DNA from: Halobacteriovorax sp.
GTDB taxonomy: Bacteria; Bdellovibrionota; Bacteriovoracia; Bacteriovoracales; Bacteriovoracaceae
NCBI GenBank assembly: GCA_002720865.1
Contig: PBIO01000030.1
Coordinates: 124,001-188,000 of the forward strand
Direction of reading: 5' to 3'
DNA: 64,000 nt
A model generated the notes under the pieces. It was not told the origin of the DNA and did not search any database. It saw nothing but the letters and a program-made list of their open reading frames with translations. Each line of letters opens with the position of its first letter. Positions within the stretch are counted from its first letter, which is position 1. The translations under genes were made by a program, and so were the position numbers. Of this stretch, positions 1-64,000 are shown in pieces.

Positions 1-1
1 T

Positions 2-196
2 GAGCTCTATTACGACTTCAAAAGAAGAAATGGTTACAGTGAGTTAGAGATCTCCCAAAAGCGAGAAGCTCTTGAAAATGTACTTGTTCCCATAACTCCC
101 AAAGAGCAGATTAATAATTTAAAATCTGCCGGATTTGCAAAGGTCGAAATGCTTTTTAGATGGTACAATTTCTGCTGTTACCTATGTAAAAAGTGA
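2..196 (+). CDS. cmoA: CmoA, C-terminal end (partial)
   Basis: This is the 3' end of a gene whose start lies before the window; the reading frame is open from base 2 to a TGA at 194-196 (64 codons). The translation contains [19 protein letters not shown] followed by [11 protein letters not shown], a block I recognise from the C-terminal part of CmoA, the carboxy-S-adenosyl-methionine synthase used for cmo5U modification of wobble uridine in tRNA. The end of the family, a hydrophobic strand after an aromatic-rich WYNF, is also present. It is the only housekeeping gene in the window and so probably marks the boundary of the polysaccharide island. The next gene starts 4 bases after its stop, so they may be cotranscribed. 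The family assignment rests on about 60 residues. Confidence 0.82.
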
Positions 197-200
197 TTGC

Positions 201-911
201 ATGATTAATTTCAATGAAGACTCATTCAAGGACCGCTTTAAAATAAAGCTTAAGAATTCCCTAGGCTATTGGTTCACAAAGAGCTTTTCCCAAGAGGGAG
301 AAGACCTTATTCTCAATAGAATCTATGAGCATAAAAGTGACGGTTTTTTTGTCGATGTAGGTGCTCATCATCCTATGAGATATTCCAATACTTATCTTTT
401 TTATAAAAAAGGTTGGAAGGGAATAAATGTCGATGCAGCCCCACATAGCATGGACGCCTTTAAAGAATTAAGACCGAGGGATATCAATATTGAAGTTCCT
501 GTTTCCGATACCACAGAAGAGCTTTCTTATTTTATGTTTAATGATGGTGCCCTAAATACACTTGATGAAAAAAGAGCAAAATCAATCGAAACGGAATCTA
601 ACGGAAGATTTAAAATTGTAAAAGAAGTTAAGTTAAAAACTAAAACTCTTGAAGAAATCTTAGATCAGAATATCCCAAATGGTAAAAAAATAGATTTTAT
701 GAGCATAGACGTTGAAGGTTTAGACTTGAAGGTCCTGAAGTCAAACAACTGGAATAAATACTCACCAGACTACTTGCTTGTTGAAGATCCAGAAGTATCG
801 ATCGAGGGGATCTTAAAATCTGAAATATCTCTTTACTTAAACTCCTTAAATTATCAATTATCTTATAAAACATATGGAACTTGTTTTTATAAATTAAACA
901 AAGAAAATTAA
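201..911 (+). CDS. FkbM-family SAM methyltransferase
   Basis: This is a predicted soluble O-methyltransferase of about 236 residues, probably acting on a sugar of the surface glycan. The frame stays open upstream to an ATG at 135, but that stretch is the cmoA tail read in another frame, so the ATG at 201 just after the cmoA stop is the better start. FkbM hallmarks are visible: FSQEGEDLIL near the N-terminus, the SAM-binding strand FFVDVGAHHP followed by SNTYLFYKKGWKGINVDA, and near the C-terminus FMSIDVEGLDLKVLK, the typical D-EG-D segment. The glycosyltransferase gene downstream starts 1 base after the stop, indicating an operon. The substrate cannot be deduced. Confidence 0.85.
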   Translation: MINFNEDSFKDRFKIKLKNSLGYWFTKSFSQEGEDLILNRIYEHKSDGFFVDVGAHHPMRYSNTYLFYKKGWKGINVDAAPHSMDAFKELRPRDINIEVPVSDTTEELSYFMFNDGALNTLDEKRAKSIETESNGRFKIVKEVKLKTKTLEEILDQNIPNGKKIDFMSIDVEGLDLKVLKSNNWNKYSPDYLLVEDPEVSIEGILKSEISLYLNSLNYQLSYKTYGTCFYKLNKEN

Positions 912-912
912 T

Positions 913-1605
913 ATGAGCAAAGAATTAAGCATTATCATGCCAGCGTATTTAGAAGAGGAAAATTTGAGGCTTCTACTACCTAGAGTTAAGGCCGTTGCAG
1001 CAGAGCTAACCTCATCTTTTGAAATTATTATTGTTGATACTGAAAAGCCAATGGATGGAACCGCAGAGGCCTGCAAGGAAAACGATGTCTTGTACTTCAA
1101 CAGAACAGGCGGAAATACCTATGGTGCGGCAATTCGAACAGGTATAGCGAAGTCGCAGGGCCAGAAGATTATTTTTATGGACGCAGACGGCTCTCACCAT
1201 CCAGAATTCATTAAAAACCTATATGCTGAAAAAGATAGTAACGATATTGTAATTGCTTCAAGATATATTGAGGGGGGGCATACGGAGAATAGTTTTATCC
1301 TTGTTCTCATGAGTAAGATTGTTAATTGGGGTTACGCTTTTGCATTAAATATTAAATGCAAAGATGTATCTAATAGCTTCAAGCTTTATAATGGAGAAAT
1401 GCTAAGAGATATCCCTCTTTCTTGTAATAACTTCGATATTGTTGAAGAAATTCTTTATAAAATAATTAAGAAAAACCCAGGCATCAAGATTAAGGAACTT
1501 CCTTTTAGTTTTAAGCAGAGAATGTTTGGGGAAACAAAGAGAAACTTACTTAAATTTATTTTCACTTATGTATTTACACTAATTCGCCTAAGGTTTTTAA
1601 CTTGA
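913..1605 (+). CDS. Family 2 glycosyltransferase, DPM1-like
   Basis: A 230-residue GT-A fold enzyme resembling dolichol-phosphate mannosyltransferase/polyprenyl-phosphate sugar transferases. It opens with LSIIMPAYLEEENL, has the acidic IIIVDTEKPMDGT stretch, and the metal-binding IIFMDADGSHHPEF segment with the DxD-type DAD at about residue 95. It lacks the long C-terminal membrane domain of GtrB-type enzymes, although the last 25 residues are hydrophobic (LLKFIFTYVFTLIRLRFL) and may associate with the membrane. The substrate is probably a polyprenyl phosphate or a lipid-linked glycan. The coding sequence contains a run of seven G (1272-1278), unusual in this AT-rich DNA. The stop overlaps the TTG start of the next gene. 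Confidence 0.85.
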   Translation: MSKELSIIMPAYLEEENLRLLLPRVKAVAAELTSSFEIIIVDTEKPMDGTAEACKENDVLYFNRTGGNTYGAAIRTGIAKSQGQKIIFMDADGSHHPEFIKNLYAEKDSNDIVIASRYIEGGHTENSFILVLMSKIVNWGYAFALNIKCKDVSNSFKLYNGEMLRDIPLSCNNFDIVEEILYKIIKKNPGIKIKELPFSFKQRMFGETKRNLLKFIFTYVFTLIRLRFLT

Positions 1606-2666
1606 TAAATATTCTTCTGATTACAGTTCGATCTGACACCGGAGGAGGACCTAAGCATGTCTTTGACTTAGTGCGGACTTTAAAAGAGAAGTACCAGAAC
1701 AATAAAATCTCAATTGCCTCACCGGCAGATCTTCCTTATGGCCCTAAATTTCGGGAATTAGCTCATAAACACTTTGAGATCCCTCATCGTAAATTTAGCA
1801 TTATTAAATTCTTGAGCTTATTAATTTACTGTAAGGATCAGAATATAAATATTGTTCATTCGCATGGAAGAGGAGCAGGTTATTACTCAAGACTTCTTGG
1901 TCTTTTCGGAATTAAAGTCATTCATACTTTTCACGGTGCCCATTTTGAAAGATCAGCCACCGGAAAAATAAAAGTCTTTATTGATAGAGTTTTAAAAATA
2001 GCGACTGACAAGCTTATCAATGTGAGCCACGACGAATACAAGGCTTCTTTATCAATGGGTCTTACTAACGAATCAAAAGTTGCCATTATCCCCAATGGAA
2101 TTGATCATATTCATATCAAAAAAGAATATAGTGAATATAAAAAAAACGAATCACGAAAGTCTTTTAATTTACCGGAGACGGCAATTATCTGGGGAACCCT
2201 TTCAAGACTAACCTATCAAAAAGGAATTGATATCTTTTTAAAGTTAGATCTTCCAGAAAATACCGTCTTTGCAATTGCCGGTGATGGTGAAGATAAAGAA
2301 TCCTTGCTTAAGGCCATTCCTGAACAAAAGAAAAAGCAAATACTTTTTTTAGGAAATATAAGTGAACCCATAAAGTTTTTATCAGCCTTAGATGGATATT
2401 TTTCAAGTGCTAGATGGGAAGGCCTTCCTTTAAGCGTTCTTGAGGCCATGAGCTGTGAACTCCCTTGCCTACTTTCAAGAGTAGATGGTCATAGAGAATT
2501 AGAAGGAGTGAAGCTATATGATCTTAACTCAAGAGATGATTTTCAAAAAAAATTCTCTGAAATAAATCATACCGAACTAGGAAGAAAAGCTGGTTCTGTA
2601 ATAGAAAAGAACTACAATCTAGAGCTAATGACTAAAAAAACCTATCAAATCTATTGCCATTTATAA
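1602..2666 (+). CDS. Family 4 glycosyltransferase
   Basis: A 354-residue GT-B retaining glycosyltransferase. The N-terminal half begins ILLITVRSDTGGGPKHVFDLV and includes INIVHSHGRGAGYYSRLLG; the C-terminal donor-binding half has WGTLSRLTYQKGIDIFL and the E-x7-E block ARWEGLPLSVLEAMSCELP. The start is a TTG at 1602 overlapping the preceding stop (TTGATAA), so translation is probably coupled. The 3' end overlaps the oppositely oriented gene at 2651-3451 by 16 bases. It probably adds one sugar of the repeating unit on the cytoplasmic side; donor and acceptor are unknown. Confidence 0.88.
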   Translation: MINILLITVRSDTGGGPKHVFDLVRTLKEKYQNNKISIASPADLPYGPKFRELAHKHFEIPHRKFSIIKFLSLLIYCKDQNINIVHSHGRGAGYYSRLLGLFGIKVIHTFHGAHFERSATGKIKVFIDRVLKIATDKLINVSHDEYKASLSMGLTNESKVAIIPNGIDHIHIKKEYSEYKKNESRKSFNLPETAIIWGTLSRLTYQKGIDIFLKLDLPENTVFAIAGDGEDKESLLKAIPEQKKKQILFLGNISEPIKFLSALDGYFSSARWEGLPLSVLEAMSCELPCLLSRVDGHRELEGVKLYDLNSRDDFQKKFSEINHTELGRKAGSVIEKNYNLELMTKKTYQIYCHL

Positions 2667-3451
2667 TTACGCCAAAGCGCTACTAACTTCCCAAGCCCAA
2701 TCTTATTTAAACAAGACTTAAGAAAAATTCTTTTTCGCCTTAAAGACTGATTCTTAGCCGCTTCACTTGACCAAAAGCCGTGAAAGCGAAGGGCCTTCTC
2801 AACTTCATCAATAGATTTTTTTTCCATGACATCAGACATTCCGCCGGCATACATATTAACCATAGCTTCTTTTAAGTACTTACCGTTTGCTTTACACTTT
2901 ACCGGAGACTCATACATTCGCATGACGAGCTCATAGTCCATTGCTAATCGATAGCTCACATCAAAGAGACCATAGTCATCGTAAAGCTTTTTTCGAAGGA
3001 ACATGGTGGGATGATTATACGGCATCGCATAATCAATTGAACATAAAAGCGGTGCTCGCCTATTCGTGCCGTAGTCCTCGTCAATAAAGACCATATCTCC
3101 ATGAACAAAGTCGACTCCATCATCTTTAAAATATTCTGCGACTTTAGAGACGATTTTTTCATTGGCGTATGCGTCATCAGAATTCAAAATGGCCACAATT
3201 TCTCCAGTGGCCGAACTTACTCCCTTATTAAAGGCATCAGATATTCCCTTATCTTTCTCACTAATAACCTTAAGACTTCGTTCGTCAGACTCTATATAAT
3301 TCTCTTTAATAAGCTTTAAAGTGTTATCTGAGCTCAGATTATCAACTATAATCCATTCAATAGATGGGTATAGCTGATTCTTAATAGAATCTAGAGTCCT
3401 AAGGATTGTAGACTCAGAGTTCCAACAAGGTGTTACGATAGAGATTTTCAT
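2651..3451 (-). CDS. Family 2 glycosyltransferase
   Basis: A 266-residue GT-A enzyme of the WcaA/WcaE type. It begins MKISIVTPCWNSESTILRTL, continues with EWIIVDNLSSDNTLK, then KGISDAFNKGVSSATGEIVAILNSDDAY, where NSDD is the metal-binding motif. The 3' half has HPTMFLRKKLYDDYGLFDVSYRLAMDYELVMRM, the usual acceptor-side block of this group. It is a single-gene minus-strand unit between two plus-strand glycosyltransferases. Its 3' end overlaps the neighbour by 16 bases and its start codon overlaps the start codon of the gene at 3450 by two bases, so its promoter must lie inside that gene. Confidence 0.87.
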   Translation of the reverse strand: MKISIVTPCWNSESTILRTLDSIKNQLYPSIEWIIVDNLSSDNTLKLIKENYIESDERSLKVISEKDKGISDAFNKGVSSATGEIVAILNSDDAYANEKIVSKVAEYFKDDGVDFVHGDMVFIDEDYGTNRRAPLLCSIDYAMPYNHPTMFLRKKLYDDYGLFDVSYRLAMDYELVMRMYESPVKCKANGKYLKEAMVNMYAGGMSDVMEKKSIDEVEKALRFHGFWSSEAAKNQSLRRKRIFLKSCLNKIGLGKLVALWRNYKWQ

Positions 3452-4625
3452 GACCGATCAAGATTATCAGTGCAAGGTAGCAATTGTAAATTCAAGGAAT
3501 TCAGGAGGTGGAGCTGCCACTATAGCGGCCTCTCTATCTAAGGCCTTACCACAGTCTAGATTTTTTGTGGACGATGCACCTAAAGTTAAAAAAATATTAA
3601 ACTCGATTTTTGATAAAGTCTTGAACAAAATTAATCAAAAAAAATCTGGAATTATCTGGTCCAATGGAAGACGAGGAAACCTAGACTCCATGAATGAAAT
3701 CAATCAATTTGATATCGTTCACTTAAATTGGATTAATGATTCATTTATATCAGTCAAAAATATTTCAAAAATTAACAAACCCATTGTATGGACCCTTCAC
3801 GACTTGTGGCCATTGACTGGTGGATGCCATATCCCTTTAAACTGCAGCAGATTTCAGCTTGAATGCGGAAACTGTCCTAGCCTAGGAAGATCAGGTCCTA
3901 ATGACTTAAGTTTAGAAAACTTAAAATTAAAAAAAGAGTCTTATCTAAACAAAGATATAACCTGGGTAGCTCCATCACATTTTATAAAATCAGTCGTAAG
4001 TAAGCATACAAATACACCTGTAGAAAAAATTGTCGTTATTCATAATGGAATTGATTTAACCCCCTTTAAAAATCTTAATACTAAGAAAGAGAACAAAATC
4101 CCTATTCTCTTGTTTGGTGCTCTAAATTGGCATGTGGATAAAAATAAAGGGGCTAGTTTTTTAGAAGAAGCGCTTTTTCAGCTAAAAGAAGAAGGCTATG
4201 AATTTAGCCTCAAAGTTTTTGGCTCACCTAAGGAAACCCTATTCTCCTCTAGGCTAAATTATGAAAACTTAGGAGAAGTTTCCAAGGAAGACCTCCCAAA
4301 AGTATTCTCAAACGCCGATAGTTTTTTATTCCCCTCAATGTCTGAAACATTTGGGCTTATGTCAGTTGAGGCACAGGCCTCTGGGACACCGGTCGTTTGC
4401 TTTGAAGGCCATGGAGCTCAAGAAACAGTAGAGCATCATAAGACCGGATACGTCTCAAAATATAAAGACCGTGAAGACTTTATACATGGCATTCGGTTTT
4501 CTATAGAAAATGCAAAAGAACTAAGTAACAATTGTAAGGAATGGGTAAGCAAAAATTTCGATAGAGAAATCATGATTACTAACTATAAAAACCTTTATAA
4601 GGAACTACATGCTCTCAAGTCTTAA
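3450..4625 (+). CDS. Family 4 glycosyltransferase, WcaC-like
   Basis: A 391-residue GT-B glycosyltransferase. Residues around 15-25 read NSRNSGGGAATIAASLSKAL, a pattern seen in colanic-acid WcaC-type enzymes. It then has FDIVHLNWIND, VWTLHDLWPLTGGCH and a cysteine-rich loop (C..C....C.C) also typical of that subgroup. The donor half includes LFGALNWHVDKNKGASFL and the E-x7-E block SMSETFGLMSVEAQASGTPVV. The ATG at 3450 is used because no later in-frame start precedes the first conserved strand. It overlaps the divergent gene at its 5' end and the methyltransferase gene by 17 bases at its 3' end. The sugar specificity is unknown. Confidence 0.87.
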   Translation: MTDQDYQCKVAIVNSRNSGGGAATIAASLSKALPQSRFFVDDAPKVKKILNSIFDKVLNKINQKKSGIIWSNGRRGNLDSMNEINQFDIVHLNWINDSFISVKNISKINKPIVWTLHDLWPLTGGCHIPLNCSRFQLECGNCPSLGRSGPNDLSLENLKLKKESYLNKDITWVAPSHFIKSVVSKHTNTPVEKIVVIHNGIDLTPFKNLNTKKENKIPILLFGALNWHVDKNKGASFLEEALFQLKEEGYEFSLKVFGSPKETLFSSRLNYENLGEVSKEDLPKVFSNADSFLFPSMSETFGLMSVEAQASGTPVVCFEGHGAQETVEHHKTGYVSKYKDREDFIHGIRFSIENAKELSNNCKEWVSKNFDREIMITNYKNLYKELHALKS

Positions 4626-5304
4626 AAAATCTATAAAGAGAATGTTGAACCCGGTGGACTTAAAGAGCCTCAATGCCGACTCCCCAGTAGATGAGCATAT
4701 GGGTTTCTCACGAGGAACTCCAATCGACAGGTATTTTATTGAAAAATATTTAAGTGATAACTCTAAAAAGATACAAGGTAATTTACTTGAAGTAGCAGAA
4801 GATAAATATATTAGACAGTTTTGCACATCTATTGAGAACTCTAATTTTGCGATTCTTGATTTTAGTAGTGAAGTGAGTACACCTCCGACTAAATATAACT
4901 TTGATTTGGAAAAGCCAGAAACTTGCCCCGAAGAAGAATTTGATACATTTGTTTGCACCAATACATTAAACTTCCTCTATGAAGTAAGGGCCGCCATCAA
5001 GTCCTCCCATAAAATTTTAAAGCCCGGTGGCTGTTTTCTTGGAACGGTTGCTTCTTATACCCAGGTAAGTAAATTTGATTATGAGAGATGGGGCGACTAT
5101 TGGCGCTTTACTGACAAATCACTCAAAAGACTGCTTGAAGAAGAGTTTAAAGACGTAGAAATTAAAGTATTTGGAAATTTCTCCACCGCCCTAGGTCTTA
5201 TGCAAGGCCTTTCCGTTGAAGAAATTCAAGATAAATCGATCTTTGATTCTGTTGATCCCACTTATGCTAGTGTTATCGGCTTTAAAGCTATCAAAGGTGA
5301 ATAG
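4609..5304 (+). CDS. Methyltransferase-like protein, degenerate SAM site
   Basis: A 231-residue protein with the outline of a class I methyltransferase of the Methyltransf_11 type. The late motifs are clear: DTFVCTNTLNFLYEVRAAIKSSHKILKPGGCFLGTVASY, then YWRFTDKSLKRLLEE. The first motif, normally E/DxGxGxG, reads GNLLEVAEDKYIRQF, so the glycine-rich SAM loop is missing. It may bind SAM differently, may have lost catalysis, or may serve as a scaffold. AAGGA lies upstream of the ATG inside the preceding gene. The 17-base overlap upstream and 1-base overlap downstream (TAGTG) place it in the same operon as the glycosyltransferases around it. Confidence 0.7.
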   Translation: MLSSLKKSIKRMLNPVDLKSLNADSPVDEHMGFSRGTPIDRYFIEKYLSDNSKKIQGNLLEVAEDKYIRQFCTSIENSNFAILDFSSEVSTPPTKYNFDLEKPETCPEEEFDTFVCTNTLNFLYEVRAAIKSSHKILKPGGCFLGTVASYTQVSKFDYERWGDYWRFTDKSLKRLLEEEFKDVEIKVFGNFSTALGLMQGLSVEEIQDKSIFDSVDPTYASVIGFKAIKGE

Positions 5305-6227
5305 TGGATAAACTCAAAACCCCGGTATTATTAATTGTCTTCAATCGACCAGAACAAACAAGACAAGTTCTAGAAACTTTAAAACAATCCAAACCCCAAA
5401 AACTGTATATTGCCGCCGATGGTCCTAGAGTGGGTAACAAATCTGATATTAATAAACTCGAACAAGTAAATACTATTATAAAAAACATTTCCTGGGACTG
5501 CGAAGTAAAGAAGAATTTTTCTGATACAAACCTCGGTTGCAGAACAAGAATCTCATCTGCCATTGATTGGATTTTTCAAAGTGAGGAACAGGCAATAATT
5601 TTAGAAGACGATATTATTGCAGACCCTAGTTTTTTTAATTTTTGCCAAGAGATGCTTCAAAAATATAAAGACAATGACCAGATATCAATGGTCTCTGGTG
5701 TAAATATTCTCGATGGTGAATTCAAATTCGATTCTAGCTATTTCTTTACAAAGTTTGGAGGAATCTGGGGTTGGGCAACTTGGAGAAGGTCATGGAAAGA
5801 TTACGACGTTGAAATGCAAGAGTGGAAGGAGCATAAAGAAAGAGGAAATTTATTTAAAGAATTCTTAACAACCAAGGAATGGAATGCTTTTAACGATAAG
5901 TGGAAGTGGCTCTGGAGAGAGAATATTCAGACCTGGGACTATCAGTGGGATTTCGCCAGGTTTAAAAGCTCTAGTCTTTCAATAGTCCCTAGCAAAAATC
6001 TAATTAGAAATATTGGTTTTGGAGAACAAAGCACCCATACAAAACAAAAGGACCATGAATATTCAAACTTAAGGACTTATTCTATAAGTTGGCCAATCAG
6101 GCATCCAAAATCTATTTCAGTAAATCCCGACTATGAAAAAAGGTATGTAGAAAAAGTCTTGCACGAAAGTCTCTTCGTTAGATTAAAAAAGAAAGTAAAA
6201 GACTTAATTTTCGGATTTAACAATTAA
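5304..6227 (+). CDS. Nucleotide-diphospho-sugar transferase, HlpA-like
   Basis: A 307-residue protein of a GT-A-like group often labelled hemolytic-protein-HlpA-like sugar transferase. It begins TPVLLIVFNRPEQTRQVLETL, continues KLYIAADGPR and TNLGCRTRISSAIDWIF, and has the metal-binding EQAIILEDDIIADPSFFNF. The block FFTKFGGIWGWATWRRSW is characteristic of the group. The start is GTG at 5304 with AAGGTG upstream, overlapping the previous stop by one base. The 3' end overlaps the convergent macrocin-type methyltransferase gene by 24 bases. It is probably a glycosyltransferase of the surface glycan. Confidence 0.75.
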   Translation: MDKLKTPVLLIVFNRPEQTRQVLETLKQSKPQKLYIAADGPRVGNKSDINKLEQVNTIIKNISWDCEVKKNFSDTNLGCRTRISSAIDWIFQSEEQAIILEDDIIADPSFFNFCQEMLQKYKDNDQISMVSGVNILDGEFKFDSSYFFTKFGGIWGWATWRRSWKDYDVEMQEWKEHKERGNLFKEFLTTKEWNAFNDKWKWLWRENIQTWDYQWDFARFKSSSLSIVPSKNLIRNIGFGEQSTHTKQKDHEYSNLRTYSISWPIRHPKSISVNPDYEKRYVEKVLHESLFVRLKKKVKDLIFGFNN

Positions 6228-6965
6228 TCTCGCAGTATTATCAACCCTACTCATAAAGACTTTTTTATTGTTTTTCTCAAAATACTCATCAACTGCTTGT
6301 CGAGCACCTTTAAAATGTCCGTAATCATCTATAATTAATATACCTTTAGAATTTAGCTCCGGATAAAGTTGTTCCATTTCGACTCTTGTAGATTCATACC
6401 AATCAGTGTCCAGTCTAAGAAGTGCAATATCTTTAATCGTCGTTTGAGGTAATGTATCTTCAACCTTTCCAACAATATATTCGATATTTTCTTCGGGATA
6501 AGTTGTTTTCTTCATATTTCTTTTAACTTCATTTAATGAAGCATAGGCCCAAATATTTGAAGGGTCATTTTCAACTTTAGAAACTTTACTCATACTTTCT
6601 TTTGCAGAAACACCGATACTCATTTCAACATCAAGCTCCCCTGGTTCAACCATGCCCTCAAAAGTATCAAACAAATATATCTTTCTATTGGTTTGTTCAA
6701 ACTTTTTTAGGGTCTCTGCAATCATCATACATGAACCACCTCTCCAAACACCACATTCTACAAAACTTCCTTGGATATTATTTTCGCAAATATATTCAAC
6801 ACTTTTATAAAGAGAATACATTCTTTCTACTGAACAAAGGGAATACTCTTTACACTTTTCATAAATTTCTACAAAACTTTCTTCCATATCAAATGGGACT
6901 GGTTTCTTAATTTTTTTAATTTCAAGTCCTACTGAACCAAGAATCGATTTAACAAGTTTTCTCAT
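6204..6965 (-). CDS. TylF/macrocin-type O-methyltransferase
   Basis: A 253-residue SAM-dependent O-methyltransferase of the TylF (macrocin O-methyltransferase) family, probably methylating a sugar hydroxyl. Supporting segments are SLCSVERMYSLYKSVEYI, then GSFVECGVWRGGSCMMIAETL (the SAM motif is ECGVWRGGS), IYLFDTFEGM, and ALLRLDTDWYESTRVEMEQLYP with the family's LDTDWY metal-binding acidic pair. Near the C-terminus IDDYGHFKGARQAVDEYF is diagnostic. AAGG lies nine bases before the ATG. It is the last gene of the minus-strand group running down from the WbpM-type gene. Confidence 0.88.
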   Translation of the reverse strand: MRKLVKSILGSVGLEIKKIKKPVPFDMEESFVEIYEKCKEYSLCSVERMYSLYKSVEYICENNIQGSFVECGVWRGGSCMMIAETLKKFEQTNRKIYLFDTFEGMVEPGELDVEMSIGVSAKESMSKVSKVENDPSNIWAYASLNEVKRNMKKTTYPEENIEYIVGKVEDTLPQTTIKDIALLRLDTDWYESTRVEMEQLYPELNSKGILIIDDYGHFKGARQAVDEYFEKNNKKVFMSRVDNTARLIVKSEN

Positions 6966-7013
6966 AGCAATTACCTTAAAGATTTTTTTTAACTTTATAA
7001 CATATATTTCGTA

Positions 7014-8300
7014 TCATTGATTTTTATTCATTTTAAACAACCAAATAGGAAAGATAGATTTACTTATCCTAAATGCAATTTTTCTAGTGCTTCGAAAGAA
7101 AAACAAACAAAAGTAGCCTGAAAAGAAATAGCTTAAAATCGTTGCAACAGCAGCCCCTTCGCCTCCAAAATTTGGAATAAAATACAAATTTAAGCATATA
7201 TTAAGGGCTGCGCCAATTAGAGACATATAAAAAACTATTTTCTCAAGATTTTTCAAAATTAATACTTTCGAAGAAACCACACCGAGAAAAACAAAGAAGG
7301 CGCTGATGGTGTGAAGTCTTAAAATCTCGGCGGTCTTTAAATACTGATCCCCATATAAAATATTGACGACATAGTCCCCAAAGATCCAAATAAAACTCAT
7401 ATAAGAGAAAGCAACCAGCATTAAAAATGAAACAACCTTCTCCACACTTCTTAAGTAATCATCGCCAAACTTGTATTCTTTTACCCACTTGGAGAAATAA
7501 GACCCAACTATGACGACCGGGATAAAGTAGATTCCTTCACTTAACTTTACAGCAGCGCTATACTCCCCAACCTCTCTAAGTCCTAAAAAGCTTCTAAGCA
7601 TGATTTGATCGATCTTCATATAAATCATTACCGAGACACCTGCTAAAACTAACGGTAGTGAGTCCATTAATATTGCCTTAATCGTTCCCTCTTTAATTTC
7701 CTTAGAATCTTCAGAAGTGTTTTTATAAAAATAAAAATACATCAAAAAACCAGAAACGAAATATTCAAGGACGTACATATAGGCAATAAAAACAAGGTCC
7801 ACTCCAAAATAGAGACCGATAATTTTACCTAGATTTGCAAGAATACCACCCCAGAAATAGGCTGAGACGGAGAGCCTCGATTCTGTTACGGCCAAGAAGT
7901 AAAACTCAAAGACTTGAAATGCAGATAGAAAAAGAACTAAGACAAAAGGGATAAACAAGCTCTTCTCTAATGGACTTGGATCTAAATAGCTCATAAAAAG
8001 GGCAAGAAAAGCAATACCGACAAAAATGACAATGGATTTAATTTTAAAGCAGCTTATGACAAGTTTTCTTTTAGAAAACTCTTGAAGTGAAACCTCTCTA
8101 ACTAACAAACTATCAAAACCTAAGTTCGCTATCGTAGAGGTGATTAAAACTAGGCCAAAAATATAATTTAAAGCCCCAAATTTTTCGGCACCAAGCTCTC
8201 TGGCAACAAAAAAAGTTGCCACAAGAGAAAACAAAATACGTAGAACTTTCTCAAGTCCTAGCCAAATCACATTTTTCTGTTGAGAAGATAATTCGTTAAT
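7014..8300 (-). CDS. wzx: Wzx-type oligosaccharide flippase (putative ATT start)
   Basis: A polytopic inner-membrane protein of the MOP/Wzx polysaccharide-transporter superfamily, about 428 residues with many hydrophobic helices; it would flip undecaprenyl-linked repeat units to the periplasm. The N-terminal signature is KVLRILFSLVATFFVARELGAEKFGALNYIFG. The first canonical start is GTG at 8268-8270, directly before the first helix with no ribosome-binding site. Ten codons upstream, ATT at 8298-8300 has AGGAAA six bases ahead and follows the deacetylase stop by 11 bases, giving an N-terminus MNELSSQQKNV typical for Wzx. I therefore place the start at ATT; GTG at 8270 is the conservative alternative. 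A second Wzx is at 14434-15747. Confidence 0.85.
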   Translation of the reverse strand: MNELSSQQKNVIWLGLEKVLRILFSLVATFFVARELGAEKFGALNYIFGLVLITSTIANLGFDSLLVREVSLQEFSKRKLVISCFKIKSIVIFVGIAFLALFMSYLDPSPLEKSLFIPFVLVLFLSAFQVFEFYFLAVTESRLSVSAYFWGGILANLGKIIGLYFGVDLVFIAYMYVLEYFVSGFLMYFYFYKNTSEDSKEIKEGTIKAILMDSLPLVLAGVSVMIYMKIDQIMLRSFLGLREVGEYSAAVKLSEGIYFIPVVIVGSYFSKWVKEYKFGDDYLRSVEKVVSFLMLVAFSYMSFIWIFGDYVVNILYGDQYLKTAEILRLHTISAFFVFLGVVSSKVLILKNLEKIVFYMSLIGAALNICLNLYFIPNFGGEGAAVATILSYFFSGYFCLFFFRSTRKIAFRISKSIFPIWLFKMNKNQ

Positions 8301-8304
8301 CTTA

Positions 8305-8310
8305 TTTCCT
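8305..8310 (-). promoter_or_regulatory. Ribosome-binding site AGGAAA before ATT
   Basis: On the minus strand AGGAAA is followed by TAAG and then ATT (AGGA to ATT spacing six bases). It lies immediately after the stop of the deacetylase gene and is the only Shine-Dalgarno-like sequence in reach of the flippase N-terminus, so it argues for initiation at ATT 8300 rather than GTG 8270. Confidence 0.45.
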
Positions 8311-8311
8311 A

Positions 8312-9256
8312 TTATGCTTTAGAGCTAAAGAATAAAAATCCCCTTAGCTTTTGCTCTAATAAACTGTACTTAATTTTAAACTCACTCGACTCATCTTCCG
8401 TAAGCATATATCGATGAATCATGTAAGAATCTCTTTTCTTATTCGAAACACAAGTGGTCGTAAACTGTCTCTTAGCTCCGAGTTTCTCTATCAATCGAAT
8501 AGTGTCATTATTATAACATAAGTCGGGCTGACCAAATGGATATGAAAAATAAGACAGGGCCGATTTAAATCGATCTAGGTGCTGCGCATTTTCTAAATAT
8601 AAATAACTTAAAAAATCACTATCTTGTGAAGCGGCATTAAAGTGATTGTACAGGTGGTTCCCAAAGAACACATTTGGTTCTTCCTCTGCTTTCTTAAGAT
8701 CGTCTAAAGTCGCAAAAACAGGTCCGTCCTCACAGGCCTTTACCCATTCAGAATCAGCATCAAATTCTTGTAACCAAGTTTTTCCGCTCTTAGAAAAAAT
8801 GGCTTCACTCGGTGATGAATAACTCATCTTGCCTAATCTTTGACCTTCTTCGGCAACTTGTACCCAGTACGGCTCATTTCCTAAGATCAAGCTCATATTA
8901 AGAAAATGTAAGCTCGGAGTATTAAACTTTTTAAGGACTTCGATTCCTTCAGTTAAAGTTCCTTTATAGCCATCATCAAAAGATAAAAAAGCTTTGGCCT
9001 TACCATTAAAATTAAAGTTTTCTGGATTTGATGGATCACCCCAATCAAAAAATTTACTCAAAACTCTTAACTGAGTTTCTAACTGATCCTTTGTCTGAGA
9101 AAGCCGATGCCTTATTTCAAATTCTGAAGGTGAGCTTGTTATATTATGATAATAAAGAAAAATATTTTCATTCTTAAAAATAAGATTAAATAAAAAATCA
9201 GAAGCTGCTAAAATTGATAAAATGGGAGTAATTAAAATCGTTTTTAAAAAGCTCAT
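8312..9256 (-). CDS. Polysaccharide deacetylase family protein
   Basis: A 314-residue protein with a NodB-type carbohydrate esterase 4 fold. The first 25 residues contain a hydrophobic segment (LITPILSILAASDFLFNLIF) that may anchor it or act as an uncleaved signal. LSFDDGY at about 91-97 provides the catalytic and metal-binding aspartates, NHLYNH the two zinc-binding histidines, and SYPFGQPD the later PFG motif. The C-terminal region ends with KYSLLEQKLRGFLFFSS. It would remove N- or O-acetyl groups from a sugar of the glycan or its lipid-linked precursor. It lies 5 bases after the WbpM-type gene and 11 bases before the flippase start, in one operon. Confidence 0.83.
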   Translation of the reverse strand: MSFLKTILITPILSILAASDFLFNLIFKNENIFLYYHNITSSPSEFEIRHRLSQTKDQLETQLRVLSKFFDWGDPSNPENFNFNGKAKAFLSFDDGYKGTLTEGIEVLKKFNTPSLHFLNMSLILGNEPYWVQVAEEGQRLGKMSYSSPSEAIFSKSGKTWLQEFDADSEWVKACEDGPVFATLDDLKKAEEEPNVFFGNHLYNHFNAASQDSDFLSYLYLENAQHLDRFKSALSYFSYPFGQPDLCYNNDTIRLIEKLGAKRQFTTTCVSNKKRDSYMIHRYMLTEDESSEFKIKYSLLEQKLRGFLFFSSKA

Positions 9257-9261
9257 AGGAC

Positions 9262-11148
9262 TTAATTTAAGCTCTTTGTGGTATCACCGCTTTCAGAGTC
9301 AGGAATAAATTCTGGCACAATTTTTTTGATCTCAGTATTTATTTTCTCAAAATCTGAATTATAAGAGTTACTAATTAAGCTATTTAATAATTCAGGAAAA
9401 TTATTCTCTAAACCGCGACTCTGGGCCACTCTAACTTTTTCATGATCAGTATTGAGCAGATTTTCTTTATCTGAGAAAAGCTCCTCATAAAGTTTTTCCC
9501 CAGGTCTTAGACCAATAATTTTGATATTAATATCGTTACCAAGCTTTAATCCTGCTAAGTTAATCATCTCCTTAGCTAGATCCAAAATTTTGACCGGCTC
9601 ACCCATATCAAGAACAAAAATCTCTCCGCCTGATCCCATTGTCGTAGCCTGTAAAACTAACTGACAGGCCTCTGGAATAGACATAAAATATCTTTCCATG
9701 TCTGGGTGGGTAACAGGAACGTCCTTACCTTCTTCAATATATTTTCTAAATAATGGAATTACAGAACCATTACTCCCAAGTACATTACCAAACCTCACAG
9801 TAATAAATTGGGTTTCTTGATTCTCTTCAAATCTAGAACGGCAAACCATTTCAGCAATACGCTTACTAGCTCCCATTACATTTGTAGGATTAACCGCTTT
9901 ATCGGTAGAAATCATCACAAACTTCTTAACCTTCATATCAATTGCGGCTTTCGTAACAATTGAAGTTCCGAGCACATTTGTTTTAATCGCTTCAGCAGGG
10001 TTTTTCTCCATCATAGGTACGTGCTTGTAAGCAGCAGCGTGAAGAATCAAATCTGGCTTATAAATGGAAAAGATATTTCTAATCCTTTCTTCGTCCCTAA
10101 CATCAGCAACGATGGGGATAATTTCCGTTTGAGAGAAGTCTTCCTCAAATTCTTTTTCAAGCTGGTATAAAAAATATTCTGAGATATCTAAGAAGATAAT
10201 TTTACTTGGAGAAAATCTCGTTAGCTGCCGACAAAGCTCGCTTCCAATCGACCCACCGGCTCCAGTAACGAGAACTGTCTCTCCTTCAATCAGCTGAAAG
10301 AGAGAGTCGAGTTCTAACTCAACTGGTTTTCTTCCAAGTAAATCTTCAAACTTAACATTCCTTAGAAGAGATACCGACACTCTATCACTTAGCATTTGAC
10401 TAATTTTAGGCAAGATTTTGAATTCGACTTTTGATTTTTCACATTGATGAACAATTGATTTAATTTGTTCGCCAGTAGCTGAGGGAATTGCGATAAAAAC
10501 TTTTTTAACACCTAACTTTTCGACATAATGAGCAATTTTTTCACTCGGGCCCAAAACTTTAATATTGTTCAGTAGTCTGCCGGCCAGACCCGGATCATCA
10601 TCAATAAAACCTACGATATCTAGCCCAAGCGCTGGACTTCTAAAAATATCTTTAACAATTTGATTTCCAGCGACGCCAGCCCCTACGATTAGGACTTTCT
10701 GATTATTATTTCTCTTAATAGTATCCTTAACTATCGTGAAATTTGTGTCTTTCCAAATTCTATAAGCAAACCTTCCGCCTCCTAGACCCATCACAAGTAA
10801 TAACCAATCAATAACAAAGGCGGACCGAGGAACCGTTTCTAACCTATTGAACAAGAATACTGCGACGATGGATATAAAAACACCAAAGACAGAGCCTTTA
10901 ACCACTCTTATTAAATCGTGGGTTGAACTAAATCTCCAAATTCCCTTATATAGACCTGCTATAGAAAAACAAAAGGCCTGAGTTCCAAAAACTATTACAG
11001 TAACCAGAAAAAGATTTTCAATTGGAATACGGCTTAAATCAAAAGTTTCAAATCTAAGACATACCGCAATCAAAAAAGAGAAAAGAGCTACCATGGCGTC
11101 GTAGAAGAATGCCGTGAATACCTTTGGGTTTCGAAAGATTTTAAACAT
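9262..11148 (-). CDS. WbpM/FlaA1-type nucleotide-sugar 4,6-dehydratase
   Basis: A large membrane-anchored dehydratase (628 residues from the ATG at 11148; an in-frame ATG at 11172 would add 8). It has about four N-terminal membrane helices, a Rossmann domain with IVGAGVAG at about 156, and a C-terminal SDR domain with VTGAGGSIGSEL at about 294. The active-site segment STDKAVNPTNVMGASKR has Met in place of the usual SDR Tyr, as known for WbpM. The known reaction is UDP-GlcNAc to the 4-keto-6-deoxy sugar, precursor of FucNAc/QuiNAc-type residues. It is first in a four-gene minus-strand operon and divergent from the gene at 11257. Confidence 0.9.
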   Translation of the reverse strand: MFKIFRNPKVFTAFFYDAMVALFSFLIAVCLRFETFDLSRIPIENLFLVTVIVFGTQAFCFSIAGLYKGIWRFSSTHDLIRVVKGSVFGVFISIVAVFLFNRLETVPRSAFVIDWLLLVMGLGGGRFAYRIWKDTNFTIVKDTIKRNNNQKVLIVGAGVAGNQIVKDIFRSPALGLDIVGFIDDDPGLAGRLLNNIKVLGPSEKIAHYVEKLGVKKVFIAIPSATGEQIKSIVHQCEKSKVEFKILPKISQMLSDRVSVSLLRNVKFEDLLGRKPVELELDSLFQLIEGETVLVTGAGGSIGSELCRQLTRFSPSKIIFLDISEYFLYQLEKEFEEDFSQTEIIPIVADVRDEERIRNIFSIYKPDLILHAAAYKHVPMMEKNPAEAIKTNVLGTSIVTKAAIDMKVKKFVMISTDKAVNPTNVMGASKRIAEMVCRSRFEENQETQFITVRFGNVLGSNGSVIPLFRKYIEEGKDVPVTHPDMERYFMSIPEACQLVLQATTMGSGGEIFVLDMGEPVKILDLAKEMINLAGLKLGNDINIKIIGLRPGEKLYEELFSDKENLLNTDHEKVRVAQSRGLENNFPELLNSLISNSYNSDFEKINTEIKKIVPEFIPDSESGDTTKSLN

Positions 11149-11176
11149 GCTAAGTTTATAACATGCTAGCAATCTA

Positions 11177-11206
11177 CTGAGAATTTTAAGTTTTATTGAA
11201 TATAAT
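11177..11206 (+). promoter_or_regulatory. Putative sigma-70 promoter for 11257 gene
   Basis: A perfect TATAAT at 11201-11206 is preceded, across an 18-base spacer, by CTGAGA at 11177-11182 (4 of 6 matches to TTGACA). It lies in the 108-base gap between the divergent WbpM-type gene and the glycosyltransferase and would give a leader of about 45 bases. Confidence 0.4.
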
Positions 11207-11256
11207 GCTAAGCGCTACCCAATTTGCCCTCAAGGGGTCTATATTTACTGGAAATT

Positions 11257-12417
11257 ATGAAGATACTTTGTTCAGTTCAATTTTATCACCCCGCGAAGGG
11301 AGGAATGGAAGAAGTTGTTAAGCAGCTATCTACCCATTTTTCAAAGTTTGGTCACGATGTAACTGTCGCAACCTCTTCAAATAATGGCAGATCACCCGAT
11401 GAGATTATAGATGGAGTTAGGGTCAAAAGCTTTAATATCCTGGGGAACCTGGTTAAAGGTGTTTCAGGCAATGCTGAAGAATATCTAAATTTTTTAAAAT
11501 CTGAAAATGCCGATATTTATATTTTCTTTGCTGCTCAACAGTGGACCTCTGATCTCGCCCTTGGAAATTTACATAATCTCCCTGGAAAAAAAGTCTTCGT
11601 CCCCACTGGATTTTCAGGATTATTTCAATCAGCTTATTCAGACTATTTTGAAAAAATGAAATACTGGTTAAAAGAGTTTGATTTAAATATTTTTCACTCG
11701 AAAAATTACCAAGATTTTACTTTCGCCATTAATAACGAAATTACAAATTATTGTATTATCCCCAATGGGGTAAATCAAAATGAATTCTCCAATGTAAAAA
11801 GGATTTCCCCAACCACCAAAAGCTCAGGCTTAAAAGTTCTTAGTGTAGGCAATCATACAGGGGTTAAAGGCCATAGTGAGATTATCGAAATATTCACTAA
11901 GGCAAATCTTCCTAGTGGATCAAGCCTAACTATCGTTGGTGAGAAAAACTTAAAAGCTCGTTGCTATTTAAAATGTTTGTCTAAAGCTAAAACCATAAAT
12001 CTTATTACCAAGAATAAAAAAATTGATATTATTTCTACTTCAAGAAAAGAGCTCTTAGACTTATTTTATTCTTCAGATATTTTTCTCTTTCCATCTAATA
12101 TTGAATGCAGCCCCCTTGTACTTTTTGAAAGCGCGGCCGCGGGGCTTCCTTTTCTTTCTTCAGACGTAGGAAATGCCAAAGAAATAGCCAGCACTACTGG
12201 TGCTGGGATTATTCTTAAAACCCATAAAAACCTAAATGGTTATTCGGAAGTTGATATCCAAAACTCAGTCCGTGAGCTTGAAACTCTAGCCTCTAACTCA
12301 AATCTCAGGGCCCAAATGGGGAGCAAAGGGGCAGAAGTTATAGCCGAGTCATATACTTGGGAGAAGATTTCTAAGCAATATCTTAAATATTTCGAGGATT
12401 TACTTAAGAAAGCCTAA
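11257..12417 (+). CDS. Family 4 glycosyltransferase
   Basis: A GT-B enzyme of about 386 residues. The frame opens at a TTG at 11224, but ATG 11257 preceded by TGGAAA gives the conserved N-terminus MKILCSVQFYHPAKGGMEEVVKQL. The middle contains IIPNGVNQNEF, and the donor half contains SVGNHTGVKGHSEIIEIF, LTIVGEKNLKARCYLK and the E-x7-E block SNIECSPLVLFESAAAGLPFL. It is preceded by a credible promoter in the gap to the divergent WbpM-type gene and followed 62 bases later by the fucosyltransferase gene. Its substrate is unknown. Confidence 0.88.
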   Translation: MKILCSVQFYHPAKGGMEEVVKQLSTHFSKFGHDVTVATSSNNGRSPDEIIDGVRVKSFNILGNLVKGVSGNAEEYLNFLKSENADIYIFFAAQQWTSDLALGNLHNLPGKKVFVPTGFSGLFQSAYSDYFEKMKYWLKEFDLNIFHSKNYQDFTFAINNEITNYCIIPNGVNQNEFSNVKRISPTTKSSGLKVLSVGNHTGVKGHSEIIEIFTKANLPSGSSLTIVGEKNLKARCYLKCLSKAKTINLITKNKKIDIISTSRKELLDLFYSSDIFLFPSNIECSPLVLFESAAAGLPFLSSDVGNAKEIASTTGAGIILKTHKNLNGYSEVDIQNSVRELETLASNSNLRAQMGSKGAEVIAESYTWEKISKQYLKYFEDLLKKA

Positions 12418-12479
12418 GAATCAATTCCCTTCAAAAATCAGCCTTTTCCCATTAGAATCATTGAATCAAAGGGCAAGAA

Positions 12480-13346
12480 ATGAGCGTGTGCGTCAAAATT
12501 AAGGGAGGTCTTGGAAATCAACTTTTCCAATACGCTCTGGGGAAAAAAATCTCAAAAGATTTAGGCGCTCCCCTTCTCCTTGATACTTCATATTATTCAC
12601 AAAAATCGTTTAATGGTAATGACCCAAGAGAATTTGAACTCGGGGGTTTTGATCTTAAGGCCAATAAAGCAAAATCAAGTGACTTACCAATCCTTGCCAA
12701 AATTCCCTTTGCAGATCGACTATTAAAAAGATTACCTAAATTATCTTTTACCGGAATGCTGTACGAAGAGCATACCCAAGGAAATATCGATCCAAAGAAA
12801 ACTCCAATCTACTTAGACGGTTACTGGCAAACTTTAAGCCATATTGAAGAAGTAGAAGATGAGCTAAGAAAGGATTTAGTCCTTAAAAATATACCGGATA
12901 CTTATAAGCCGATTCTAAAAGAAATCAGAAGCTCCAACTCAGTTTCTATTCATGTTAGAAGAGGTGATTATATTACGAATTCTAAGAATAAAAATCTCTT
13001 TGGGGAATGTGATAGAGAGTACTACCAAAGAGCTATTGAGAAGTTACAAGATGAAACTAAAGAACTGCGTTTCTTTGTTTTTTCAGATGATATTAAATGG
13101 GCCGAAGAGAATTTGGATCTACCTAAGAATACAGAATACGTAGATAAAATATCTCCAAACATCCCGGCAGTTAGTATGTATCTAATGAGTCAGTGTAAAA
13201 ATCATATCATTGCCAATAGTACTTTTAGCTGGTGGGGAGCCTGGCTTTCAAATAGTCCTTCAAAAAAAGTAATCGCCCCAAAAAACTGGTATATAAATGG
13301 ATGGTCTTCTAAAGAGATGATGCCTAAAGGATGGATTCTCCTTTGA
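12480..13346 (+). CDS. Alpha-1,2-fucosyltransferase (GT11)
   Basis: A 288-residue GT11 enzyme that transfers fucose (or a related GDP-6-deoxyhexose) from GDP-sugar in alpha-1,2 linkage. The family N-terminus MSVCVKIKGGLGNQLFQYALG is intact, the GDP-binding signature HVRRGDY is at about 158-164, and the later FVFSDDIKWAEENL and NSTFSWWGAWLS motifs are present. Length is normal. A GDP-mannose 4,6-dehydratase-like gene is in this window (62344-63312), but no GDP-fucose synthase (Fcl) was seen, so the GDP-fucose reductase step must be encoded elsewhere or the true donor differs. It overlaps the next glycosyltransferase gene by 16 bases. Confidence 0.92.
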   Translation: MSVCVKIKGGLGNQLFQYALGKKISKDLGAPLLLDTSYYSQKSFNGNDPREFELGGFDLKANKAKSSDLPILAKIPFADRLLKRLPKLSFTGMLYEEHTQGNIDPKKTPIYLDGYWQTLSHIEEVEDELRKDLVLKNIPDTYKPILKEIRSSNSVSIHVRRGDYITNSKNKNLFGECDREYYQRAIEKLQDETKELRFFVFSDDIKWAEENLDLPKNTEYVDKISPNIPAVSMYLMSQCKNHIIANSTFSWWGAWLSNSPSKKVIAPKNWYINGWSSKEMMPKGWILL

Positions 13347-14431
13347 AAACAAATCCTTTAGTATCGGTCGTTCTACCTGTTTATAACTGTGAAAAATATA
13401 TTAAGGAAGCCGTCACAAGTGTTTTAGAGCAAACCTATTCTAATTTAGAAATTATTATTATTGATGATTGTTCCACAGATAAAACTTCTGAAATCCTGCA
13501 TAGCTTTAAGGACGAAAGACTTGTAATTGCAAGAAATGAAGAAAACCTTAAAATTGCGAAGTCGCTTAACAAAGGTATGTCGTTAGCGACAGGAAAGTAT
13601 ATTGCCCGAATGGATGCAGATGATATTTGCCATCCGACGAGGTTTGAAAAACAAGTAGCCTTCTTAGAAGAAAATAAAGATACAGATATTTTAGGTACTA
13701 ATATCGTTTTTATAGACGATAAATCAAAAGTTCAGGGAAAGTTTGTTTCTCTTCCCACAGGCAAGCATCTCACCAAGTTTTTACTATCAAGAATGAGCGT
13801 TATCGCCCACCCAACGGTTATGATGAGAGCTTCTGTACGAAATGATTTTGAAGACCTCTATAAAGAAAACTATCCTCATGCCGAAGATTACGAGCTTTGG
13901 CTTAGGCTTTCAAAGAAGTTTAATATTTCAAATTTAAATGATTATCTCCTTTGGTATAGAATTCATCCAAACAGTATCACTCAAAAGAATTACTCTCTTG
14001 CTATAGACTCTATGCATAGGGCAATTGAAGAACATAATCCTCTAAAGCTTGATGAAATTGACCCACAAGTTATGAGGCTTATCAGAAAACCTCAAGGTAT
14101 CAAAACAAAGTCTGACCACCTAAAGGTTTTAAATGTCTGGGCCGAAGCAATTGATAAACTACAAAGTGAAAATGAACTTACAAGAACAGAAGAGCTGCAG
14201 CTTTTAAAGTGGCATCATGTGTTCTTTCTCTTAACCATGATTCACACCTTAATCAATCTAAGGCAAATACATTTTGCAGCCATTAAGCTCTTTATGTCTC
14301 AAAAACGTTTTGCTTGGCGAGTTATTGGTGGATTATTTGTCGATAGTTTCTTTATTTTTTATCATAAGTCTTATCGATTACTAATGCCTCATAAGATCTA
14401 CCCAAAATCCCTATTAAGTAAAAAGGCATAA
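13331..14431 (+). CDS. Family 2 glycosyltransferase
   Basis: A 366-residue GT-A glycosyltransferase. Key segments are LVSVVLPVYNCEKYIKEAV, LEIIIIDDCSTDKTSEIL, and GKYIARMDADDICHPTRFEKQVAFLE with the DADD metal site. Residues 160-200 carry HPTVMMRASV and HAEDYELWLRLSK, the acceptor-side motifs of the WcaA-type group. A C-terminal extension of about 100 residues is partly hydrophobic (FAWRVIGGLFVDSFFIFYHKSYRLL), suggesting membrane association. The ATG at 13331 overlaps the fucosyltransferase end; a TTG at 13343 with AGGATGGA upstream is an equally plausible start. Confidence 0.87.
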   Translation: MDSPLKTNPLVSVVLPVYNCEKYIKEAVTSVLEQTYSNLEIIIIDDCSTDKTSEILHSFKDERLVIARNEENLKIAKSLNKGMSLATGKYIARMDADDICHPTRFEKQVAFLEENKDTDILGTNIVFIDDKSKVQGKFVSLPTGKHLTKFLLSRMSVIAHPTVMMRASVRNDFEDLYKENYPHAEDYELWLRLSKKFNISNLNDYLLWYRIHPNSITQKNYSLAIDSMHRAIEEHNPLKLDEIDPQVMRLIRKPQGIKTKSDHLKVLNVWAEAIDKLQSENELTRTEELQLLKWHHVFFLLTMIHTLINLRQIHFAAIKLFMSQKRFAWRVIGGLFVDSFFIFYHKSYRLLMPHKIYPKSLLSKKA

Positions 14432-14433
14432 CC

Positions 14434-15747
14434 TTGTCACTTAAAAATATTTTCTTAGACCCTCTAACTAAGAATTCAAGTTGGCTTGTGTTTGAAAAAC
14501 TTCTAAGAATTGTATTCAATTTTATTTTAATGATTTTTATCACTAGATATTTAGGCGCCCATGATTTTGGAATCCTTTCTTTTGGCTTAGTGATTATTCA
14601 AGTTTTTATTCCTCTTAGTACTTGTGGAATGGATCAACTGATCAGAAAGAAGTTAATCTCTTCAGGAAATAAAGACACCGACTTAGTTAGTACGATCTTT
14701 CTTTTTAGAACTGCTTTAGGCCTTGTCTTTTCACTTCTCATAGGATTTTTCTATCTTTTTGATAGTAGCCAACAAAATCTTCTTATTCTTTTACTTGGGC
14801 TTGGCCTCGCCTTCAAAGGCTCTATGGTTTTTGAAATCTGGTTTGACTCAAAGATAGAATCAAAAGAAACAGTCTTCCCTAAAATTACAGGATTCGTCGT
14901 CTCTGGGGTTCTCCAATTGATAGCCATCTACCTAAAAGCACCTCTATGGTTTTTCGGCTTATGTTTTTCCTTTGAATGGATTATTACTTTTTTACTTTTT
15001 CTAAACCTACTTAGAAAAAAAGAAGCTAAAATTAACTTAAGCTTTTTTGACTACACACTTCTTAAAGGTCTTTTAGTCCAATCAAAAAGTATCTTTCTAT
15101 CTGATATTTTCACCATTACTTTTATGAAGTTTAATATATTCTTTGCTAATTATTTTCTCACTAAAACTGCCGTCGGCCAACTAGGACTAGCGATAAGATT
15201 AACTGATCTATGGCTTTTTATCCCCGTTAGTATTGGGGTCTCTTTCTTTAATCCAATTATTAAATCCTTCAAAGAAGGTACAAAAGCTGAATGGCACAAG
15301 TGGAATCAAACTCTAACTGAACAGCTTACTTTTATTTCGATTACTCTCGCCATTGCTGGAACCCTACTGGGCCCTTACTTAATCCCAAGGCTTTTCGGGG
15401 AAGATTTTATTCCTTCAATTAATTTGTTTTTAATCTTAATTTGGTCAAATATATTTAGCTTTTGGGGTTTTGCCATCGAGCCCTGGGAGATTGCTCAAAA
15501 TAAACTTTCTTATCGACTTTTTAGAGTCTGCTCTAGTGCAGTTCTAAATATTCTTTTAAATTTATATCTAATACCTAAGTACAATATCTCAGGTGCAGTT
15601 TACGCGACTTTAATTACAAGTATTTATATAAACACGCTGGTCCATATTTTCAAAAAAGATACCAGGGAAATTCTATATTTTCAGCTTCGCTCTTTTACCT
15701 TTAAAGAGCTTAGAAAAGGCTTAAAAAGTCCCTCTTCCCTTTCGTAA
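14434..15747 (+). CDS. wzx: Wzx-type oligosaccharide flippase (second copy)
   Basis: A 437-residue polytopic membrane protein of the Wzx/MOP family, translated from a TTG start two bases after the previous stop. The N-terminus SSWLVFEKLLRIVFNFILMIFITRYLGAHDFGILSFGLVIIQ matches the family and resembles the other flippase in the window only at the pattern level. Ten or more hydrophobic segments continue to the C-terminus, where AVYATLITSIYINTLVH occurs. It would export a lipid-linked oligosaccharide, plausibly that made with the fucosyltransferase. Its last 67 bases overlap the oppositely oriented polymerase/ligase-like gene. Confidence 0.9.
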   Translation: MSLKNIFLDPLTKNSSWLVFEKLLRIVFNFILMIFITRYLGAHDFGILSFGLVIIQVFIPLSTCGMDQLIRKKLISSGNKDTDLVSTIFLFRTALGLVFSLLIGFFYLFDSSQQNLLILLLGLGLAFKGSMVFEIWFDSKIESKETVFPKITGFVVSGVLQLIAIYLKAPLWFFGLCFSFEWIITFLLFLNLLRKKEAKINLSFFDYTLLKGLLVQSKSIFLSDIFTITFMKFNIFFANYFLTKTAVGQLGLAIRLTDLWLFIPVSIGVSFFNPIIKSFKEGTKAEWHKWNQTLTEQLTFISITLAIAGTLLGPYLIPRLFGEDFIPSINLFLILIWSNIFSFWGFAIEPWEIAQNKLSYRLFRVCSSAVLNILLNLYLIPKYNISGAVYATLITSIYINTLVHIFKKDTREILYFQLRSFTFKELRKGLKSPSSLS

Positions 15748-16853
15748 ACCTCTTTTAACATAAAGGCCATAATCAAATAAAAGGGAAATTCTAAAAGCCC
15801 ATTCAGAGTTAAGTATCCTGTTAAAGTGGCGCTAAAAGGTATGAGGTATACTGTTTTCCCTACCTTTCCTATATAAAAAATAAAAAACATAAAGATTAAA
15901 TAAGGAATAATCCCATTTTCACATAATATTTTGATAAACATATTATGTGCGCCTGTATTGGCATTCTTTCCCGTTTTTATTTCATACTTTCCATTTTCAA
16001 CGATGCTAGAGCCTTTATCTTTATAATTTAAAAATTGAGTTTGAGACTGATCAACTCCCACACCCAGTGGCTTATCCTTGGCCAACTCAACATAAGTTAA
16101 TTGTATTGCATATCTATGATGACTTAATCTTGAGAGCTTTATTTTTACATCGTCTGAAAGGACCTGCTCAAGGCCTACGGCCAATAAAGGTGAAAACAGG
16201 CAACAAAGTATTATAAATCGAGATACTACTATGGAATATAGTTCTTTCCAGTTCCAAATAAAATATAAAATTAGTGCAACTAGCATTACTAAAAAGCCAG
16301 CTCTAGAAGCTGACACAAGCACCAACGGGATAGTTCCAAGTGCCCAACGATAACTCTTGTCTGCCAAAAAAAGCGAAAAGAGAGAAGCTGCGAGAACTCC
16401 TGAATGATTAGAGTAACCAGTTATCCCTTGAAAGTGAGGGTACATATAATTGCTTATGCCACTTAGTATCTCCTTATGAGAGTATTGACCCGTTAGAAAT
16501 TCAAATATTGAGAAAATCCATATTAGGGAAAAACTGCCTTTTGCTAATTTTGATAGATTTTCCTTTGTAAAGAATTCTAAAAGAAAGCCAAGGAATAAGA
16601 TGAGAAGCCCAGTTAAAACCGCCCTTTTCATTCCGTAGAAATCTAGTCTAGAAGCTGAGAAAATAAATGGAATAAGTCCAACGAGGGAATAAATAACAAA
16701 AATCTTTGGTAAGTCCCTTTTCTTAAATAGATAGATCAAACCAAATATAGGCATTAATAGATAAAGTCGAACAGGATTTTTTTGGTAATTAGAAAAAATA
16801 TATATCGGTATAAACTTTAGATACCTATTAAAAAAAATAGTTAGATTATTCAT
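15681..16853 (-). CDS. O-antigen ligase/polymerase-like membrane protein
   Basis: A 390-residue polytopic protein of the Wzy/WaaL (Wzy_C) superfamily with about ten hydrophobic helices. A periplasmic loop between helices includes HFQGITGYSNHSGVLAASL, followed by PLVLVSASRAGFLVMLVALILYFIW; another loop contains HHRYAIQLTYVELAKDKPLGVGVDQSQTQFLNY and NTGAHNMFIKILCENGIIPYLIF, typical of O-antigen ligases and polymerases. Sequence alone does not separate polymerase from ligase. It overlaps the next gene upstream (16846-18012) by 8 bases and the convergent flippase by 67 bases, the largest such overlap in the window. Confidence 0.85.
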   Translation of the reverse strand: MNNLTIFFNRYLKFIPIYIFSNYQKNPVRLYLLMPIFGLIYLFKKRDLPKIFVIYSLVGLIPFIFSASRLDFYGMKRAVLTGLLILFLGFLLEFFTKENLSKLAKGSFSLIWIFSIFEFLTGQYSHKEILSGISNYMYPHFQGITGYSNHSGVLAASLFSLFLADKSYRWALGTIPLVLVSASRAGFLVMLVALILYFIWNWKELYSIVVSRFIILCCLFSPLLAVGLEQVLSDDVKIKLSRLSHHRYAIQLTYVELAKDKPLGVGVDQSQTQFLNYKDKGSSIVENGKYEIKTGKNANTGAHNMFIKILCENGIIPYLIFMFFIFYIGKVGKTVYLIPFSATLTGYLTLNGLLEFPFYLIMAFMLKEVYEREEGLFKPFLSSLKVKERS

Positions 16854-18012
16854 ACAGTTTATTTTTATTGATAACTAATCCAATAATAAAATAAAAGATC
16901 ATATCATTAAGTCCGTTTAGGAGACTATATCCCAGTAGTAGCGCTACAAATAAAGAAAGTCTTCGTTCTCTTTCAAGTTCATTAGTCTCTTGAATTCGTT
17001 TAAATATTCCATATAAAAAAGCAATAAAGAAGCCATAACCAATTAATCCAAATTCAGAAAAAACCTGAATAAAGATATTATGCTGTTCATTTAGCTGAGA
17101 ACCTCGAATTGAGTCAACAAGCTCTTTCATCGGATCTAAAAAAATATGATAATTATCCCATCCTCTAAAATAACCAATACCAAGTAAGTTATCGAGCCCC
17201 ATATTTATATAAGGCACATATAAGTAAAATCTTCCACTACTTAAGACTTCAAGACTTGCTTTCGTACTATGGGGTGCAAACACATTCACCAGATAAATTA
17301 TCAAAGGAGTTAGAAATAATAGGGCAAGCAAAATTTTATTAAAATAACCAATAACTTTTTTAAAGCTCGGATGGGATGAAAATGAAATGCCAAAACTACC
17401 TTCAACCATCATCAATAATGCTGTTCGTGAATTTGAAAAGCCTAATAATATAAATGAAAAAAGAAAAGCTTTCCATTTACTAAAGTACAACCAAAGTAGG
17501 GTCATCCCAGCCAATATGATTGCTGAATAATTAACTTCACCGACCGGGCCAGAATATCGATTTGTATTAAAGCCAAGAATTTTTCTATTGTAGCTTTCAA
17601 GACCTAGGGCAGCCTCCAGACCATAAACAATAGTAAAGATGATAAGAAGAGATTTTAAAAATAAGATATAGTCCTTTTTAGAAAAGTTACTTACTTGGCA
17701 AGTAAAGCCAATCATACAAAGCACTTGCCCAATTCTCATTACCCCCTTCCAATCACCATGATATGAGCTGACAAAGATCCCTAACGACAACATCAGAACT
17801 AGAGAATAAAAGGTCTTTTCAATCTTTCTAAAAGTTAAAAGAAATAGCAATCCGACAAGTGGAGGAAAAATATTAAGATAAAGCTTAGTCTCAAATGGAG
17901 TCTTTAAAACACTTAGTGCTAAAATAATGGGGAAAAATGTTTGGAGCTTTTCTAAAACCTTGAACTTCAAAAAAAGGTCTGGGCCCTGCTCTGTAATCTC
18001 TGTTTTTTTCAT
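16846..18012 (-). CDS. O-antigen ligase/polymerase-like membrane protein
   Basis: A 388-residue membrane protein of the same superfamily as its downstream neighbour. Recognisable parts are YSGPVGEVNYSAIILAGMTLLWLYF, LLGFSNSRTALLMMVEG (the conserved SRTA/SRA segment after a helix), and the periplasmic loop GRFYLYVPYINMGLDNLLGIGYFRGWDNYH followed by LNEQHNIFIQVFSEFGLIGYGFFIAFLYG, where NEQHNIFIQ corresponds to the catalytic-loop histidine region. Two adjacent genes of this type may be one polymerase and one ligase, or two polymerases for different glycans. It is downstream of the DUF6056-like gene in the same direction with a 48-base gap. Confidence 0.84.
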   Translation of the reverse strand: MKKTEITEQGPDLFLKFKVLEKLQTFFPIILALSVLKTPFETKLYLNIFPPLVGLLFLLTFRKIEKTFYSLVLMLSLGIFVSSYHGDWKGVMRIGQVLCMIGFTCQVSNFSKKDYILFLKSLLIIFTIVYGLEAALGLESYNRKILGFNTNRYSGPVGEVNYSAIILAGMTLLWLYFSKWKAFLFSFILLGFSNSRTALLMMVEGSFGISFSSHPSFKKVIGYFNKILLALLFLTPLIIYLVNVFAPHSTKASLEVLSSGRFYLYVPYINMGLDNLLGIGYFRGWDNYHIFLDPMKELVDSIRGSQLNEQHNIFIQVFSEFGLIGYGFFIAFLYGIFKRIQETNELERERRLSLFVALLLGYSLLNGLNDMIFYFIIGLVINKNKLYE

Positions 18013-18060
18013 TTAGATGCAGAGTGTAACATAACAATCTCAAATTTCCACTAAGGGAAT

Positions 18061-19371
18061 TCACTTTATGCGAATAGTTTTGATTCCATAATATTCAGCC
18101 ATTGATGCATTTACCCAATGCTTAGGATCTCTACTTATTTCTTTATAAAAATACAGTTTTGATGATCTTATTTTTATTGGATTTATAACTATATCTTTCG
18201 CCTTTGAGTTCAAGATGAGTTTCTCTCTTTCATCAATACCGGACGCTAATAAATAAGAGCTCTTTATTTCCCGAATTAAAAATAGGGTAAACATAAATAA
18301 CGGAAAAAGAAGAATCAAATTCTTAGCTCTTACACTTCTTGTGATTACTTGAAAGTTACCTTTTAATCTCACTCCAACCTTTAATCCAACTCCAAGTCCA
18401 AATATAGACAAGCAAACCAGAGAATAAAACAAAGTCCTCTGATTTAAAGGAGTATCAACCACCAAGAATGGAAACACCAATAATAAGGAACTACCTACCC
18501 AAACAATGGAAAAGCTCTTCAGCTTCCATTTTGAAGAGATATTTACCTTATCAATTAAAATAGCCAAGCCAATGCCTCCTATAATACTAATTATGATTTT
18601 TTTCCAACTTGCAAAAGCTAATCTCCTAAAAACTTCAATAGCTCGGTCAAGAAACTCTGTATTTTCAGGATTCATTTTATTTAGGACCTCTGATCTAACG
18701 AAATTTCCTGGTGCAAATAACAATACCGCGAGCCCTACAAGAAAAAATCCTAGGAAAATAAATTTATTTCTTTTTGAACCTACTTCGTTGAAAGGACTAA
18801 CGGAAATGAAAGAGAGGCTACCTATAAAAAGCATTAGTATCGATGCCTGCTCTAGCAATGATCCTGCAAAAAGAGAAAAAACGAGTTTCCCTATAGTTAA
18901 TTTTTCTAAATTATAATAGTAAGTTTTAATCCAAATCGTAGCAATATACAGCGGAACGATATAAGTTAGCCCTGAAGTTGACCAAAAGACCACATGAGGA
19001 ATAAAAGGAATAAGGCAAATAGTTAGAACTAGAAAAAAATAAACTCTAAAAAAGGGCGCCTCCTTCGAGTTTATAACCAATAAATCACTTAAATTCCTTA
19101 AAGATAAGACATAAAGAAGTGCTACTCCAGCGACAAAAAATGGAGTGATCTTAAAGTCTAATAAAGCTAAGTCACAAAGAAATAATGTAAAGCTTCGCCC
19201 ACTCCAGTTCATATACATATAAGAGACTGATTCAAAGAGCGATTTCTTTGCAAATAAATTATGTAACGAAAAGTCGTCAACCATAGGCCTAGAATAAAAC
19301 CCTATAGCAATGAACAATAGTCCAATCAGAAGATAGAGCTTCCCTTCAATAGATCCCCATAACTTCGAAAT
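18061..19371 (-). CDS. DUF6056-like polytopic membrane protein (putative ATT start)
   Basis: A multi-spanning membrane protein of about 437 residues resembling DUF6056-type, possibly GT-C-like, proteins. The N-terminal loop PMVDDFSLHNLF and YMNWSGRSFTLFL are the pattern I recognise; WSTSGLTYIVPLYIATIW and LLFAPGNFVRSEV follow. The first canonical start, TTG at 19315-19317, is inside the first membrane helix. The frame stays open to a TAG at 19381-19383, and ATT at 19369-19371 follows AGGAGAG with six-base spacing, giving a complete N-terminus MSKLWGSIEGK plus helix. I therefore place the start there. Function is uncertain: sugar transfer from a lipid donor is possible but not shown. Confidence 0.72.
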   Translation of the reverse strand: MSKLWGSIEGKLYLLIGLLFIAIGFYSRPMVDDFSLHNLFAKKSLFESVSYMYMNWSGRSFTLFLCDLALLDFKITPFFVAGVALLYVLSLRNLSDLLVINSKEAPFFRVYFFLVLTICLIPFIPHVVFWSTSGLTYIVPLYIATIWIKTYYYNLEKLTIGKLVFSLFAGSLLEQASILMLFIGSLSFISVSPFNEVGSKRNKFIFLGFFLVGLAVLLFAPGNFVRSEVLNKMNPENTEFLDRAIEVFRRLAFASWKKIIISIIGGIGLAILIDKVNISSKWKLKSFSIVWVGSSLLLVFPFLVVDTPLNQRTLFYSLVCLSIFGLGVGLKVGVRLKGNFQVITRSVRAKNLILLFPLFMFTLFLIREIKSSYLLASGIDEREKLILNSKAKDIVINPIKIRSSKLYFYKEISRDPKHWVNASMAEYYGIKTIRIK

Positions 19372-19375
19372 AAGA

Positions 19376-19382
19376 CTCTCCT
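19376..19382 (-). promoter_or_regulatory. Strong ribosome-binding site AGGAGAG before ATT
   Basis: On the minus strand AGGAGAG is followed by TCTT and ATT, with the core AGGAG six bases from ATT. No ATG, GTG or TTG follows it in any useful position in the open frame, whereas ATT starts an N-terminus that completes the first membrane helix. This makes it the main evidence for a non-canonical start of the 18061-19371 gene. Confidence 0.55.
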
Positions 19383-19530
19383 AAGATTTGTTATTACCTG
19401 ATAGTAGTATCTGAGGCCCAAATGGACAATTAGGACGCACCGCAAACAGGACAAATAAGAGCAAGTTCATATTTAATATTGATTAGATATCCAGTAATCT
19501 CAAGTATAAGAATTTGGAGAAGATAAACTT

Positions 19531-20700
19531 ATGTCAGACGCCGACAAGAAACTCAATGTATGCAGAGTGGCTACCGTGCCCATCGCAGTGCTTGGGCATA
19601 AGCATCAGTTTGAGGAGCTTTCCGAAATTGGAGTAAGTATTACCCTAGTGTGTTCTAAAGGGAAGGGATTTGAAAAGCTCCCTCAAAATGACCTTTTAAA
19701 ACTATTTCCCATTGAATTAAAAAGAGAGATCTCACCAATTAGTGATCTTATTAGTATTTTCAAACTCTTTATGTTTTTTAAAAATAATAATTTTGATATC
19801 GTTCATTCAAATACCCCTAAAGCTGGAGTCCTGGTGGCCATATCCGCTTGGCTTGCGGCTGTCCCTATACGGATCCATACATTTACCGGTCAACGTTGGG
19901 TTTCGACGAAAGGTCTAAAAAAACACTTGCTCGTCATATGTGATAAGTTGATATCAATGCTTAATACGCACTCGTTTACAGACAGCCATAGTCAAAGAGA
20001 GTTTTTGATTCAATCCAATATCCTTTCAGCTTTAAATTCCAGTTGTCTAGGAAGAGGATCTTTTTCTGGTATCAATACCGAGAAGTTTAATCAGAATAAG
20101 GTTAATACAGGAGCCGTAAGAGAAAAACTATCACTTCATTCTGATGACCTGGTTATCGGCTATATAGGGCGTATTGTTAAAGATAAGGGAATTGATGACC
20201 TAGTTGAGGTGTACCAAGAATTAAAAGAAGAAAACAAAAATATAAAACTACTTCTCGTCGGTCCGGAAGAAACGGAGTCAGACTTTGTTGATAAGAAAAC
20301 AAAAGAGATTATTTTAAAAGACCCAAATATCATTACAACGGGGCATGTAAGCGACCCTGAAAACTATTTAGGTGTGATGAATCTTTTTGTTTTGCCAAGC
20401 CGTAGAGAAGGGTTCCCAACTGTCATTCTAGAGGCCAATGCTTTAAAAATTCCTAGTATTGCTTCTGACATAGTAGGGACAAGAGATACAATTGTTGACG
20501 GTGTTACCGGATTTTTGACCCCTCTAAATAACAATGATGCCCTAAAAGAAAAAATTAAATTATTATTGACGAACAAAGAACTCGCTAAAAAGTTTGGAGA
20601 AGCAGGGTTTCAAAGAGTAAACAAGGAGTTCTCCTCGAAAAAGATGACGAGCCTACTTGCAACTTCTTATTTGAATTTAAAGAGACATTCTCATGTGTAA
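19531..20700 (+). CDS. Family 4 glycosyltransferase, capsule/EPS type
   Basis: A 389-residue GT-B enzyme. The N-terminal part has the pattern found in capsule glycosyltransferases next to phosphoglycosyl transferases: FDIVHSNTPKAGVLVAISAWLAAVPIRIHTFTGQRW. The donor half has IGYIGRIVKDKGIDDLVEVY, LLLVGPEE, and the E-x7-E block PSRREGFPTVILEANALKIPS. GGAG lies upstream of the ATG. The gene overlaps the phosphoglycosyl transferase gene by 8 bases. That pairing implies it adds the second sugar to the undecaprenyl-diphosphate-linked primer. Confidence 0.9.
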   Translation: MSDADKKLNVCRVATVPIAVLGHKHQFEELSEIGVSITLVCSKGKGFEKLPQNDLLKLFPIELKREISPISDLISIFKLFMFFKNNNFDIVHSNTPKAGVLVAISAWLAAVPIRIHTFTGQRWVSTKGLKKHLLVICDKLISMLNTHSFTDSHSQREFLIQSNILSALNSSCLGRGSFSGINTEKFNQNKVNTGAVREKLSLHSDDLVIGYIGRIVKDKGIDDLVEVYQELKEENKNIKLLLVGPEETESDFVDKKTKEIILKDPNIITTGHVSDPENYLGVMNLFVLPSRREGFPTVILEANALKIPSIASDIVGTRDTIVDGVTGFLTPLNNNDALKEKIKLLLTNKELAKKFGEAGFQRVNKEFSSKKMTSLLATSYLNLKRHSHV

Positions 20701-21256
20701 GCGACTCTTCGATATAATACTTTCATTTATAGTATTAGCTCTGACAGCAATTCCAATTCTCTTAATTTATATATTAATTAAAGCGACCAGCAAAGGACCT
20801 GCCCTCTACTGGTCTGATCGCGTGGGACGTCAGAACAATATTTTTAAAATGCCTAAGTTTCGTTCAATGAGAATTGACACACCAGAGGTTGCGACCCACC
20901 TACTCTCTAACTCCAAAGATTATATAACTCCGATTGGAGCATTTTTAAGAAAAACAAGTCTTGATGAACTCCCACAATTAATTTCAATTTTAAAAGGCGA
21001 TATGTCATTTGTAGGACCAAGGCCAGCACTATACAACCAGCATGATTTAATAAAACTTAGAACAGAGAACCTAGTACATACACTTGTTCCTGGTGTTACT
21101 GGCTGGGCTCAAATCAATGGTCGTGATGAAATCTCTATTCAAGAGAAAGTAAAATACGATTCCTATTACTTAAAAAACCAAACTTTAATTCTTGATTTTA
21201 AAATAATTTGGGCCACATTTTTTAAAGTTTTAAAACAAGAGGATGTTTCTCATTAA
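20693..21256 (+). CDS. Undecaprenyl-phosphate phosphoglycosyl transferase (PglC/WcaJ type)
   Basis: A 187-residue monotopic phosphoglycosyl transferase that transfers a sugar 1-phosphate from a nucleotide sugar to undecaprenyl phosphate, starting repeat-unit assembly. It has one N-terminal re-entrant hydrophobic segment (FDIILSFIVLALTAIPILLIYILI), then YWSDRVGRQNNIFKMPKFRSM, the catalytic region TSLDELPQLISILKGDMSFVGPRPAL, and GVTGWAQINGRDE. Length is that of the minimal PglC-type core without the WcaJ N-terminal domain. The WbpM-type dehydratase suggests that a 6-deoxy-HexNAc may be the first sugar; this is inference. Its stop directly abuts the end of the convergent methyltransferase gene. 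Confidence 0.93.
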   Translation: MCKRLFDIILSFIVLALTAIPILLIYILIKATSKGPALYWSDRVGRQNNIFKMPKFRSMRIDTPEVATHLLSNSKDYITPIGAFLRKTSLDELPQLISILKGDMSFVGPRPALYNQHDLIKLRTENLVHTLVPGVTGWAQINGRDEISIQEKVKYDSYYLKNQTLILDFKIIWATFFKVLKQEDVSH

Positions 21257-21928
21257 CTACTTAGAGCAAACCAGATAAGCTTCTCCAAATCGAGTTTCAA
21301 AAGAGTTAATCTTCAATCCGGCCCCAAGAATTTCGCTTCTAAGTTCTTCTTCAGTATATTCAGTATAGTGAGTTGAATCTAAAAGATAATAGATTCCTAG
21401 GCGTTTTTTAAAGATTGGTAGCCAATCTCTAGTTAACATGGGAACTCTAATCAAAATTTTTGGATTATTATCCTTCCAACTATAATTGGCGATTAAGTTT
21501 CGTAAAAACTCTGTACGCAACTCAATATGTTCAAGAACATTACTTAAAACAACAGCATCAATTTCAATTCCAGGAAAACTCATCTTAGTAGCATCTCCCT
21601 CTAGGAATCTAATATTTTCCATCGAGTTCATTGAGATTGCCTTTTTGACATGCTTTGGAATTATTTCGACTGCAAGAATTTCCTTAACATGTGGAGACAT
21701 TTTCTTACTCATCTCTCCAGTATGACTGCCAACCTCCAAAACAACGTCTTCTTTATCTAATCTATCGATAAACCATTGTTCGTACTTTAAGATGTCGTGC
21801 TTAGGATGGATCCCTCCATTATATTGAATTGAAAGTGTAGTTATCAACTTTCTTAAGAAGTTATCCAGCCTTAAAACTAGAGGTAATAAGACTTTGGCCA
21901 TAAATGGATTTATAATGATTCTTTTCAC
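21257..21928 (-). CDS. Class I SAM methyltransferase
   Basis: A soluble methyltransferase of about 224 residues. The SAM site is DVVLEVGSHTGEMSKKM, followed by ILAVEII, IRFLEGDATKMSFPGIEIDAVVLSNVLEHI, in the usual motif order. The C-terminal half contains YYLLDSTHYTEYTEEELRSEI, common in sugar methyltransferases. The start is uncertain: GTG at 21926-21928 lies just after the epimerase stop; TTG at 21976 would overlap the epimerase by 44 bases; ATG at 21901 is also possible. None has a good ribosome-binding site. It is the last gene of the large minus-strand group 21257-29505 and exactly abuts the convergent phosphoglycosyl transferase gene. Confidence 0.83.
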   Translation of the reverse strand: MKRIIINPFMAKVLLPLVLRLDNFLRKLITTLSIQYNGGIHPKHDILKYEQWFIDRLDKEDVVLEVGSHTGEMSKKMSPHVKEILAVEIIPKHVKKAISMNSMENIRFLEGDATKMSFPGIEIDAVVLSNVLEHIELRTEFLRNLIANYSWKDNNPKILIRVPMLTRDWLPIFKKRLGIYYLLDSTHYTEYTEEELRSEILGAGLKINSFETRFGEAYLVCSK

Positions 21929-21932
21929 AGTT

Positions 21933-22901
21933 TTAAATTTTGTAATATTCTTTATACCAAGAAATAAATTTTGCAATCCCTTCGTCTAATGTTGTTTTAG
22001 GCTTGAAGCCAACTGCCTTTTCTAAAGAGCTAGTATCAGCATAAGTTTCATATACGTCCCCATCCTGCATTGGTAGCATTTCTTTTTCTGCCACAACACC
22101 TAGCTCTTTTTCGATAGTTTCAATAAAGTCTAAGAGTTTAATGGGTTTGCTATTGCCTATATTATGTAATTCATAAGGCAGACTCTGGCGAGGAGCAGAC
22201 CCTTCTACAACTCGAACGACGCCTTCAGCGATATCTTCCACATAGGTAAAATCTCTTAGCATATCTCCATTATTAAAGACCTTAATTTTTTCGCCCGAAA
22301 GTATTGCCTTAGTAAAAAGGAAAGGTGCCATATCTGGTCGACCCCAAGGCCCATACACTGTAAAAAATCTTAGTCCAGTAGTCGGAAGCTTATACAAGTG
22401 AGAATAAGTATGAGCCATTAGCTCATTCATTCTTTTTGTTGCTGCATAAATGCTAACTTGCTTATCTACTCTTTGGTCAACTGTGAAGGGGATCTCTTTA
22501 TTATTGCCATAAACCGAGGAGCTACTCGCGTATACAAGATGGCCAATATTATTATGCCTACAGCACTCTAAGACATTCATGAAGCCAGAGACATTACTAT
22601 CTATATATGCATGAGGGTTTTCGAGTGAATAGCGAACACCTGCTTGTGCGGCTAAGTTTACAACACAGTCAAAACTATTGCCCTTGAACAATTTTTGAAG
22701 TTTCTCAAGGTCAATAAGATCTATACATTCAAAACTAAAATTTTCTTGTTCTTCTAGGCACTCGAGTCGAGCTTTTTTAAGACTTTGATCATAATAATGG
22801 TTTAAATTATCTATTCCGATAACTTTATGACCCTTTTCGGCCAACATCTTTGATACATAAAATCCGATAAATCCGGCAGCGCCTGTAACCAAAAGCGTCA
22901 T
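21933..22901 (-). CDS. UDP-glucuronate 4-epimerase-like SDR
   Basis: A 322-residue extended SDR enzyme matching UDP-glucuronate 4-epimerases, which interconvert UDP-GlcA and UDP-GalA. The NAD site is VTGAAGFIGFYVSKML, followed by DNLNHYYDQSLKKARL, the family-specific block. Active-site residues are in ASSSSVYG and YAATKRMNELMAH (YxxxK), followed by LRFFTVYGPWGRPDMAPFLF. It would supply galacturonate for the glycan, with UDP-GlcA coming from a dehydrogenase such as that at 45114-46535 or one outside the window. Other UDP-sugar epimerase activities cannot be excluded. Confidence 0.9.
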   Translation of the reverse strand: MTLLVTGAAGFIGFYVSKMLAEKGHKVIGIDNLNHYYDQSLKKARLECLEEQENFSFECIDLIDLEKLQKLFKGNSFDCVVNLAAQAGVRYSLENPHAYIDSNVSGFMNVLECCRHNNIGHLVYASSSSVYGNNKEIPFTVDQRVDKQVSIYAATKRMNELMAHTYSHLYKLPTTGLRFFTVYGPWGRPDMAPFLFTKAILSGEKIKVFNNGDMLRDFTYVEDIAEGVVRVVEGSAPRQSLPYELHNIGNSKPIKLLDFIETIEKELGVVAEKEMLPMQDGDVYETYADTSSLEKAVGFKPKTTLDEGIAKFISWYKEYYKI

Positions 22902-22961
22902 ATACTCTCCACTATAAGTGTCCCAATACTATACAATTTGTCGATTATTGGCACTACTTTA

Positions 22962-24086
22962 CTAAAGAGTCGCCCAGAGCTGAGCCTCTAAATTACTGAT
23001 TCCTTTAAGTGAAAACTCTTTATCAATTGTATTCTTTGAAGCTTCAATTAGGCTAGATGCATCAGAAGTCCTACTAAGCTTAATCAAAGCTTTAATATCT
23101 TCAGCTGAAGTCGAAGCAGCCAAAAGTCCGTTATGATTATGCCTGATCACTTCATTGATCCCTACAACAGGTGTTCCAAGAGCAAGACAGCCACTGGCCA
23201 TTCCCTCTAAAAGGGTTTTAGGCATTCCTTCATAAAATGAAGGAAGAATATAGTACTTGTATGAATTCAAAACTTCGGCAACTTGATCATTTGAGATTCG
23301 ACCTTTAAATGAGATATTTTCAGAGTTGTTTGTATTTTCTAGTTCTTTTTTTTGATCTCCATCTCCATAGAGGTCTAATTTATGTGGAGAGCCTTTGAAA
23401 GCTTCTAGAAGAGCAAAAAGATTCTTTTGAGCATTTAATCGACCTATAAAGACATAAGCATCTTTTCGTTCAAGTCCTTTATCAAAAAATAATTCTGTAT
23501 CAATATAATTGTGTAGCACTTTTATATGATTCATTGATAGCCCATATCTTTCAGTTAAATATTCTTTATCCGCTTCACTTGAGACATAGGCTAAATCTGA
23601 GAATTGATAGATATACTTTTCAACCAGACTTATAATCGAAAAATTTAATCGAGATTTTTTTAGTAGAAATAAAGATAAGGTAAATCCAGTTCTAATAGCT
23701 AGTGGCTTTTGAGTTAAAAGTTTTGCGATGACAGCGGCCCATGCTCCATCCATTTGATTTGTTTTAAAAAAATCTAATTTCGATAACCTTTCAAAATTTA
23801 TAAAAGACATGAGGAAGCTATAAATTAATATTCCTAATTTACTTTCTGGAAAATACTTAGGCATCGGAACGATGTTTATAGAAGGGTGTAACCTCCCCTC
23901 CAACTTTAACTCTTTGGCTATCTCTGAATCATTATGACCATAGGTAAACCAAGTAACTTCAGACAAAGTCCCTTTCTTTAGGTGTTCTTCATAAATTAAT
24001 TTTTCTCTATCCAAGAGACCTTTGTCTCTCCACACTTCTAAAGAGATATTTCTTGTAAAAAAAAGACCAAGCTTTTTACTTTTCAT
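22962..24086 (-). CDS. Family 4 glycosyltransferase
   Basis: A 374-residue GT-B enzyme. The N-terminus starts KLGLFFTRNISLEVWRDKGLLDREKLIYEEH, a pattern seen in a subgroup of polysaccharide GT4 enzymes. The donor half contains YVFIGRLNAQKNLFALLEAF, LYGDGDQKKEL, ISFKGRISNDQVAEVL and the E-x7-E block SFYEGMPKTLLEGMASGCLAL. The start ATG shares one base with the stop of the upstream gene (TAATG), so the two are translationally coupled. The acceptor and donor are unknown. Confidence 0.88.
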   Translation of the reverse strand: MKSKKLGLFFTRNISLEVWRDKGLLDREKLIYEEHLKKGTLSEVTWFTYGHNDSEIAKELKLEGRLHPSINIVPMPKYFPESKLGILIYSFLMSFINFERLSKLDFFKTNQMDGAWAAVIAKLLTQKPLAIRTGFTLSLFLLKKSRLNFSIISLVEKYIYQFSDLAYVSSEADKEYLTERYGLSMNHIKVLHNYIDTELFFDKGLERKDAYVFIGRLNAQKNLFALLEAFKGSPHKLDLYGDGDQKKELENTNNSENISFKGRISNDQVAEVLNSYKYYILPSFYEGMPKTLLEGMASGCLALGTPVVGINEVIRHNHNGLLAASTSAEDIKALIKLSRTSDASSLIEASKNTIDKEFSLKGISNLEAQLWATL

Positions 24087-25174
24087 TAGGTCCGAAACTC
24101 CTTAAGCCCAACCTCATTCTCAATTCCTAAAATCTGGGAAATAATGGAAATTCCCCATAAGAACAATACTGTCCCATGAATATCTGGTTCATTTTTTCCA
24201 TTCGAAATTTTGGCTCCGTAATATCGGTCATTTGCCTTCCCTTCTAAAAAGGAGAAGCCCCCAAGGTTTTCAAAATAGTATTTTTTATAATCTGTAAGCT
24301 TCCCAACAACGAATTCCTCTATTTCTTTTTGTCTATAGTTTCGCCCAAGCTGCTTGCTTGCATAATTTAAAACTAAAACAATATTAAAATTATCACAGGC
24401 ATGGTTATCATTTTTGGCCATAAGACAAGTGTCGACCAATTCATTTGCATAAGGAAATTCTTCTATTCCAACCGCTAAAAAACCCGTAATAATTTTCATT
24501 GCGCCATTGATCTTATTTCTCAAGTCAACTGTACCAGCATACCAGCAACCGTCTGCACTTGACTGGATCTTATTAATCCAATCAATAGAACTCTTTACGA
24601 GGATATTAAAGTCTTCACCCGAAACTCTTTCTTGTTTATGGGCTTCATTTAAAAAAAACATTGCATGACTAAAATGGCTTCCCGCATTCCAAGGTTTATC
24701 CCACTCAAAAGAATTTAAAAAGTTAGTTATCTCTTTTTCTGACTTAAGGTAATTAAACTGAAAATCTTTTGGAACGAGATCGAATAAAGAAAGAGAGGAT
24801 AGAGATTGTCTTGTATCAGCGCTAATATAAGCTTTATTAAAAAAGTTATTAAACTCTTTTCTTTTAAGTCCTCCTAAGAAGTTCCTTAGAAAAGACTTCT
24901 TAAATACAATAGGATCATAAATATCAGAACTAGAGGATTTAAAGCTCAAAATATAGTTAGCTGCAGCCTGCATCTTATTTTCGTCTTTTATCTGAAGAAG
25001 ATACATAATCTTTAGAGCAAAAACAGACGCTCCAAGATTCCAATGAATATTGTCGGGATAAAGGTCACCTGAGAAACTATATTTATAACGTCCGGGAGTT
25101 TTCGTTTCCATAGTCGTTAAGAAGGCCTTAGCTTTTTCTTTACAACTAAAAATCCAGTCTATCTCTGGCTTCAC
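24086..25174 (-). CDS. Alpha/alpha-toroid-like protein, function unknown
   Basis: A 362-residue soluble protein with a GTG start overlapping the previous stop by one base (TAGTG). It is built of helix pairs with aromatic-rich segments such as IHWNLGASVFALKIMYLL, WDKPWNAGSHFSHAMFFL, SADGCWYAG and PDIHGTVLFLWGISII, the periodic layout seen in (alpha/alpha)6 barrels such as polysaccharide lyases, glycoside hydrolases and terpene cyclases. No signal peptide is seen, so action in the cytoplasm is likely. It is sandwiched between two glycosyltransferases with coupled translation, which suggests a role in the same glycan. I do not recognise catalytic residues. Confidence 0.6.
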   Translation of the reverse strand: MKPEIDWIFSCKEKAKAFLTTMETKTPGRYKYSFSGDLYPDNIHWNLGASVFALKIMYLLQIKDENKMQAAANYILSFKSSSSDIYDPIVFKKSFLRNFLGGLKRKEFNNFFNKAYISADTRQSLSSLSLFDLVPKDFQFNYLKSEKEITNFLNSFEWDKPWNAGSHFSHAMFFLNEAHKQERVSGEDFNILVKSSIDWINKIQSSADGCWYAGTVDLRNKINGAMKIITGFLAVGIEEFPYANELVDTCLMAKNDNHACDNFNIVLVLNYASKQLGRNYRQKEIEEFVVGKLTDYKKYYFENLGGFSFLEGKANDRYYGAKISNGKNEPDIHGTVLFLWGISIISQILGIENEVGLKEFRT

Positions 25175-26229
25175 TAGTGAAATCCTAGCTTCGCTAACAC
25201 TCTAAAAGAATGACTCATAAATAATATATAGAACTTTTCAATCAAACTTGGCTTTTTAGTCTTCTTTTTTTGTAGCTCAAGGCAATCTTCAAATGCTTTC
25301 ATATAAAGAGAGCACATTTTTTCTGCCGAGCGATCATAGGTCACCATTTTTTCAGAATATTTATCAAAGTTATTCACAAGTTCTTCAATGGCATCAAAAA
25401 CGTCATCTTTGCCCTTAAATTCAACTCCATACTCATGACAGTACTCTGGCAAAGCTCCACTATCCCGGTAGACAATTGGAAGACCACTCATTCCTCCTTC
25501 TACATGATGCATTCCACCTGGTTCACAAATGGAAGCTGTAAGATAAAAATCACACTCACCAAGTTTTTTACCAAGTTCTTTACCGGTGCAGGGAGGAAGC
25601 AACTTAATCTTTTCAATTTTTAAATCAGTTGGAGCATTTCCTATATACCAAAATTCAAACTTCTTATCGAACTCCGGATCAGCCTTTAGACGCTCTTCTA
25701 TGGCCATATAAACGTCCCATCCCTTCATCAAATTGGCAGACCAGTGATGAGTAACAAAGCGTATTTTTTGACCTTCTTTTAATTCTTTTTTCTTTTTAAC
25801 AAATGAGCTGGCATCAGCTCCATTTAAGATTGTTGAATAAGTATCAGTGAACTTTAAATTTTGTTTTTTAAAGAGATCAATCAACCAAGACGCTATATAA
25901 ATAGTATGGTCCGCAAGTCTATTCGCCAACTCAAGCTGGCTATTCATAAACCGAGTCCCTTTTCTTTCATCACACTCATTAATTCTATGAAATACAAAAG
26001 GAGGATTTTTACGTGATCTTAAGTAATTTGAAACATCATTTAATGTATAAGCAGAGGATTTAATAAAAGCTCTAGGGTCCGTCAGAATAATCACATCAAT
26101 ATCATCATCATTTAAATGATCAATGACTTCGTGGCCATGCTTATTAAGATAAGCATGCAAATTGTTTGAAAACTGATTTCCTCCTCCAAACGATTTATCC
26201 GTCACTCGCATTGATATTGAGACTTTCAA
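25174..26229 (-). CDS. Family 4 glycosyltransferase
   Basis: A 351-residue GT-B-like enzyme with a TTG start and CGGAG upstream. It begins KVSISMRVTDKSFGGGNQFSNNLHAYL, then DDIDVIILTDPRAF, FHRINECDERKG, and NRLADHTIYIASWL. The donor half has VTHHWSANLMKGWDVYMAI and YLTASICEPGGMHHVEGGMSGLPIVYRDSGALPEYC, a variant of the E-x7-E region with EPGGMHHVE. This N-terminal arrangement, with an early conserved RINECDERK segment, sets it apart from the more ordinary GT4 enzymes in the window. It is followed by the toroid protein with a 1-base overlap. Confidence 0.8.
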   Translation of the reverse strand: MKVSISMRVTDKSFGGGNQFSNNLHAYLNKHGHEVIDHLNDDDIDVIILTDPRAFIKSSAYTLNDVSNYLRSRKNPPFVFHRINECDERKGTRFMNSQLELANRLADHTIYIASWLIDLFKKQNLKFTDTYSTILNGADASSFVKKKKELKEGQKIRFVTHHWSANLMKGWDVYMAIEERLKADPEFDKKFEFWYIGNAPTDLKIEKIKLLPPCTGKELGKKLGECDFYLTASICEPGGMHHVEGGMSGLPIVYRDSGALPEYCHEYGVEFKGKDDVFDAIEELVNNFDKYSEKMVTYDRSAEKMCSLYMKAFEDCLELQKKKTKKPSLIEKFYILFMSHSFRVLAKLGFH

Positions 26230-26250
26230 GTTTTCTAATCTCCGTTTTAT

Positions 26251-27105
26251 TTAGATAGAATTTTCACTCGTAACAATATGCTGTTCATCATGATCACTTT
26301 TTGAGTTCAATTCGGGGATAAAAAAAACTAGATCTTTATTTTTTTTACTTTTATCAATCTTAGTTGCTCCAATCGAATGACTTGCCTGTTCGTTTCCTGA
26401 GTTATCAATTTTTTCATAATATCTATAGTAAGAAATATTCAACCCACTTTCAGCGAGATATCCCATTGTTTCAGAGCCTCTGATCGTATCTGTAGACCAC
26501 TCTTTACTATTCTTAAAGTCGATATAGTTTGCCTCGAAGACAACTTTTCCACCTGTTTTTAAAATTCTCGATATTCCTGCAATAAAACCCTTTGGATCTT
26601 TAGCGTAAGCATAAACCCTGGACAGCAGTACATAGTCAAAAGTTTCATCAGGAAAAGTCATCTCTTCCATATTCATTACTTGAATTTTAGGATGATTAGA
26701 ATACAGATCAATTGAGAAGATATTGTCCCACTTAAACCCATACAACCAACATAGATAAAGTTCGAACACGTTACGAGGTCCAATAAGAAGAATTTTTTGG
26801 TTTTCTCTATTTTTAGCACAAGGACCTAAAACTCTAAAATATTCTTCCGGTCTTCTCGTCGTACTTATCTTATGCTTATCCGTCACCATTGCATTGTAAT
26901 CAAAAACTCTATTAAAGTGCCCATCCTCTTCGGAGTTATTTTTCAATGCTTTATCTTGTCTAGACATGCTTACTAGCTGAATAATTAGGGAAGTAATGTC
27001 AAAAATAACTGGCTTTAACAAAAAGGTTCTAATCAATGAGTATTGATATCCAGTCCTTTCTGGATTAACAAAAGCCTTCTTTAAATATCTTAAAAACAGT
27101 AACAT
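26251..27105 (-). CDS. SAM-dependent methyltransferase-like protein
   Basis: A 284-residue protein with a class I methyltransferase domain. The core reads KILLIGPRNVFELYLCWLYGFKWDNIFSIDLY, EEMTFPDETFDYVLLSRVYAYAKDPKGFIAGISRILKTGGKVVFEANY. The first motif has GPRN instead of the standard GxGxG but the rest of the fold is well preserved, as in a subgroup of polysaccharide-locus methyltransferases. The N-terminal 60 residues contain a hydrophobic stretch (LIRTFLLKPVIFDITSLIIQLVSM) and the C-terminus has a charged tail. It is 63 bases downstream of the YfhO-type gene. The substrate is unknown. Confidence 0.75.
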   Translation of the reverse strand: MLLFLRYLKKAFVNPERTGYQYSLIRTFLLKPVIFDITSLIIQLVSMSRQDKALKNNSEEDGHFNRVFDYNAMVTDKHKISTTRRPEEYFRVLGPCAKNRENQKILLIGPRNVFELYLCWLYGFKWDNIFSIDLYSNHPKIQVMNMEEMTFPDETFDYVLLSRVYAYAKDPKGFIAGISRILKTGGKVVFEANYIDFKNSKEWSTDTIRGSETMGYLAESGLNISYYRYYEKIDNSGNEQASHSIGATKIDKSKKNKDLVFFIPELNSKSDHDEQHIVTSENSI

Positions 27106-27168
27106 GCGCTTTCCCCTAGCGATTAAAAATGAATGTGTATATATATCATCTATTTAGCCGAAGCTCAT

Positions 27169-29505
27169 TTAATTTAAACGGAGCGCGGCGCGCAAACACC
27201 TCTTCTTCGCGAAAAAAAGTGTCAAAATAGACATTAAAAAGCCTAAAACAGTGAGAATTAATCCTAGTTTGAAACTAGAGGAGCTAAATTTAAACTCAAC
27301 TTGAGACTCTCCCGACGGAACCAAGATTCCCCTTCCCATATAATTAGTATTATAAATTTTAACTTCTCTACCATTTATAAAGGCCTTCCACCCAGGATAA
27401 TGAGCATCACTAAGGTAGAGCAGCATTCTTCCGTTTGTTTTAACCTTTAAACTAACTGCATCAGGCTTGTAATTCATCTCACTAATAGAGCCAGTCGAAT
27501 TAAAATCAAGAACTGAGTCCTTCGGTAGATTTTCAATTAAAGCATTTGAATAAATTTCTTCGGTAGGCGCAAGAATCTTCTCAAGTGCCTCCTCTTTTGA
27601 AACTCTCCTTACCTTACTATAGAGTATTACCCTTTCTTTAAAATCAAGGTTTTCATAAATAAATAACTTATAATCTTTTAAGAATTCTTTTTTTATAAAA
27701 TTATGTTTTCTCAAAGTTTCTTCACTAATGTCATCCTTCGAAAAGAAATATTTTATATTGAATAGATTTGCTAAAATTCTTTTTTCTTCATCTATCAAAA
27801 AGTCTTTTTCAAAGCTGTTCCTATGAAACCCACTTTCATGCCATCCTATTTTTTTTGCAACTCGAATGCTTCTTTCAAGGGTTAATGTTGTTCCAGCCCG
27901 TGTCATTTCGAAATCAGAATTCACAAAGTCAAAGAAACTATTCTTAGAGACATCAAACCGAATACTTCTGGAATCTCCAAGTTTTGGTGTCATGGGAAGA
28001 ACATATTTTTCGTGCGTATACTTTTCTTTCAAATATTTAACATATACTGGATCTTCACTAAGTGAATTTGAATACAATACTGGAACCTTGATCACCCAAC
28101 TAAATATATCTAAAATACAAAAAATCAAAGCCGCTAAAAATGCAGTTTTCTTAGTGATTTTCCTGTTGTAAGCTAAAAAATAACTTCCAGAAAATAGACC
28201 AAGGAATAGAAAAGGCCGAATCAATTCGAAAAACTGCACTTCCGAAAAAGGAAGTACAAAGTTATCTAGATTTTCTTGCCTAAATAGCCAATACGATAAA
28301 CCTGAGAAGAGCAAAAATGCTACAATACCCATTGATATCAAAAGTTTTTTTAAGTCTAACTTCTCATTAATTTGCTTCGCACCTACACAGAACATAAGAC
28401 AAAGAACAAAGTTCCAAACAAGAAGCCAGTGTGATGAATACCTCATATTTGTAAGCGCAGGATTCAATCTCATTATATAATCACCAATCCCATAGGACAT
28501 TGCAGCGGTGAAAATAAAATAAGTAAATAACAAGAACCCTATTTTTTTTAATTTAGATGAATAAATAAAACAATAAACGCAAGTAACAATAGGAATAATT
28601 CCTAAATAAGAGAGATTAATATAAAACCTTAGTCTACCTATACCTAAACTATGATCGAAAATTCCTGGGAGGAAAAATGGAGAATATCTAAGTTCAATAG
28701 GATTAAATCTACCAGTGTGCATGTAAACTGACATGTCATCATATAGAGGAGGTATATACAGTCTCTGAAGCTCCATTACTGGAATTACGAGTATCGCGGT
28801 CATTAAAATAAGTGGAATAAAGAAAATCAAGTTCCCTTTTATAAATAAAAGAGCTCTCTTCTTGAAGCTTTTGTCTTTCTCCCAGCAAATATAAATACTC
28901 ATAATAGGTAAAAAAGTTGTTCCGTAAAACCATATAAATTGAGTCTCTGTCGCGAACAAGTGAAAAGTATTGACTATGGCTGCAATAATTAGAATCTTAG
29001 GGTCTTCAACTTTAAACCCTTTAATGTATAAGTAGAAAACCCATACGGTAAAAGGAAGTTGTTCGATCATTTGCCCTTTAAATGCAGATATCATCATAAT
29101 TCCACTCAAGGAAAAGATAATACCTGCTGTGAAAGCCACAGCACCATCAGCGAATAACTTAAATAACTTAAATGCCCCCAAAAAGCCTAAGGTTATGGAG
29201 GAGAACCAAAGAATTTGACTAAAAAATGGCTCTCCAACAAAGTATCTTAAATAAGTTATTGGATAATAGTTGATTGTCAGTGGATTACTAAATCTAGGTT
29301 CACCAAATAAAAATCTTGGTCTCCAAAAAAAAGAACTTTTATCGTCAAAAGCAGACAGCTGACCCAGGGCCCAAGAATGTCGATGGTAATGTCCCTCTGT
29401 ATAGATCGGAAGTCCTTGAAAGACATATGGAGAAATCAAGAGAAAGGCTATTCCTAAAGATATATAAAAATAAAAATTTTTTGACGATATAAACTTATTT
29501 ACCAT
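27169..29505 (-). CDS. YfhO-family large membrane protein
   Basis: A 778-residue polytopic protein of the bacterial YfhO family (GT-C-like fold). The N-terminal half holds about a dozen hydrophobic helices; the C-terminal third is a periplasmic domain with the family hallmark LLYLSDAHYPGWKAFINGREVKIYNTNYMGRGILVPSGESQVEFKFSS shortened here for its key parts, followed by one last helix and a basic tail. YfhO-type proteins are linked to transfer of sugars from polyprenyl phosphate on the outer face of the membrane. An early acidic loop (YTEGHYHRHSWALGQLSAF) may hold the active site. It is first in the minus-strand group that ends at 21257, so its promoter should lie in 29506-29622. Confidence 0.83.
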   Translation of the reverse strand: MVNKFISSKNFYFYISLGIAFLLISPYVFQGLPIYTEGHYHRHSWALGQLSAFDDKSSFFWRPRFLFGEPRFSNPLTINYYPITYLRYFVGEPFFSQILWFSSITLGFLGAFKLFKLFADGAVAFTAGIIFSLSGIMMISAFKGQMIEQLPFTVWVFYLYIKGFKVEDPKILIIAAIVNTFHLFATETQFIWFYGTTFLPIMSIYICWEKDKSFKKRALLFIKGNLIFFIPLILMTAILVIPVMELQRLYIPPLYDDMSVYMHTGRFNPIELRYSPFFLPGIFDHSLGIGRLRFYINLSYLGIIPIVTCVYCFIYSSKLKKIGFLLFTYFIFTAAMSYGIGDYIMRLNPALTNMRYSSHWLLVWNFVLCLMFCVGAKQINEKLDLKKLLISMGIVAFLLFSGLSYWLFRQENLDNFVLPFSEVQFFELIRPFLFLGLFSGSYFLAYNRKITKKTAFLAALIFCILDIFSWVIKVPVLYSNSLSEDPVYVKYLKEKYTHEKYVLPMTPKLGDSRSIRFDVSKNSFFDFVNSDFEMTRAGTTLTLERSIRVAKKIGWHESGFHRNSFEKDFLIDEEKRILANLFNIKYFFSKDDISEETLRKHNFIKKEFLKDYKLFIYENLDFKERVILYSKVRRVSKEEALEKILAPTEEIYSNALIENLPKDSVLDFNSTGSISEMNYKPDAVSLKVKTNGRMLLYLSDAHYPGWKAFINGREVKIYNTNYMGRGILVPSGESQVEFKFSSSSFKLGLILTVLGFLMSILTLFFAKKRCLRAALRLN

Positions 29506-29622
29506 TAATTATCTCTTTCAAAATTTAGTAATTTATATCATTTCTTATCCAATACTTACATGCTTAACGCAGAGCCAATATCCATAGCCATCTTACTGAC
29601 CACTCTATATAATCAAGTTGAA

Positions 29623-30534
29623 ATGTTTGATAGTTTGATAAACAAATTGAAAGTTGAGATAAGGATGTCTCGAGCTAAGAAATATAAGACAATTATGTCT
29701 AAGGATCTTGCTCTCCCTCACTTTGAGCACGCCAAAAAATGCACGTCTGCTTTTAGTAGAAAACTAGAAGAAAATTCATTTATTGATAAGAAAGTTGAAG
29801 AATACAAACAAAATGGATTTTGTGAGATTTGGACTGAAGAGCAATCAAAATTAGCAGATAAGATCAGCTCAAAAGTTTTGGATTGGGACAAGGAAGGAAA
29901 GTACTTCAAAGACGGCATTATAAATATTGATAGCGAAATCTATAATAGTATTCCTGAGATAGAAGTTCTAATTAAAGACTCATTTTCTGAATTTCTTCAA
30001 AAAAGTTTCAATTCGGAATACAAAGTTTTTTTTTCGCAAATTATAAAAACAGAATTTAACAACAGTGGCCCTAGAGGATCTCAATTATGGCATCAAGATG
30101 GAGGTCCTGGTTCAGCAATAAATGCACTTTTCTATTTAAGGGATATCGATAAAGATGGAGGTGCCATTGAATTAATTCCCTGGAAGGATTCGTTAAAGAT
30201 ATATAAAAAAGTTATCTCAAACTTAAGTTTATATAGACTATTAAGAAAACGTTCTGCTAAGGAACAAACTCGATCTAAAAAAGTCGAATTGTATGAAAAG
30301 GAGATAAACCCTTTCTACAGCCAATATGTCCATCAACCCACGGGAAAATCAGGTCTCTTAGTACCTTTCTTTAATAATGTGATTCATCGTGGTGGCTTCC
30401 CAAAGTCACCAGACAAGCCTCGATTTGTTCTTTTATTTTACTTCTACCCATCAGATAAGAAGACCCCCTTTGAGAAATATCGAAAAGAAGGATTCCCTAA
30501 AAAATCCTCATATCCTAAAGATCCGAATTTTTAA
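29623..30534 (+). CDS. PhyH-type Fe(II)/2-oxoglutarate dioxygenase
   Basis: A predicted non-haem iron dioxygenase of the phytanoyl-CoA dioxygenase type, about 303 residues. Iron ligands are visible as WHQDGG (HxD) and the distal His in NNVIHRGGFP; the Arg that would bind 2-oxoglutarate is in KPRFVLLFYF. The core also has ALFYLRDIDKDGGAIELIPWKDS. The frame opens at ATG 29560, but ATG 29623 gives a more natural amphipathic N-terminus (MFDSLINKLKVEI) and is preferred with low certainty. It is a single plus-strand gene between minus-strand groups and overlaps the convergent gene by 20 bases. Hydroxylation of a sugar or lipid intermediate is inferred only from context. Confidence 0.8.
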   Translation: MFDSLINKLKVEIRMSRAKKYKTIMSKDLALPHFEHAKKCTSAFSRKLEENSFIDKKVEEYKQNGFCEIWTEEQSKLADKISSKVLDWDKEGKYFKDGIINIDSEIYNSIPEIEVLIKDSFSEFLQKSFNSEYKVFFSQIIKTEFNNSGPRGSQLWHQDGGPGSAINALFYLRDIDKDGGAIELIPWKDSLKIYKKVISNLSLYRLLRKRSAKEQTRSKKVELYEKEINPFYSQYVHQPTGKSGLLVPFFNNVIHRGGFPKSPDKPRFVLLFYFYPSDKKTPFEKYRKEGFPKKSSYPKDPNF

Positions 30535-31573
30535 TAACTTCTAAAATGTTTTGAATTGCTCTTTCGTGCTGACCTATCAACTCTATCTGTGGTAAGTTAT
30601 CTCCCTCATTTAATCGTTTCATCCATATACCGAGATCTATAGAAATTGATTCAGCAGTCTTATTGCACATGATTCCGTTGAAATTTTCTAAGAAATTAAA
30701 CTTATCACTAACGAGACCAGGTTGAAGGCTAATTACATTTTTCCCTAAGAGCCAACTTTGGTAAAGTAAAATAGAGGACATCCCAACAACGCCATCACAA
30801 TTAAGTAGCAATGAAAGAGAGTCCATATTCTGGACAATTTCATTTCTCACTCCTTTGGAGTTTTTCTTAACATAGTCCTTAAGTTTTTCTAACTCGTTTC
30901 TTGGATGGGCTAGAATCAAAACTTTAACATCGGGAACTTTTTCAAAAAAATTAAATAAATGATTTAATACATCAAATTCAGTATAGCCCCTGAAGTTAGG
31001 GTTTTGACTATCTCTCCCCTGGTCATTCTCTACAGGCTCGCATACAAATCCAATCCTCTTTTCAAGTCTGCTTTCTTTTTTTCCGTCTTTAACTTTATTT
31101 TTTAAATATTCAGACATATTACTTAAGCAAGGCTGCCCAACGACTTCTAAAATATCTTTTGATATTCCTTCTTTGACGCTTTCATCAAAAGCGATTTTAT
31201 CCATCACAAGATACTTTGTTGGAGAAAATAACCCTTCTCCATCCATTTCTAAGCGATATCTGTAATTCATCCAATTATCTAGGAGGCAATAAGTTTTAAT
31301 ACCGAGCTCTTTGCAAACTCTTGCAATTCTAAGTGCCAATTTATCGTGTACGCTAGTAGAGAATAATAAGTTATTAATTTCTTCTTTATCTAGAAAATCA
31401 ACTACCGAATCAAAACTCCCTTCAATCCAATTAATGTTTTTAAGCTTTGATTTTTGAGTTGAAATAAAACCATTCTCGACGACATAGACTTCTGACGATT
31501 CCTGCAACTTCTGAAGGCAAGTGAATACACATTTTGCCCCTCCAACATCTCCTGTAACCACAAGTGTTTTCAA
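30515..31573 (-). CDS. GT-B-like glycosyltransferase of the pseudaminate cluster
   Basis: A 352-residue protein with a TTG start and GGAG seven bases upstream. The N-terminal half shows a Rossmann-like LVVTGDVGGAKCVFTCLQKL, and the second half has KVLILAHPRNELEKLKDYV, DGVVGMSSILLYQSWLLGKNVISLQPG. The AHP plus late SS/SxLLxxSWLLG pattern resembles CDP-glycerol/polysialyl-type GT-B proteins. It is the last gene of a minus-strand operon with the CMP-pseudaminate synthetase-like gene, so it is a candidate transferase for the CMP-linked nonulosonate. That role is inference. Confidence 0.65.
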   Translation of the reverse strand: MKTLVVTGDVGGAKCVFTCLQKLQESSEVYVVENGFISTQKSKLKNINWIEGSFDSVVDFLDKEEINNLLFSTSVHDKLALRIARVCKELGIKTYCLLDNWMNYRYRLEMDGEGLFSPTKYLVMDKIAFDESVKEGISKDILEVVGQPCLSNMSEYLKNKVKDGKKESRLEKRIGFVCEPVENDQGRDSQNPNFRGYTEFDVLNHLFNFFEKVPDVKVLILAHPRNELEKLKDYVKKNSKGVRNEIVQNMDSLSLLLNCDGVVGMSSILLYQSWLLGKNVISLQPGLVSDKFNFLENFNGIMCNKTAESISIDLGIWMKRLNEGDNLPQIELIGQHERAIQNILEVIKNSDL

Positions 31574-31575
31574 GA

Positions 31576-32517
31576 CTATTCTCCAATCAGTTCAGAAATT
31601 AACTTTAAAGTGTTTTCAAATTTTACAAAAGATAAATCAGAGTCTCTTTTCTGCTCAAAATTTTGGATTAAGTCATCAAGGCCTTCTTTAATAAAACCAA
31701 GATTTTGTTCAAAAGATTCCGTATATTTTTGTTTTAAAGAAAAAGTTCCAGGATAATCTGCATTTTCAATTCTCTCTTCTTCGATCCATTCTTTACCACC
31801 ATTCTTTACAACTATCCGTCCTTTTTCAAAAACAAATATCGATTCTAGATAGTGATAAGGGACATCACTCCCCTTAATCAAAACACTTGTTCCTGTTTTA
31901 GTTTTACCTACTCCGACGCCTGAAGATCCGTCTTTTGTAATATTTGAAAAATCAATTGATACTTTTTCATCAACGATAAAGGCTATAAGATCCACCATAT
32001 GAGAACCGTTTGTTAAAAAACCTTTCGAAAAACTCACTTCACAAGATTGAAGCACTCCATAGTTTTTATTTTTTGTGATTTCTCTTATTTTTTTAAAGAA
32101 AGGATGGTGCCTTCTCATGTAATTAACGTTTACTTTAGTATCACCGATCAAACTAACCATCTCTTTAAATTCAGTAATGTTTTCTACAGGAGGTTTTTCT
32201 AACCAGACCATTTTTATGTCACTACTTAACGCTCTCTTGAGGTGATCATAATGAAACTTGCTTGGCGAGCATATGCTCAAGATGTCCACTTTTTCTTCAA
32301 TAAGTTCTTCAATAGAATCAAAAGCTTTTACCTGATATTTTTTTGAAAACTCGTTTCGAGCATCTTCGCAGGGATCAAATCCACCAACAACTTCAACGTC
32401 ATCAGAATTTAGATAAGCTTCCATATGGGTTGTTATTTCATTGTCGCAATTATCCCTATCGTACTTCCAAGCAATATTTCCTAGTCCAATTAGAGCTGCC
32501 CTATACTTCTTAGTCAT
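31576..32517 (-). CDS. Gfo/Idh/MocA-family oxidoreductase
   Basis: A 313-residue NAD(P)-dependent sugar oxidoreductase. The Rossmann motif is ALIGLGNIAWKYDRD, followed by VVGGFDPCEDARNEF, ILSICSPSKFHYDHL and the EKP motif in VWLEKPPVEN; the catalytic-domain HMVDLIAFIV gives the conserved histidine. The frame opens at ATG 32532, but ATG 32517, preceded by GAGAAAG and overlapping the PseF-like stop by 8 bases, is the better start. Proteins of this type next to ulosonate genes usually oxidise or reduce a nucleotide sugar or the ulosonate itself. The substrate is not determined. Confidence 0.83.
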   Translation of the reverse strand: MTKKYRAALIGLGNIAWKYDRDNCDNEITTHMEAYLNSDDVEVVGGFDPCEDARNEFSKKYQVKAFDSIEELIEEKVDILSICSPSKFHYDHLKRALSSDIKMVWLEKPPVENITEFKEMVSLIGDTKVNVNYMRRHHPFFKKIREITKNKNYGVLQSCEVSFSKGFLTNGSHMVDLIAFIVDEKVSIDFSNITKDGSSGVGVGKTKTGTSVLIKGSDVPYHYLESIFVFEKGRIVVKNGGKEWIEEERIENADYPGTFSLKQKYTESFEQNLGFIKEGLDDLIQNFEQKRDSDLSFVKFENTLKLISELIGE

Positions 32518-33217
32518 TTTCTTTCTCGCCATATAAGAACTTAAATTTCAACTCTGCTAGAATCCAATCTTGCTCATTGTCTATGTCTTGACACTCCACT
32601 TCGGGGACTTCGTAGCAAATGGAGTTATCTGAAAACAAATCTGGCTGTTTTTTAAATGTTGCTACTCTTCCCCAATAAAATTGTCCAATATCATGGTAGG
32701 CTGGTTCCAAATCCTGTGATCGGGAGTATTGATGCTCTGGTTGAAACATCGATATTTTTTGATTCTCTATTTTCAACGCTCTTTGAATTGGATAGCTGAA
32801 TCTTGTGACAGGAACGAGTGTGTTTGCTGTAGAGTTACTCATAAGTTCGAAGGATTCCTCTAACTTTTTACTCGTTACAAAGGGTGCTGTCGGGTAAATA
32901 CAGCAGAAAAACTCAAACTCTCTATCGATTCTCTCGTAAGAATCTACCACCTCTAGAATCACATCTCTGGTCATGGAATAGTCGTCTGAATTTTTTTCAC
33001 TTCTCATAAAAGGAACTTTCGCACCTAGGGACTTTGCTATGTTAGCAATCTCTTCATCATCAGTGGAAACCATTACTTCTTCAAAACAACCAGATTCTAT
33101 AGCTGCAATTATAGAATAATATATAATTGGTTTCCCATTAAAATCACGAATATTCTTTCGAGGGATTCTTTTACTTCCCCCTCTTGCAGTAATTATGGCA
33201 ACAGCATTTTTTTTCAT
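32510..33217 (-). CDS. pseF: Pseudaminic acid cytidylyltransferase (PseF-like)
   Basis: A 235-residue CMP-sugar synthetase that would activate a pseudaminic-acid-type nonulosonate with CTP. It begins AVAIITARGGSKRIPRKNIRDFNGKPIIYYSI, the CTP-binding signature, then EVMVSTDDEEIANIAKSLGAKVPFMR, EFFCCIYPTAPFV, and YHDIGQFYWGR. The IPRKNI, IYPTAPF and AYHDxGQFYWG patterns are those of PseF rather than NeuA or LegF. Its ATG overlaps the stop of the upstream gene (ATGA). The remaining pathway genes (PseC, PseG, PseI) are about 8-12 kb away, on the same strand, across an intervening plus-strand block. Confidence 0.9.
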   Translation of the reverse strand: MKKNAVAIITARGGSKRIPRKNIRDFNGKPIIYYSIIAAIESGCFEEVMVSTDDEEIANIAKSLGAKVPFMRSEKNSDDYSMTRDVILEVVDSYERIDREFEFFCCIYPTAPFVTSKKLEESFELMSNSTANTLVPVTRFSYPIQRALKIENQKISMFQPEHQYSRSQDLEPAYHDIGQFYWGRVATFKKQPDLFSDNSICYEVPEVECQDIDNEQDWILAELKFKFLYGEKEND

Positions 33218-34824
33218 TCAGACTGCCTTTCGTGGTCACAAATATTTTCACACATTTTAAAAGTATGAAAATGTGTGGCTTTACTTTCTACCCAACTTCT
33301 AATGAGGCTAACTTCTTTTTGAATTTCTTTTTGACATCGTTCTACTATCTTCGGCAAAGTATTATAAATTTTCCATTGAGTAGAATCATCATCCATAATC
33401 AAGTTTTTTTGCCAATCTGGTCGACCCCAGTACCAACCAGCAAAAATGGTAGCAAGTTCCTTATTTTCCTTTAGATCAAGTTCTTCCCACCAGCGCTTAC
33501 TTAAGTTCTCAATGTATTCTTCTCTACTTTTGGAGTACTTTGCAATTCCCCAATCATGATACCAGCCTTGATCTGCTATCATCACTGGTTTTTCTTGTGC
33601 TGTAGCCTCTATTCCAATAGTTCCATGATAAGTAATAATCCCATCTACTGATCTCAGAAGGTCTTCTCCATTCCAAGACTCATTAACCAATGAGATATGC
33701 TCAGGAGTATCAAAGTCAAAGAAGTCACTTAAAGTCTTTCCTTTATAATGCTCATCACAGGGATGTGCTTTGAACAACCAATAGACGTCTTTGTTCTCGA
33801 GTGCAGTTTCGTAGGTAACCTTGATCCAGTCGTAAAAGTCTCTAAAATTTTTCATTCCCATGAAATGAGGATAATCGAACCAGTTAGAAGCATATACGGA
33901 GATAATAGGCTTATTCTCATTCCAGCCATACTCTTTTTTTATAATTTCGCTATTACATTCGCCTTTTCTCTTTTGGTAGGTATACATCGAGCCAATGTCA
34001 TTTGTTTTTCCCGAAAATCTAGATTCTAAATACTCTTCACCAACATCGAAGAGAATCTTTTTTTCATTTTGACTTAGCTGTAAAAAATCTCTTTCATACA
34101 AGGGTCTGTCCTGAAAAGAAAAGAAGTCGCTAATATCATCAATTTTCCAAAATCGAGAAAGCCCAAACTCACCATAAGGAATAATTGTTGTAATTCCTTT
34201 TTTAACTGCAACCCAAACAAAAATGGCCCTCCATCCAATACAATGGCTCATAATTAAAATTTCTGGTTTGTATTCATCTAACCATTTTTCAGCAGAGGAG
34301 ATTACATTAAAAAAATGAGCTACTGTTTCAAGTGTAGAGTTCTCTTCTACGTTTATATAAGCACTTCTTTGTTTTTTTAAAATATCGTCGTATAAAAATG
34401 ACGCTGGAAAATCAAAAGGAAGTTTAAGTCCTAACACGTCGTCCGGCTTGGTGACCGAAGAAAACAACTCCTTTGAGACGCGCAAATGTTCTTCCTTATT
34501 AGAGTCAAATGTATCCATCAAATCAAATGTATGAGCATATCCTAATGTCTCGATCATCGACTTTTGTTGAACTCTCCTGTCTTTTCCAATTAGGGCTGCG
34601 ACTAAGTCGCTAGAAACACCCAAGGCTCTCGAAATTATTCCGATCCTGTACCAATAATTAGGATTATCCCAGGTAGCGTCTATCATAATTTTCTTGTTGC
34701 AAGGCTCGGTAGATTTATTCTCTTCGATGAAGTCTTTAATAAATTTATTAAACTTCTTTCGCTCTGGTGAGAGTATTCTGTTTTGGATTTCACCTCTAAC
34801 TCTAGCAACCACATTCTTAATCAT
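33214..34824 (-). CDS. Capsule-type GT-B protein, large
   Basis: A 536-residue soluble protein with AAGGAA six bases before its ATG, first in the minus-strand operon with pseF. The N-terminal half contains IMIDATWDNPNYWYRIGIISRAL and PEILIMSHCIGWRAIFVWVAVKKGITTIIPYGEFG; the C-terminal half contains YWLFKAHPCDEHYKG, ISLVNESWNGEDLLRSVDGIITYHGTIGIEATAQEKPVMIADQGWYHDWGIA. The KAHP plus T.HGTIGIEA pattern is that of capsule polysaccharide biosynthesis (KpsS/KpsC-like) and related GT-B enzymes. It likely transfers a CMP-ulosonate or acts as a glycosyltransferase in the same glycan; this is inferred from context. Confidence 0.7.
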   Translation of the reverse strand: MIKNVVARVRGEIQNRILSPERKKFNKFIKDFIEENKSTEPCNKKIMIDATWDNPNYWYRIGIISRALGVSSDLVAALIGKDRRVQQKSMIETLGYAHTFDLMDTFDSNKEEHLRVSKELFSSVTKPDDVLGLKLPFDFPASFLYDDILKKQRSAYINVEENSTLETVAHFFNVISSAEKWLDEYKPEILIMSHCIGWRAIFVWVAVKKGITTIIPYGEFGLSRFWKIDDISDFFSFQDRPLYERDFLQLSQNEKKILFDVGEEYLESRFSGKTNDIGSMYTYQKRKGECNSEIIKKEYGWNENKPIISVYASNWFDYPHFMGMKNFRDFYDWIKVTYETALENKDVYWLFKAHPCDEHYKGKTLSDFFDFDTPEHISLVNESWNGEDLLRSVDGIITYHGTIGIEATAQEKPVMIADQGWYHDWGIAKYSKSREEYIENLSKRWWEELDLKENKELATIFAGWYWGRPDWQKNLIMDDDSTQWKIYNTLPKIVERCQKEIQKEVSLIRSWVESKATHFHTFKMCENICDHERQSE

Positions 34825-34913
34825 TTTCGTTCCTTATACCTAGCGCGTCATAAATATTTTAAATTAGGCTTAGCATTTTACATTGGACAACACACCTTCA
34901 GAAGCAATTTCTT

Positions 34914-34942
34914 TTGCAAGTACTTCTATTAAGCTTTATATT
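34914..34942 (+). promoter_or_regulatory. Putative sigma-70 promoter of the amidotransferase operon
   Basis: TTGCAA at 34914-34919 and TATATT at 34937-34942 (4 of 6 and 5 of 6 consensus matches) are separated by exactly 17 bases. The predicted transcript would begin near 34949, before GAGGG (34964-34968) and ATG 34976. The promoter lies downstream of ATG 34883, so it supports the shorter start of the amidotransferase gene. It sits in the 151-base gap to the divergent gene ending at 34824. Confidence 0.45.
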
Positions 34943-34975
34943 TGGTCATTAATCAAAGATATCGAGGGCAACCTA

Positions 34976-36118
34976 ATGCGAATTTGCGCCCAATGCGTCA
35001 ACGTAACAACAAGGCCAAATATCAACTTCAGTGAGAAGGGATTATGTCCTGTTTGTGTACATTACAATGAAAGAAAAGCAGGTGCTATAGATTGGTCCAA
35101 AAGAAAGGAGCAACTAGCGGAAATTGCGGCCTGGGGAATTGAGAATTCGAATTCGAGTTTTGATTGTATTGTAGGTGTTAGTGGCGGGAAAGATAGCACC
35201 CGCCAAGCGTTTTACATTCGAGACGAATTAAATATGAAGCCTCTTTTGATTAGTCTAATGTACCCTCCTGAGCAAATGCGAGACAGGGGTGCGGCAAATA
35301 TAAGTAATTTAATTTCGCACGGTTTTGATATTCAAACAATTTCTTGTAATCCGATTGTTTGGAAACAAATGATGAAACGAGCTTTTTTGGAATTTGGAAA
35401 TTGGTGTAAAGCTACTGAGTACGCTTTATATTCTAGCGCAGTTCATTTTTCAATTGCGTTTCAGATTCCTTTAATCTTTCTCGGTGAAAATCCTGCATAC
35501 ACAATTGGAGAGCGTCATGGTAGTGACGATGGAGATGCTACTTCGATGAGAAACTGCAACACTCTCCAAGGTGGAGTTTTACCTGACTCGCTTACCGAAG
35601 GTATTAATCCAAAAGATTTATACCTTCATACTTATCCCTCAGAAGAGGACGTTGTAATGGCCAAAACAAGAATCGCATATCTTGGCTATTATGTTGAAGA
35701 TTTCAATTGCATAAAGAATAAAGACTTCGCCGTAGAGAATGGACTTACACTAAGAACAGAGCCCCCTGAAGAGACTGGAGACATAACAAATTCACAATCT
35801 CTAGATGAAGACTTTTACCCCGTAAATCAGTTTTTTAAATTTATCAAACTGGGCTTTGGACAAGTCACAGATAAAGCTGGTGAAATGATAAACCTGGGAG
35901 CTCTAACAAGAGAAGAAGGTTTAGAACTCGTCAAATTATACGATGGAAAATGTCACGATAGATACATCAAAGCTTTTTGTGATTACCTTCAAATTTCAAG
36001 AGAAGAATTTGACGAGGTTGTTGAAAGATATAGAAATAAGGACTTGTTTACCAAAAGAGACAACGAGTGGGTGTTAAATTATGATGTCCAATCATTGGCG
36101 GAGAATGTGAATGAGTGA
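34976..36118 (+). CDS. N-acetyl sugar amidotransferase (WbpG/PseA type), copy 1
   Basis: A 380-residue PP-loop enzyme that converts an N-acetyl group of a sugar nucleotide to N-acetimidoyl, using ammonia from the adjacent HisH-type glutaminase. Cys4, Cys7, Cys24 and Cys27 (CAQC...CPVC) form the N-terminal zinc site. The ATP-binding P-loop is intact as SGGKDS at 69-74. Later segments include FLGENPAYTIGER and FFKFIKLGFGQVTDKAGEMI. The frame opens at ATG 34883, but ATG 34976 has GAGGG seven bases ahead, a promoter just upstream, and starts with the family's conserved MRICAQCV. It is followed by hisH-like, hisF-like and a second amidotransferase gene in one operon. Confidence 0.9.
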   Translation: MRICAQCVNVTTRPNINFSEKGLCPVCVHYNERKAGAIDWSKRKEQLAEIAAWGIENSNSSFDCIVGVSGGKDSTRQAFYIRDELNMKPLLISLMYPPEQMRDRGAANISNLISHGFDIQTISCNPIVWKQMMKRAFLEFGNWCKATEYALYSSAVHFSIAFQIPLIFLGENPAYTIGERHGSDDGDATSMRNCNTLQGGVLPDSLTEGINPKDLYLHTYPSEEDVVMAKTRIAYLGYYVEDFNCIKNKDFAVENGLTLRTEPPEETGDITNSQSLDEDFYPVNQFFKFIKLGFGQVTDKAGEMINLGALTREEGLELVKLYDGKCHDRYIKAFCDYLQISREEFDEVVERYRNKDLFTKRDNEWVLNYDVQSLAENVNE

Positions 36119-36737
36119 TTTGTGTATTATAGATTACGGTATGGGTAATGTCGGCTCAGTTGCAGCGGCCTTAGAGTATCTAGATATCCCTTATTGCGTT
36201 TCAAACTCTGAAGAGGAGATTTCTAAATCTCATAAATTAATTCTTCCTGGCGTAGGGGCCTTTAGTGCTGCAATGGAGAATTTAAAAAAATTAAATTTAC
36301 ATCAAATTCTTGAAAAAGAAGTTATAGAAAATAAAAAACCTATACTTGGAATATGTATTGGAATGCATGTATTTGCACAAAGTTCAACCGAGGGTGGCTT
36401 AAATGAAGGCCTAGGCTGGATTGAAGGACAAGTCACTCGTCTAGAAGAAGTTGATGGAATCAAAATTCCTCATGTTGGCTGGAATAGTGTAGTTGCCCAA
36501 TCTGACTCTCCTATTTTTAATAACTTCTCTAAAGATTCGGAAAAGAACTTTTATTTCGACCATAGTTATCATTTTGAGTGCGACCATAAACTTGTACTAG
36601 GCAAAACAGCTTATGGAAGAACTATTACTTCCGTAATTCAAAAAGATAATATTCTTGCTACACAGTTTCACCCAGAAAAGAGTCAGCTAAATGGATTAAG
36701 ACTTATAAACAATTTTGCAAATTATTTTATGGAATGA
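36111..36737 (+). CDS. HisH-type glutamine amidotransferase for sugar amidination
   Basis: A 208-residue class I glutaminase homologous to HisH. The catalytic Cys is in GICIGMH, and the His-Glu pair in TQFHPEKSQ. The N-terminus CIIDYGMGNVGSVAAALEYL and LILPGVGAF match HisH. Its place between amidotransferase and HisF-type genes, with no other histidine genes nearby, makes it the sugar-pathway paralogue (as in WbpG/HisH2/HisF2 systems) rather than the histidine enzyme. It would supply ammonia channelled to the PP-loop amidotransferase. It overlaps the upstream gene by 8 bases. Confidence 0.9.
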   Translation: MSDLCIIDYGMGNVGSVAAALEYLDIPYCVSNSEEEISKSHKLILPGVGAFSAAMENLKKLNLHQILEKEVIENKKPILGICIGMHVFAQSSTEGGLNEGLGWIEGQVTRLEEVDGIKIPHVGWNSVVAQSDSPIFNNFSKDSEKNFYFDHSYHFECDHKLVLGKTAYGRTITSVIQKDNILATQFHPEKSQLNGLRLINNFANYFME

Positions 36738-36741
36738 GATA

Positions 36742-37602
36742 ATGCTAAAGAAAAGGATCGTTGGAACATTAATAATAAAAAATGGAATCGTAGTTCAAAG
36801 CTTTGGTTTCAATAAATATCTCCCCGTTGGTAAGCCCGAAGTTGCAATTGAGTACTTGGACCGTTGGGGAATCGACGAAATTGTGGTTCTTGATATTGAC
36901 GCAAGCCAAGCGAAAACCTCCCCTTCAATAGAGCCTTTAAAAAAATATTTTAAACATTGTCACGTTCCTGTTGCCATTGGTGGTGGAATAAAATCTAAAG
37001 AAGATTTCCAATCACTAATCAGAAACGGTGCAGATAAAGTAGTCGTAAACTCTATTCTTTTTACTGACCCTGAAACAGTTAAATGGGCTTCGAAAACGTA
37101 CGGTTCCCAATGTATTGTTGGTTCTCTTGACGTAAAAATGGTTGATGGCAAATACTTTGTAAAAGACAGAATAAATAATCAACTTTTTGAATTTGAAAAA
37201 TACATTAAAACTGTAGAAGAACTTGAACTAGGTGAACTGTTTATTACTTCTATTGATAAAGATGGAGCTGGCAAGGGGTTTGATCTAGAGCTTATTGAAC
37301 TTGCCACAAAGACGACACGTTTACCTGTAATTATTAGCGGTGGAGCTGGTAACCCATCACATTTTAGCGAAGCCTTACAGTACGACTTATCTGGTGTTGC
37401 TGCTGCAAACTTTTTTCATTATTTTGAGCACAGTGTAGTTATCACCAAAACACTTCTCGCTGCAAAAAAACACAGTATTAGAATGGACTTAAGAACTCGA
37501 TATCAGCCGGAACAATTATCTGATTCAGGCAGAGTAGCAAAATTAGATGATGCAGCTTTATCAAATCTTCGATTTGTTAAAATTGAAGAAGAGGTAATTT
37601 AG
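36742..37602 (+). CDS. HisF-like partner of sugar amidotransferase
   Basis: A 286-residue (beta/alpha)8 protein homologous to HisF. The start ATG 36742 gives MLKKRIVG, preferred over ATG 36715, which would run far into hisH. Phosphate-site segments are visible: AIGGGIKSKEDF and ISGGAGNPSHF. HisF Asp130 is kept (GSLDVKM), but the strand-1 segment that carries catalytic Asp11 (CLDVKDG in HisF) reads TLIIKNG, so the cyclase acid-base residue is missing. This fits a role as ammonia tunnel and activator of the HisH-type glutaminase rather than imidazole-glycerol-phosphate synthesis. The next gene starts directly after its stop. Confidence 0.88.
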   Translation: MLKKRIVGTLIIKNGIVVQSFGFNKYLPVGKPEVAIEYLDRWGIDEIVVLDIDASQAKTSPSIEPLKKYFKHCHVPVAIGGGIKSKEDFQSLIRNGADKVVVNSILFTDPETVKWASKTYGSQCIVGSLDVKMVDGKYFVKDRINNQLFEFEKYIKTVEELELGELFITSIDKDGAGKGFDLELIELATKTTRLPVIISGGAGNPSHFSEALQYDLSGVAAANFFHYFEHSVVITKTLLAAKKHSIRMDLRTRYQPEQLSDSGRVAKLDDAALSNLRFVKIEEEVI

Positions 37603-38859
37603 ATGAAGTATTGCAAGAGATGTTTATACCCTGAAAATCATCCCTTGAATATTGTTTTCGATGAAAGCGGAATTTGTAGTGGGTGTCGTGTCCACGAAGA
37701 AAAATACACCTTGGACTGGGATGAAAGACTCGATCGCCTAAAGAAAATTGTAAACCAATATAAAAGTAAATCAAGAAATATTCACGACTGTATTATTCCT
37801 GTGAGTGGTGCGAGAGATTCGTATTTCATTGTAGATTTTGTTAAAAACAAATTAGGCTTAACTCCATTACTCGTTACTTATAATAAGCAATATAATACTG
37901 ATAGAGGAATTAGAAATCTCGCTTACCTACAATCTAAAATGGGTTGCGACATTCTTTCTATGACAGTTGACCCCAGACTCGTAAAAAAAATCACTCGTGA
38001 GACATTGAGACTTAAGGGTAGCATTTATTGGCATTGCTTGGCTGGCCAATCAGTTTATCCTGTCAATATTGCGCAAAAATTTAAAATCCCATTAATTATT
38101 TGGGGAGCCCATCAAGGGCTTGATCAAGTCGGAATGTTTTCTCACGAGAATGAAGTGGAAATGACTCGAAAGTATAGAAAAGAACATGATCTCATGGGAA
38201 TGGAAGCTGAAGACTTGGCCAACAACTCCCCTATTCTTTCGTTAGATGATTTAGAGCTTTTTAAATATCCTGGAGATCGAGAAATCGCCTCTGTTGGTGT
38301 AAGAGGGATTTATCTTGGAAACTACCTGCCATGGGATAGTAAATCTCAACATGAAGCAATGATAGCAAAGTTTTCTTATGAAACTCATCAGCTACAAAGA
38401 ACTTTTGATTCATACAATGATGTTGATTGCTTTCATTATTCAGGTCTTCACGACTGGATAAAGTTTGCAAAGTTTGGCTATGGAAAAGTTACGGACCATG
38501 CTTCCCGCGAGATTAGACTTAAAAGACTTACTAGAAGTGCTGGAATAGAACTCGTAAAGAAGTATTCAAATATTAAGCCCAATGATCTAGACGTTTTTTC
38601 AAAATGGTTAGGAGTTGGGCCGGATCAAATTTTAGAAACCGTAAACTCATTTAGATCACCTTCCGTATGGGAAAGGTGTGACGAAGGATTTAAATTAACA
38701 ACATCGGTGATTGAGTCGGCCGACGACCCAAGTGCTCATCTACAAGTAAATGGAGATTGTAATTTTAACAACGACTCCAAACGTGTAAGTGCGGACGAAT
38801 CTGAATATGTACTATTTGGAAGAGGATGGGTTGACAACTATTCCACCATTTATCCTTAG
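37603..38859 (+). CDS. N-acetyl sugar amidotransferase paralogue, copy 2, altered P-loop
   Basis: A 418-residue paralogue of the gene at 34976, directly after the HisF-like gene. The zinc-binding Cys4, Cys7, Cys25, Cys28 are kept. The PP-loop reads SGARDS at 68-73 instead of SGGKDS, changing the second Gly and the Lys that contact ATP phosphates. The end shares FAKFGYGKVTDHASREIRLKRLTRSAG with copy 1's FIKLGFGQVTDKAGEMI. It also carries about 40 extra C-terminal residues rich in Asn, Ser and Asp. It may act on a second sugar or form a heteromeric partner with copy 1. Whether it keeps ATP-pyrophosphatase activity is open. Confidence 0.85.
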   Translation: MKYCKRCLYPENHPLNIVFDESGICSGCRVHEEKYTLDWDERLDRLKKIVNQYKSKSRNIHDCIIPVSGARDSYFIVDFVKNKLGLTPLLVTYNKQYNTDRGIRNLAYLQSKMGCDILSMTVDPRLVKKITRETLRLKGSIYWHCLAGQSVYPVNIAQKFKIPLIIWGAHQGLDQVGMFSHENEVEMTRKYRKEHDLMGMEAEDLANNSPILSLDDLELFKYPGDREIASVGVRGIYLGNYLPWDSKSQHEAMIAKFSYETHQLQRTFDSYNDVDCFHYSGLHDWIKFAKFGYGKVTDHASREIRLKRLTRSAGIELVKKYSNIKPNDLDVFSKWLGVGPDQILETVNSFRSPSVWERCDEGFKLTTSVIESADDPSAHLQVNGDCNFNNDSKRVSADESEYVLFGRGWVDNYSTIYP

Positions 38860-38868
38860 GATCACAAT

Positions 38869-39585
38869 ATGAAAATTGGAGTATTTAGTGTTGATCAAAG
38901 TCCTTTTCTTGGACGCCTTCTGAAAGAGCTGAGCCTTAAAAGAATTCCTGTCGATTTTGTGATCTTTGATGAAAAAAGTACTTCCTCCAAAGACAAAGAG
39001 ATTTTCAATAGAAGAACTGAGGGTAAATTTCAAGTACTCCCCTATGAGAAATTTGATGATATCAAATTTTATAGTGTTTCAAATCATAACTCAGAAGAAT
39101 GTATAAATATTCTTAAAGATCAAAAAGTAGATTTAATGTTAAATGCATCAACCCCGAGAATTTTAAAGAGTGAAGTATTACAGGTAGTAAATCATGGTGT
39201 CCTAAATATGCACCCTGGGTTTCTTCCAGGATACAGGGGTTGCAGTTGCGTTGAATGGGCATTGAAAAACTTTGACCCAATTGGTGTCAGCATACACTTT
39301 ATGAGTGAAGAAATAGACAAAGGTCCTATAGTAATACAAGAAAAAGTTAATCTTTTAGGTGCAGGAAATTATTCAGACATTAGGACAAATGTATACAATG
39401 CCAGTATTAGCTCAATGGCAAAAGCCGTTGAACTACTAGTAATGAATGGATTAAAAATAGTGACTCCCCCAGTAGATGGAGGAACTTATTACAAACCTAT
39501 TTCAGATGAAATTTTCAAAATAGTCTCTTCTGATAAACATATCAAAGAATATTTAGTTAAATCGAAAGGTAAAAAACATGAGTAA
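38869..39585 (+). CDS. Sugar N-formyltransferase, short form
   Basis: A 238-residue N10-formyltetrahydrofolate-dependent formyltransferase. The catalytic triad is visible as the Asn and His in NMHPGFLPGYRG and the Asp in FMSEEIDKGPIV. It lacks the C-terminal OB domain of methionyl-tRNA formyltransferase and matches sugar formyltransferases such as VioF-type enzymes, which formylate a 4-amino or 3-amino group on a nucleotide-linked 6-deoxysugar. It overlaps the following DegT aminotransferase gene by 8 bases; such pairs commonly make an NHCHO-sugar. Confidence 0.87.
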   Translation: MKIGVFSVDQSPFLGRLLKELSLKRIPVDFVIFDEKSTSSKDKEIFNRRTEGKFQVLPYEKFDDIKFYSVSNHNSEECINILKDQKVDLMLNASTPRILKSEVLQVVNHGVLNMHPGFLPGYRGCSCVEWALKNFDPIGVSIHFMSEEIDKGPIVIQEKVNLLGAGNYSDIRTNVYNASISSMAKAVELLVMNGLKIVTPPVDGGTYYKPISDEIFKIVSSDKHIKEYLVKSKGKKHE

Positions 39586-40873
39586 ATTAGCAATCCTAGG
39601 TGGTACGAAACTAAGAGAGAAACCTTTTCCTGCTTACAACACCATAGGAAAAGAAGAAGAAGAGGCCGTTCTCAGAGTTTTACGATCTGGAAAACTTTCA
39701 ACTTATTTGGGTTCATGGCACGATGATTTTTATGGAGGAGTTGAAGTGCAGTCTTTGGAAAAAGAATGGGCTACTTTTTTCAACTCGAAGCATGCCATTT
39801 CTGTTAATTCTGCAACTTCTGGCCTGTATTGCGCGATTGGAGCTGCAGGGATTAACCCTGGAGATGAGGTTATTGTATCTCCTTACACAATGAGTGCCTC
39901 TGCAACAGCAATTATTGCTTATGGAGGAATACCAGTATTCGCGGATGTAGAAAAAGATCTTTTTTGCCTAGACATTGAATCTGTAGAAAAGAATATAACC
40001 AATAAAACAAAAGCTATTATGGTTGTTGATATTTTTGGACAACCTTACAACTCAATTGAAATAAACAAGTTAGCTAAAAAGCACAATTTAATTGTAATCG
40101 AAGATACGGCTCAAGCACCAGGGGCCAAATCAGAAGGCAAATATGCTGGTACTCTGGGAGACATTGGCATTTTTTCATTAAATTATCATAAGCATATTCA
40201 CTCTGGGGAAGGTGGAGTGATTGTAACTGACAACGATGAATTTGCCTGGAAAATGAGACTTATCAGGAATCATGCCGAAGCCGTAATTTCCGCAAAGGGC
40301 TATGAAGATAAAAAAGAACTAAATAATATGGTAGGTTTTAACTATAGGATGACAGAGCTTGAGGCTGCTATTTCAAGAGAACAATTAAAAAAGCTTCCTG
40401 CTCTTCTAGAGCAAAGAATCTCTAACGTTAATTTTTTAAACGAAAAGCTCTCAAGCTTACCTTTCTTATCCATACCTAAGGTTAGAAAAAACTCAACACA
40501 CGCTTATTACCTTCATTCAATAAAGTATGACCAGACAGTCACCGAAGTCCCTAGAAATAAATTCGTAGATGCTGTCAAAGCAGAGCTTCCGCCCACTTTA
40601 CTAAGAGAAGACTCTCCTGTGTTACTTAATTATGGCTATGTAAAGCCTATATACTTAATGCCCATGTATAAAGAGCGAATTGCATTTGGTGAACATCCAT
40701 TTAATTTGACCGACAGAGAATATAAAAAAGGGGACTGTCCTAATTGTGAGGAGCTTCACTTTGAGACTTTGATTGTGAACGAGTTGATTCGTCCGCCTAT
40801 GAGCCAAGAAGACTTGACCGATGTCTATTTAGCATTTGAAAAAGTTTGGAAAAATATTGATCAGCTAAAGTAG
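39578..40873 (+). CDS. DegT/DnrJ/EryC1/StrS aminotransferase
   Basis: A 431-residue PLP-dependent sugar aminotransferase. It begins with LAILGGTKLREKPFPAYNTIGKEEEEAV and has SATSGLYCAIGAAGINPGDEVIV, IEDTAQAPGA (PLP aspartate) and the lysine that would form the Schiff base in FSLNYHKHIHSGEGG. The length and the C-terminal CPNCEELHFETL segment distinguish it from the PseC-type enzyme at 43695. With the adjacent formyltransferase it probably makes a 4-formamido sugar. Its 3' end overlaps the convergent formyltransferase gene by 9 bases. Confidence 0.9.
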   Translation: MSKLAILGGTKLREKPFPAYNTIGKEEEEAVLRVLRSGKLSTYLGSWHDDFYGGVEVQSLEKEWATFFNSKHAISVNSATSGLYCAIGAAGINPGDEVIVSPYTMSASATAIIAYGGIPVFADVEKDLFCLDIESVEKNITNKTKAIMVVDIFGQPYNSIEINKLAKKHNLIVIEDTAQAPGAKSEGKYAGTLGDIGIFSLNYHKHIHSGEGGVIVTDNDEFAWKMRLIRNHAEAVISAKGYEDKKELNNMVGFNYRMTELEAAISREQLKKLPALLEQRISNVNFLNEKLSSLPFLSIPKVRKNSTHAYYLHSIKYDQTVTEVPRNKFVDAVKAELPPTLLREDSPVLLNYGYVKPIYLMPMYKERIAFGEHPFNLTDREYKKGDCPNCEELHFETLIVNELIRPPMSQEDLTDVYLAFEKVWKNIDQLK

Positions 40874-41623
40874 GTTTTTATCTACAATAATCATTTCCTT
40901 GCTACCGATTTTGAAACTTGCGGGAGGGAAAGGCTCAAAAGTCATCGCTCTTATAAAATCAAATATTTGATTTCCTTCCCAATTCCAATCAATCTCCCCA
41001 TTACCTGGTAGTATCTTCTTATTATAGGATGCAAGACTGTCATCTTGAGGTGTAGAGGATAACTCTTCACCATTTGATTTTTGGATTAAAATTTTTCGAA
41101 AAAGTTCGACTCCCTTAGGGAAAATTTTGTCTGATAATGTTGCTGCCGTGTCCGAACGAGATATAGAAACGAGAACGGATTCAATGATTGGACCAGAATC
41201 GACACCTTTTTCCATAAAATGAGCTGTTACTCCAGTTTCTGAATCCCCTTCAAATATTGCGTATGCCAAAGGATAACAACCTCTATGTCTCGGAAGTAGA
41301 GAGGGATGAAGGTTTATAACTCTTTCAGAAAAAAGCTCAATGACTTCCAAAGGAATGATTTGGCTACAACCTATGGAAAATGCAAAATGTGCACCGATTT
41401 CATCGATCTTACTTTTTAACAAATCGCTACTTGCGGGAACCTGTACTAAAACATCTACCCCAAGTTCTTTACATTTTTTTACAAGTGAATCTTTACCTGA
41501 ACCATCGTCTTCGGGATTCCCTACAACTAAGCTGGGTAGGTAGCCAGTCTCTTTAGCCACCTCAAGGCAAGAAATGCCAAACCCCTTTCCTCCAAAAAAC
41601 ACATAAGGCTTTTGATTATTCAT
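40865..41623 (-). CDS. Formyltransferase of the pseudaminate operon
   Basis: A 252-residue formyltransferase different from the one at 38869. The core motifs are INLHPSLLPRHRGCYPLAYAI (Asn, His) and FMEKGVDSGPII (Asp). A C-terminal segment GEIDWNWEGNQIFDFIRAMTFEPFPPASF resembles the methionyl-tRNA formyltransferase C-domain hinge, as in sugar formyltransferases of the ArnA type. It follows pseC, pseG and pseI in one minus-strand operon, the place where a PseH acetyltransferase would be expected. It would formylate the 4-amino group of the altrosamine intermediate or a nonulosonate amine; which one is inference. Confidence 0.86.
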   Translation of the reverse strand: MNNQKPYVFFGGKGFGISCLEVAKETGYLPSLVVGNPEDDGSGKDSLVKKCKELGVDVLVQVPASSDLLKSKIDEIGAHFAFSIGCSQIIPLEVIELFSERVINLHPSLLPRHRGCYPLAYAIFEGDSETGVTAHFMEKGVDSGPIIESVLVSISRSDTAATLSDKIFPKGVELFRKILIQKSNGEELSSTPQDDSLASYNKKILPGNGEIDWNWEGNQIFDFIRAMTFEPFPPASFKIGSKEMIIVDKNLL

Positions 41624-41627
41624 GTAG

Positions 41628-42689
41628 TTACCCTAAATATTCCCATTTAAAAGGTGTCCCTGCTTCAATATCTCTATTTACAGTTCGATCTAAAAGTTGC
41701 TCATAAAACTTTGGTTCAACACCTAGAGCCGGCCTTACTGATCTTAAGTTTTCAGGGGTCAACTTCTCACCCTTCTTCAATCCTTTGCATACATATAAAG
41801 ATCTTCTCAGGTTAAGGCTCGGGGCTTCTTTATTCGTATGGCCGTACCTTACTACACCTAATGATTTCCAAGATCTTTCACTTTCTACAACAAGGCTTCT
41901 CAATTCATGAGGTTCTAATGAAAAAGCCGAATCAACACCTCCATCATCTCTAGATAAAGTGAAGTGTTTTTCAATCATCACTGCCCCTAGTGCAATAGCA
42001 GAAAGTGGAACTCCAACACCCAATGTGTGGTCTGAAAGTCCAACCGGCACATCAAATAACTTTGATAAATGCGAAATAGTTTTAATATTAGAGTCTGCTG
42101 GATCAGCAGGATAAGTACTTGTACATTTTAATAAAATTAAATTTTTATTTCCTTCAGATTTAACGGCATTAACGGCGTCGTCAATCTCTCCGACACTGGC
42201 CATGCCAGTGGAAATAATAATTGGCTTGCCTGTGCGAGCAACTTTTTTAATTAGTGGAATATCATTACACTCGAAGGAAGCGATTTTATATGCAGGGACA
42301 TCAAGTTCTTCCAAGAAATCAACCGCTGTATGATCAAAAGGAGAACTAAAACAAAGCATTCCTTTTTCCTTACACCTTTCAAATAATTCCTTATGCCATT
42401 CCCAAGGTGTATATGCTTCTCCATATAACTCGTACAATGATTTTCCTTTCCATAGTTCCAGACTTTCACCAATCGTAAAGTCTTCAGACTTAATATTTAG
42501 AGTTATTGTATCTGGTGTGTAGGTTTGTAATTTAACAGCATGTGCACCTGCTTCAGCGGCCGCATCAATAATCTCATAGGCTCTTTCTATGGATTGATTA
42601 TGATTACCCGACATTTCAGCAACAATAAAAGGCTTATGGCCTTTTCCGACTTTAATATTACCGATACTTATCTCTTCATTAAAAAACAT
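41628..42689 (-). CDS. pseI: Pseudaminic acid synthase (PseI)
   Basis: A 353-residue NeuB-family synthase that condenses phosphoenolpyruvate with the 6-deoxy-diamino hexose to a 9-carbon ulosonate. It begins FIVAEMSGNHNQSIERAYEII, the PseI version of the family N-terminus (AEMSGNHNQ rather than AEIGINH). It also has GAHAVKLQTYTPDTIT, CFSSPFDHTAVDFL, PIIISTGMASVGEI, LLKCTSTYPA and LSDHTLG. Residues from about 290 form the SAF/antifreeze-like domain (RRSLYVCKGLKKGEKLTPENLRSVRPALG). AAAGGA is five bases before its ATG. It lies 2 bases from pseG. Confidence 0.95.
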   Translation of the reverse strand: MFFNEEISIGNIKVGKGHKPFIVAEMSGNHNQSIERAYEIIDAAAEAGAHAVKLQTYTPDTITLNIKSEDFTIGESLELWKGKSLYELYGEAYTPWEWHKELFERCKEKGMLCFSSPFDHTAVDFLEELDVPAYKIASFECNDIPLIKKVARTGKPIIISTGMASVGEIDDAVNAVKSEGNKNLILLKCTSTYPADPADSNIKTISHLSKLFDVPVGLSDHTLGVGVPLSAIALGAVMIEKHFTLSRDDGGVDSAFSLEPHELRSLVVESERSWKSLGVVRYGHTNKEAPSLNLRRSLYVCKGLKKGEKLTPENLRSVRPALGVEPKFYEQLLDRTVNRDIEAGTPFKWEYLG

Positions 42690-42691
42690 GT

Positions 42692-43702
42692 CTATCCTTT
42701 AAGTTCCTTGGTGATCTCTTCTATAATTTTCCTAGGCCCATCAACGTTAACGAGAAGTTGCCCATATTTACTCATTTCAGATCTCTTTTCAAAATTGAGT
42801 TTTAGTTTATTAAAGTCTTCTGACAATTCCCAGCCATTTCCTTGAATTCTTCCACCATAAATAGCTGTTTTCGTTTTCAGAAAATTTTTTGCTAAGTCCT
42901 CTTGGTGATCCACAATGCTCAAAAGAATCATAGGAACCCCTAAAAGAGCACATTCGTACTTAATAAAACCCGAGGTGATTATAGCCAAATCGGCGTTAGA
43001 AATTAGGTCTGCAATTTCATCAACATTCTTCAAGAATTTTATTCTGGGATATTGTTTCGAGAGTTTTACAATCTCTTCTTCTGAGACTTCCATTCCTATC
43101 AAATAATCGCATTGTAAATAATCGCATTCATCAAATTTCTCTAGGAAAATTTGATGTGTCTCTAGAGAAGTACTACCACCTATACAGACAAAAACGCTTT
43201 CAAGGTTAGTTCTGATTTCTTTTTTATATCCAGACTCTATCGTTTCGCGATATTGGTCTTGAAAAATAAAAAACTTTTCACCAACTAGGTTTAATTTAGC
43301 CTTTGGTGTCAATTCAGCCGATATACCTTGTGGAAAAATTAAAGTATCTGCTCCCTTTAAGTCATAGGAGATATCATTAAAAACACAAAGATTTCGGCAA
43401 AAGGTTTTTAAAAGATTGGCCCTCAGTTCAGAAATCTCTAACATATCGACAAAAACAATATCAAATCCGGTTTCCCACGATTCTTTTTCTGTCTCTACAG
43501 AAAGTCCTTCTTCCAACCTAGTTGATGAAAAATCTTCCCCGATATACTTGGCAACTTCATCACTTCCTTCAAAATAGAAAATTATTTCATCAGATATCTT
43601 TTTAGACTTCAAATATCGTGCAAAACTTATGGCCCTAAAAACATGTCCCCAACCATATGTCCCACCACCTTTTACTCTGAAAGCAACTTTTAATTTATCC
43701 AA
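42692..43702 (-). CDS. pseG: PseG: UDP-sugar hydrolase of pseudaminate pathway
   Basis: A 336-residue GT-B-like hydrolase that removes UDP from the 2,4-diamino-2,4,6-trideoxy-altropyranose. The N-terminus KVAFRVKGGGTYGWGHVFRAISFARYL holds the PseG histidine motif (GxGHxxR, here GWGHVFR). Later parts include VFVCIGGSTSLETHQIF and ADLAIITSGFIKYECALLGVPMILLSIVDHQEDLA, typical of PseG/MurG folds. The start is TTG with GGGGAG upstream, overlapping pseC by 8 bases. A 15-base tandem duplication in the coding sequence (43101-43130) gives the repeated CDYLQCDYLI; it is in frame and likely tolerated. Confidence 0.9.
   Translation of the reverse strand: MDKLKVAFRVKGGGTYGWGHVFRAISFARYLKSKKISDEIIFYFEGSDEVAKYIGEDFSSTRLEEGLSVETEKESWETGFDIVFVDMLEISELRANLLKTFCRNLCVFNDISYDLKGADTLIFPQGISAELTPKAKLNLVGEKFFIFQDQYRETIESGYKKEIRTNLESVFVCIGGSTSLETHQIFLEKFDECDYLQCDYLIGMEVSEEEIVKLSKQYPRIKFLKNVDEIADLISNADLAIITSGFIKYECALLGVPMILLSIVDHQEDLAKNFLKTKTAIYGGRIQGNGWELSEDFNKLKLNFEKRSEMSKYGQLLVNVDGPRKIIEEITKELKG
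43101..43130. repeat. 15-base tandem duplication inside pseG
   Basis: Bases 43101-43115 and 43116-43130 match at 13 of 15 positions. On the coding strand this gives CDYLQ followed by CDYLI. The unit is a multiple of three, so the frame is kept. It looks like a recent slippage duplication; whether relatives lack it would need an alignment. Confidence 0.7.
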
Positions 43703-44906
43703 TTGCTCCCCTTAAGGTCTCTATTACTCTATCCATGTCTTGCTCTCGCATTCCAGGATAAATAGGAATGCTTAAACATTGAGAATAATATTTTTCAGCA
43801 TTGGGGAAATCCCCCATTTTATAGCTATATCGCTTGGAATAATAAGGCTGAAGATGAACAGGAATATAGTGGACTTGAGTTCCAACCCCATTCGAACTTA
43901 ATCTTTTCATTAATTCGTTACGGTCAATGCTTAATTTTTCAAAGTCGATTAGGATTGGAAAAAGATGATATGCGCTTCCATGATACTCTTCTTTATCTAA
44001 AGTTTTTATGACGTTTTCATCGAATTGACTTCTAAAAATCTCAGTATATTTACTCGCTAGTTTTCGTCTCTCATCAATAAAGCCATCAAGTTTCTGTAGC
44101 TGTGCAGAAGCTAGAGCTCCCTGAAACTCTGTAGGTCTAAAATTAAAACCGACTTGATGAACCTCATAATACCAAGAATTAACATTTCCATTTGCATCAA
44201 AAGCTAGCTCTTTATTTTCCCATTGTTCACTATCTCTTTGCATACTATGATTTCTTAACAATACTAACTTTTTGTAAAGCTCAGTATCATTTGTTGTTAT
44301 AACCCCCCCTTCACCTGTCGTAATATTTTTAACCGGATGAAGTGAAAAAATCGTCATATCACTAAATTCGCAACTCCCTACAGGAAACTCTTTTCCATCT
44401 TTTGTTATATAGCTTGCACCTAAAGCGTGAGAAGCATCTTCAACTATTCGAACCTTGAATTTCTCTTTGAGCTTATTCAGTTCTTGCATGTCACAAGAGA
44501 GTCCACCAAAGTGAACAGGCATAATGCATTTAACATTAGAGTTTTCTAAAAGTTTATTTTCAACAGACTTAGAATCAATATTTGGGTACTCTTCTAATGT
44601 ATCGGCAAAAAGGACATCCCCCCCACAATATCTCGCGGCATTTGCAGAAGCTACAAATGTCATCGGAGTAGTTACGAGATAGTCACCTTCTTTAAAATCA
44701 ATTGCAGCCAACGCTAAGTGCAATGCTGTTGTTCCACTGCTTGTGAATAAGGCATGTTTCACCTTACATTTAGAAGCTAGATCCTCTTCGAACTCAGCTA
44801 CTTTTTTAGACATGGACAACCAGCCACTCCTCAAACTCTCGCTGACGGCCTCTACTTCTTTTTCACAAAAAACAGGTTTACTATAGGGTAGAAATTCTTC
44901 TTTCAT
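43695..44906 (-). CDS. pseC: PseC-like 4-aminotransferase
   Basis: A 403-residue DegT-type PLP aminotransferase matching PseC, which aminates UDP-4-keto-6-deoxy-L-AltNAc. It begins FLPYSKPVFCEKEVEAVSESLRSGWLSMSKKVAEFE; PLP residues are in SSGTTALHLAL, IVEDASHALGA, and the Schiff-base Lys in FSLHPVKNITTGEGGV. AAGG is eight bases before the ATG. Two G7 runs occur in the coding strand (44303-44309, 44618-44624), both coding for Gly-Gly; slippage there would shift the frame. It is first in the minus-strand operon pseC-pseG-pseI-formyltransferase. A PseB dehydratase for the preceding step is not in the window. Confidence 0.93.
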   Translation of the reverse strand: MKEEFLPYSKPVFCEKEVEAVSESLRSGWLSMSKKVAEFEEDLASKCKVKHALFTSSGTTALHLALAAIDFKEGDYLVTTPMTFVASANAARYCGGDVLFADTLEEYPNIDSKSVENKLLENSNVKCIMPVHFGGLSCDMQELNKLKEKFKVRIVEDASHALGASYITKDGKEFPVGSCEFSDMTIFSLHPVKNITTGEGGVITTNDTELYKKLVLLRNHSMQRDSEQWENKELAFDANGNVNSWYYEVHQVGFNFRPTEFQGALASAQLQKLDGFIDERRKLASKYTEIFRSQFDENVIKTLDKEEYHGSAYHLFPILIDFEKLSIDRNELMKRLSSNGVGTQVHYIPVHLQPYYSKRYSYKMGDFPNAEKYYSQCLSIPIYPGMREQDMDRVIETLRGAIG

Positions 44907-45113
44907 CTGAAATTGCCTTAATAATATCTTATCGAATACTTAGCTGAGAATATTTAAGTAACTCATGTATGTAAAGCAAACCAAGAGGGGTGAATGCTGC
45001 CAAGTGTCGTCACCTAATAGGAGAAATTCCATTTAAAGTGATCACATCATTTAAAATTCAATTAAAGCACTGTATATAACCTATTATATATCGTATTAAT
45101 TTTTGAGGACAGA
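44907..45113. other. Longest gene-free stretch: divergent control region
   Basis: A 207-base region between the divergent pseC-like gene and the nucleotide-sugar dehydrogenase gene. It must contain both promoters. It is AT-rich near 45050-45100, with -10-like TATAAC (45075-45080) and TATTAT (45082-45087), but no -35 element at good spacing. GAGGAC (45104-45109) is a ribosome-binding site for the ATG at 45114. No coding frame, RNA or clear terminator is seen. Confidence 0.5.
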
Positions 45114-46535
45114 ATGCAAAGCATCATAGACGAACTCCCCAAGGAATTCTCAAGGAACTTAGAAAACCGAAAAGTCATTTGTATTCAAGGCTTAGGCTTT
45201 GTTGGTGCTGCAATGTGTGCTGTCGTATCAAATAGTTTAGATGAAAACGGAGAAAACTATAAAGTAATTGGTGTAGATTTAGATGGAGAAAGAGTCCAAT
45301 CTATAAACGATGGCTCATTCCCTATTAATACAAACGATCCAGCAATGGATGAAGCAATTAAGCGGGCGACCTCTGGTGGCAACCTAGTTGCGACAGAAAA
45401 ACCTGACTTTTACTCAATCGCAGATATCGTTGTTATGGATATTAATTGCGACCTGATCGAAGATGAGAAAGGCAAATGGGTAAATCTTGAAACTATTGAA
45501 AAAGCAACAGCATCTATAGCCAAGAGAATTAAACAAGAATGCTTATTAATTGTTGAAACAACTGTCCCTCCAGGTACTTGTGAAAAGATAATTCTTCCTA
45601 TTCTTTCCAAAGAATTTTCACAAAGAGGACTAGATAATAGCAAAATTAAACTAGCTCACTCATATGAAAGAGTTATGCCTGGAAAAGATTATTACGACTC
45701 AATTCAAAACTGCTGGAGGGTTTACTCTGGCCTGAATCAAGAATCCAGTGAGCTTTGCAAAAAATTCTTAACAACAATTATAAACACTAAAGAATTTCCA
45801 TTAACAGAACTATCTAACTTAAAAGCCTCTGAAACAGCTAAAGTTCTAGAGAACTCTTTTCGTGCGGCTAATATTGCATTTATCGACGAATGGTCGCGTT
45901 TTGCAGAAAGCATTGGTGTTAACTTATTCGAAGTTATCGACGCTATAAAAGTAAGACCAACCCATAAGAATATCATGCTCCCAGGATTTGGAGTTGGTGG
46001 TTATTGCCTAACAAAAGACCCATATTTCGCTAAGTTCTCTGCACATGAAATCTTCAATAATAAAGAGCTAGATTTCCCTTTTTCTGACTTACTTCTTCAA
46101 GTTAACAAGGAAATGCCATTATCCACTTTTGAAACTTTAAGAAATTATTTCCAAGGCGATCTAGCGAATAAAAAAGTTCTTCTTCTAGGGGTTAGTTATC
46201 GAGAGGAAGTTGCAGACACAAGATATTCTGCTTCTGAGATATTTTATAAGGAAGTAAAAAAACATGACGTAGACATTAAGTGCCTAGATCCTCTAGTTGA
46301 ATACTGGGAAGAGACCGACGTTAAACCTTTCAGAGCCTTACCTGATGACAATGATTTCGACGCTCTAATATTCTCTGTAAGACACAGTGAATTCGAAGAT
46401 TATAATTTTGAAAAATGGCTCGACGGAAAGAAGCCTCTCATAATCGATGCCAACAATGTGCTAAACTCAAAGAATATTGAATTTTATAAAAGCTTGGGAT
46501 GTAATGTCAGAGCAATTGGAAGAGGTGATCTCTAA
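45114..46535 (+). CDS. UDP-glucose/GDP-mannose-dehydrogenase family protein
   Basis: A 473-residue nucleotide-sugar 6-dehydrogenase that would oxidise a UDP- or GDP-hexose to the uronate. The NAD site is ICIQGLGFVGAAMCAVV; middle motifs are DIVVMDINCDLI and VETTVPPGTCEKII; the catalytic Cys is in GFGVGGYCLTKDPYF; the C-terminal domain has VLLLGVSYREEVADTRYSAS. Length and motif order are normal, with slightly longer N-terminal part (about 20 residues before the first strand). It is closer to WbpA/UDP-ManNAc-type than to UDP-Glc dehydrogenase in pattern, but the substrate is uncertain. It opens a plus-strand group whose genes overlap. Confidence 0.9.
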   Translation: MQSIIDELPKEFSRNLENRKVICIQGLGFVGAAMCAVVSNSLDENGENYKVIGVDLDGERVQSINDGSFPINTNDPAMDEAIKRATSGGNLVATEKPDFYSIADIVVMDINCDLIEDEKGKWVNLETIEKATASIAKRIKQECLLIVETTVPPGTCEKIILPILSKEFSQRGLDNSKIKLAHSYERVMPGKDYYDSIQNCWRVYSGLNQESSELCKKFLTTIINTKEFPLTELSNLKASETAKVLENSFRAANIAFIDEWSRFAESIGVNLFEVIDAIKVRPTHKNIMLPGFGVGGYCLTKDPYFAKFSAHEIFNNKELDFPFSDLLLQVNKEMPLSTFETLRNYFQGDLANKKVLLLGVSYREEVADTRYSASEIFYKEVKKHDVDIKCLDPLVEYWEETDVKPFRALPDDNDFDALIFSVRHSEFEDYNFEKWLDGKKPLIIDANNVLNSKNIEFYKSLGCNVRAIGRGDL

Positions 46536-47515
46536 TGAAAAAAGTATTGATTACAGGCGGTGCAGGGTTTATTGGGTTCCACCTAGCTAAAACTTTGAGA
46601 AATTCAGGGGTCGAGATTCACATACTAGATAATCTTCAAAGAGGAAGAATCGATTCTGATTTTGAAACTCTCCTGGAAAGTAACAATGTTAGTTTTTTTC
46701 AAAAAGATCTTTTAGATTCTAGCTGTTTTTCTGATTTTGATACTGACTACGATTACATTTTCCATTTCAGTGCCATTATTGGTGTAGCCAATGTTTTAAA
46801 AGCTCCTTTCAGTGTATTAGATAAAAATGTAAAAATGCTTTCGAATGTGCTTAGTTTTTCTGAAAAAAACAAATCATTAAAACAATTTGTTTTTCCCTCC
46901 ACTAGCGAAATATATGCTGGAACACTTGAAAAGTTTGAATTAGAGTTTCCTACTCCTGAAACCACCCCCTTGGCCATTACAGATCTTGAAAAGCCAAGAA
47001 CGTCATACATGCTCTCGAAGATTTACGGTGAAGCAATGGTCATTCATTCAGGCCTACCCTATCTTATCATACGTCCTCATAATTTTTTCGGGCCGAGAAT
47101 GGGACTATCACACGTTATCCCAGAGCTTCTAAAAAGATCTTATGAGTCCAGTGATGGAGATTCATTAGATGTTTATAGTATGAATCATACAAGAACATTT
47201 TGTTACATAGATGATGCTATTAACCAAATCCTATCTCTTTTAGAACATGAAAAAATAAATGATGTTTTTAATATAGGAATTGAGACCCCCGAAGTAACTA
47301 TCGAAGAATTGGCAAAAACAGTTGTTAAAATTACAGGAAAAGATCTTATATTAAACGAGATGCCTGAAACACCTGGAAGCCCTAGGCGTCGCTGTCCTAG
47401 TATTCAAAAAGTATGTGGAAAAAGTAAAAAATTAAATTTCACTTCTCTAGAGGATGGAATCTCAAAAACTTTTGAGTGGTACAAAGCAAATTCTTTCAGC
47501 AGAGAACATTTATGA
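46535..47515 (+). CDS. NAD-dependent epimerase/dehydratase (extended SDR)
   Basis: A 326-residue SDR enzyme. The NAD site is KVLITGGAGFIGFHLAKTL, then DNLQRGR; active-site residues are in FVFPSTSEIYAG and YMLSKIYGEAM (YxxxK), followed by IRPHNFFGPRMG and NIGIETPEVTIEELA. It belongs to the UDP-glucose-epimerase/uronate-decarboxylase-like group, and since it follows a dehydrogenase gene by one shared base it might act on the uronate product as epimerase or decarboxylase. Its TGA overlaps the ATG of the next gene (ATGA). Confidence 0.85.
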   Translation: MKKVLITGGAGFIGFHLAKTLRNSGVEIHILDNLQRGRIDSDFETLLESNNVSFFQKDLLDSSCFSDFDTDYDYIFHFSAIIGVANVLKAPFSVLDKNVKMLSNVLSFSEKNKSLKQFVFPSTSEIYAGTLEKFELEFPTPETTPLAITDLEKPRTSYMLSKIYGEAMVIHSGLPYLIIRPHNFFGPRMGLSHVIPELLKRSYESSDGDSLDVYSMNHTRTFCYIDDAINQILSLLEHEKINDVFNIGIETPEVTIEELAKTVVKITGKDLILNEMPETPGSPRRRCPSIQKVCGKSKKLNFTSLEDGISKTFEWYKANSFSREHL

Positions 47516-48555
47516 TTGATGCACAAGCTCTTACGATAAGTCTCGAAAATTCTATACTCGACACTATAAAAGTAATTGATGAAGGGACCACAAAAATTGC
47601 ACTTGTTGTAGATGGAAAATCCATTGTAGGCGTCGTTACCGATGGTGACATTAGAAGGCATATTTTAAAAGGAAACTCTTTAGAAGAACCTGTCTCTAAA
47701 TTGGTTAGTAAAAAACCAGTCACGATTAAAGAGAATACACCGAAAGAAGAAGTTTTACAGATGATGAAAAAGTTTGAAGTAAAGCATATTCCTGTTGTAA
47801 ATGATAAGGATGAACTTATAGGACTAGAATGCCTAGACCTCCTGTTTTTCACAGAGAAAATTGATTACCCCGTCGTTTTAATGGCAGGTGGTTTGGGCAC
47901 AAGGCTTGGTGAACTAACCAAAAATAAGCCCAAACCATTAGTAGAACTGGATACCCAACCGATACTGGAAAAAATTATTGAACAGTTTAAAAATCAGGGA
48001 TTCTGGAACTTTCACATTTCAGTAAACCATATGGCCAATCAGATTATTGATTACTTTGGTGACGGTGAGAAGTGGGGGGTAAAAATTCAGTATCTTAAAG
48101 AAAAAGAAAAACTAGGGACGGCAGGTGCACTTAGCTTACTTTCGAAGAAAGCAAACTGCCCAATAATAGTCATGAATGCTGATCTTCTAACAAGCGTTAA
48201 GTTTAAACATTTTGTCGATTTTCACTTTGAACAAGACTCATTTGCTTCTATGGCAGTAAGAGAATATGAATTTAATGTTCCTTTTGGTGTATTGAATCTT
48301 GAACAAGAAAATATCACTAATATTCAAGAGAAACCCTCTCAGAAGTTCTTTGTTAATGCAGGAATCTACGTTCTCTCCCCGCAAGTTTTAGATATTTTAG
48401 AGCCTGGTAAGCATATCGACATGACACAGCTTTTTTCAAAATTGATAGAGATGAAGAAAAAAGTCGTTGCATTTCCCATTCGAGAATATTGGTTAGACAT
48501 CGGACAACCTAAAGATCTTGAGCGAGCGCAAACTGACGTTAAAAAACATTTTTAA
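47512..48555 (+). CDS. CBS-domain nucleotidyltransferase (PtmE-like)
   Basis: A 347-residue sugar-1-phosphate nucleotidyltransferase with two N-terminal CBS domains (about residues 5-115) and a GT-A-like catalytic domain starting VVLMAGGLGTRLGELTKNKPKPLVEL at about 122. Further motifs are GTAGALSLL, IVMNADLLT and NAGIYVLSP. The start ATG 47512 overlaps the previous stop; a frame opening at 47476 is inside the SDR gene. This architecture matches PtmE-type enzymes that make GDP-glucosamine derivatives for legionaminate-type pathways. The exact sugar phosphate is not known. Confidence 0.88.
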   Translation: MIDAQALTISLENSILDTIKVIDEGTTKIALVVDGKSIVGVVTDGDIRRHILKGNSLEEPVSKLVSKKPVTIKENTPKEEVLQMMKKFEVKHIPVVNDKDELIGLECLDLLFFTEKIDYPVVLMAGGLGTRLGELTKNKPKPLVELDTQPILEKIIEQFKNQGFWNFHISVNHMANQIIDYFGDGEKWGVKIQYLKEKEKLGTAGALSLLSKKANCPIIVMNADLLTSVKFKHFVDFHFEQDSFASMAVREYEFNVPFGVLNLEQENITNIQEKPSQKFFVNAGIYVLSPQVLDILEPGKHIDMTQLFSKLIEMKKKVVAFPIREYWLDIGQPKDLERAQTDVKKHF

Positions 48556-48558
48556 GAT

Positions 48559-49776
48559 ATGAACTATTCTTCTCGCTATAAAGATTTAACTAAGAAATGG
48601 CATCAATTATTAGATAAATATTATCCCGAAGCAATTCTCTTAAGGTGGCAATTGGACCATCGAGTTTTTAAGTTCAATGAAAAAATTATAAAAATTCAAC
48701 ACAAGACGAGTGTAAATAATCAAAACTTACACTCAGTAAAAAATGAATACGACATATATAAAAGAATTGAGGGATTCTCTATGAATATTCATCCTCAATT
48801 TAAGCAAATCGACTCAGAGTGGGAAGTATTAGAAAAAGACTATATTGATGGCCAAAACTTAGATGAAATGAATCGTGAAGGACGATTACACGAAGCTTCA
48901 ATTGCCAAAATTATTTTAGCAGTTATTAAATTATCATTAAAAGGAATCACGTTTCATCAACTTAGGAATAGACATATTTACGTTACGACGAATGGAAATG
49001 TTGAATTTATCGATTTTGGTGGATCAGAAATATCCGGTATCTTAAAGTCTTTTAAAAACAACTTCTCTATTTTCAAGAATGGAAAACCTTCTCAATTCCT
49101 TTTTGTTCTTAAAGGATTAGCTTCAGTAAAAATTAAGAAATTATTAATGATGAAAAACTCTCTCGATACTATCGATAGAAAAATATTGGCTGAAAGACAA
49201 TTTCATAAAAACCTGGCTCACAAATATGAGGATGAGCTTGGTCAGTATACTGATTTGATAAATCAAATAACTTCTAAATCACCAAATCAAATATATTACA
49301 ACTTCGTCTTTCAGATTCCTTCAGTTGATTATGTTTATTGGGGTTTAAGTGACTGGGGAATAATCTGGGACTCCATATTAAGAAGGACCTCATTTGAAAA
49401 CAAAAAGGTCGCTTTAGTTGGTGGCTCTATGGGACTTCCCGCGATATTCTCAATCCTTCAAGGGGCTTCAAGCTGTTTAATCTATGAGGACAACGACAAG
49501 TTAAGAGAAGCGATTCTCATTTTAAGCAAGCTACTAGGAACTTCCGACAAGCTCGAATTTCGCCCTTATGATAAGCTTGCGGAATGCCAAAGTTCTGAAT
49601 TCGATATTCTTTTTGATCTACAGAACAAGAAAGAGTTATATGAGAATCTTAGAATCTCTTCAAATGTAATTACCAAATCTGACGCCAGAGACAAAAGTCA
49701 AAAACAGAATATATCTGAGTGCCACTGCGTCACCGACCAGGGCCAAAGCATTAGCCTTTTTAAGCTTCAAATTTAA
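48559..49776 (+). CDS. Kinase-like protein fused to Rossmann-like domain; probable pseudokinase
   Basis: A 405-residue protein with two parts. Residues about 30-160 look like an LPS/Kdo-kinase fold: KFNEKIIKIQHK, VLEKDYIDGQNLDEM, and VEFIDFGGSE with the DFG metal site at about 152-154. Where the catalytic loop HxDxxxxN/H should be, the sequence reads FHQLRNRHI (132-140), with no Asp, so phosphotransfer may be lost. Residues about 280-380 (NKKVALVGGSMGLPAIFSILQGASSCLIYEDN) look like a Rossmann strand-loop-helix of methyltransferase type. I do not recognise the combination. It lies 3 bases after the nucleotidyltransferase gene and before a methyltransferase and an ABC exporter. Confidence 0.6.
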   Translation: MNYSSRYKDLTKKWHQLLDKYYPEAILLRWQLDHRVFKFNEKIIKIQHKTSVNNQNLHSVKNEYDIYKRIEGFSMNIHPQFKQIDSEWEVLEKDYIDGQNLDEMNREGRLHEASIAKIILAVIKLSLKGITFHQLRNRHIYVTTNGNVEFIDFGGSEISGILKSFKNNFSIFKNGKPSQFLFVLKGLASVKIKKLLMMKNSLDTIDRKILAERQFHKNLAHKYEDELGQYTDLINQITSKSPNQIYYNFVFQIPSVDYVYWGLSDWGIIWDSILRRTSFENKKVALVGGSMGLPAIFSILQGASSCLIYEDNDKLREAILILSKLLGTSDKLEFRPYDKLAECQSSEFDILFDLQNKKELYENLRISSNVITKSDARDKSQKQNISECHCVTDQGQSISLFKLQI

Positions 49777-49815
49777 AAGGAAAATACAAGTTTTACGCGA
49801 CTGGTCTTTTTACAA

Positions 49816-49847
49816 TATAAGCTTATAAGTGGTACTCTAAGCCACTT
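49816..49847 (+). promoter_or_regulatory. 12-base palindrome and adjacent hairpin upstream of 49869 gene
   Basis: TATAAGCTTATA at 49816-49827 is a perfect 12-base palindrome. It is joined to an inverted repeat AAGTGG (49827-49832) / CCACTT (49842-49847) with a 9-base loop. No T-run follows, so it is not a typical terminator. The place, in a 92-base gap between the pseudokinase and methyltransferase genes, fits an operator or a processing signal; function is a guess. Confidence 0.4.
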
Positions 49848-49868
49848 AATCTGAGAAAAGGCATATAT

Positions 49869-51269
49869 ATGACTGAGACTGAAAATTGCAGATCAATGGC
49901 TCTAACTCCATTCGCCAGAGACCCTTATCATAATTTTTTTGAAAAAAATAAAATGGCTTTTTTAAAGGTAGATGAAAAAAAATTTGATGATTTAGAATCG
50001 GTTCTTTCATCGAAGCAATGCCCGAAAGCGATTCTCGATAGAGATGAAATGTCTATCAGGTACGAAAAATTTGCTACTCCTATTAAGACTACGGAAATTC
50101 CCCCTACCCTTAAAAAAGACTATGCGATCACATATTTAAAGATGGCACTCAGACTGGAAAAAGAAGGCTTAACGCTGACCAACTCGGAGTTTCTAAGCTG
50201 CCATGTTGATTTTAATAGCGAGCCTTTTTTCAAAGATTTTAGCTCAATCGTAAAAAAATCTAATAATACTAGGTTTCCATTTATAGACTTTATCAATAAC
50301 CAATATGCTTTGATTTCACTCTATAATAAATACCCCCGCTTGATAGGTCTTGCCAGGGATGGAGGAAAGCTTGATATTGAAGACCTAATGGCAATCGAAC
50401 ACAAGTTTGCAAATTTTTTCTTATCAGCTTTATCTAATCTACTATCTAAACCGCTCTCTAAGAAAATTAGTCGATTTGTTAAGGTTTATCCATTCTTGTA
50501 CAAAAATAAGCTTAATCCATTAGCCTTAGTAGAGATTTTCAAATTCCTGTTTGATAAAAATAGAAGCGCTGAAGGTGTAATCAACCTTTTACTAAAAGAA
50601 CTTCAATCACTTCCAAACTTTTGTTTTGAAGGTAAATGGACTGACTATTATTCAAGTATTGACCTAGAAGCAACCTTTTCCGAAAAATCAAATTGGAAAA
50701 TCAACTATCAAGGAAATAGGGCTAAGGCCATTATTAAAGTTCTTGAAGAGGATGCTGATAAGAAATACACATTATTAGATACCGGTTCAAACCAGGGTTA
50801 TTTCTCACTCATAGGATCTAATCTTGGATATAGAGTTACTGCGATGGATTACGACGTGGCTTCTATCGATCATTTATACCGGCGCTTAAAAAAAGAAGCT
50901 TATCGTTATGAACTATTACCACTAGTAGTTAATTTTTCAAATCTAACTAGTAATGATCTTCAAAGATTAAGATCAGACTATGTCATAGCCTTAGGTTTTA
51001 CTCATCACCTTTGGTACGTTGAAGGATATACTTGGGAGCAAATATCTAATACTTTTTCTAGTCTTTCTGAAAAAGTATTTATTACAGAATTTAAGCCTAA
51101 CACAAAGGGGCGTGGATCAAAAACGATTAAGTCTTTGGCAGGCTCTAGATATGAACTAGATGACTTTACAGAAGCTTTAAAAAAGAACTTCAAGACTGTA
51201 GAGGTGGTCGGTGAATACACAGCCGAAGCATCTACTGCCGGAAGATTGTTAATAGTCGCGAGAAAGTAA
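49869..51269 (+). CDS. Large SAM methyltransferase-like protein (NoeA-like)
   Basis: A 466-residue protein with AAAGG seven bases before its ATG. The C-terminal third is a class I methyltransferase: YTLLDTGSNQGYFSLIGSNLGYRVTAMDYDV, SDYVIALGFTHHLWYVEGYTW and SEKVFITEFKPN. The DTGSNQGYFS form of the SAM motif is that of the group including the nodulation protein NoeA. The N-terminal 280 residues are alpha-helical, with LIGLARDGGKLDIEDLMAIEHKFANFF, and match nothing I recognise. It is 2 bases before the ABC exporter gene, so modification and export are probably linked. Confidence 0.72.
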   Translation: MTETENCRSMALTPFARDPYHNFFEKNKMAFLKVDEKKFDDLESVLSSKQCPKAILDRDEMSIRYEKFATPIKTTEIPPTLKKDYAITYLKMALRLEKEGLTLTNSEFLSCHVDFNSEPFFKDFSSIVKKSNNTRFPFIDFINNQYALISLYNKYPRLIGLARDGGKLDIEDLMAIEHKFANFFLSALSNLLSKPLSKKISRFVKVYPFLYKNKLNPLALVEIFKFLFDKNRSAEGVINLLLKELQSLPNFCFEGKWTDYYSSIDLEATFSEKSNWKINYQGNRAKAIIKVLEEDADKKYTLLDTGSNQGYFSLIGSNLGYRVTAMDYDVASIDHLYRRLKKEAYRYELLPLVVNFSNLTSNDLQRLRSDYVIALGFTHHLWYVEGYTWEQISNTFSSLSEKVFITEFKPNTKGRGSKTIKSLAGSRYELDDFTEALKKNFKTVEVVGEYTAEASTAGRLLIVARK

Positions 51270-51271
51270 TA

Positions 51272-53110
51272 GTGTTTTCAAGCAACTTATCTAAATTTAG
51301 TAACCTTCTTTCAGATGGAGTTTCTCTACTCTCGAAAAAAGAAAGGGGCTCCCTCTGGTTTTACATTGTAGGAAATACTTTCTTTATTACTTTAGACACC
51401 TTTGCAATTACGACCGTAACTCCATTAGTAGCACTAATTGTAGAGCCGGAGCTGTTACAAAAGAATGAACTCCTTTATAAGTTCTACAATTACTGCAACT
51501 TTTCAGAATACAACCATTTTTTAATTTTTCTCGGTATTATAGCAATGCTCTCAATTATTATTGGGAGACTTGGAAAGATTGGTTTCCATTATCTAACTAG
51601 AACCTTTGGAATTCGCTGCCAGGTCAGGTATTCAAAAGAATTGCTAAATAAATCTATTAAAACCCCTTATGTTTGGTTTCTTTCTCAAAATCCAACTAGG
51701 CTGTCTCATTTTATTTATACGGATGTACTTATGTGGAGTAACGATTTTCTTCAGAGAATTGTTAACCTCCCCTCATTTATAATTACTATAATTCTTTCAC
51801 TTTGGGCTTTTATCTTTTTCTCACCAACAGCAGGCTTAGTAAGTATTCTAGTGATGGGCATAATTTTCGGTTTTATTTTTATAAAAATTAAAACCAAACT
51901 CAAAACTCTAGCTGAAAACAGAAGAGTTTATTCTAATGAAATGGCAGTCAATTCAAACTTATTTTTTTCTGGAATTAGAGAAATAAAGCTTAATCAGAAC
52001 CCCGACTTTTTTTCTAAGTACTTTCTAGACTCTTATATGAAGTATAGTGCCTCAATGGTTTCTTTTAAGTTTCTCCAGCTTATCCCAAACACTATCATCT
52101 TTTTAGTGGGACAATGTTTTGCCGTTATCATTGCCCTTTATTTAAACCAAGAGGGTTATACAAGAGGTGAACTCACCGCGATAATGGCTCTACTTTTATT
52201 AATAATCTCTAAGCTTATACCTGTTGCCTCAAACACTTTTTCAGAATTAAGTTTAATCATAAACACCTCTCCTTATATTTCTGGTCTTCTCGACCTAGGT
52301 AAACAAATGGATAGCCAAAAGAGTAGCTTGAGCATTGAGCAAAAAGATAAAGTTACTCTTCCCGAGTCCTGGGAGACTATTCGTCTCGATAGCTTAAGTT
52401 ATTTTTATCCAAATACTAAAATCCCCGCACTTGACGACATTAATTTTTCTTTCGAAAAAGGAAAAATGTATGCCATCGTTGGCTCTTCAGGCGGTGGAAA
52501 AACAACATTAATTAATAATCTTCTTGGTTTACTAGAACCTGCAAGTGGTGAAATTTTGATCGATGATATACCCCTAAATAATCTCGATAAAAAATCTTGG
52601 TATAAAGAATTTGGTGTTGTTCCTCAAAAGTCTTTTTTTGTTGAAGGAACGATCGCTTCTAATATTGCTTTAGGGCTTGAAGAATCAAAAATACATAAAG
52701 AAAATGTGCTTCGCTCAATTAAACAAGCTCAATTAAACGAATTACTTGAAAGTCTCCCTAATGGAATAAATTCTATAATTGAAGATAAGGGAGGCAATTT
52801 CTCTGGTGGTCAACAGCAAAGACTGTCGCTTGCTAGAGCACTGTACGACGATCCAAATATTTTACTCTTAGATGAGGCAACTAGTTCGCTAGATGTGCTT
52901 AATGAAAAACTAATTATGGAGACCCTGGGGCAACTAAAAGGAAAGAAAACGATAATCTTCATCACCCATCGATTAAATTGTTTAAGAGAGTGCGATTCAA
53001 TACTATTTGTAAAAGATGGAAAGCTGATGGATTCAGGATCGTTTGAAGAATTAAACATAAACAATCCGCAATTCAGTAGCATGGTCAAAGAATTTAGTGA
53101 TGACATCTAG
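51272..53110 (+). CDS. ABC exporter, fused membrane and ATPase domains (MsbA/PglK-like)
   Basis: A 612-residue half-transporter. Residues 1-330 hold about six hydrophobic helices; residues about 370-610 are the ATPase: Walker A IVGSSGGGKTTLINNLL, Q-loop VVPQKSFF, signature GGNFSGGQQQRLSLARAL, Walker B ILLLDEATSSLD with the catalytic Glu, and H-loop IFITHRLN. All motifs are intact. GTG at 51272 is used as the start. The type flips lipids or lipid-linked oligosaccharides; PglK exports undecaprenyl-linked heptasaccharide. It is surrounded by modifying enzymes, so it may export the product of this sub-cluster independently of Wzx. It overlaps the next gene by 11 bases. Confidence 0.93.
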   Translation: MFSSNLSKFSNLLSDGVSLLSKKERGSLWFYIVGNTFFITLDTFAITTVTPLVALIVEPELLQKNELLYKFYNYCNFSEYNHFLIFLGIIAMLSIIIGRLGKIGFHYLTRTFGIRCQVRYSKELLNKSIKTPYVWFLSQNPTRLSHFIYTDVLMWSNDFLQRIVNLPSFIITIILSLWAFIFFSPTAGLVSILVMGIIFGFIFIKIKTKLKTLAENRRVYSNEMAVNSNLFFSGIREIKLNQNPDFFSKYFLDSYMKYSASMVSFKFLQLIPNTIIFLVGQCFAVIIALYLNQEGYTRGELTAIMALLLLIISKLIPVASNTFSELSLIINTSPYISGLLDLGKQMDSQKSSLSIEQKDKVTLPESWETIRLDSLSYFYPNTKIPALDDINFSFEKGKMYAIVGSSGGGKTTLINNLLGLLEPASGEILIDDIPLNNLDKKSWYKEFGVVPQKSFFVEGTIASNIALGLEESKIHKENVLRSIKQAQLNELLESLPNGINSIIEDKGGNFSGGQQQRLSLARALYDDPNILLLDEATSSLDVLNEKLIMETLGQLKGKKTIIFITHRLNCLRECDSILFVKDGKLMDSGSFEELNINNPQFSSMVKEFSDDI

Positions 53111-53828
53111 ATTAAAAAAAGAGCTTATTTATTTAAAGAGATTTTTATTGAACATTTTTTCTCCAGAAAGAGTCTTTAAAGTAAGTGTTCAAGATTGCAT
53201 TGCTGAAACAGGTCATTCTTATGGCCCCAACGGAAACCATTTCTTTACTAAAGCACTTCAAGCGGGTGATTCAAAAGAAGAACTTAAAGGGTATCTAAGA
53301 GAATACTATAAGAAATTCTTAGTTAAATCTTTTAATGAATTTGTGAATGAAGATATTGGAAAACCAGAGGGTAAACTTTACTTTCTACCATGGGAAAAGG
53401 ACAGAATCCGAGAACTTGAACGTTTTAAAGGCTCACACAAGGCAGGTCCAACCAACGAGGCGGATTTAGAGATTATTGTAGACCGGCTAGTGAATATATT
53501 AAATATTGTTCGAACTAAAGGTTTTAAACAAAAATCAATTAAAGATGGAATAATTCGAGTTCAAAAACTAGTCAACAAAGACGGTAAATCCAAGTTTATA
53601 ATCAGAGATGGTCAACATAGACTGGCAATAGCATCGTACCTTGAAATTAAAGAAGTATTTGTAACTTATGAATCAGTTTATTATTTTAGGGATAAAGAAG
53701 AGTCAATAATTTTAGAGAAAAGTGTCGACTCATGGCCGAAAGTTAAGAGTGGTCTTATATCACGTGAACAGGCTTTGAAGTATTTTAACAAAGTTTTTAA
53801 CACAACGGTGGGAAATGAGAACTGTTAG
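53100..53828 (+). CDS. ParB/sulfiredoxin-like domain protein
   Basis: A 242-residue protein (ATG 53100; GTG 53097 is adjacent and in frame) overlapping the ABC exporter. The recognisable segment is SKFIIRDGQHRLAIASYLEIKEVFVTY, the DGQHR motif of ParB-N/sulfiredoxin-like domains, which bind or hydrolyse nucleotides. The remaining N-terminal half (KVSVQDCIAETGHSYGPNGNHFFTKAL, then EGKLYFLPWEKDRIRELERFKG) is not known to me. There is no chromosome-partition partner here; its position behind a glycan exporter argues for a role in the polysaccharide, for example a nucleotide-dependent transfer. Function unknown. Confidence 0.6.
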   Translation: MTSRLKKELIYLKRFLLNIFSPERVFKVSVQDCIAETGHSYGPNGNHFFTKALQAGDSKEELKGYLREYYKKFLVKSFNEFVNEDIGKPEGKLYFLPWEKDRIRELERFKGSHKAGPTNEADLEIIVDRLVNILNIVRTKGFKQKSIKDGIIRVQKLVNKDGKSKFIIRDGQHRLAIASYLEIKEVFVTYESVYYFRDKEESIILEKSVDSWPKVKSGLISREQALKYFNKVFNTTVGNENC

Positions 53829-54927
53829 AAAGTTGATAAGGCCATTTATAAGATTTATTTGGAATATCATTAATTTCTTTCGCTGGCCTTATATAGATCT
53901 AGCAGTAATTCTTTGGCCACCGGCTTATGAGTATTTCGACGACATCGTAACAGACATAAAGGATATTTATCCAGTTCTTGATGAAAGAGATTTTGAAATT
54001 GAAGATGGCTCAATGAAGAAGTTTATGCTTGAACTTTATGCTATTGACCGTGCAACTGAAAAAAAGATTTCTCTAAAAATTGACCGACTTTTAGTTGCTC
54101 CACATAAGTTAAGAATTTTAAAGATTCGAATTCGATGGCCTAGAATGAAGTCCCATTGTGATTTCAATTCTTGGGTTAAATGCCCAAAGGTAAATGAGTT
54201 AAAGCAAGTTATAAGAAAAAAATACACTTCAAAAATTAAAGATTACAAGTATGACGTAATAATCCACTCGACAGAAACAGATTCTCAAATCAAAGAAGTT
54301 GAAGACTTAATAGTTAAATACTCGAAAGTTGATACAAATCCAGAAAAGCTTAGATATTTTAAAGAATTAAAGTCTTTTCAATTTCCTAGTGAAGAATATG
54401 TTCTTCTCAATAGTGCTTGGTTACCATTTTTTAATATTAGAAAGAATGGGGACTTAGACTTACTTCCAACTAATAATCTTTATCAAAAAATTTTTTCAAA
54501 AGATGTTCCCAATTTTTCTTCCGGAGTTCCTGGAAAACTAGAAAACAGAATTAGGTTCCATGGATTAAATTCACCATACATGAAATTGGGAGATGTTAAT
54601 TCCCCCGAAGAGTTTATTGGCAAATACGCTAAAAACTTAGGTGGGCTTAATTTCGTACTTCCTCGCCTATACGTTCAGTACAAATTAGACAGAGTGCAAG
54701 AAACGCGTCACGAAATTAATAAATTGAATTTTCTTCGAAGAAAATTTCTAAAAAAACGCCTTGCGACAAAAAATATCAGGAAGCTATTTATAAAATTTGA
54801 TAAAGACCACTCAGACTTAAAAGCGATTTCAGGTTTTTTTAAGTATAAAAAACATGAATCTGACTCATTTCCAAAAATGACTAATATGGATTGGGGAATT
54901 GATCTCATTGATCAAAGTAATTACTAA
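53815..54927 (+). CDS. Unrecognised protein of the ABC exporter sub-cluster
   Basis: A 370-residue protein whose ATG overlaps the previous gene by 14 bases. It starts with a basic, aromatic N-terminus (KLIRPFIRFIWNIINFFRWPYIDL), possibly membrane-interacting, then AVILWPPAYEYFDDIVTDIKDIYPVLDERDFEI and a basic block KLRILKIRIRWPRMKSH. Later YKYDVIIHSTETDSQIKEVEDLI and PGKLENRIRFHGLNSPYMKLGDVN are conserved-looking but unknown to me. The acidic EYFDD/DERDF pairs could bind metal, but no family is assigned. It ends the run of overlapping genes 51272-54927. Confidence 0.55.
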   Translation: MRTVRKLIRPFIRFIWNIINFFRWPYIDLAVILWPPAYEYFDDIVTDIKDIYPVLDERDFEIEDGSMKKFMLELYAIDRATEKKISLKIDRLLVAPHKLRILKIRIRWPRMKSHCDFNSWVKCPKVNELKQVIRKKYTSKIKDYKYDVIIHSTETDSQIKEVEDLIVKYSKVDTNPEKLRYFKELKSFQFPSEEYVLLNSAWLPFFNIRKNGDLDLLPTNNLYQKIFSKDVPNFSSGVPGKLENRIRFHGLNSPYMKLGDVNSPEEFIGKYAKNLGGLNFVLPRLYVQYKLDRVQETRHEINKLNFLRRKFLKKRLATKNIRKLFIKFDKDHSDLKAISGFFKYKKHESDSFPKMTNMDWGIDLIDQSNY

Positions 54928-55030
54928 ACTAACCCGACGCAACAATCCTTCTCCCTTCTTTATAGCTTAAATACTTGATGGACGGTGTAGACTATGTGAA
55001 AATCCGGTAAAAATGCCCTTACATGAGCTT

Positions 55031-55036
55031 AGGAGG
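55031..55036 (+). promoter_or_regulatory. Consensus ribosome-binding site AGGAGG
   Basis: A full AGGAGG is followed after CTTA by ATG 55041. It decides the start of the oxidoreductase gene in favour of 55041 over the in-frame ATG at 55023, which would place this site inside the coding region. Confidence 0.7.
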
Positions 55037-55040
55037 CTTA

Positions 55041-56111
55041 ATGTACAAAGTTAAAGCTGTTGGAGCTGGCTCCATTGGTAATCATATGGCCTATGCTTGT
55101 CGCCAGCTAAACTGGGACGTCACTATTTGTGATATCGACAGTGCCGCACTAGAAAGAACAAAAAACGATATTTATCCTTCTAGGTATGGAGCTTGGGATA
55201 CAGAAATAAAACTGGCTTTGAACTCAGAAGTAGAAACAGAAAATTTCGACGTTGTAATAATTGGTACTCCTCCTGATACTCATATTGCTATAGCAATCAA
55301 TGAGCTCAAGAATAGTTCTCCAAAGGTGATGCTAATTGAAAAACCATTATCTACACCAGAACTTGAAAACTTAAACGAACTTGAAGAACTTGCTAAATCC
55401 AAAGGCACAAAACTTTGTGTTTCTTATAACCATACGACTACTCAAAATACTCTTTTTGCTGAAAACCTAATTCGAAAGGGAGTTTTAGGTACTCCAAAAA
55501 GTATAAACGTTCAGTGGCTTGAGCATTGGGGTGGTATTTTTGGTGCACACCCATGGCTCGCTGGACCACATGACTCTTATCTTGGTTTTTACAAGCGAGG
55601 TGGTGGTTCAACTGGTGAACATTCCCATTGTATAAATATTTTTCAACATTTCTCTAGAGTTCTTGGAATGGGTGAAGTGACTGAAGTTAATGCGACAATG
55701 GATATGATCGAAAATGATAAAGTCTCTTATGATCAAAATGCAATAATTGCTCTAAGAACTGAAAACGGTTTAGTTGGCTCCGTCATTACCGATGTTCTTA
55801 CGAAGCCTGCTAAAAAAGCTGTCAGGATACAAGGCGATAAAGGTTTTATCGAATGGTATGTAAACTACAAGGACGGTTTCGATGCTATCATGTATCAAAG
55901 TGAAGGTGGAGAAATCCAAGAAGAACTCATTTCAAAATCTAGACCTGATGACTTTCAAAATGAAATTAAACATGTCGGAGACATCTTATCTGGACATGTA
56001 AAAATAGAAAACTCTCCCATTTCTTTTGAAACGGGCTTACAGACGATGAAAGTAATCCAAGCTGCTTATAGCTCAGCTATGAATAAACGACTGGTACAGA
56101 TAAATCAGTAA
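55041..56111 (+). CDS. Gfo/Idh/MocA-family oxidoreductase
   Basis: A 356-residue NAD(P)-dependent oxidoreductase starting at ATG 55041 behind AGGAGG. The Rossmann motif is VKAVGAGSIGNHMAYACRQL, then VTICDIDSAALERTKN and VVIIGTPPDTHIAIAI; the EKP motif is in LIEKPLSTPEL, and the catalytic-domain block is GGGSTGEHSHCINIFQHFSRV. It is followed 15 bases later by the NeuB-cupin gene. It differs from the one at 31576. It probably oxidises or reduces a sugar feeding the ulosonate synthase, for example the precursor aldose; this is inferred from order only. Confidence 0.86.
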   Translation: MYKVKAVGAGSIGNHMAYACRQLNWDVTICDIDSAALERTKNDIYPSRYGAWDTEIKLALNSEVETENFDVVIIGTPPDTHIAIAINELKNSSPKVMLIEKPLSTPELENLNELEELAKSKGTKLCVSYNHTTTQNTLFAENLIRKGVLGTPKSINVQWLEHWGGIFGAHPWLAGPHDSYLGFYKRGGGSTGEHSHCINIFQHFSRVLGMGEVTEVNATMDMIENDKVSYDQNAIIALRTENGLVGSVITDVLTKPAKKAVRIQGDKGFIEWYVNYKDGFDAIMYQSEGGEIQEELISKSRPDDFQNEIKHVGDILSGHVKIENSPISFETGLQTMKVIQAAYSSAMNKRLVQINQ

Positions 56112-56126
56112 TTAGAGGAACCCAGT

Positions 56127-57650
56127 ATGCAAAAACTATTAAAAGAAGACATGTTTGTACTAGACCTGGCCAATAACCATCAAGGTGATGAAGAGCATGG
56201 CTTAAACATAATTCGTAACATGGGTGAAGTAGCTAAAAAGCACGGATTGCAAGCGGCACTTAAATTTCAGTTTAGACAATTAGGAACTTTTATTCACCCT
56301 GACTATAAGGGCCGTGATGATGTTAAACACATCCCTAGGTTTGAAAGTACTGTCCTCACTTTTGATACTTACAAAAAGTTTACGGCAGAAGTAAAAAAAC
56401 AAGGAATGCTCTCAATTAGTACTCCTTTTGATGAAGAGTCTATCGCTTGGATTCATGAGCTAGATATCGATATTATCAAGGTTGCCAGTTGTTCAGCTTC
56501 TGATAAACCTTTACTTGAGGCAATCGCAAATGCCGGTAGACCTGTCATAATCTCGACAGGTGGTTTAACTCTTTCTCAAATAGATTGGCTTGTAAGTTTT
56601 TTCGAAGCTAAAAAAGTAGACTTTGCGATCATGCATTGTATTTCACTATACCCGACTCCCCCAGAGCAACTTAACTTAAATCAAATTGATCTCTTGAAAA
56701 AAAGATATCCTGAAATTCCAATAGGCTGGTCAACTCATGAAGAGCCTACCAATCTTGATGCCGTTAAAATTGCTTATGCAAAAGGCGCTCAACTTTTTGA
56801 AAGACATGTTGGTATGAACACGGATAAATATAAGCTAAATGGATACTCATCTACTCCAGACGAAGTAGATGCATGGATGGCTGCTTATAAAGTCGCAAAA
56901 GACTCTTGTGGTGGAACTGAACGTTCACCAGCCCCACCTGAGGAAATAAATGCACTTAGAACTTTATTTAGAGGTGTGTGGGCCAAAAAAGGAATTAAAA
57001 AAGGCGAAATCATAAAAAGAGAAGATATCTTCTTTGCAATGCCACTCCAGGAAGAGCAACTAGTTAGCGGTGATTTTTCAAATGATATCGTTGCAGATAG
57101 AGATTACGAAGCAAACCAACCTATTAATGAAAATATCGTTAAGTCGGATGTTGCACCGGATGACTTAGTTTACGAAATTATGCTCCAAGTAAAGGGTATG
57201 CTTAACAATGCACGAATCTTTGTAAATAAAGATGCAGGTATTGAAATTTCTCACCACTACGGACTTGAAAGATTTAGAGAGTTTGGTTGTGTGATTATTG
57301 ATTGTATCAACAGAGAGTATGCTAAGAAGCTATTAATCCAACTTCCAAGACAAAAGCACCCCTACCATCTTCACAAGAAAAAGGAAGAAACATTTCAGCT
57401 ACTATATGGTGACTTAGAAGTAGAAGTTAACGGCCAAAGGTCAAAACTCCTTCCAGGTGACACATTTTTAGTTGAAAGAGGTCAATGGCATAAGTTCCAC
57501 ACTTTAGATGGAGCTATTTTTGAAGAAGTATCAACGACTCACTTTAACAATGATTCGTATTACGAAGACCAAAAAATCGCTAAAATGGAGCGCTCAGAAA
57601 GAAAAACCAATGTAGACTCTTGGGCTGAGGCATTTCACTGGCGATACTAA
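56127..57650 (+). CDS. NeuB-family ulosonate synthase fused to cupin
   Basis: A 507-residue enzyme. Residues about 5-260 are a NeuB barrel (LDLANNHQGDEEHGLNII, ALKFQFRQL, LSISTPFDEESI, VIISTGG, IMHCISLYPTP, IGWSTHEEP); about 277-340 an SAF domain (TLFRGVWAKKGIKKGEIIKRED); about 350-507 a cupin with metal-site HLH at 414-416, Glu 421, PGD at 443-445 and His 455 (RGQWH). The synthase would join phosphoenolpyruvate to an aldose; the cupin may be an isomerase or epimerase providing that aldose. Its N-terminal motif NNHQG differs from PseI (SGNHNQ). It follows an oxidoreductase gene by 15 bases and precedes HAD and CMP-sugar synthetase genes. Confidence 0.88.
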   Translation: MQKLLKEDMFVLDLANNHQGDEEHGLNIIRNMGEVAKKHGLQAALKFQFRQLGTFIHPDYKGRDDVKHIPRFESTVLTFDTYKKFTAEVKKQGMLSISTPFDEESIAWIHELDIDIIKVASCSASDKPLLEAIANAGRPVIISTGGLTLSQIDWLVSFFEAKKVDFAIMHCISLYPTPPEQLNLNQIDLLKKRYPEIPIGWSTHEEPTNLDAVKIAYAKGAQLFERHVGMNTDKYKLNGYSSTPDEVDAWMAAYKVAKDSCGGTERSPAPPEEINALRTLFRGVWAKKGIKKGEIIKREDIFFAMPLQEEQLVSGDFSNDIVADRDYEANQPINENIVKSDVAPDDLVYEIMLQVKGMLNNARIFVNKDAGIEISHHYGLERFREFGCVIIDCINREYAKKLLIQLPRQKHPYHLHKKKEETFQLLYGDLEVEVNGQRSKLLPGDTFLVERGQWHKFHTLDGAIFEEVSTTHFNNDSYYEDQKIAKMERSERKTNVDSWAEAFHWRY

Positions 57651-57651
57651 A

Positions 57652-58260
57652 ATGCCCCTTAGTGAAAAAAAGGTATTTGTTTTTGATTTTGATGGAACTT
57701 TAGTTGATTCAAATAAAATCAAAAAGGATGCCTTCTTTCAGCTAACCGATAATGAGCAGTTTAATTTAATTCTTGAGAAGACTCATTCTAAGATGCCTGA
57801 AGTATCACGTTTTATTTTACTAAGAAATGTTCTTGAACAAATGAAACATGATGATATTCAAAGTGAAGTCGATCGACTTTGCTCATTGTACGGAAGTTTA
57901 GTAGAAGAAAAAACTATTGCCTGCACGGAAATGCCAGGTGCGATTGAACTACTTAAGCATTTAGGCCAAAAAAAAGTTAATATTTATCTAAGTTCAAACA
58001 CCCCTGAAATTAGTTTGAAAAAGATAATTTATAAAAGGGGTTGGGATCAATACTTTAAATGTCTTTATGGCTCTCCCCGCAATAAATCAGAAACGATTAA
58101 GCTAATTTCTAAAAATGAAAACCTATCGGATTCCAGTAGGATTGTCGTTTTAGGTGATGGTGAGTCTGATAAACTGTCCGCAGAATCCATCTGCTGTGAC
58201 TTTGTAGACGTAAATTCCGTTTCACTAGTAGATGTCTTAAAGGAACTAAGAAATGTATAA
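57652..58260 (+). CDS. HAD-superfamily phosphatase
   Basis: A 202-residue HAD hydrolase: motif I FVFDFDGTLVDSN, motif II in YLSSNTPE (Ser), Lys in RNKSETIKLI, and motif IV VVLGDGESDK. All four catalytic groups are present, and a helical cap sits after motif I. Between the synthase and CMP-sugar synthetase genes, it most likely removes the phosphate from a ulosonate 9-phosphate (or 8-phosphate), by analogy with KdsC and sialate 9-phosphate phosphatases. That would imply a phosphorylated aldose substrate for the synthase. Confidence 0.87.
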   Translation: MPLSEKKVFVFDFDGTLVDSNKIKKDAFFQLTDNEQFNLILEKTHSKMPEVSRFILLRNVLEQMKHDDIQSEVDRLCSLYGSLVEEKTIACTEMPGAIELLKHLGQKKVNIYLSSNTPEISLKKIIYKRGWDQYFKCLYGSPRNKSETIKLISKNENLSDSSRIVVLGDGESDKLSAESICCDFVDVNSVSLVDVLKELRNV

Positions 58261-58966
58261 GGGAAAAAAAATACTAGCTGTTGTGCCTGCTAGAGGTGGC
58301 AGTAAGGGTATCAAGTTAAAAAATCTTCGCTCAGTTGGAGGTCATACGCTTATAGAGTGGATAGCAAAAACAGTTAAGGACTCAACCACGATAGACAAAA
58401 TAGTTGCCTCAACAGACCATGATGAAATTGCTAAAGAATGCGAAAATTTTAATATTGAAGTACCTTTCCGTAGACCTGAATCACTATCAGGAGACAGAAT
58501 AGGAGATCTCGAGGTTCTCACTCACGCACTAACAGAGTCTGAAAAAGTATACAATACTAATTTCGATGTTGTAGTCATGCTTCAACCGACATCTCCTCTG
58601 AGAACGAGTGAGCACGTTGAAGAATGCATCAAAAAACTCATCGACAATGATTTTGACTCAGTTTGGACTGTTTCCGAAACAGACTCCAAAGGTCACCCTT
58701 TTAAGCAACTAACAATTGAAGGTGAGAACCTTGAATATTACGACAAGGAAAATGGAGGAAAGATTATTGCGAGACAACAACTTACCCCAGTTTACCATCG
58801 AAATGGTGCTGCATACGCTATATCAAGAGATTGCCTTTTAGGTCAAAAATCAATCATGGGAAAAAAATCATCTTACCACTTAATTCAAGGATCAATGATC
58901 AGTATCGATTCTGAGTTTGATATAGATCTTGTTAACTATTTTTTAAGCAAAAAGAATTGCACATGA
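58253..58966 (+). CDS. CMP-ulosonate synthetase (NeuA/LegF-like)
   Basis: A 237-residue cytidylyltransferase: VVPARGGSKGIKLKNLRSVGGHTLIEW, IVASTDHDEIAKECENFNIEVPFRRPESLSGD, VVMLQPTSPLRTSEHVEECI and YHRNGAAYAISRDCL. The QPTSPLR and NGAAY motifs are typical of NeuA and LegF and differ from the PseF-like gene at 32510 (IYPTAPF, GQFYWG). The ATG overlaps the HAD stop by 8 bases and the stop overlaps the next ATG (ATGA). It would activate the product of the NeuB-cupin enzyme with CTP. Confidence 0.9.
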   Translation: MYKGKKILAVVPARGGSKGIKLKNLRSVGGHTLIEWIAKTVKDSTTIDKIVASTDHDEIAKECENFNIEVPFRRPESLSGDRIGDLEVLTHALTESEKVYNTNFDVVVMLQPTSPLRTSEHVEECIKKLIDNDFDSVWTVSETDSKGHPFKQLTIEGENLEYYDKENGGKIIARQQLTPVYHRNGAAYAISRDCLLGQKSIMGKKSSYHLIQGSMISIDSEFDIDLVNYFLSKKNCT

Positions 58967-60321
58967 AAAAAGTACAAATCTTTTTAGAAAGCGATATTAT
59001 CATACGGCATTTTATATTGAATGATACTTTCAAAGAGATTGAAAGAGAGTGTTCTGTCCAATATATCATCTCAGATGACCACAGAGTCCAAACCCCCATT
59101 GATAAACTTAACTTGAAAAATGTAAAGCTCATTAAAGTAAACCGAAAAAGACTCGGTAAAATGCGACAACTGATAAAAGCACTTGGCCTTCGCAAAATTC
59201 AAGATAAACCGAAATACCAATTTCTAAAAGACATCTGGAAAGGCATTTTACCTGAAAAGTCTTACAAGAGAATAAAGCTTTATTCTCATCCATTAATTTT
59301 TCCGATTTATCGTTTTTTTACATTGCTTCTACTTGGTAATTATCCGGAACTAGAAGAAGCCGTCGATGATTTTAAGCCAGATGTGATTTTGCATCCCTGT
59401 GTTCTGGAGGGATTATTTATTTCAGATTTAATTTCTACATCTAAAAAAAGAAATATTCCGTTTGTTGTGCTCATGAACTCTTGGGATAATCCATCTACAA
59501 AAGCCACCGTGCTTGGACTACCAGACTACTTAGTTGTGTGGGGGGAACAAACCATGTCACATGCAATCGAGTTTATGGATATGCCAGCAGACAAGATAAA
59601 GAAATTTGGAGCTGCTCAATTTGAAGTTTACAAAGCCCCACCACTGAAAACCAGAAAGCAGTATTGCCAAGAAGCTTCTATAGATCCTGAGAAAACTTTA
59701 ATCATTTATGCCGGTTCAAGTAAAAGTATTAATGAAATAGAGCATTTGCAAACTTTAGAAAATGCTATCCAATCGGGTGATATCACGGATACTCATATCA
59801 TCTTTAAACCACACCCATGGAGAGCGACCCCAGAAGGCGAGCCAGATTTTTTCTCCATTGACTGGAAACACATATCCATGGACCCAGGAATGGTTCCGTA
59901 TTACAAAAGAAGCGTTGAAAAGAATGACGACTCTATTCAGCTTTCTAGTTATATGGATACTCATATTATTCTCTCTTCAGCTGATATATTAATCTCTAAT
60001 GTTTCAACCATTCTTTTAGAAGCGGCCCTGCACGGCATGCCAATTATGTGCATGGTGTCTGATAAAGAAATTGAGGAGAACAACTTCCTTAGAGTCACGC
60101 TAAACTCTCTCTATTTCAACGACCTAATGGAAAGGCTAGATGTTGCAAGATGCAAAGACCATCAAGAAATCGTCATCGAATGTAAGAAGCTAATAGATAA
60201 ATTCATGACTCCTGATTTTAAAGATAAACAGATTGAAAAAACAAAGTTTTTTGTTGAACTGAAAGAGAAAAGCTATGGCCAACAGGTCTTTGAACTTATT
60301 AAGAATATAGGAAAAGGATAA
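58963..60321 (+). CDS. GT-B-like glycosyltransferase, CMP-ulosonate candidate
   Basis: A 452-residue protein from ATG 58963 (TTG 58957 also in frame). It has FKPDVILHPCVLEGLFISDLIS, FVVLMNSWDNPSTKAT, LPDYLVVWGEQTMSHAIEFM, LIIYAGSSKSINEIEHL, HIIFKPHPW and ADILISNVSTILLEAALHGMPIMCM. The KPHP plus NVSTILLEA pattern is seen in capsule-type GT-B and polysialyltransferase-like enzymes. Since it follows the CMP-ulosonate synthetase with overlapping ATGA, transfer of that ulosonate is the simplest role. No membrane helix is obvious. Confidence 0.7.
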   Translation: MKKVQIFLESDIIIRHFILNDTFKEIERECSVQYIISDDHRVQTPIDKLNLKNVKLIKVNRKRLGKMRQLIKALGLRKIQDKPKYQFLKDIWKGILPEKSYKRIKLYSHPLIFPIYRFFTLLLLGNYPELEEAVDDFKPDVILHPCVLEGLFISDLISTSKKRNIPFVVLMNSWDNPSTKATVLGLPDYLVVWGEQTMSHAIEFMDMPADKIKKFGAAQFEVYKAPPLKTRKQYCQEASIDPEKTLIIYAGSSKSINEIEHLQTLENAIQSGDITDTHIIFKPHPWRATPEGEPDFFSIDWKHISMDPGMVPYYKRSVEKNDDSIQLSSYMDTHIILSSADILISNVSTILLEAALHGMPIMCMVSDKEIEENNFLRVTLNSLYFNDLMERLDVARCKDHQEIVIECKKLIDKFMTPDFKDKQIEKTKFFVELKEKSYGQQVFELIKNIGKG

Positions 60322-60324
60322 TTT

Positions 60325-61191
60325 ATGAATTGTTTAGTTTGCAACTCAAAAACCCAATTGATATTCGATAAACCAATACGTTTAGGAAAGCCTGGAACAC
60401 TAACTCCTGAAAATAGAAAAGTTTTTCAATGTAAAAAATGCCATGTCGCCTTTTTGGAAAAATATAATATAGATTACGAATCTGATGAATATCGTAACTT
60501 GGTAAATAAAGATGCTTCTCCAGAAAGTTATTATAATCAACATGACCCAGAACAAATCGAAAGGCTTGAACTTATTGGCTTTGAAAATGTGAGAAATAAA
60601 ACTGTTGCTGATATTGGATGTGGCTCAGGCTCTTTTCTAGATTTAGTTTCAACGTCTTCTTCAAAAGTATTGGCCATAGAACCAACGTCGACATTCAAAG
60701 ATGAGTTAACTAGAAAAGGCTTTGAACATTTCCCATATGCAAAAGACGCTTTAAATAAATATAAATCAAAAGTCGATTACTTAACGTCATTTGCCGTTAT
60801 TGAACATGTTGATGATGCCCTTGAGTTTCTAAAAGATTGCTTTGAGCTTCTAAGCGATGATGGTCTGGCAGTCATTTCAACTCCAAATCACGACGATTGG
60901 CTAATTGACTTTATGGGTGATACTTATAAAGAATTTTACTACCGCAATGTTCACAAATGGTACTTTAATTTTGAATCTTTTTCTTTTCTCGCTAAACAAG
61001 CTGGCTTTTCAAAAGTAGAAGCTGTTTACCGACACCAATATGACCTTTCAAATATGCTATTTTGGCTTAAAGAAAGTAAGCCAACAGGAAATGGAAAGAT
61101 TAATTTATTTTCTGAGATCAACAATGACTACAAAAAGGTTTTGGAAAAAGAAGGTATCTCAAATTACGTTTACTTTAAATTATCAAAATAA
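60325..61191 (+). CDS. Zinc-finger SAM methyltransferase
   Basis: A 288-residue protein with N-terminal CLVC...CKKC zinc-type pairs and a class I methyltransferase core: TVADIGCGSGSFLDLVS, KVLAIEPTS, VDYLTSFAVIEHVDDALEFLKDCFELLSDDGLAVISTPN. This resembles sugar C-methyltransferases and methyltransferases of polysaccharide loci. It begins 3 bases after the glycosyltransferase gene, completing the ulosonate operon, and ends in a 9-base overlap with a convergent GT4 gene. It may methylate the transferred ulosonate or a chain terminus. Confidence 0.85.
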   Translation: MNCLVCNSKTQLIFDKPIRLGKPGTLTPENRKVFQCKKCHVAFLEKYNIDYESDEYRNLVNKDASPESYYNQHDPEQIERLELIGFENVRNKTVADIGCGSGSFLDLVSTSSSKVLAIEPTSTFKDELTRKGFEHFPYAKDALNKYKSKVDYLTSFAVIEHVDDALEFLKDCFELLSDDGLAVISTPNHDDWLIDFMGDTYKEFYYRNVHKWYFNFESFSFLAKQAGFSKVEAVYRHQYDLSNMLFWLKESKPTGNGKINLFSEINNDYKKVLEKEGISNYVYFKLSK

Positions 61192-62259
61192 AGAAAACTC
61201 TTTAAATATAGAATCTAGTGTTTTCGACATATTTGAACAATTATAGGTTTCATGAACGCGCTTTCTTGCAGATTTTCCACATTCAAGAATTTTATGTTTG
61301 TTCTGGAATAATTGATCAACCATTACCTTCAATTCCTCATGGTTTTCAGCTTGATAAAAAAAGATATTTTGACCATCTTTAAAGATCTCTTCCATCGCAT
61401 AACTCCTAGAAGCCACGACGGCTGATCCACATGACATTGACTGCAAAGTCACACTTAATCCACTAGATTCCGTTTCGATATACTTACTAGGAGCAACAAC
61501 CAACGCTGATTTTTGATAAAGCTCTCTCAATTCATCATTTGAGATACCATTAAGAACTTCAATATTTTTATGATCAGGAACCTGTAACCTTGTCACAATC
61601 TTTAGCTTATAAGAGTCAGCCAAAGCAGAGACGAGTGTTTTAAAGTCTCTGTTATGGTCATTACCAACAGATAAAATAAAGTCTTCTTTTTCATTCTCAA
61701 AAACAGACCAATAATTATTATCAACTCCAAAATAAAAGACGCGAACTTTTTCTGGGGCTAAGTCAAACTTGTCGATTAAAACAGACCGTGCTGGTTCTGA
61801 TAGGGCCAAAACTAAATCTGCTTTTTGAATTAATTTTTTTAAGAACCAGACAGCCAATTTATTCTTTCCAAAATATTTTCTATGGCGCTCTGAAGTGCTC
61901 TGCAATAAGGCAACTACTGGAACATTAACTAATCCCAACAATTTAAAAAACAAGACAGCAAAACTGATAGCATCATTGATACAAAATATCATTGATGATC
62001 TTTTAACTTTGCCCCAGTTCTCTAAAACTATCTCCAACGGCATTCCGAGATAATAAGTTAACGCAACCGGCTTCTCTATCAAATAAAGTAATTTTCTTAA
62101 AAGGGTATTTCTTTTACCCTTACTAACAAATAGAGCGTCAACTTTACCTTCTTTGATTAGCTGATCGGCTCCATATAAGAACTCCTTTGGATTCTCCTCC
62201 ATCTCAGTTAAGACGTCCTTGGCGAGGGCAAATCGATAAAAAATGAGTGGTTTTGACAC
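61183..62259 (-). CDS. Family 4 glycosyltransferase
   Basis: A 358-residue GT-B enzyme with GTG start at 62257-62259. The N-terminal half contains IFCINDAISFAVLFFKLLG and ADLVLALSEPARSVLIDKF; the donor half has FILSVGNDHNRDFKTLVSAL and the E-x7-E region ETESSGLSVTLQSMSCGSAVVAS. It is a single minus-strand gene sharing an 84-base divergent region with the GDP-mannose dehydratase-like gene. The overlap of 9 bases with the methyltransferase is tail to tail. Substrate unknown. Confidence 0.85.
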   Translation of the reverse strand: MSKPLIFYRFALAKDVLTEMEENPKEFLYGADQLIKEGKVDALFVSKGKRNTLLRKLLYLIEKPVALTYYLGMPLEIVLENWGKVKRSSMIFCINDAISFAVLFFKLLGLVNVPVVALLQSTSERHRKYFGKNKLAVWFLKKLIQKADLVLALSEPARSVLIDKFDLAPEKVRVFYFGVDNNYWSVFENEKEDFILSVGNDHNRDFKTLVSALADSYKLKIVTRLQVPDHKNIEVLNGISNDELRELYQKSALVVAPSKYIETESSGLSVTLQSMSCGSAVVASRSYAMEEIFKDGQNIFFYQAENHEELKVMVDQLFQNKHKILECGKSARKRVHETYNCSNMSKTLDSIFKEFSLF

Positions 62260-62273
62260 CTAAATTTCCAATG

Positions 62274-62302
62274 TTGAATCAAAGATTGTAATGTCTCATA
62301 AT
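62274..62302 (+). promoter_or_regulatory. Putative sigma-70 promoter of the GMD-like gene
   Basis: TTGAAT (62274-62279) and CATAAT (62297-62302) match the consensus at 4 of 6 and 5 of 6 bases with a 17-base spacer. The predicted start near 62309 gives a 35-base leader containing AAAGGG (62330-62335) eight bases before the TTG at 62344. It is one of the best promoter matches in the window. Confidence 0.45.
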
Positions 62303-62343
62303 AATAGAGATTCAAAAACTAGTATAGGCAAAGGGTTGAAGCG

Positions 62344-63312
62344 TTGCAAAAAACCGCGATTATAACAGGTGTTACAGGGCAGGATGGGTCATATCTATCA
62401 AAACTCTTACTAAATAAGGGATACAAGGTAATTGGAATCACGAGAGAGTCCTCCACTATCCCATGCCTCAACCACCAATTTTTAAAAATTGAAGAGAAGA
62501 TTGATATTAGGAAATTGGACCTTTTAAAGCTAAACGATGTTATTTCTTTATTAGAAGAAATAAAACCTGATGAAGTTTACAACCTAGCTGCCCAAAGCTC
62601 CGTAGGCCTCTCATTTGATGAACCGATCATGACTCTAGAGTTTAATATTTTCAGTACGATTAACTTACTAGAGGCTATTAGGAAAACAAATAAAGATATC
62701 AGAATGTATCAAGCCTCAAGCAGTGAGATGTTTGGGCAAATAAGTGAAGAAAAACTGCCCTTAAAAGAAAGTACGATTTTTCACCCTGTTAGTCCTTATG
62801 CTATTTCAAAAGCTTCTTCGCATTGGACAGCGGTCAATTACAGAGAGTCCTACGGACTTTTTGTAAGTTGTGGAATTCTTTTCAATCATGAATCAGTTCT
62901 TAGAAGATCAAACTTTGTAAGTAAAAAAATATTGAGTACGGCTATAAAAATCTCAAAAGGTGAGGCTGATCATATTAACCTAGGGAATCTAGACGTGTTC
63001 AGGGACTGGGGATATGCACCCGACTATGTCGAGGCTATGTGGCTAATGCTCCAACATAATTCTCCGGACGATTTTCTCATCTGCTCAGGTGAGGCCAATA
63101 GCTTAAAAGACTTTGTGCATATTACTTTTGAAAGTCTAGGTCTTGATCCTGAGGAATTTATTCGTATCGATCAAAGCTTGTTAAGACCAGTTGATTTAAA
63201 AATCATTTATGGGACTAATCATAAAGCAAGGGAAGTTCTAGGCTGGGAATACGATAGAAGCTTTAAAGAATTGGTTGATAAACTTCTCGAAGAAGAAAAG
63301 TCTATTTCATAA
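62344..63312 (+). CDS. GDP-mannose 4,6-dehydratase-like enzyme
   Basis: A 322-residue extended SDR enzyme with a TTG start behind AAAGGG. The NADP site is AIITGVTGQDGSYLSKLLLNKGYKVIGI, as in GMD; then VYNLAAQSSVGLSFDEP, YQASSSEMFGQI, YAISKASSHWTAVNYRESYGLF (YxxxK) and LFNHES. In classic GMD the last is followed by PRRG; here VLRRS, so some deviation exists. It would make GDP-4-keto-6-deoxymannose, a precursor of GDP-fucose, GDP-rhamnose or GDP-perosamine; the GT11 gene at 12480 is a possible user. No Fcl or Rmd gene is seen. Confidence 0.87.
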   Translation: MQKTAIITGVTGQDGSYLSKLLLNKGYKVIGITRESSTIPCLNHQFLKIEEKIDIRKLDLLKLNDVISLLEEIKPDEVYNLAAQSSVGLSFDEPIMTLEFNIFSTINLLEAIRKTNKDIRMYQASSSEMFGQISEEKLPLKESTIFHPVSPYAISKASSHWTAVNYRESYGLFVSCGILFNHESVLRRSNFVSKKILSTAIKISKGEADHINLGNLDVFRDWGYAPDYVEAMWLMLQHNSPDDFLICSGEANSLKDFVHITFESLGLDPEEFIRIDQSLLRPVDLKIIYGTNHKAREVLGWEYDRSFKELVDKLLEEEKSIS

Positions 63313-64000
63313 GAGGCTTATATAACTTTTCCATATATTCAGATGAAATAACTTTATAATCAAACCTCTTCACGGTCTCTATACCTCTTTGAACGAACTT
63401 TTTCGATAATTCAGGATTATTTAATATTTTAAGACATGACTTAGCCATTGCTTCGGTATCACCGACTTCTACAATAAAACCATTTTCACCGTCTTCTATC
63501 ATATCTGGGACCTGCCCAACTAAAGTCGAAACAACTGGCACACCACTAGCGTGGCATTCCATTGGAGCCCTTGGTCCGCCTTCGAGCCTAGATGAAACCA
63601 GATAGATATCTAAGAGATTAAAACACTTCGTAATATCCTTATAATTATCTAAAAAGATATGCTTATACTTAATTCCAGATTCTTCAAGTCTCTTCTTCAC
63701 ATATCCTCGTGAAGGTCCAGTTAGAAAAACAAATACCTCTTTTTCTTTATTAATTAATTCTACAGCATCACAAAAGTGATCGGGACCTTTACAAAGTTTT
63801 GGCTCAAGACCTTCTCCCCAACCGTTTCCATCTTTTTGAAAAGAGCCGATTACTGTCGCATCTTCAGGTATTCCAAATTCTTTTCTAATTTCTTTCTTTT
63901 TGCCCTCATCAACTGGAGAGAAGAATCCAACATCAATCCCGATTGGTATAATAACTATTTTCTTTTCACTTATCCCGCAACGAATAAGATGCTCTTTAGT
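63302..64000 (-). CDS. Family 4 glycosyltransferase (partial, 5' end outside window)
   Basis: A GT4 enzyme cut by the window edge. The frame is open from the TAA side at 63302 through 64000 (about 232 codons): the GTG at 63700 is an internal Val, since upstream codons continue with GSFQKDGNGWGEGLEPKLCKGPDHF and VFLTGPSRGYV, and further upstream IPIGIDVGFFSPV. These match the donor-binding half, and the E-x7-E region is SRLEGGPRAPMECHASGVPVV. It thus lacks only the N-terminal part. Its 3' end overlaps the convergent GMD-like gene by 11 bases. Confidence 0.87.
   Translation of the reverse strand, partial: TKEHLIRCGISEKKIVIIPIGIDVGFFSPVDEGKKKEIRKEFGIPEDATVIGSFQKDGNGWGEGLEPKLCKGPDHFCDAVELINKEKEVFVFLTGPSRGYVKKRLEESGIKYKHIFLDNYKDITKCFNLLDIYLVSSRLEGGPRAPMECHASGVPVVSTLVGQVPDMIEDGENGFIVEVGDTEAMAKSCLKILNNPELSKKFVQRGIETVKRFDYKVISSEYMEKLYKPLMK

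Follow-up and report, generated by a model that had tools for sequence, protein, structure and literature searches.

The window, a stretch of 64,000 nucleotides from Halobacteriovorax sp. (contig PBIO01000030.1), carries four adjoining genes in which two homologues of N-acetyl-sugar amidotransferase (NASAT), termed A1 and A2 here, flank a HisH-type and a HisF-type subunit. The four-gene set is a widespread module, A2 has a single origin, and A2 alone shows erosion of the ATP site. Judging from these sequences, we consider it probable that A1, A2, HisH and HisF form one complex in which A1 would use ATP and A2 would be a non-catalytic or barely catalytic partner, much as in the Ctu1/Ctu2 pair.

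The four genes form a block without real gaps on the + strand. A preliminary description of this DNA had reported two sugar amidotransferases flanking HisH/HisF, the second with SGARDS as its PP-loop, and all four reading frames were confirmed at the following coordinates:

34976-36118, + strand: A1, NASAT (TIGR03573, 272 bits; 8WEX fold, TM 0.80)
35180-35197, + strand: A1 PP-loop SGGKDS (S-G-G-K-D constant across all A1)
36111-36737, + strand: HisH-type glutaminase subunit (TIGR01855, 218 bits, above the cut-off; catalytic Cys in GICIG and QFHPE present)
36742-37602, + strand: HisF-type subunit, WbuZ/HisF2-like, with an extra C-terminal tail (profiles and motifs)
37501-37599, + strand: HisF C-terminal tail, Y...R...DD..L..L.F.KIEEEVI (comparison of four-gene with single-copy sets)
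37603-38859, + strand: A2, NASAT paralogue with a drifted ATP site (TIGR03573, 338 bits; 8WEX fold, TM 0.74)
37804-37821, + strand: A2 PP-loop SGARDS (sequence)
38107-38109, + strand: A2 Ala169, replacing an invariant Glu (alignment with single-copy NASATs and A1)
38725-38856, + strand: A2 C-terminal extension with YVLFGRGW (comparison with A1 and single-copy enzymes)

Both A1 and A2 exceeded the curated TIGR03573 cut-off of 203 bits, and the two shared 27% identity over 386 columns. Their AlphaFold models (mean pLDDT 88 for A1 and 82 for A2) matched 8WEX from Legionella pneumophila best by far, which is, to our knowledge, the only solved NASAT structure. A1 showed the profile score, the SGGXDS PP-loop and the zinc tetracysteine (CxxC...CxxC, all four Cys kept) of TIGR03573, as well as the Glu of a 'GEN' motif. 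A2 showed the score, the fold and the tetracysteine, with SGARDS in place of SGGXDS; A2 is a TIGR03573 homologue by descent, an assignment that does not extend to membership as an active amidotransferase. A1 starts with an ATG at 34976, in a frame open from a TTG at 34883. HisF starts with an ATG at 36742, and the A2 ATG at 37603 comes directly after the HisF stop. The best profile match of HisF was WbuZ, at 211 bits against a cut-off of 299.7, and its score also lay under the HisF cut-off. A HisH search of the genome, which is rated 100% complete, returned none besides the gene in the block, and the genome has no true HisF, so these two genes do not duplicate the HisH and HisF of a histidine pathway.

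We then assessed how widely this arrangement occurs. Scanning with short peptide patterns of A2 that left out the PP-loop revealed 11 loci with 51-64% identity in Nitrospirota, Bacteroidota, Chlorobiota, Margulisbacteria, Woesearchaeota and Thalassospira (Alphaproteobacteria), and all 11 held A1, HisH, HisF and A2 together. The four-gene order, which the preliminary description had put forward for a search of other genomes, was thus recovered, usually as A1-HisH-HisF-A2 (n=9) and otherwise as HisH-HisF-A2-A1 (n=2). Within the phylum of the window, three further genomes (G112, G218 and G141) carried the A2 clade, each with A1. Absence of the second copy from most relatives with the cluster, which the preliminary description had named as an outcome against its finding, was not observed: A1 was present in 15/15 genomes with an A2-clade gene (the window and 14 others), a sampling that outside the window's phylum consists of the one scan with A2. 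Conversely, across 368 genomes of that phylum, to which the check for A1 without A2 applies, the A1 clade was limited to the same four genomes as A2; most related sets there had one amidotransferase, one HisH and one HisF. The genes adjoined HisH and HisF in 13/15 genomes, HisF lying slightly apart in G218 and the set being split over two contig ends in G141. In most loci, the HisF stop and the A2 start touched or overlapped.

To trace the origin of the two copies, we placed 66 family members on a tree. A2 formed a single clade (100/99), as did the A1 core (100/99), and the A1-like copies of G112 and G218 grouped with A1 with weak support. The closest relatives of A2 were single-copy enzymes with a normal SGGKDS and their own HisH/HisF, so that A2 probably descends from an active enzyme. 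Distances of A1 and A2 correlated with each other (r 0.87), and those of A1, A2, HisF and HisH correlated over 13 loci (r 0.77-0.90), which fits joint inheritance and transfer of the set. Mean pairwise identity across loci was 60% for A2, 48% for A1, 46% for HisF and 49% for HisH, and the A2 clade had 19 invariant residues not common to the rest of the family.

The ATP site was compared across the family, whose motif is SGGXDS (PMC10607449). Among 14 A2 PP-loops, SGARDS occurred eight times and SGSRDS, SGAKDS, SGGRDS, SGGKDS, DGGRDA and TGTGDD once each. The altered loop that the preliminary description had singled out is not a chance event, since 12/14 A2 departed from SGGXDS and the two-copy set recurred in 14 other genomes. 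S-G-G-K-D was kept in 32/32 core single-copy enzymes (the sixth letter being G in three) and in six plasmid homologues. On the tree, 12 PP-loop substitutions fell in A2 (branch length 4.8), one in A1 (6.4) and two in three groups of single-copy enzymes (14.9). Only part of the SGGKDS to SGARDS change carries weight: the K to R exchange alone is uninformative because K sits at the variable position of SGGXDS, and on sequence grounds the meaningful change in the window is that of the second G to A. That change is mild, and the window A2 may still bind ATP. SGGKDS is intact in the A2 of G112. In TGTGDD (L073) and DGGRDA (L042) the ATP site is plainly disrupted, and these two orthologues should not use ATP.

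A larger change had been missed by the preliminary description. The 'GEN' Glu was replaced by Ala or Val in 14/14 A2, even in that of G112 with its normal loop, and was kept in 15/15 A1, 32/32 single-copy enzymes and 6/6 plasmid homologues; three very distant family members likewise had no such Glu. This residue lies at the end of the fifth core strand and should be near the PP-loop in this fold, and its position and conservation suggest that it is catalytic. We also considered a reciprocal loss of active-site residues, His to Asn in A1 against Glu to Ala in A2. Nearly all other members have His at the A1 position, and a divergent pair (L074 10814 and L087) has Arg; the idea was dropped, as a single-copy plasmid NASAT (L098) also has Asn.

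HisF and A2 each carried an additional C-terminal segment. The HisF tail is about 33 residues long and was found in 13/14 four-gene sets and 0/28 single-copy sets. The A2 extension spans roughly 45 residues, ends in a conserved YILIGKG-like sequence and was present in every complete A2; neither A1 nor any single-copy enzyme has it. Together with the touching or overlapping HisF and A2 genes, these tails suggest extra interfaces within a larger assembly, in which they are likely to be the contact sites.

A heteromer with the first copy, one of the options that the preliminary description had offered for A2, therefore fits best, because A1 and A2 co-occur strictly, ATP-site erosion is confined to A2, and HisF and A2 have extra tails. 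The products of the four genes would work together to form an amidine on a nonulosonic (pseudaminic-type) sugar. HisH would hydrolyse glutamine, with the ammonia travelling through the HisF barrel; A1 would spend ATP at its PP-loop to activate the sugar's N-acyl oxygen, which ammonia would then displace to give an amidino group. A2, as the descendant of a once-active NASAT, would be an obligate partner subunit of A1, of HisF or of both. It has kept its fold and zinc site as well as a pocket of high conservation, but its ATP site is no longer fully constrained. It would help to position the substrate, to assemble the complex or to hand over ammonia, and would not be a second ATP-dependent enzyme. 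Loss of ATP binding, which had earlier been named as an outcome against the finding, is likely in some A2 members; it speaks for the heteromer and leaves the finding intact. Several observations count against a heteromer, namely the mild loop change in the window A2, the normal loop in G112, and the crystal dimer of 8WEX, whose interface residues are mostly unconserved and whose authors doubt the need for dimerisation (PMC10607449). Co-occurrence in an operon would also be expected for two consecutive enzymes. A bolder version, to which we give slightly less than an even chance, sees A2 as a pseudoenzyme subunit whose addition made the three-component acetamidino system an obligate synthase of four subunits, the tails of HisF and A2 being adapted to this complex. 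In this version, the synthase would have spread by horizontal transfer among bacterial phyla and may have reached one archaeal lineage, represented by a single Woesearchaeota assembly.

Known systems were compared with the module. The WbpG/WbuX/PseA/PtmG sets with HisH2 and HisF2 (TIGR03573; 8WEX) share its families, zinc tetracysteine, fold and HisH- and HisF-type partners, as well as surroundings of nonulosonic or amino-sugar genes. However, the single-copy sets examined had one NASAT per HisH/HisF group and no C-terminal tails of this kind on HisF or the amidotransferase, whereas the module always adds a paralogue with an altered ATP site. The Ctu1/Ctu2 (Ncs6/Ncs2) tRNA thiolase is likewise a duplicated PP-loop pair with one intact SGGKDS and one relaxed loop, and both of its subunits are needed, as is proposed for A1 and A2. 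A homodimeric enzyme there became a catalytic and a diverged subunit (PMC10067955), and the PP-loop is less conserved in CTU2 proteins (PMC4014090). The features of such a pair, an intact and a degenerate ATP site that always co-occur, were found in A1 and A2. Ctu1/Ctu2 belongs to another PP-loop subfamily, differs in substrate and chemistry and has no HisH/HisF, so the comparison concerns how the pair works and not membership; as a close precedent from another PP-loop family, it supports reading A2 as a partner subunit. How WbpG-type enzymes amidinate sugars has hardly been studied mechanistically. A natural pair of which one member keeps and the other loses its ATP site, and in which HisF and A2 have matching tails, opens a direct route to the ATP, sugar and ammonia sites. 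If A2 is a partner subunit, annotation calls it a second 'N-acetyl sugar amidotransferase' although it probably performs no amidination alone.

The genes around the block were examined for the likely sugar:

31576-32532, - strand: Gfo/Idh/MocA oxidoreductase (homologue beside the set in relatives)
32510-33217, - strand: PseF, CMP-pseudaminic acid cytidylyltransferase (TIGR03584, 308 bits)
38869-39585, + strand: formyltransferase-like gene after A2 (PF00551)
39578-40873, + strand: DegT aminotransferase (56% identity with the DegT gene next to the set in L034, L035, L036 and L041)
40865-44906, - strand: PseC, PseG-like, PseI, then a second formyltransferase (pseudaminic-type precursor pathway; profiles)

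PseF, PseI and PseC scored above their cut-offs, and with the PseG-like gene they surround the set, so a pseudaminic-type sugar is the likely substrate. The formyltransferase-like gene at 40865-41623 stands beside PseI, the PseG-like gene and PseC where the acetyltransferase PseH would be expected, which suggests an N-formyl pseudaminic acid. Several relatives resemble the window in having a Gfo/Idh/MocA-type oxidoreductase and a second DegT aminotransferase alongside the set; speculatively, these enzymes may provide an extra amino group on the sugar, and a literature search on triamino nonulosonic acids gave no match. In Thalassospira (L042), the 17 kb around the set held no recognised nonulosonic genes, so its substrate may differ. 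At 55023-58966, the window contains a second nonulosonic-type group, made up of a Gfo/Idh oxidoreductase, a PseF-like cytidylyltransferase and a NeuB-like synthase of 507 aa with a divergent sequence; none of the three reaches its family cut-off.

The chief alternative is that A1 and A2 are each active as independent amidotransferases, share HisH/HisF and modify different positions or sugars. Campylobacter jejuni has two NASATs in one organism, PseA for Pse5Ac7Am and PtmG for Leg5Am7Ac (PMC13317340), a pair described as acting on two CMP-sugars and compared with A1/A2 by description only. The highly conserved A2 pocket with its specific invariant residues, the nearest single-copy relatives of A2 working with their own HisH/HisF, and the parts of more than one nonulosonic pathway in the window also point this way. 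However, the TGTGDD and DGGRDA loops and the loss of the invariant Glu from all A2 weaken the earlier suggestion that A2 amidinates a second position, and A2 was never seen without A1 among these genomes. We regard two active enzymes as unlikely, at about a quarter of the weight of all readings.

A further suggestion of the preliminary description was that A2 takes another acyl group; in its formyl form, A2 or the pair would be specialised for N-formyl groups and yield a formamidino sugar. The formyltransferase-like gene directly after A2 and the second one in the PseC-PseG-PseI group would suit this, but several four-gene relatives have a GNAT acetyltransferase beside A1 instead, so the formyl gene and A2 do not co-vary. 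A single-copy set (L079 6188-9526, genome G113) also has a formyltransferase-like gene, located between NASAT and HisH. This specialisation is not supported for A2 and seems improbable to us. That A2 is a functionless, decaying duplicate, as drift of its PP-loop could suggest, is contradicted by intact reading frames kept across phyla, conservation exceeding that of A1 and a clade-specific tail, and by its sequence A2 as a whole is not decaying; we give that idea almost no credence.

Mobile elements were also searched. No A2 relatives were found in phage records, viral contigs gave a single relative, distant and single-copy, and plasmid records gave distant homologues only (<32% identity), some without HisH/HisF nearby. 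The plasmid NASATs of Azospirillum brasilense and Agrobacterium (L101 1163-4122 and L086 4997-9143) lie beside or near an asnB-type glutamine-hydrolysing synthetase. That of A. brasilense has no annotated HisH/HisF within about 3 kb, and AsnB might be its ammonia supplier. An Alistipes plasmid (L098 3001-4146) carries a single NASAT beside neuA/neuB/neuC-type genes, without HisH/HisF within 3 kb. In a Bacteroidetes locus (L034 10615-13163), a second, very different HisH-HisF-NASAT set follows soon after the four-gene set.

Follow-up and report, generated by a model that had tools for sequence, protein, structure and literature searches.

Five adjacent genes in a contig of Halobacteriovorax sp. 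raised the question of whether they form an undescribed glycan-modification and export unit, as the original prediction had proposed. We observed all five predicted open reading frames at 48559-54927 of the window (the whole stretch of DNA analysed, 64,000 nucleotides). They make up the middle of a 14-gene operon (45114-61191) that lies on a single strand (+), with no gap above 95 nt:

45114-48555, + strand: upstream part of the operon, nucleotide-sugar dehydrogenase, NAD-dependent epimerase/dehydratase and CBS-nucleotidyltransferase (gaps of -1, -40 and 3 nt)
48559-49776, + strand: gene for the 405-aa pseudokinase-Rossmann protein
49869-51269, + strand: gene for the 466-aa NoeA-like methyltransferase
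51272-53110, + strand: gene for the 612-aa ABC exporter half-transporter
53097-53828, + strand: gene for the 243-aa DGQHR (ParB-like) protein
53815-54927, + strand: gene for the 370-aa orphan protein
55023-58966, + strand: downstream part of the operon, Gfo/Idh/MocA oxidoreductase, NeuB-cupin, HAD phosphatase and CMP-sugar cytidylyltransferase (Pfam, NCBIfam)
58957-61191, + strand: end of the operon, TIGR04326/BFO_1060-like surface-carbohydrate glycosyltransferase and UbiG-like methyltransferase (gap of 3 nt)

The last four of the five genes were as tightly spaced as claimed (2 nt between them, or 14-nt overlaps). The 405-aa gene lies 3 nt downstream of the CBS-nucleotidyltransferase gene (47476-48555) and 92 nt upstream of the methyltransferase gene, so the left border of a five-gene 'unit' is arbitrary. 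Terminator-like sites were not commoner than in shuffled sequence (9 found, 9.6 expected). The operon sits in a surface-glycan island of ~80 kb, which also holds several further methyltransferases, and the genome is Bdellovibrionota-like. The five genes are flanked by nonulosonate genes (NeuB, CMP-transferase) and, as judged from its sequence matches, the 55023-58966 segment is one of nonulosonate-type activation. The predicted glycan-export setting was supported by NeuB, the CMP-transferase and the sugar-nucleotide genes of the operon, and the lipid-linked glycan probably contains nonulosonate. The reading that we prefer, to which we give about an even chance, is that a larger operon for a nonulosonate-containing glycan has its decoration-and-export segment in these five genes, which would act through methylation, a partnership with the DGQHR protein and flipping of the PglK/Wzk type. 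As the window also contains two Wzx flippases and two Wzy_C proteins, the ABC exporter need not carry the product of this operon.

We evaluated whether the five genes travel together in other genomes. The full set was seen nowhere else in the sequences searched, and a conserved five-gene unit is unsupported, since one member (370 aa) is an orphan, the 405-aa protein lacks a full-length relative (none among 241 phylum genomes) and the relatives of the exporter lie in other glycan loci. None of the five genes had a match in the best genome of the same genus (G002, 99% complete), and no relatives were found in viral contigs. The 370-aa protein had been described as unknown, and indeed searches of Pfam, NCBIfam and PDB gave no credible match, nor was there any credible relative in 340 phylum genomes, genome contigs, plasmids and viral contigs. 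Two weak matches were set aside (one runs across stop codons, the other had E=0.0099). Its structure model (pLDDT 36) was too poor for use. A LicD/fukutin-like transferase was also considered for this protein and rejected, as an hhalign comparison with three LicD proteins gave E=0.37 and a probability of 0.2%.

A smaller core of methyltransferase, DGQHR protein and lipid-linked-glycan flippase does recur. Two DGQHR loci were found in the genome-contig scans, one of them on the contig of G116, a genome of the same family, where the methyltransferase, DGQHR and Wzx genes are coupled (a 2-nt gap, then a 4-nt overlap). In the Bacillota genome G460, four consecutive genes encode Wzx, the methyltransferase, DGQHR and a kinase-like protein that carries HGDLNxxH. 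The last of these has no detectable homology to the 405-aa protein and no match in Pfam (E<0.05) or NCBIfam; we call it a kinase because of its intact-looking HGDLNxxH ... ILDWE motif alone. The same genome encodes a related methyltransferase (31%, 1e-13) fused to a second DGQHR protein, which adjoins a Maf-type protein and is near flagellin. DGQHR was also found fused to a sugar-transfer-associated ATP-grasp domain. In haloarchaea, flippases, Gfo/Idh, glycosyltransferases or sugar-nucleotide genes were nearby in 10 of the 13 DGQHR loci viewed; the eight Halobaculum loci are one lineage. The relatives in Soehngenia and Acetoanaerobium, and the other three haloarchaeal ones, lie outside glycan loci. 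Adjacency alone is weak evidence, given how often glycan loci contain methyltransferases and flippases.

These results bear on the reading that there is no functional unit here, and that the five are tailoring genes acquired separately, a patchwork with different sugar targets in a hypervariable glycan island. This would fit the missing co-occurrence, the same-genus genome that matches none of the five and the further methyltransferases of the island. However, four of the genes are tightly coupled, and the methyltransferase, DGQHR and flippase recur together in other lineages, where a fusion is also seen; we regard a patchwork as unlikely.

The 466-aa protein was confirmed as NoeA-like, as a divergent member of that family. 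It has a degenerate N-terminal kinase domain and a class I SAM methyltransferase domain, and both could be aligned with 12 NoeA-family members (hhalign probability 99.4%, E=1e-21, 397 columns). The SAM-binding motif DxGxNxG and the HH are conserved in the alignment columns. In contrast to the family, which has the kinase residues D, N and D (KDAxPxNI ... FxD), this protein keeps only the last D: its KDATPxNI motif reads TNSEFLSC, with the catalytic D changed to N and the N to S. The family element PSPxxGW is also missing. A NoeB-like partner of the alkaline-phosphatase fold is usual in the NoeA / Lani_1194 family, whereas no NoeB-like alkaline-phosphatase/sulfatase gene neighbours the 466-aa gene in the operon; a paralogue in the same genome adjoins a Sulfatase-family gene. 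The closest published analogue is provided by NoeA homologues, kinase-methyltransferases for which a role in decorating secreted molecules has been suggested (PMC9758233).

The assignment of a pseudokinase and a Rossmann domain to the 405-aa protein also stands. It has a kinase-like domain at residues ~35-160 and a C-terminal Rossmann, SAM-methyltransferase-like domain at ~275-335. The N-terminal part matched a true Pkinase pairwise (26% over 123 aa); the catalytic loop HGDLTPQN is absent and the DFG motif is retained as IDFGG. The C-terminus matched the phrog_5108 SAM-methyltransferase (E=0.0016) and an SDR Rossmann domain (39% over 67 aa). Membership of this protein in the NoeA family was rejected, similarity being absent.

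The 612-aa protein is a full-length half-transporter with six hydrophobic segments and intact ATPase motifs (Walker A GSSGGGKT, FSGGQ signature, Walker B and H-loop). It gave NCBIfam matches to PglK (E=7e-72), HepA (1e-70) and MsbA (3e-70), none of which reached the equivalog cut-off. The best of them was PglK, over 563 residues (242.6 bits against a cut-off of 1000). This match and the half-transporter architecture uphold a PglK-type exporter resembling the PglK / Wzk flippases of lipid-linked oligosaccharides, although it falls far under the PglK cut-off, and its closest full-length relatives in the phylum, at 28-30% identity, are in other glycan loci. All six of the nearest phylum relatives whose neighbourhoods were read lie in glycan loci, with a NeuB-type synthase within ~10 kb in five of the six. 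Wzk shows that a transporter of the PglK/Wzk type is able to export O antigen (PMC2841628).

The original prediction had further suggested that the two kinase-like proteins cap a chain with phosphate. This was weakened by the loss of catalytic residues from both kinase domains, which makes WbdD-like phosphate capping by the 405-aa and 466-aa proteins unlikely. In a wider form, the locus would be a WbdD-like terminator of new design, in which the non-reducing end is capped with methyl or methyl-phosphate and the cap is recognised by the ABC exporter. Two kinase-methyltransferase-like fusions adjoin an ABC exporter here, in an O-antigen-type locus as with WbdD and the other O-antigen terminators (E. 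coli O9a, Klebsiella O3/O7), and WbdD and Klebsiella O7 are known to terminate chains through pairs of a kinase and a methyltransferase that differ in structure (PMC3482155, PMC11231755). The intact-looking kinase of the Bacillota locus adjoins a methyltransferase, DGQHR and Wzx. However, the 405-aa protein has no catalytic loop and the 466-aa protein no catalytic D, the kinase precedes the Rossmann domain, and the exporter is of the single-chain PglK/HepA/MsbA type and not Wzm/Wzt, with no Wzt-like carbohydrate-binding domain reported; a ParB-fold kinase would be a purely hypothetical source of the phosphate. We consider such a terminator improbable.

For the 243-aa protein, the ParB-like part of the assignment held, while the label DGQHR came from a sub-threshold match to TIGR03187 (14.1 bits, cut-off 58.85). 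The top 31 VIA-align rows for its structure model (mean pLDDT 57) were all ParB/Noc/Srx/SerK/SbnI/PadC or ParB-like, with modest Z of 4.3-6.9 (below 8), and Foldseek of this same pLDDT 57 model gave a best E of 0.009. The DGQHR family profile had SbnI as its best PDB match (E=0.024) and weakly matched chromosomal ParB around the GERRLRA motif. A phosphate-binding-like motif, GxHR/GxRR, has G and R invariant across 10 aligned relatives. For a putative ParB/sulfiredoxin/SerK-type fold, the predicted structure, the SbnI match and the ParB genes matched by the family profile are a better basis than TIGR03187. In contrast to ParB-CTPase systems, the operon has no partner ParA and the DGQHR gene occurs in glycan loci. 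The diversity of the family alignment precluded a pattern scan.

A survey of ParB-fold proteins describes NTP switches as well as enzymes, and reports ATP-binding ParB-methyltransferase fusions; in its main text, the words glycan, sugar, polysaccharide, lipopolysaccharide and flagell have 0 occurrences (PMC12704722). No paper that connects flippases or flagellin glycosylation with ParB-like proteins was found in a search that covered few subscription papers, and a glycan role of a ParB-like protein seems undescribed in the literature searched. That the DGQHR protein and the pseudokinase are regulators (e.g. nucleotide-sensing switches for the exporter or for polymer length) and not enzymes of glycan chemistry would fit the known NTP switches and kinases inactive by sequence, but the DGQHR fusions to methyltransferase-like and sugar-transfer-associated ATP-grasp domains suggest sugar chemistry; we give a regulatory role little probability.

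As a decoration-and-export segment, the five genes may work as follows. Cytoplasmic enzymes would build the lipid-linked glycan, which the NoeA-like protein, from its conserved motifs, is predicted to methylate through its SAM-methyltransferase half. The DGQHR protein is predicted to bind nucleotide and to partner the methyltransferase, whether by transferring phosphate in the manner of SerK or by switching under nucleotide control; a fusion and adjacency in other genomes support the partnership. The two degenerate kinase domains may present the acceptor, as binding domains or as scaffolds. Decoration would take place in the cytoplasm, before export, and the PglK/Wzk-type exporter, as its family and context suggest, would flip the product, with the 370-aa orphan as a putative accessory.

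Members of the DGQHR family, so far annotated only as hypothetical proteins and defined by the present analysis, occur in Bdellovibrionota, Bacillota and haloarchaea. We tentatively propose, at well below even chances, that this ParB/sulfiredoxin-fold family acts in glycan assembly across these groups and forms, with a SAM methyltransferase, a second, non-homologous solution to the WbdD-like kinase-methyltransferase modification of lipid-linked or flagellin glycans before export, coupled here to a PglK-type ABC flippase. The ParB fold is known in DNA-partition switches, sulfiredoxins and serine kinases. If true, a recurring DGQHR branch that occurs with glycan flippases, methyltransferases and flagellin glycosylation would bring this fold into cell-surface sugar chemistry, and would give a handle on the addition of methyl (perhaps phosphate) to glycans ahead of a PglK/Wzk-type or Wzx flippase.

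All five open reading frames that the original prediction had grouped as a glycan-modification and export unit were confirmed, with their coordinates, when the sequence was checked. They are genes 4-8 of a run of 14 same-strand genes at 45114-61191, with intergenic gaps of -40 to 95 nt:

Run start, genes before the five: nucleotide-sugar dehydrogenase, NAD epimerase/dehydratase, CBS-nucleotidyltransferase
48559-49776: pseudokinase-Rossmann protein, 405 aa
49869-51269: NoeA-like protein, 466 aa
51272-53110: exporter, 612 aa
53097-53828: DGQHR protein, 243 aa
53815-54927: 370-aa protein
Run end: Gfo/Idh oxidoreductase, NeuB-cupin fusion, HAD phosphatase, CMP-sugar cytidylyltransferase, surface-carbohydrate glycosyltransferase, methyltransferase

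This operon-like run lies within a glycan locus; the window is G000:C30:124001-188000 (genome 4.9 Mb). As sugar genes extend beyond both window edges, the island spans ~80 kb. Elsewhere in the window, at 7014-8270, 14434-15747, 15681-18012 and 20693-21256, are two Wzx flippases, two ligase/polymerase-like Wzy_C proteins and a short phosphoglycosyl transferase of the initiating type; the flippases and Wzy_C proteins indicate more than one export route. A second nonulosonate-type set (NeuB, CMP-transferase, a HisH/HisF-like pair, aminotransferases and formyltransferase-like proteins) occupies 31576-44906.

The DGQHR protein was modelled with AlphaFold from three sequences (mean pLDDT 57, best blocks 70-80). 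At this pLDDT of 57, the top 31 VIA-align matches were exclusively ParB, Noc, sulfiredoxin, free-serine kinase, SbnI, PadC and ParB-like structures (Z 4.3-6.9). SbnI was also the best PDB sequence match of a ten-relative profile (E=0.024), and the weak matches of this profile in other genomes of the phylum included true chromosomal ParB genes adjoining ParA (two checked). These lines are individually weak but independent of each other, and together they favour the ParB-like assignment made originally. In the family alignment, the GxHR motif never varies at G172 or R175.

The DGQHR family is sparse, being present in 2 of 369 genomes of the phylum (the window's own included). In the other, G116, from the same family as the window's genome, a SAM-methyltransferase, DGQHR and Wzx follow in order (2-nt gap, then 4-nt overlap). 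Relatives elsewhere included:

L087:9716-12723 (G460, Bacillota, copy 1): 506-aa DGQHR protein with N-terminal methyltransferase-like domain, adjoining a Maf-type (Maf_flag10_N) protein, flagellin and FliD nearby
L098:7370-12987 (G460, copy 2): Wzx, methyltransferase, DGQHR and putative kinase (HGDLNEKH) genes in succession, plus one for a 386-aa protein that no Pfam family matches, all on one strand in a glycan locus
L088:9126-11369 (G425, Bacillota): 747-aa TPR/DGQHR/sugar-transfer-associated ATP-grasp protein, adjoining flagellin, FliW and FliD (flagellar names read from sequences)
L101:6575-11407 and equivalent loci (Halobaculum plasmids): conserved set of Gfo/Idh, DGQHR, epimerase, flippase

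The copy-2 methyltransferase of G460 is related to the fused domain of copy 1 (31%, 1e-13), which provides a gene-fusion link within one genome. In eight Halobaculum plasmid records (one lineage), a flippase lies within ~6 kb of DGQHR, and Gfo/Idh is adjacent in six; the DGQHR gene is annotated there as a hypothetical protein. The Natronorubrum and Halobellus plasmid copies are also within glycan loci; three other haloarchaeal plasmid copies and those of Soehngenia and Acetoanaerobium are outside them.

The exporter is a half-transporter of PglK/HepA/MsbA type whose ATPase motifs are intact; the original prediction had it as MsbA/PglK type. H. pylori Wzk, of the same type, can serve O antigen (PMC2841628). 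The window exporter's closest relatives in the phylum (28-30% identity, full length) were in glycan loci in all six neighbourhoods read, with a NeuB-type synthase in five and no NeuB match in the sixth (L093). None of the six contained any of the other four genes. Methyltransferase, DGQHR and flippase recur together (G116, G460), with a fusion in G460; the set of five as a whole turned up in no other genome searched. The 370-aa protein was an orphan in every collection searched, and its single sequence yielded no fold; a LicD assignment was rejected when the comparison failed.

The 466-aa protein matches the NoeA-like kinase-methyltransferase family (probability 99.4%) and is a divergent member. 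The kinase motif KDAxPxNI ... FxD hardly varies among the 12 relatives aligned; here TNSEFLSC ... FKD occupies its position, so that the catalytic Asp and metal-binding Asn are lost. The SAM motif is intact in the same alignment, in keeping with the predicted large methyltransferase. Two paralogues are each directly followed by a membrane Sulfatase-family protein, the pairs lying at:

L028:9121-11987 (window's genome, G000:C9 ~115.6-118.5 kb)
L029:8020-10904 (G080)

This matches the NoeA-NoeB arrangement known in Legionella and Sinorhizobium (PMC9758233) and is a NoeA-NoeB-like pair outside rhizobia, whereas the window copy has no Sulfatase-family partner. The 405-aa protein showed no detectable similarity to the NoeA family. 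Its residues 41-158 align with a genuine protein kinase (26%), the HGDLTPQN catalytic loop being absent and a DFG-type motif kept; its C-terminus is Rossmann-like, a SAM-methyltransferase family (E=0.0016) and an SDR enzyme both matching weakly. The sequence thus marks the protein as a pseudokinase, in agreement with the original pseudokinase-Rossmann reading.

We propose that a lipid-linked, probably nonulosonate-containing glycan would be methylated before export, that the DGQHR protein may use a nucleotide, and that the degenerate kinase domains could act as scaffolds. Since methyltransferase-kinase pairs can be unlike in structure (WbdD and Klebsiella O7; PMC3482155, PMC11231755), a ParB-fold version is conceivable, if speculative. 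A 2025 ParB-fold survey reports ATP-binding methyltransferase fusions and does not mention glycans in its main text (PMC12704722), so a ParB-fold family in glycan loci looks to be the undescribed part, as far as the partial literature covered shows. Four of the five proteins, all but the 370-aa orphan, are of known kinds; taken together, the five amount to a novel variation on glycan decoration and export.

Follow-up and report, generated by a model that had tools for sequence, protein, structure and literature searches.

Within the window, by which we mean the whole stretch of 64,000 nucleotides that was analysed, positions 55041–61191 of the plus strand hold a run of six closely packed genes. 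The intergenic gaps across it are 15, 1, –8, –4 and 3 bases, so that by layout the run is one transcription unit. All five genes that the initial annotation had assigned to an operon are present on this strand, in the order expected and with coordinates nearly as given there, and its start for the first gene at 55041, an ATG behind AGGAGG, is preferable to the mechanical ORF start at 55023. A methyltransferase gene at the end of the run had been omitted and makes the sixth member. Promoter and terminator scans returned fewer promoter-like hits than shuffled sequences did, and none was useful. The features of the run are as follows.

55041–56111, plus strand: Gfo/Idh/MocA oxidoreductase, first gene (Pfam GFO_IDH_MocA, 4.4e-10)
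56127–57650, plus strand: NeuB-SAF-cupin fusion of 507 aa, predicted to be both an aldose-ketose isomerase and a PEP-condensing ulosonate synthase
56145–56912, plus strand: NeuB TIM-barrel synthase domain of the fusion, residues 7–262 (PF03102, 3.8e-42)
56937–57137, plus strand: SAF (antifreeze-like) domain of the fusion, residues 271–337, with M305 at the position of Neisseria NeuB R314
57147–57626, plus strand: cupin domain of the fusion, residues 341–500, of D-lyxose/L-ribose isomerase type on the evidence of profile, fold and residues
57652–58260, plus strand: HAD phosphatase with cap (HAD_2, 3.2e-14; signature FDFDGTLVDSNxIK)
58253–58966, plus strand: CMP-sugar synthetase, PseF-like (CTP_transf_3, 5.4e-24)
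58963–60321, plus strand: GT-B-like glycosyltransferase, with weak matches to the BFO_1060 and LIC13510 families
60325–61191, plus strand: SAM methyltransferase with an N-terminal Cys4 zinc ribbon

In the oxidoreductase the NAD motif GAGSxG, the catalytic EKP lysine and the EHSH motif are invariant across 11 orthologues, and judged by these motifs it is an active enzyme; its closest solved relatives are weak and varied matches. The first half of the fusion belongs to the NeuB/PseI/LegI family, whose profile PF03102 it matches with 144.8 bits (cut-off 22.1). Like other members it has a TIM barrel followed by SAF, the metal histidines and the PEP-binding lysines. Pfam finds the SAF domain below threshold (17.5 bits versus a cut-off of 21), but the AlphaFold model confirms it, since the fold match spans residues 7–339 with the Chromobacterium violaceum SpsE-like structure 3g8r and 1–339 with Neisseria NeuB. 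No solved structure comes nearer than the former (480 bits, Z 40.3, rmsd 1.2 Å over 333 residues), an entry with no assigned function whose solved chain of 350 residues lacks a cupin; Neisseria NeuB is matched with Z of about 32. The fusion differs from the classical enzymes in having GxSTHE for GxSDH, in its isomerase-type cupin and in its place on a separate, long branch of the tree, where fusions and their cupin-less relatives (L043, L044, L046, L071 and the 3g8r chain) form a NeuB subfamily of their own with full support. It fails the equivalog models for both N-acetylneuraminate synthase (TIGR03569, 139.9 versus 399.65 bits) and pseudaminic acid synthase (TIGR03586, 125.2 versus 340.25 bits). 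A further difference concerns the SAF-domain arginine R314 of Neisseria NeuB, which contacts the N-acyl group of the substrate. At this position, which the R314A entry 4ipi served to locate in the alignment, all 25 subfamily members carry M, I, F or V, whereas the nine classical NeuB/PseI relatives, including the PseI from the same window, all keep R. Loss of this residue in the whole subfamily argues for a substrate that has no N-acyl group.

The initial annotation had described the cupin as one with intact metal motifs, as in sugar isomerases. The metal ligands H414, H416, E421 and H455 are indeed kept, and three lines of evidence, profile, fold (Z 18.6–19.6) and catalytic residues, narrow the assignment to the D-lyxose/L-ribose isomerases. 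Besides Cupin_2 (2.5e-9), the domain matches Lyx_isomer PF07385 with 28.1–32.5 bits (cut-off 20.8), as do 20 of the 21 members of the fusion family. A profile built from the cupin half finds the Bacillus subtilis D-lyxose isomerase 2y0o (1.1e-16) and the Thermofilum enzyme TsLI 7nzo (5.9e-14), both over the whole domain. Because the NeuB half fills the fold search list of the whole model, the cupin was folded by itself (pLDDT 92.1); its best twelve fold matches are all D-lyxose/L-ribose isomerases, with Z from 19.6 to 14.9 and the next family at 13.5, and Foldseek agrees with this placement. A quercetin dioxygenase topped the single-sequence phmmer search, but a generic cupin or quercetinase was rejected, as family profile and fold both place D-lyxose isomerases first and over the whole domain. 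On profile and model, then, the cupin is homologous to D-lyxose/L-ribose isomerases.

The active site of TsLI consists of K62, H75, H77, K86, E88, H143, E156 and D163 (PMC8378251). Their equivalents in the window protein, taken in the same order from the profile alignment, are K401, H414, H416, K419, E421, H455, E467 and N474. Seven of these eight residues are kept here and in nearly all context A members (defined below), so that besides the metal site the counterparts of K62, K86 and E156 are shared with TsLI, B. subtilis 2y0o, E. coli z5688 and L-ribose isomerase; the catalytic K419 and E467 are among them. The exception is D163, whose counterpart is required for activity in the E. coli D-lyxose isomerase and which aligns with the variable N474; D476, two positions further, is near-invariant, and the alignment of this loop is uncertain. 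The fusion also differs from the isomerases in that its cupin is joined to a synthase and carries extra invariant SHHxG and RK motifs. One idea is that the invariant basic residues H376, H377, K400, R492 and K493 might bind phosphate. We consider the cupin probably active as an isomerase, judging by its residues, without claiming D-lyxose itself as its substrate.

That the fusion is genuine is shown by 21 homologous fusions from other genomes, which align over their whole length and have residues in each half that never vary; that of Marine bacterium B5-7 (L023) is 59% identical to the window protein. Among 368 genomes searched in the window's phylum, 12 have strong matches, mostly fusions, and in a sample of 398 genomes from the phylum of L023 there are 13 matches, 12 of them fusions. 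Recurrence in samples of two phyla is more than chance would give. The plasmids and viral contigs that we searched contain no fusion. Sought elsewhere, as the initial annotation had proposed, this type of operon recurs, with 10 intact loci in all when the window is counted. They belong to what we call context A, in which the oxidoreductase lies beside the fusion, immediately or one gene upstream: the window, L023, L035, L042, L060 (with one gene between), L061, L076, L077, L081, L082 and L045, the last cut by a contig end and not counted as intact. With the oxidoreductase as query in three further samples, each of the seven genomes with a match at E ≤ 1e-50 carries its gene next to a fusion. 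The CMP-synthetase is found in eight of the 10 intact loci and the HAD gene in six (five times directly downstream of the fusion, once 2.4 kb away). L023, L035 and L042 likewise have a methyltransferase close to the operon, and a 22% homologue of the GT-B-like protein adjoins the operon in L061. In context B, comprising eleven loci, the fusion is next to or near an acetolactate-synthase-like (YerE/ALS-like) ThDP enzyme, and several of these loci also have glucose-1-phosphate cytidylyltransferase, CDP-glucose 4,6-dehydratase and RfbH (RfbF/G/H). Neither context is seen at L063, L065 and L066.

We favour, as rather likely, the reading that the operon makes, by way of a bifunctional fusion, a CMP-activated 3-deoxy-2-ulosonate that lacks N-acyl groups and is destined for a surface glycan. 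Gene content, domain family membership, catalytic residues and recurrence are what we observe, and from them we infer every reaction, substrate and the order of steps. The cupin half would convert a ketose into a 2,3-cis aldose in the manner of D-lyxose isomerases; candidate reactions are those that yield lyxose from xylulose, mannose from fructose or L-ribose from L-ribulose. The NeuB half would condense this aldose with PEP. The HAD enzyme may dephosphorylate the ulosonate or, at an earlier step, the ketose, and the PseF-like enzyme would form the CMP sugar, to be placed and decorated by the glycosyltransferase and the methyltransferase. The Gfo/Idh enzyme, always found with the fusion in context A, might oxidise or epimerise one of the sugars.

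That one protein both makes the aldose and condenses it had been suggested at the outset, and the isomerase-family cupin gives this suggestion independent support from profile, fold and seven of eight catalytic residues. The phosphorylated intermediate proposed along with it is not established, since the HAD gene is missing from four of 10 intact loci and its product could act before the isomerase. As a universal pathway gene the HAD was rejected; more distant HADs in G107, G121 and G022 sit in other gene neighbourhoods. Two of these genes adjoin another cytidylyltransferase. The variable residue at N474 and the presence of HAD in only six of 10 loci count against the favoured reading, and so do the cupin-less members of the subfamily, which show that the isomerase is not always required. 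The open literature that we searched, with partial coverage, contains no enzymology on any member of the subfamily.

Those same cupin-less relatives, together with the unconserved D163 equivalent, lend something to the alternative that the cupin binds sugars or has a regulatory role without being catalytic, which would leave the NeuB half as the sole enzyme. The first metal histidine, H414, is moreover replaced by Gln in seven of 11 fusions other than those of context A. However, Gln in place of the first His is found in active zinc phosphomannose isomerases, and all 21 distant members share K401, E467 and three of the four metal ligands, with K419 hardly varying either, residues that a mere binding domain would not need. 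We regard a non-catalytic cupin as improbable. We think it very improbable that legionaminate or some other amino ulosonate is the product, with the absent genes contributed from elsewhere in the cluster. Aminotransferases do occur elsewhere in the window, but a pseudaminate set there has its own synthase and cytidylyltransferase, the N-acyl arginine is lost in this NeuB subfamily, and no aminotransferase occurs in the 17 kb of the sister operon in L035. The two genes are:

41628–42689, minus strand: PseI of the pseudaminate pathway (496.6 bits versus NCBIfam cut-off 340.25), retaining the N-acyl arginine
32510–33217, minus strand: PseF of the pseudaminate pathway (308.2 bits versus NCBIfam cut-off 205.7)

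The set also includes PseC (438.4 bits, cut-off 423.5). With PseC, PseI and PseF all above their NCBIfam cut-offs, the initial view of a route distinct from pseudaminate holds. Its count of this route as the second is slightly off, because canonical Kdo synthase (KdsA) and arabinose-5-phosphate isomerase (KdsD) lie on other contigs, which makes the operon a third ulosonate route. As had been noted, neither a 4,6-dehydratase nor an aminotransferase lies within the run 55041–61191, and neither recurs beside the fusion in context A. Together with the arginine absent subfamily-wide, this supports a non-amino substrate and, in line with the earlier suggestion, a non-amino ulosonate.

Within the preferred reading of a non-amino ulosonate, the size of the product is a matter of two sub-cases, C8 and C9, which appear about equally likely. 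D-lyxose isomerases interconvert xylulose and lyxose as well as fructose and mannose, and some make L-ribose (PMC8378251); this range gives lyxose or ribose (C8 acids) and mannose (Kdn) as candidates. For Kdn, to which we assign a little less than an even chance, the cupin would turn fructose(-6-P) into mannose(-6-P), NeuB would add PEP, the HAD enzyme would remove the 9-phosphate and CMP-Kdn would follow. The fructose/mannose interconversion is within the range just cited, NeuB relatives take C6 aldoses, and the CMP-synthetase, which fails the PseF equivalog TIGR03584 (112.5 bits versus a cut-off of 205.7), scores higher with PseF than with any KdsB model (at most 60.4 bits), a resemblance that rather suggests a C9 acid and speaks against C8. 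The genome itself lacks a match to PF01238, the C-terminal domain of type I phosphomannose isomerase, a search whose control was positive in just two of 14 genomes. On the other hand, a dedicated isomerase is less needed where mannose-6-P is already available, and AraD (L-ribulose-5-phosphate 4-epimerase), above its NCBIfam cut-off, directly adjoins the sister fusion in L038, which points to pentoses, at this one locus only. AraD interconverts L-ribulose-5-P and D-xylulose-5-P. Its presence there favours the C8 case, in which D-xylulose or L-ribulose, either free or as the 5-phosphate, would be the starting pentulose and would lead via D-lyxose or L-ribose to a new ulosonate; our estimate for this case likewise stops somewhat short of half. 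The nearest cupin structures are D-lyxose and L-ribose isomerases, and with Kdo made by separate canonical enzymes a distinct C8 sugar would not be redundant.

The operon follows the same general scheme as the Kdo pathway KdsD-KdsA-KdsC-KdsB, with an isomerase, a PEP synthase, a HAD phosphatase and a CMP-synthetase, but its isomerase and synthase come from different families, the synthase being NeuB-type and not KdsA-type. Kdn biosynthesis (Kdn-9-P synthase, phosphatase, CMP-Kdn synthetase) follows the same logic to a non-amino C9 acid; we know of no isomerase fusion or Gfo/Idh gene in it, and our search of the literature on the Kdn pathway found only the haptophyte one. Neither a NeuB-cupin fusion nor its product is described in the open literature that we searched, including that on Kdn, octulosonate and erwiniose, although coverage was partial. 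If our reading is true, a single polypeptide couples aldose-ketose isomerisation to PEP condensation, an arrangement that we did not find described. Acidic sugars would then come from enzymes that standard annotation names N-acetylneuraminate or pseudaminate synthase, and "sialic acid synthase" annotations would need correcting across the whole subfamily.

The YerE-like clusters for branched sugars (yersiniose, erwiniose, caryophyllose) are linked to the family by the eleven sister fusions beside YerE/ALS-like ThDP enzymes, whereas the window operon has a CMP-synthetase and a glycosyltransferase, and neither a ThDP enzyme nor CDP-hexose genes in the run. Chemically, 3-deoxy-2-ulosonates are 4-hydroxy-2-oxo acids. 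YerE-like ThDP enzymes couple a keto acid to CDP-4-keto-3,6-dideoxyglucose, and ErwE and the caryophyllose enzyme MMAR_2332 favour hydroxylated keto acids, for example 4-hydroxy-2-oxo acids (PMC12247030). The neighbours in context B (YerE-like ThDP enzymes and CDP-dideoxyhexose genes) suggest a second use of such ulosonates as acyl donors, and we hypothesise that context B fusions supply them to YerE-like ThDP enzymes for branched sugars. Tentatively, and as a whole rather unlikely, the isomerase-synthase family might make non-amino 3-deoxy-ulosonates from ketoses via lyxo/ribo aldoses, the branch in the window CMP-activating an undescribed octulosonate for use in surface glycans and the other feeding YerE-like ThDP enzymes with acyl donors for long branched sugars. 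If our reading is right, it would also become testable where ThDP enzymes of the ErwE/caryophyllose type obtain their hydroxylated keto-acid donors.

The side chain of caryophyllose is 1,3,4,5-tetrahydroxyhexyl (PMC5706390), and its CH2 sits where the PEP-derived carbon would lie.

In the NeuB/PseI tree, the members of the fusion's NeuB subfamily that have no cupin, found in four loci from other genomes (L043, L044, L046 and L071), are placed among the NeuB-SAF-cupin fusions. Since they nest in this way, a loss of the cupin in these four would be compatible with their position. ThDP enzymes adjoin the cupin-less genes in L043, L044 and L071.

YerE/ALS-like ThDP enzymes also adjoin or neighbour fusion genes in L036–L040, L062, L064 and L067–L070, and several of these loci carry CDP-glucose RfbF/G/H genes as well. 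It is possible that the ThDP-linked fusions are a source of keto-acid donor for long branched sugars. One such locus, L038, holds further sugar genes:

L038:1797-2504, same strand as the fusion gene and directly downstream of it: AraD (L-ribulose-5-phosphate 4-epimerase)
L038:6642-8412, near the ThDP gene: short NeuB-like protein (246 aa, without SAF), then a second Gfo/Idh oxidoreductase

Activation genes are paired in another fusion locus, where two GT-like genes and a methyltransferase accompany them:

L042:10403-13919, strand opposite to the fusion: two distinct CMP-synthetases, both of the operon's type

The related HAD enzymes of L100, L101 and L102 apparently belong to a different CMP-sugar pathway; a D-3-phosphoglycerate-dehydrogenase-like gene adjoins them in all three, and another cytidylyltransferase is present in L100 and L102.

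The window itself carries other sugar genes:

34883-38859: two WbuX N-acetyl sugar amidotransferases flanking HisH
39578-40873: second PseC-like aminotransferase, below the cut-off, behind a formyltransferase-like gene
47476-48555: CBS-domain and sugar-1-phosphate nucleotidyltransferase

The WbuX and HisH genes form an acetamidino set whose target is likely either the pseudaminate of this window or a different amino sugar. The PseC-like gene is separate from the true PseC of the pseudaminate pathway (43695-44906), and the nucleotidyltransferase with its CBS domain resembles the PtmE type of legionaminate clusters.
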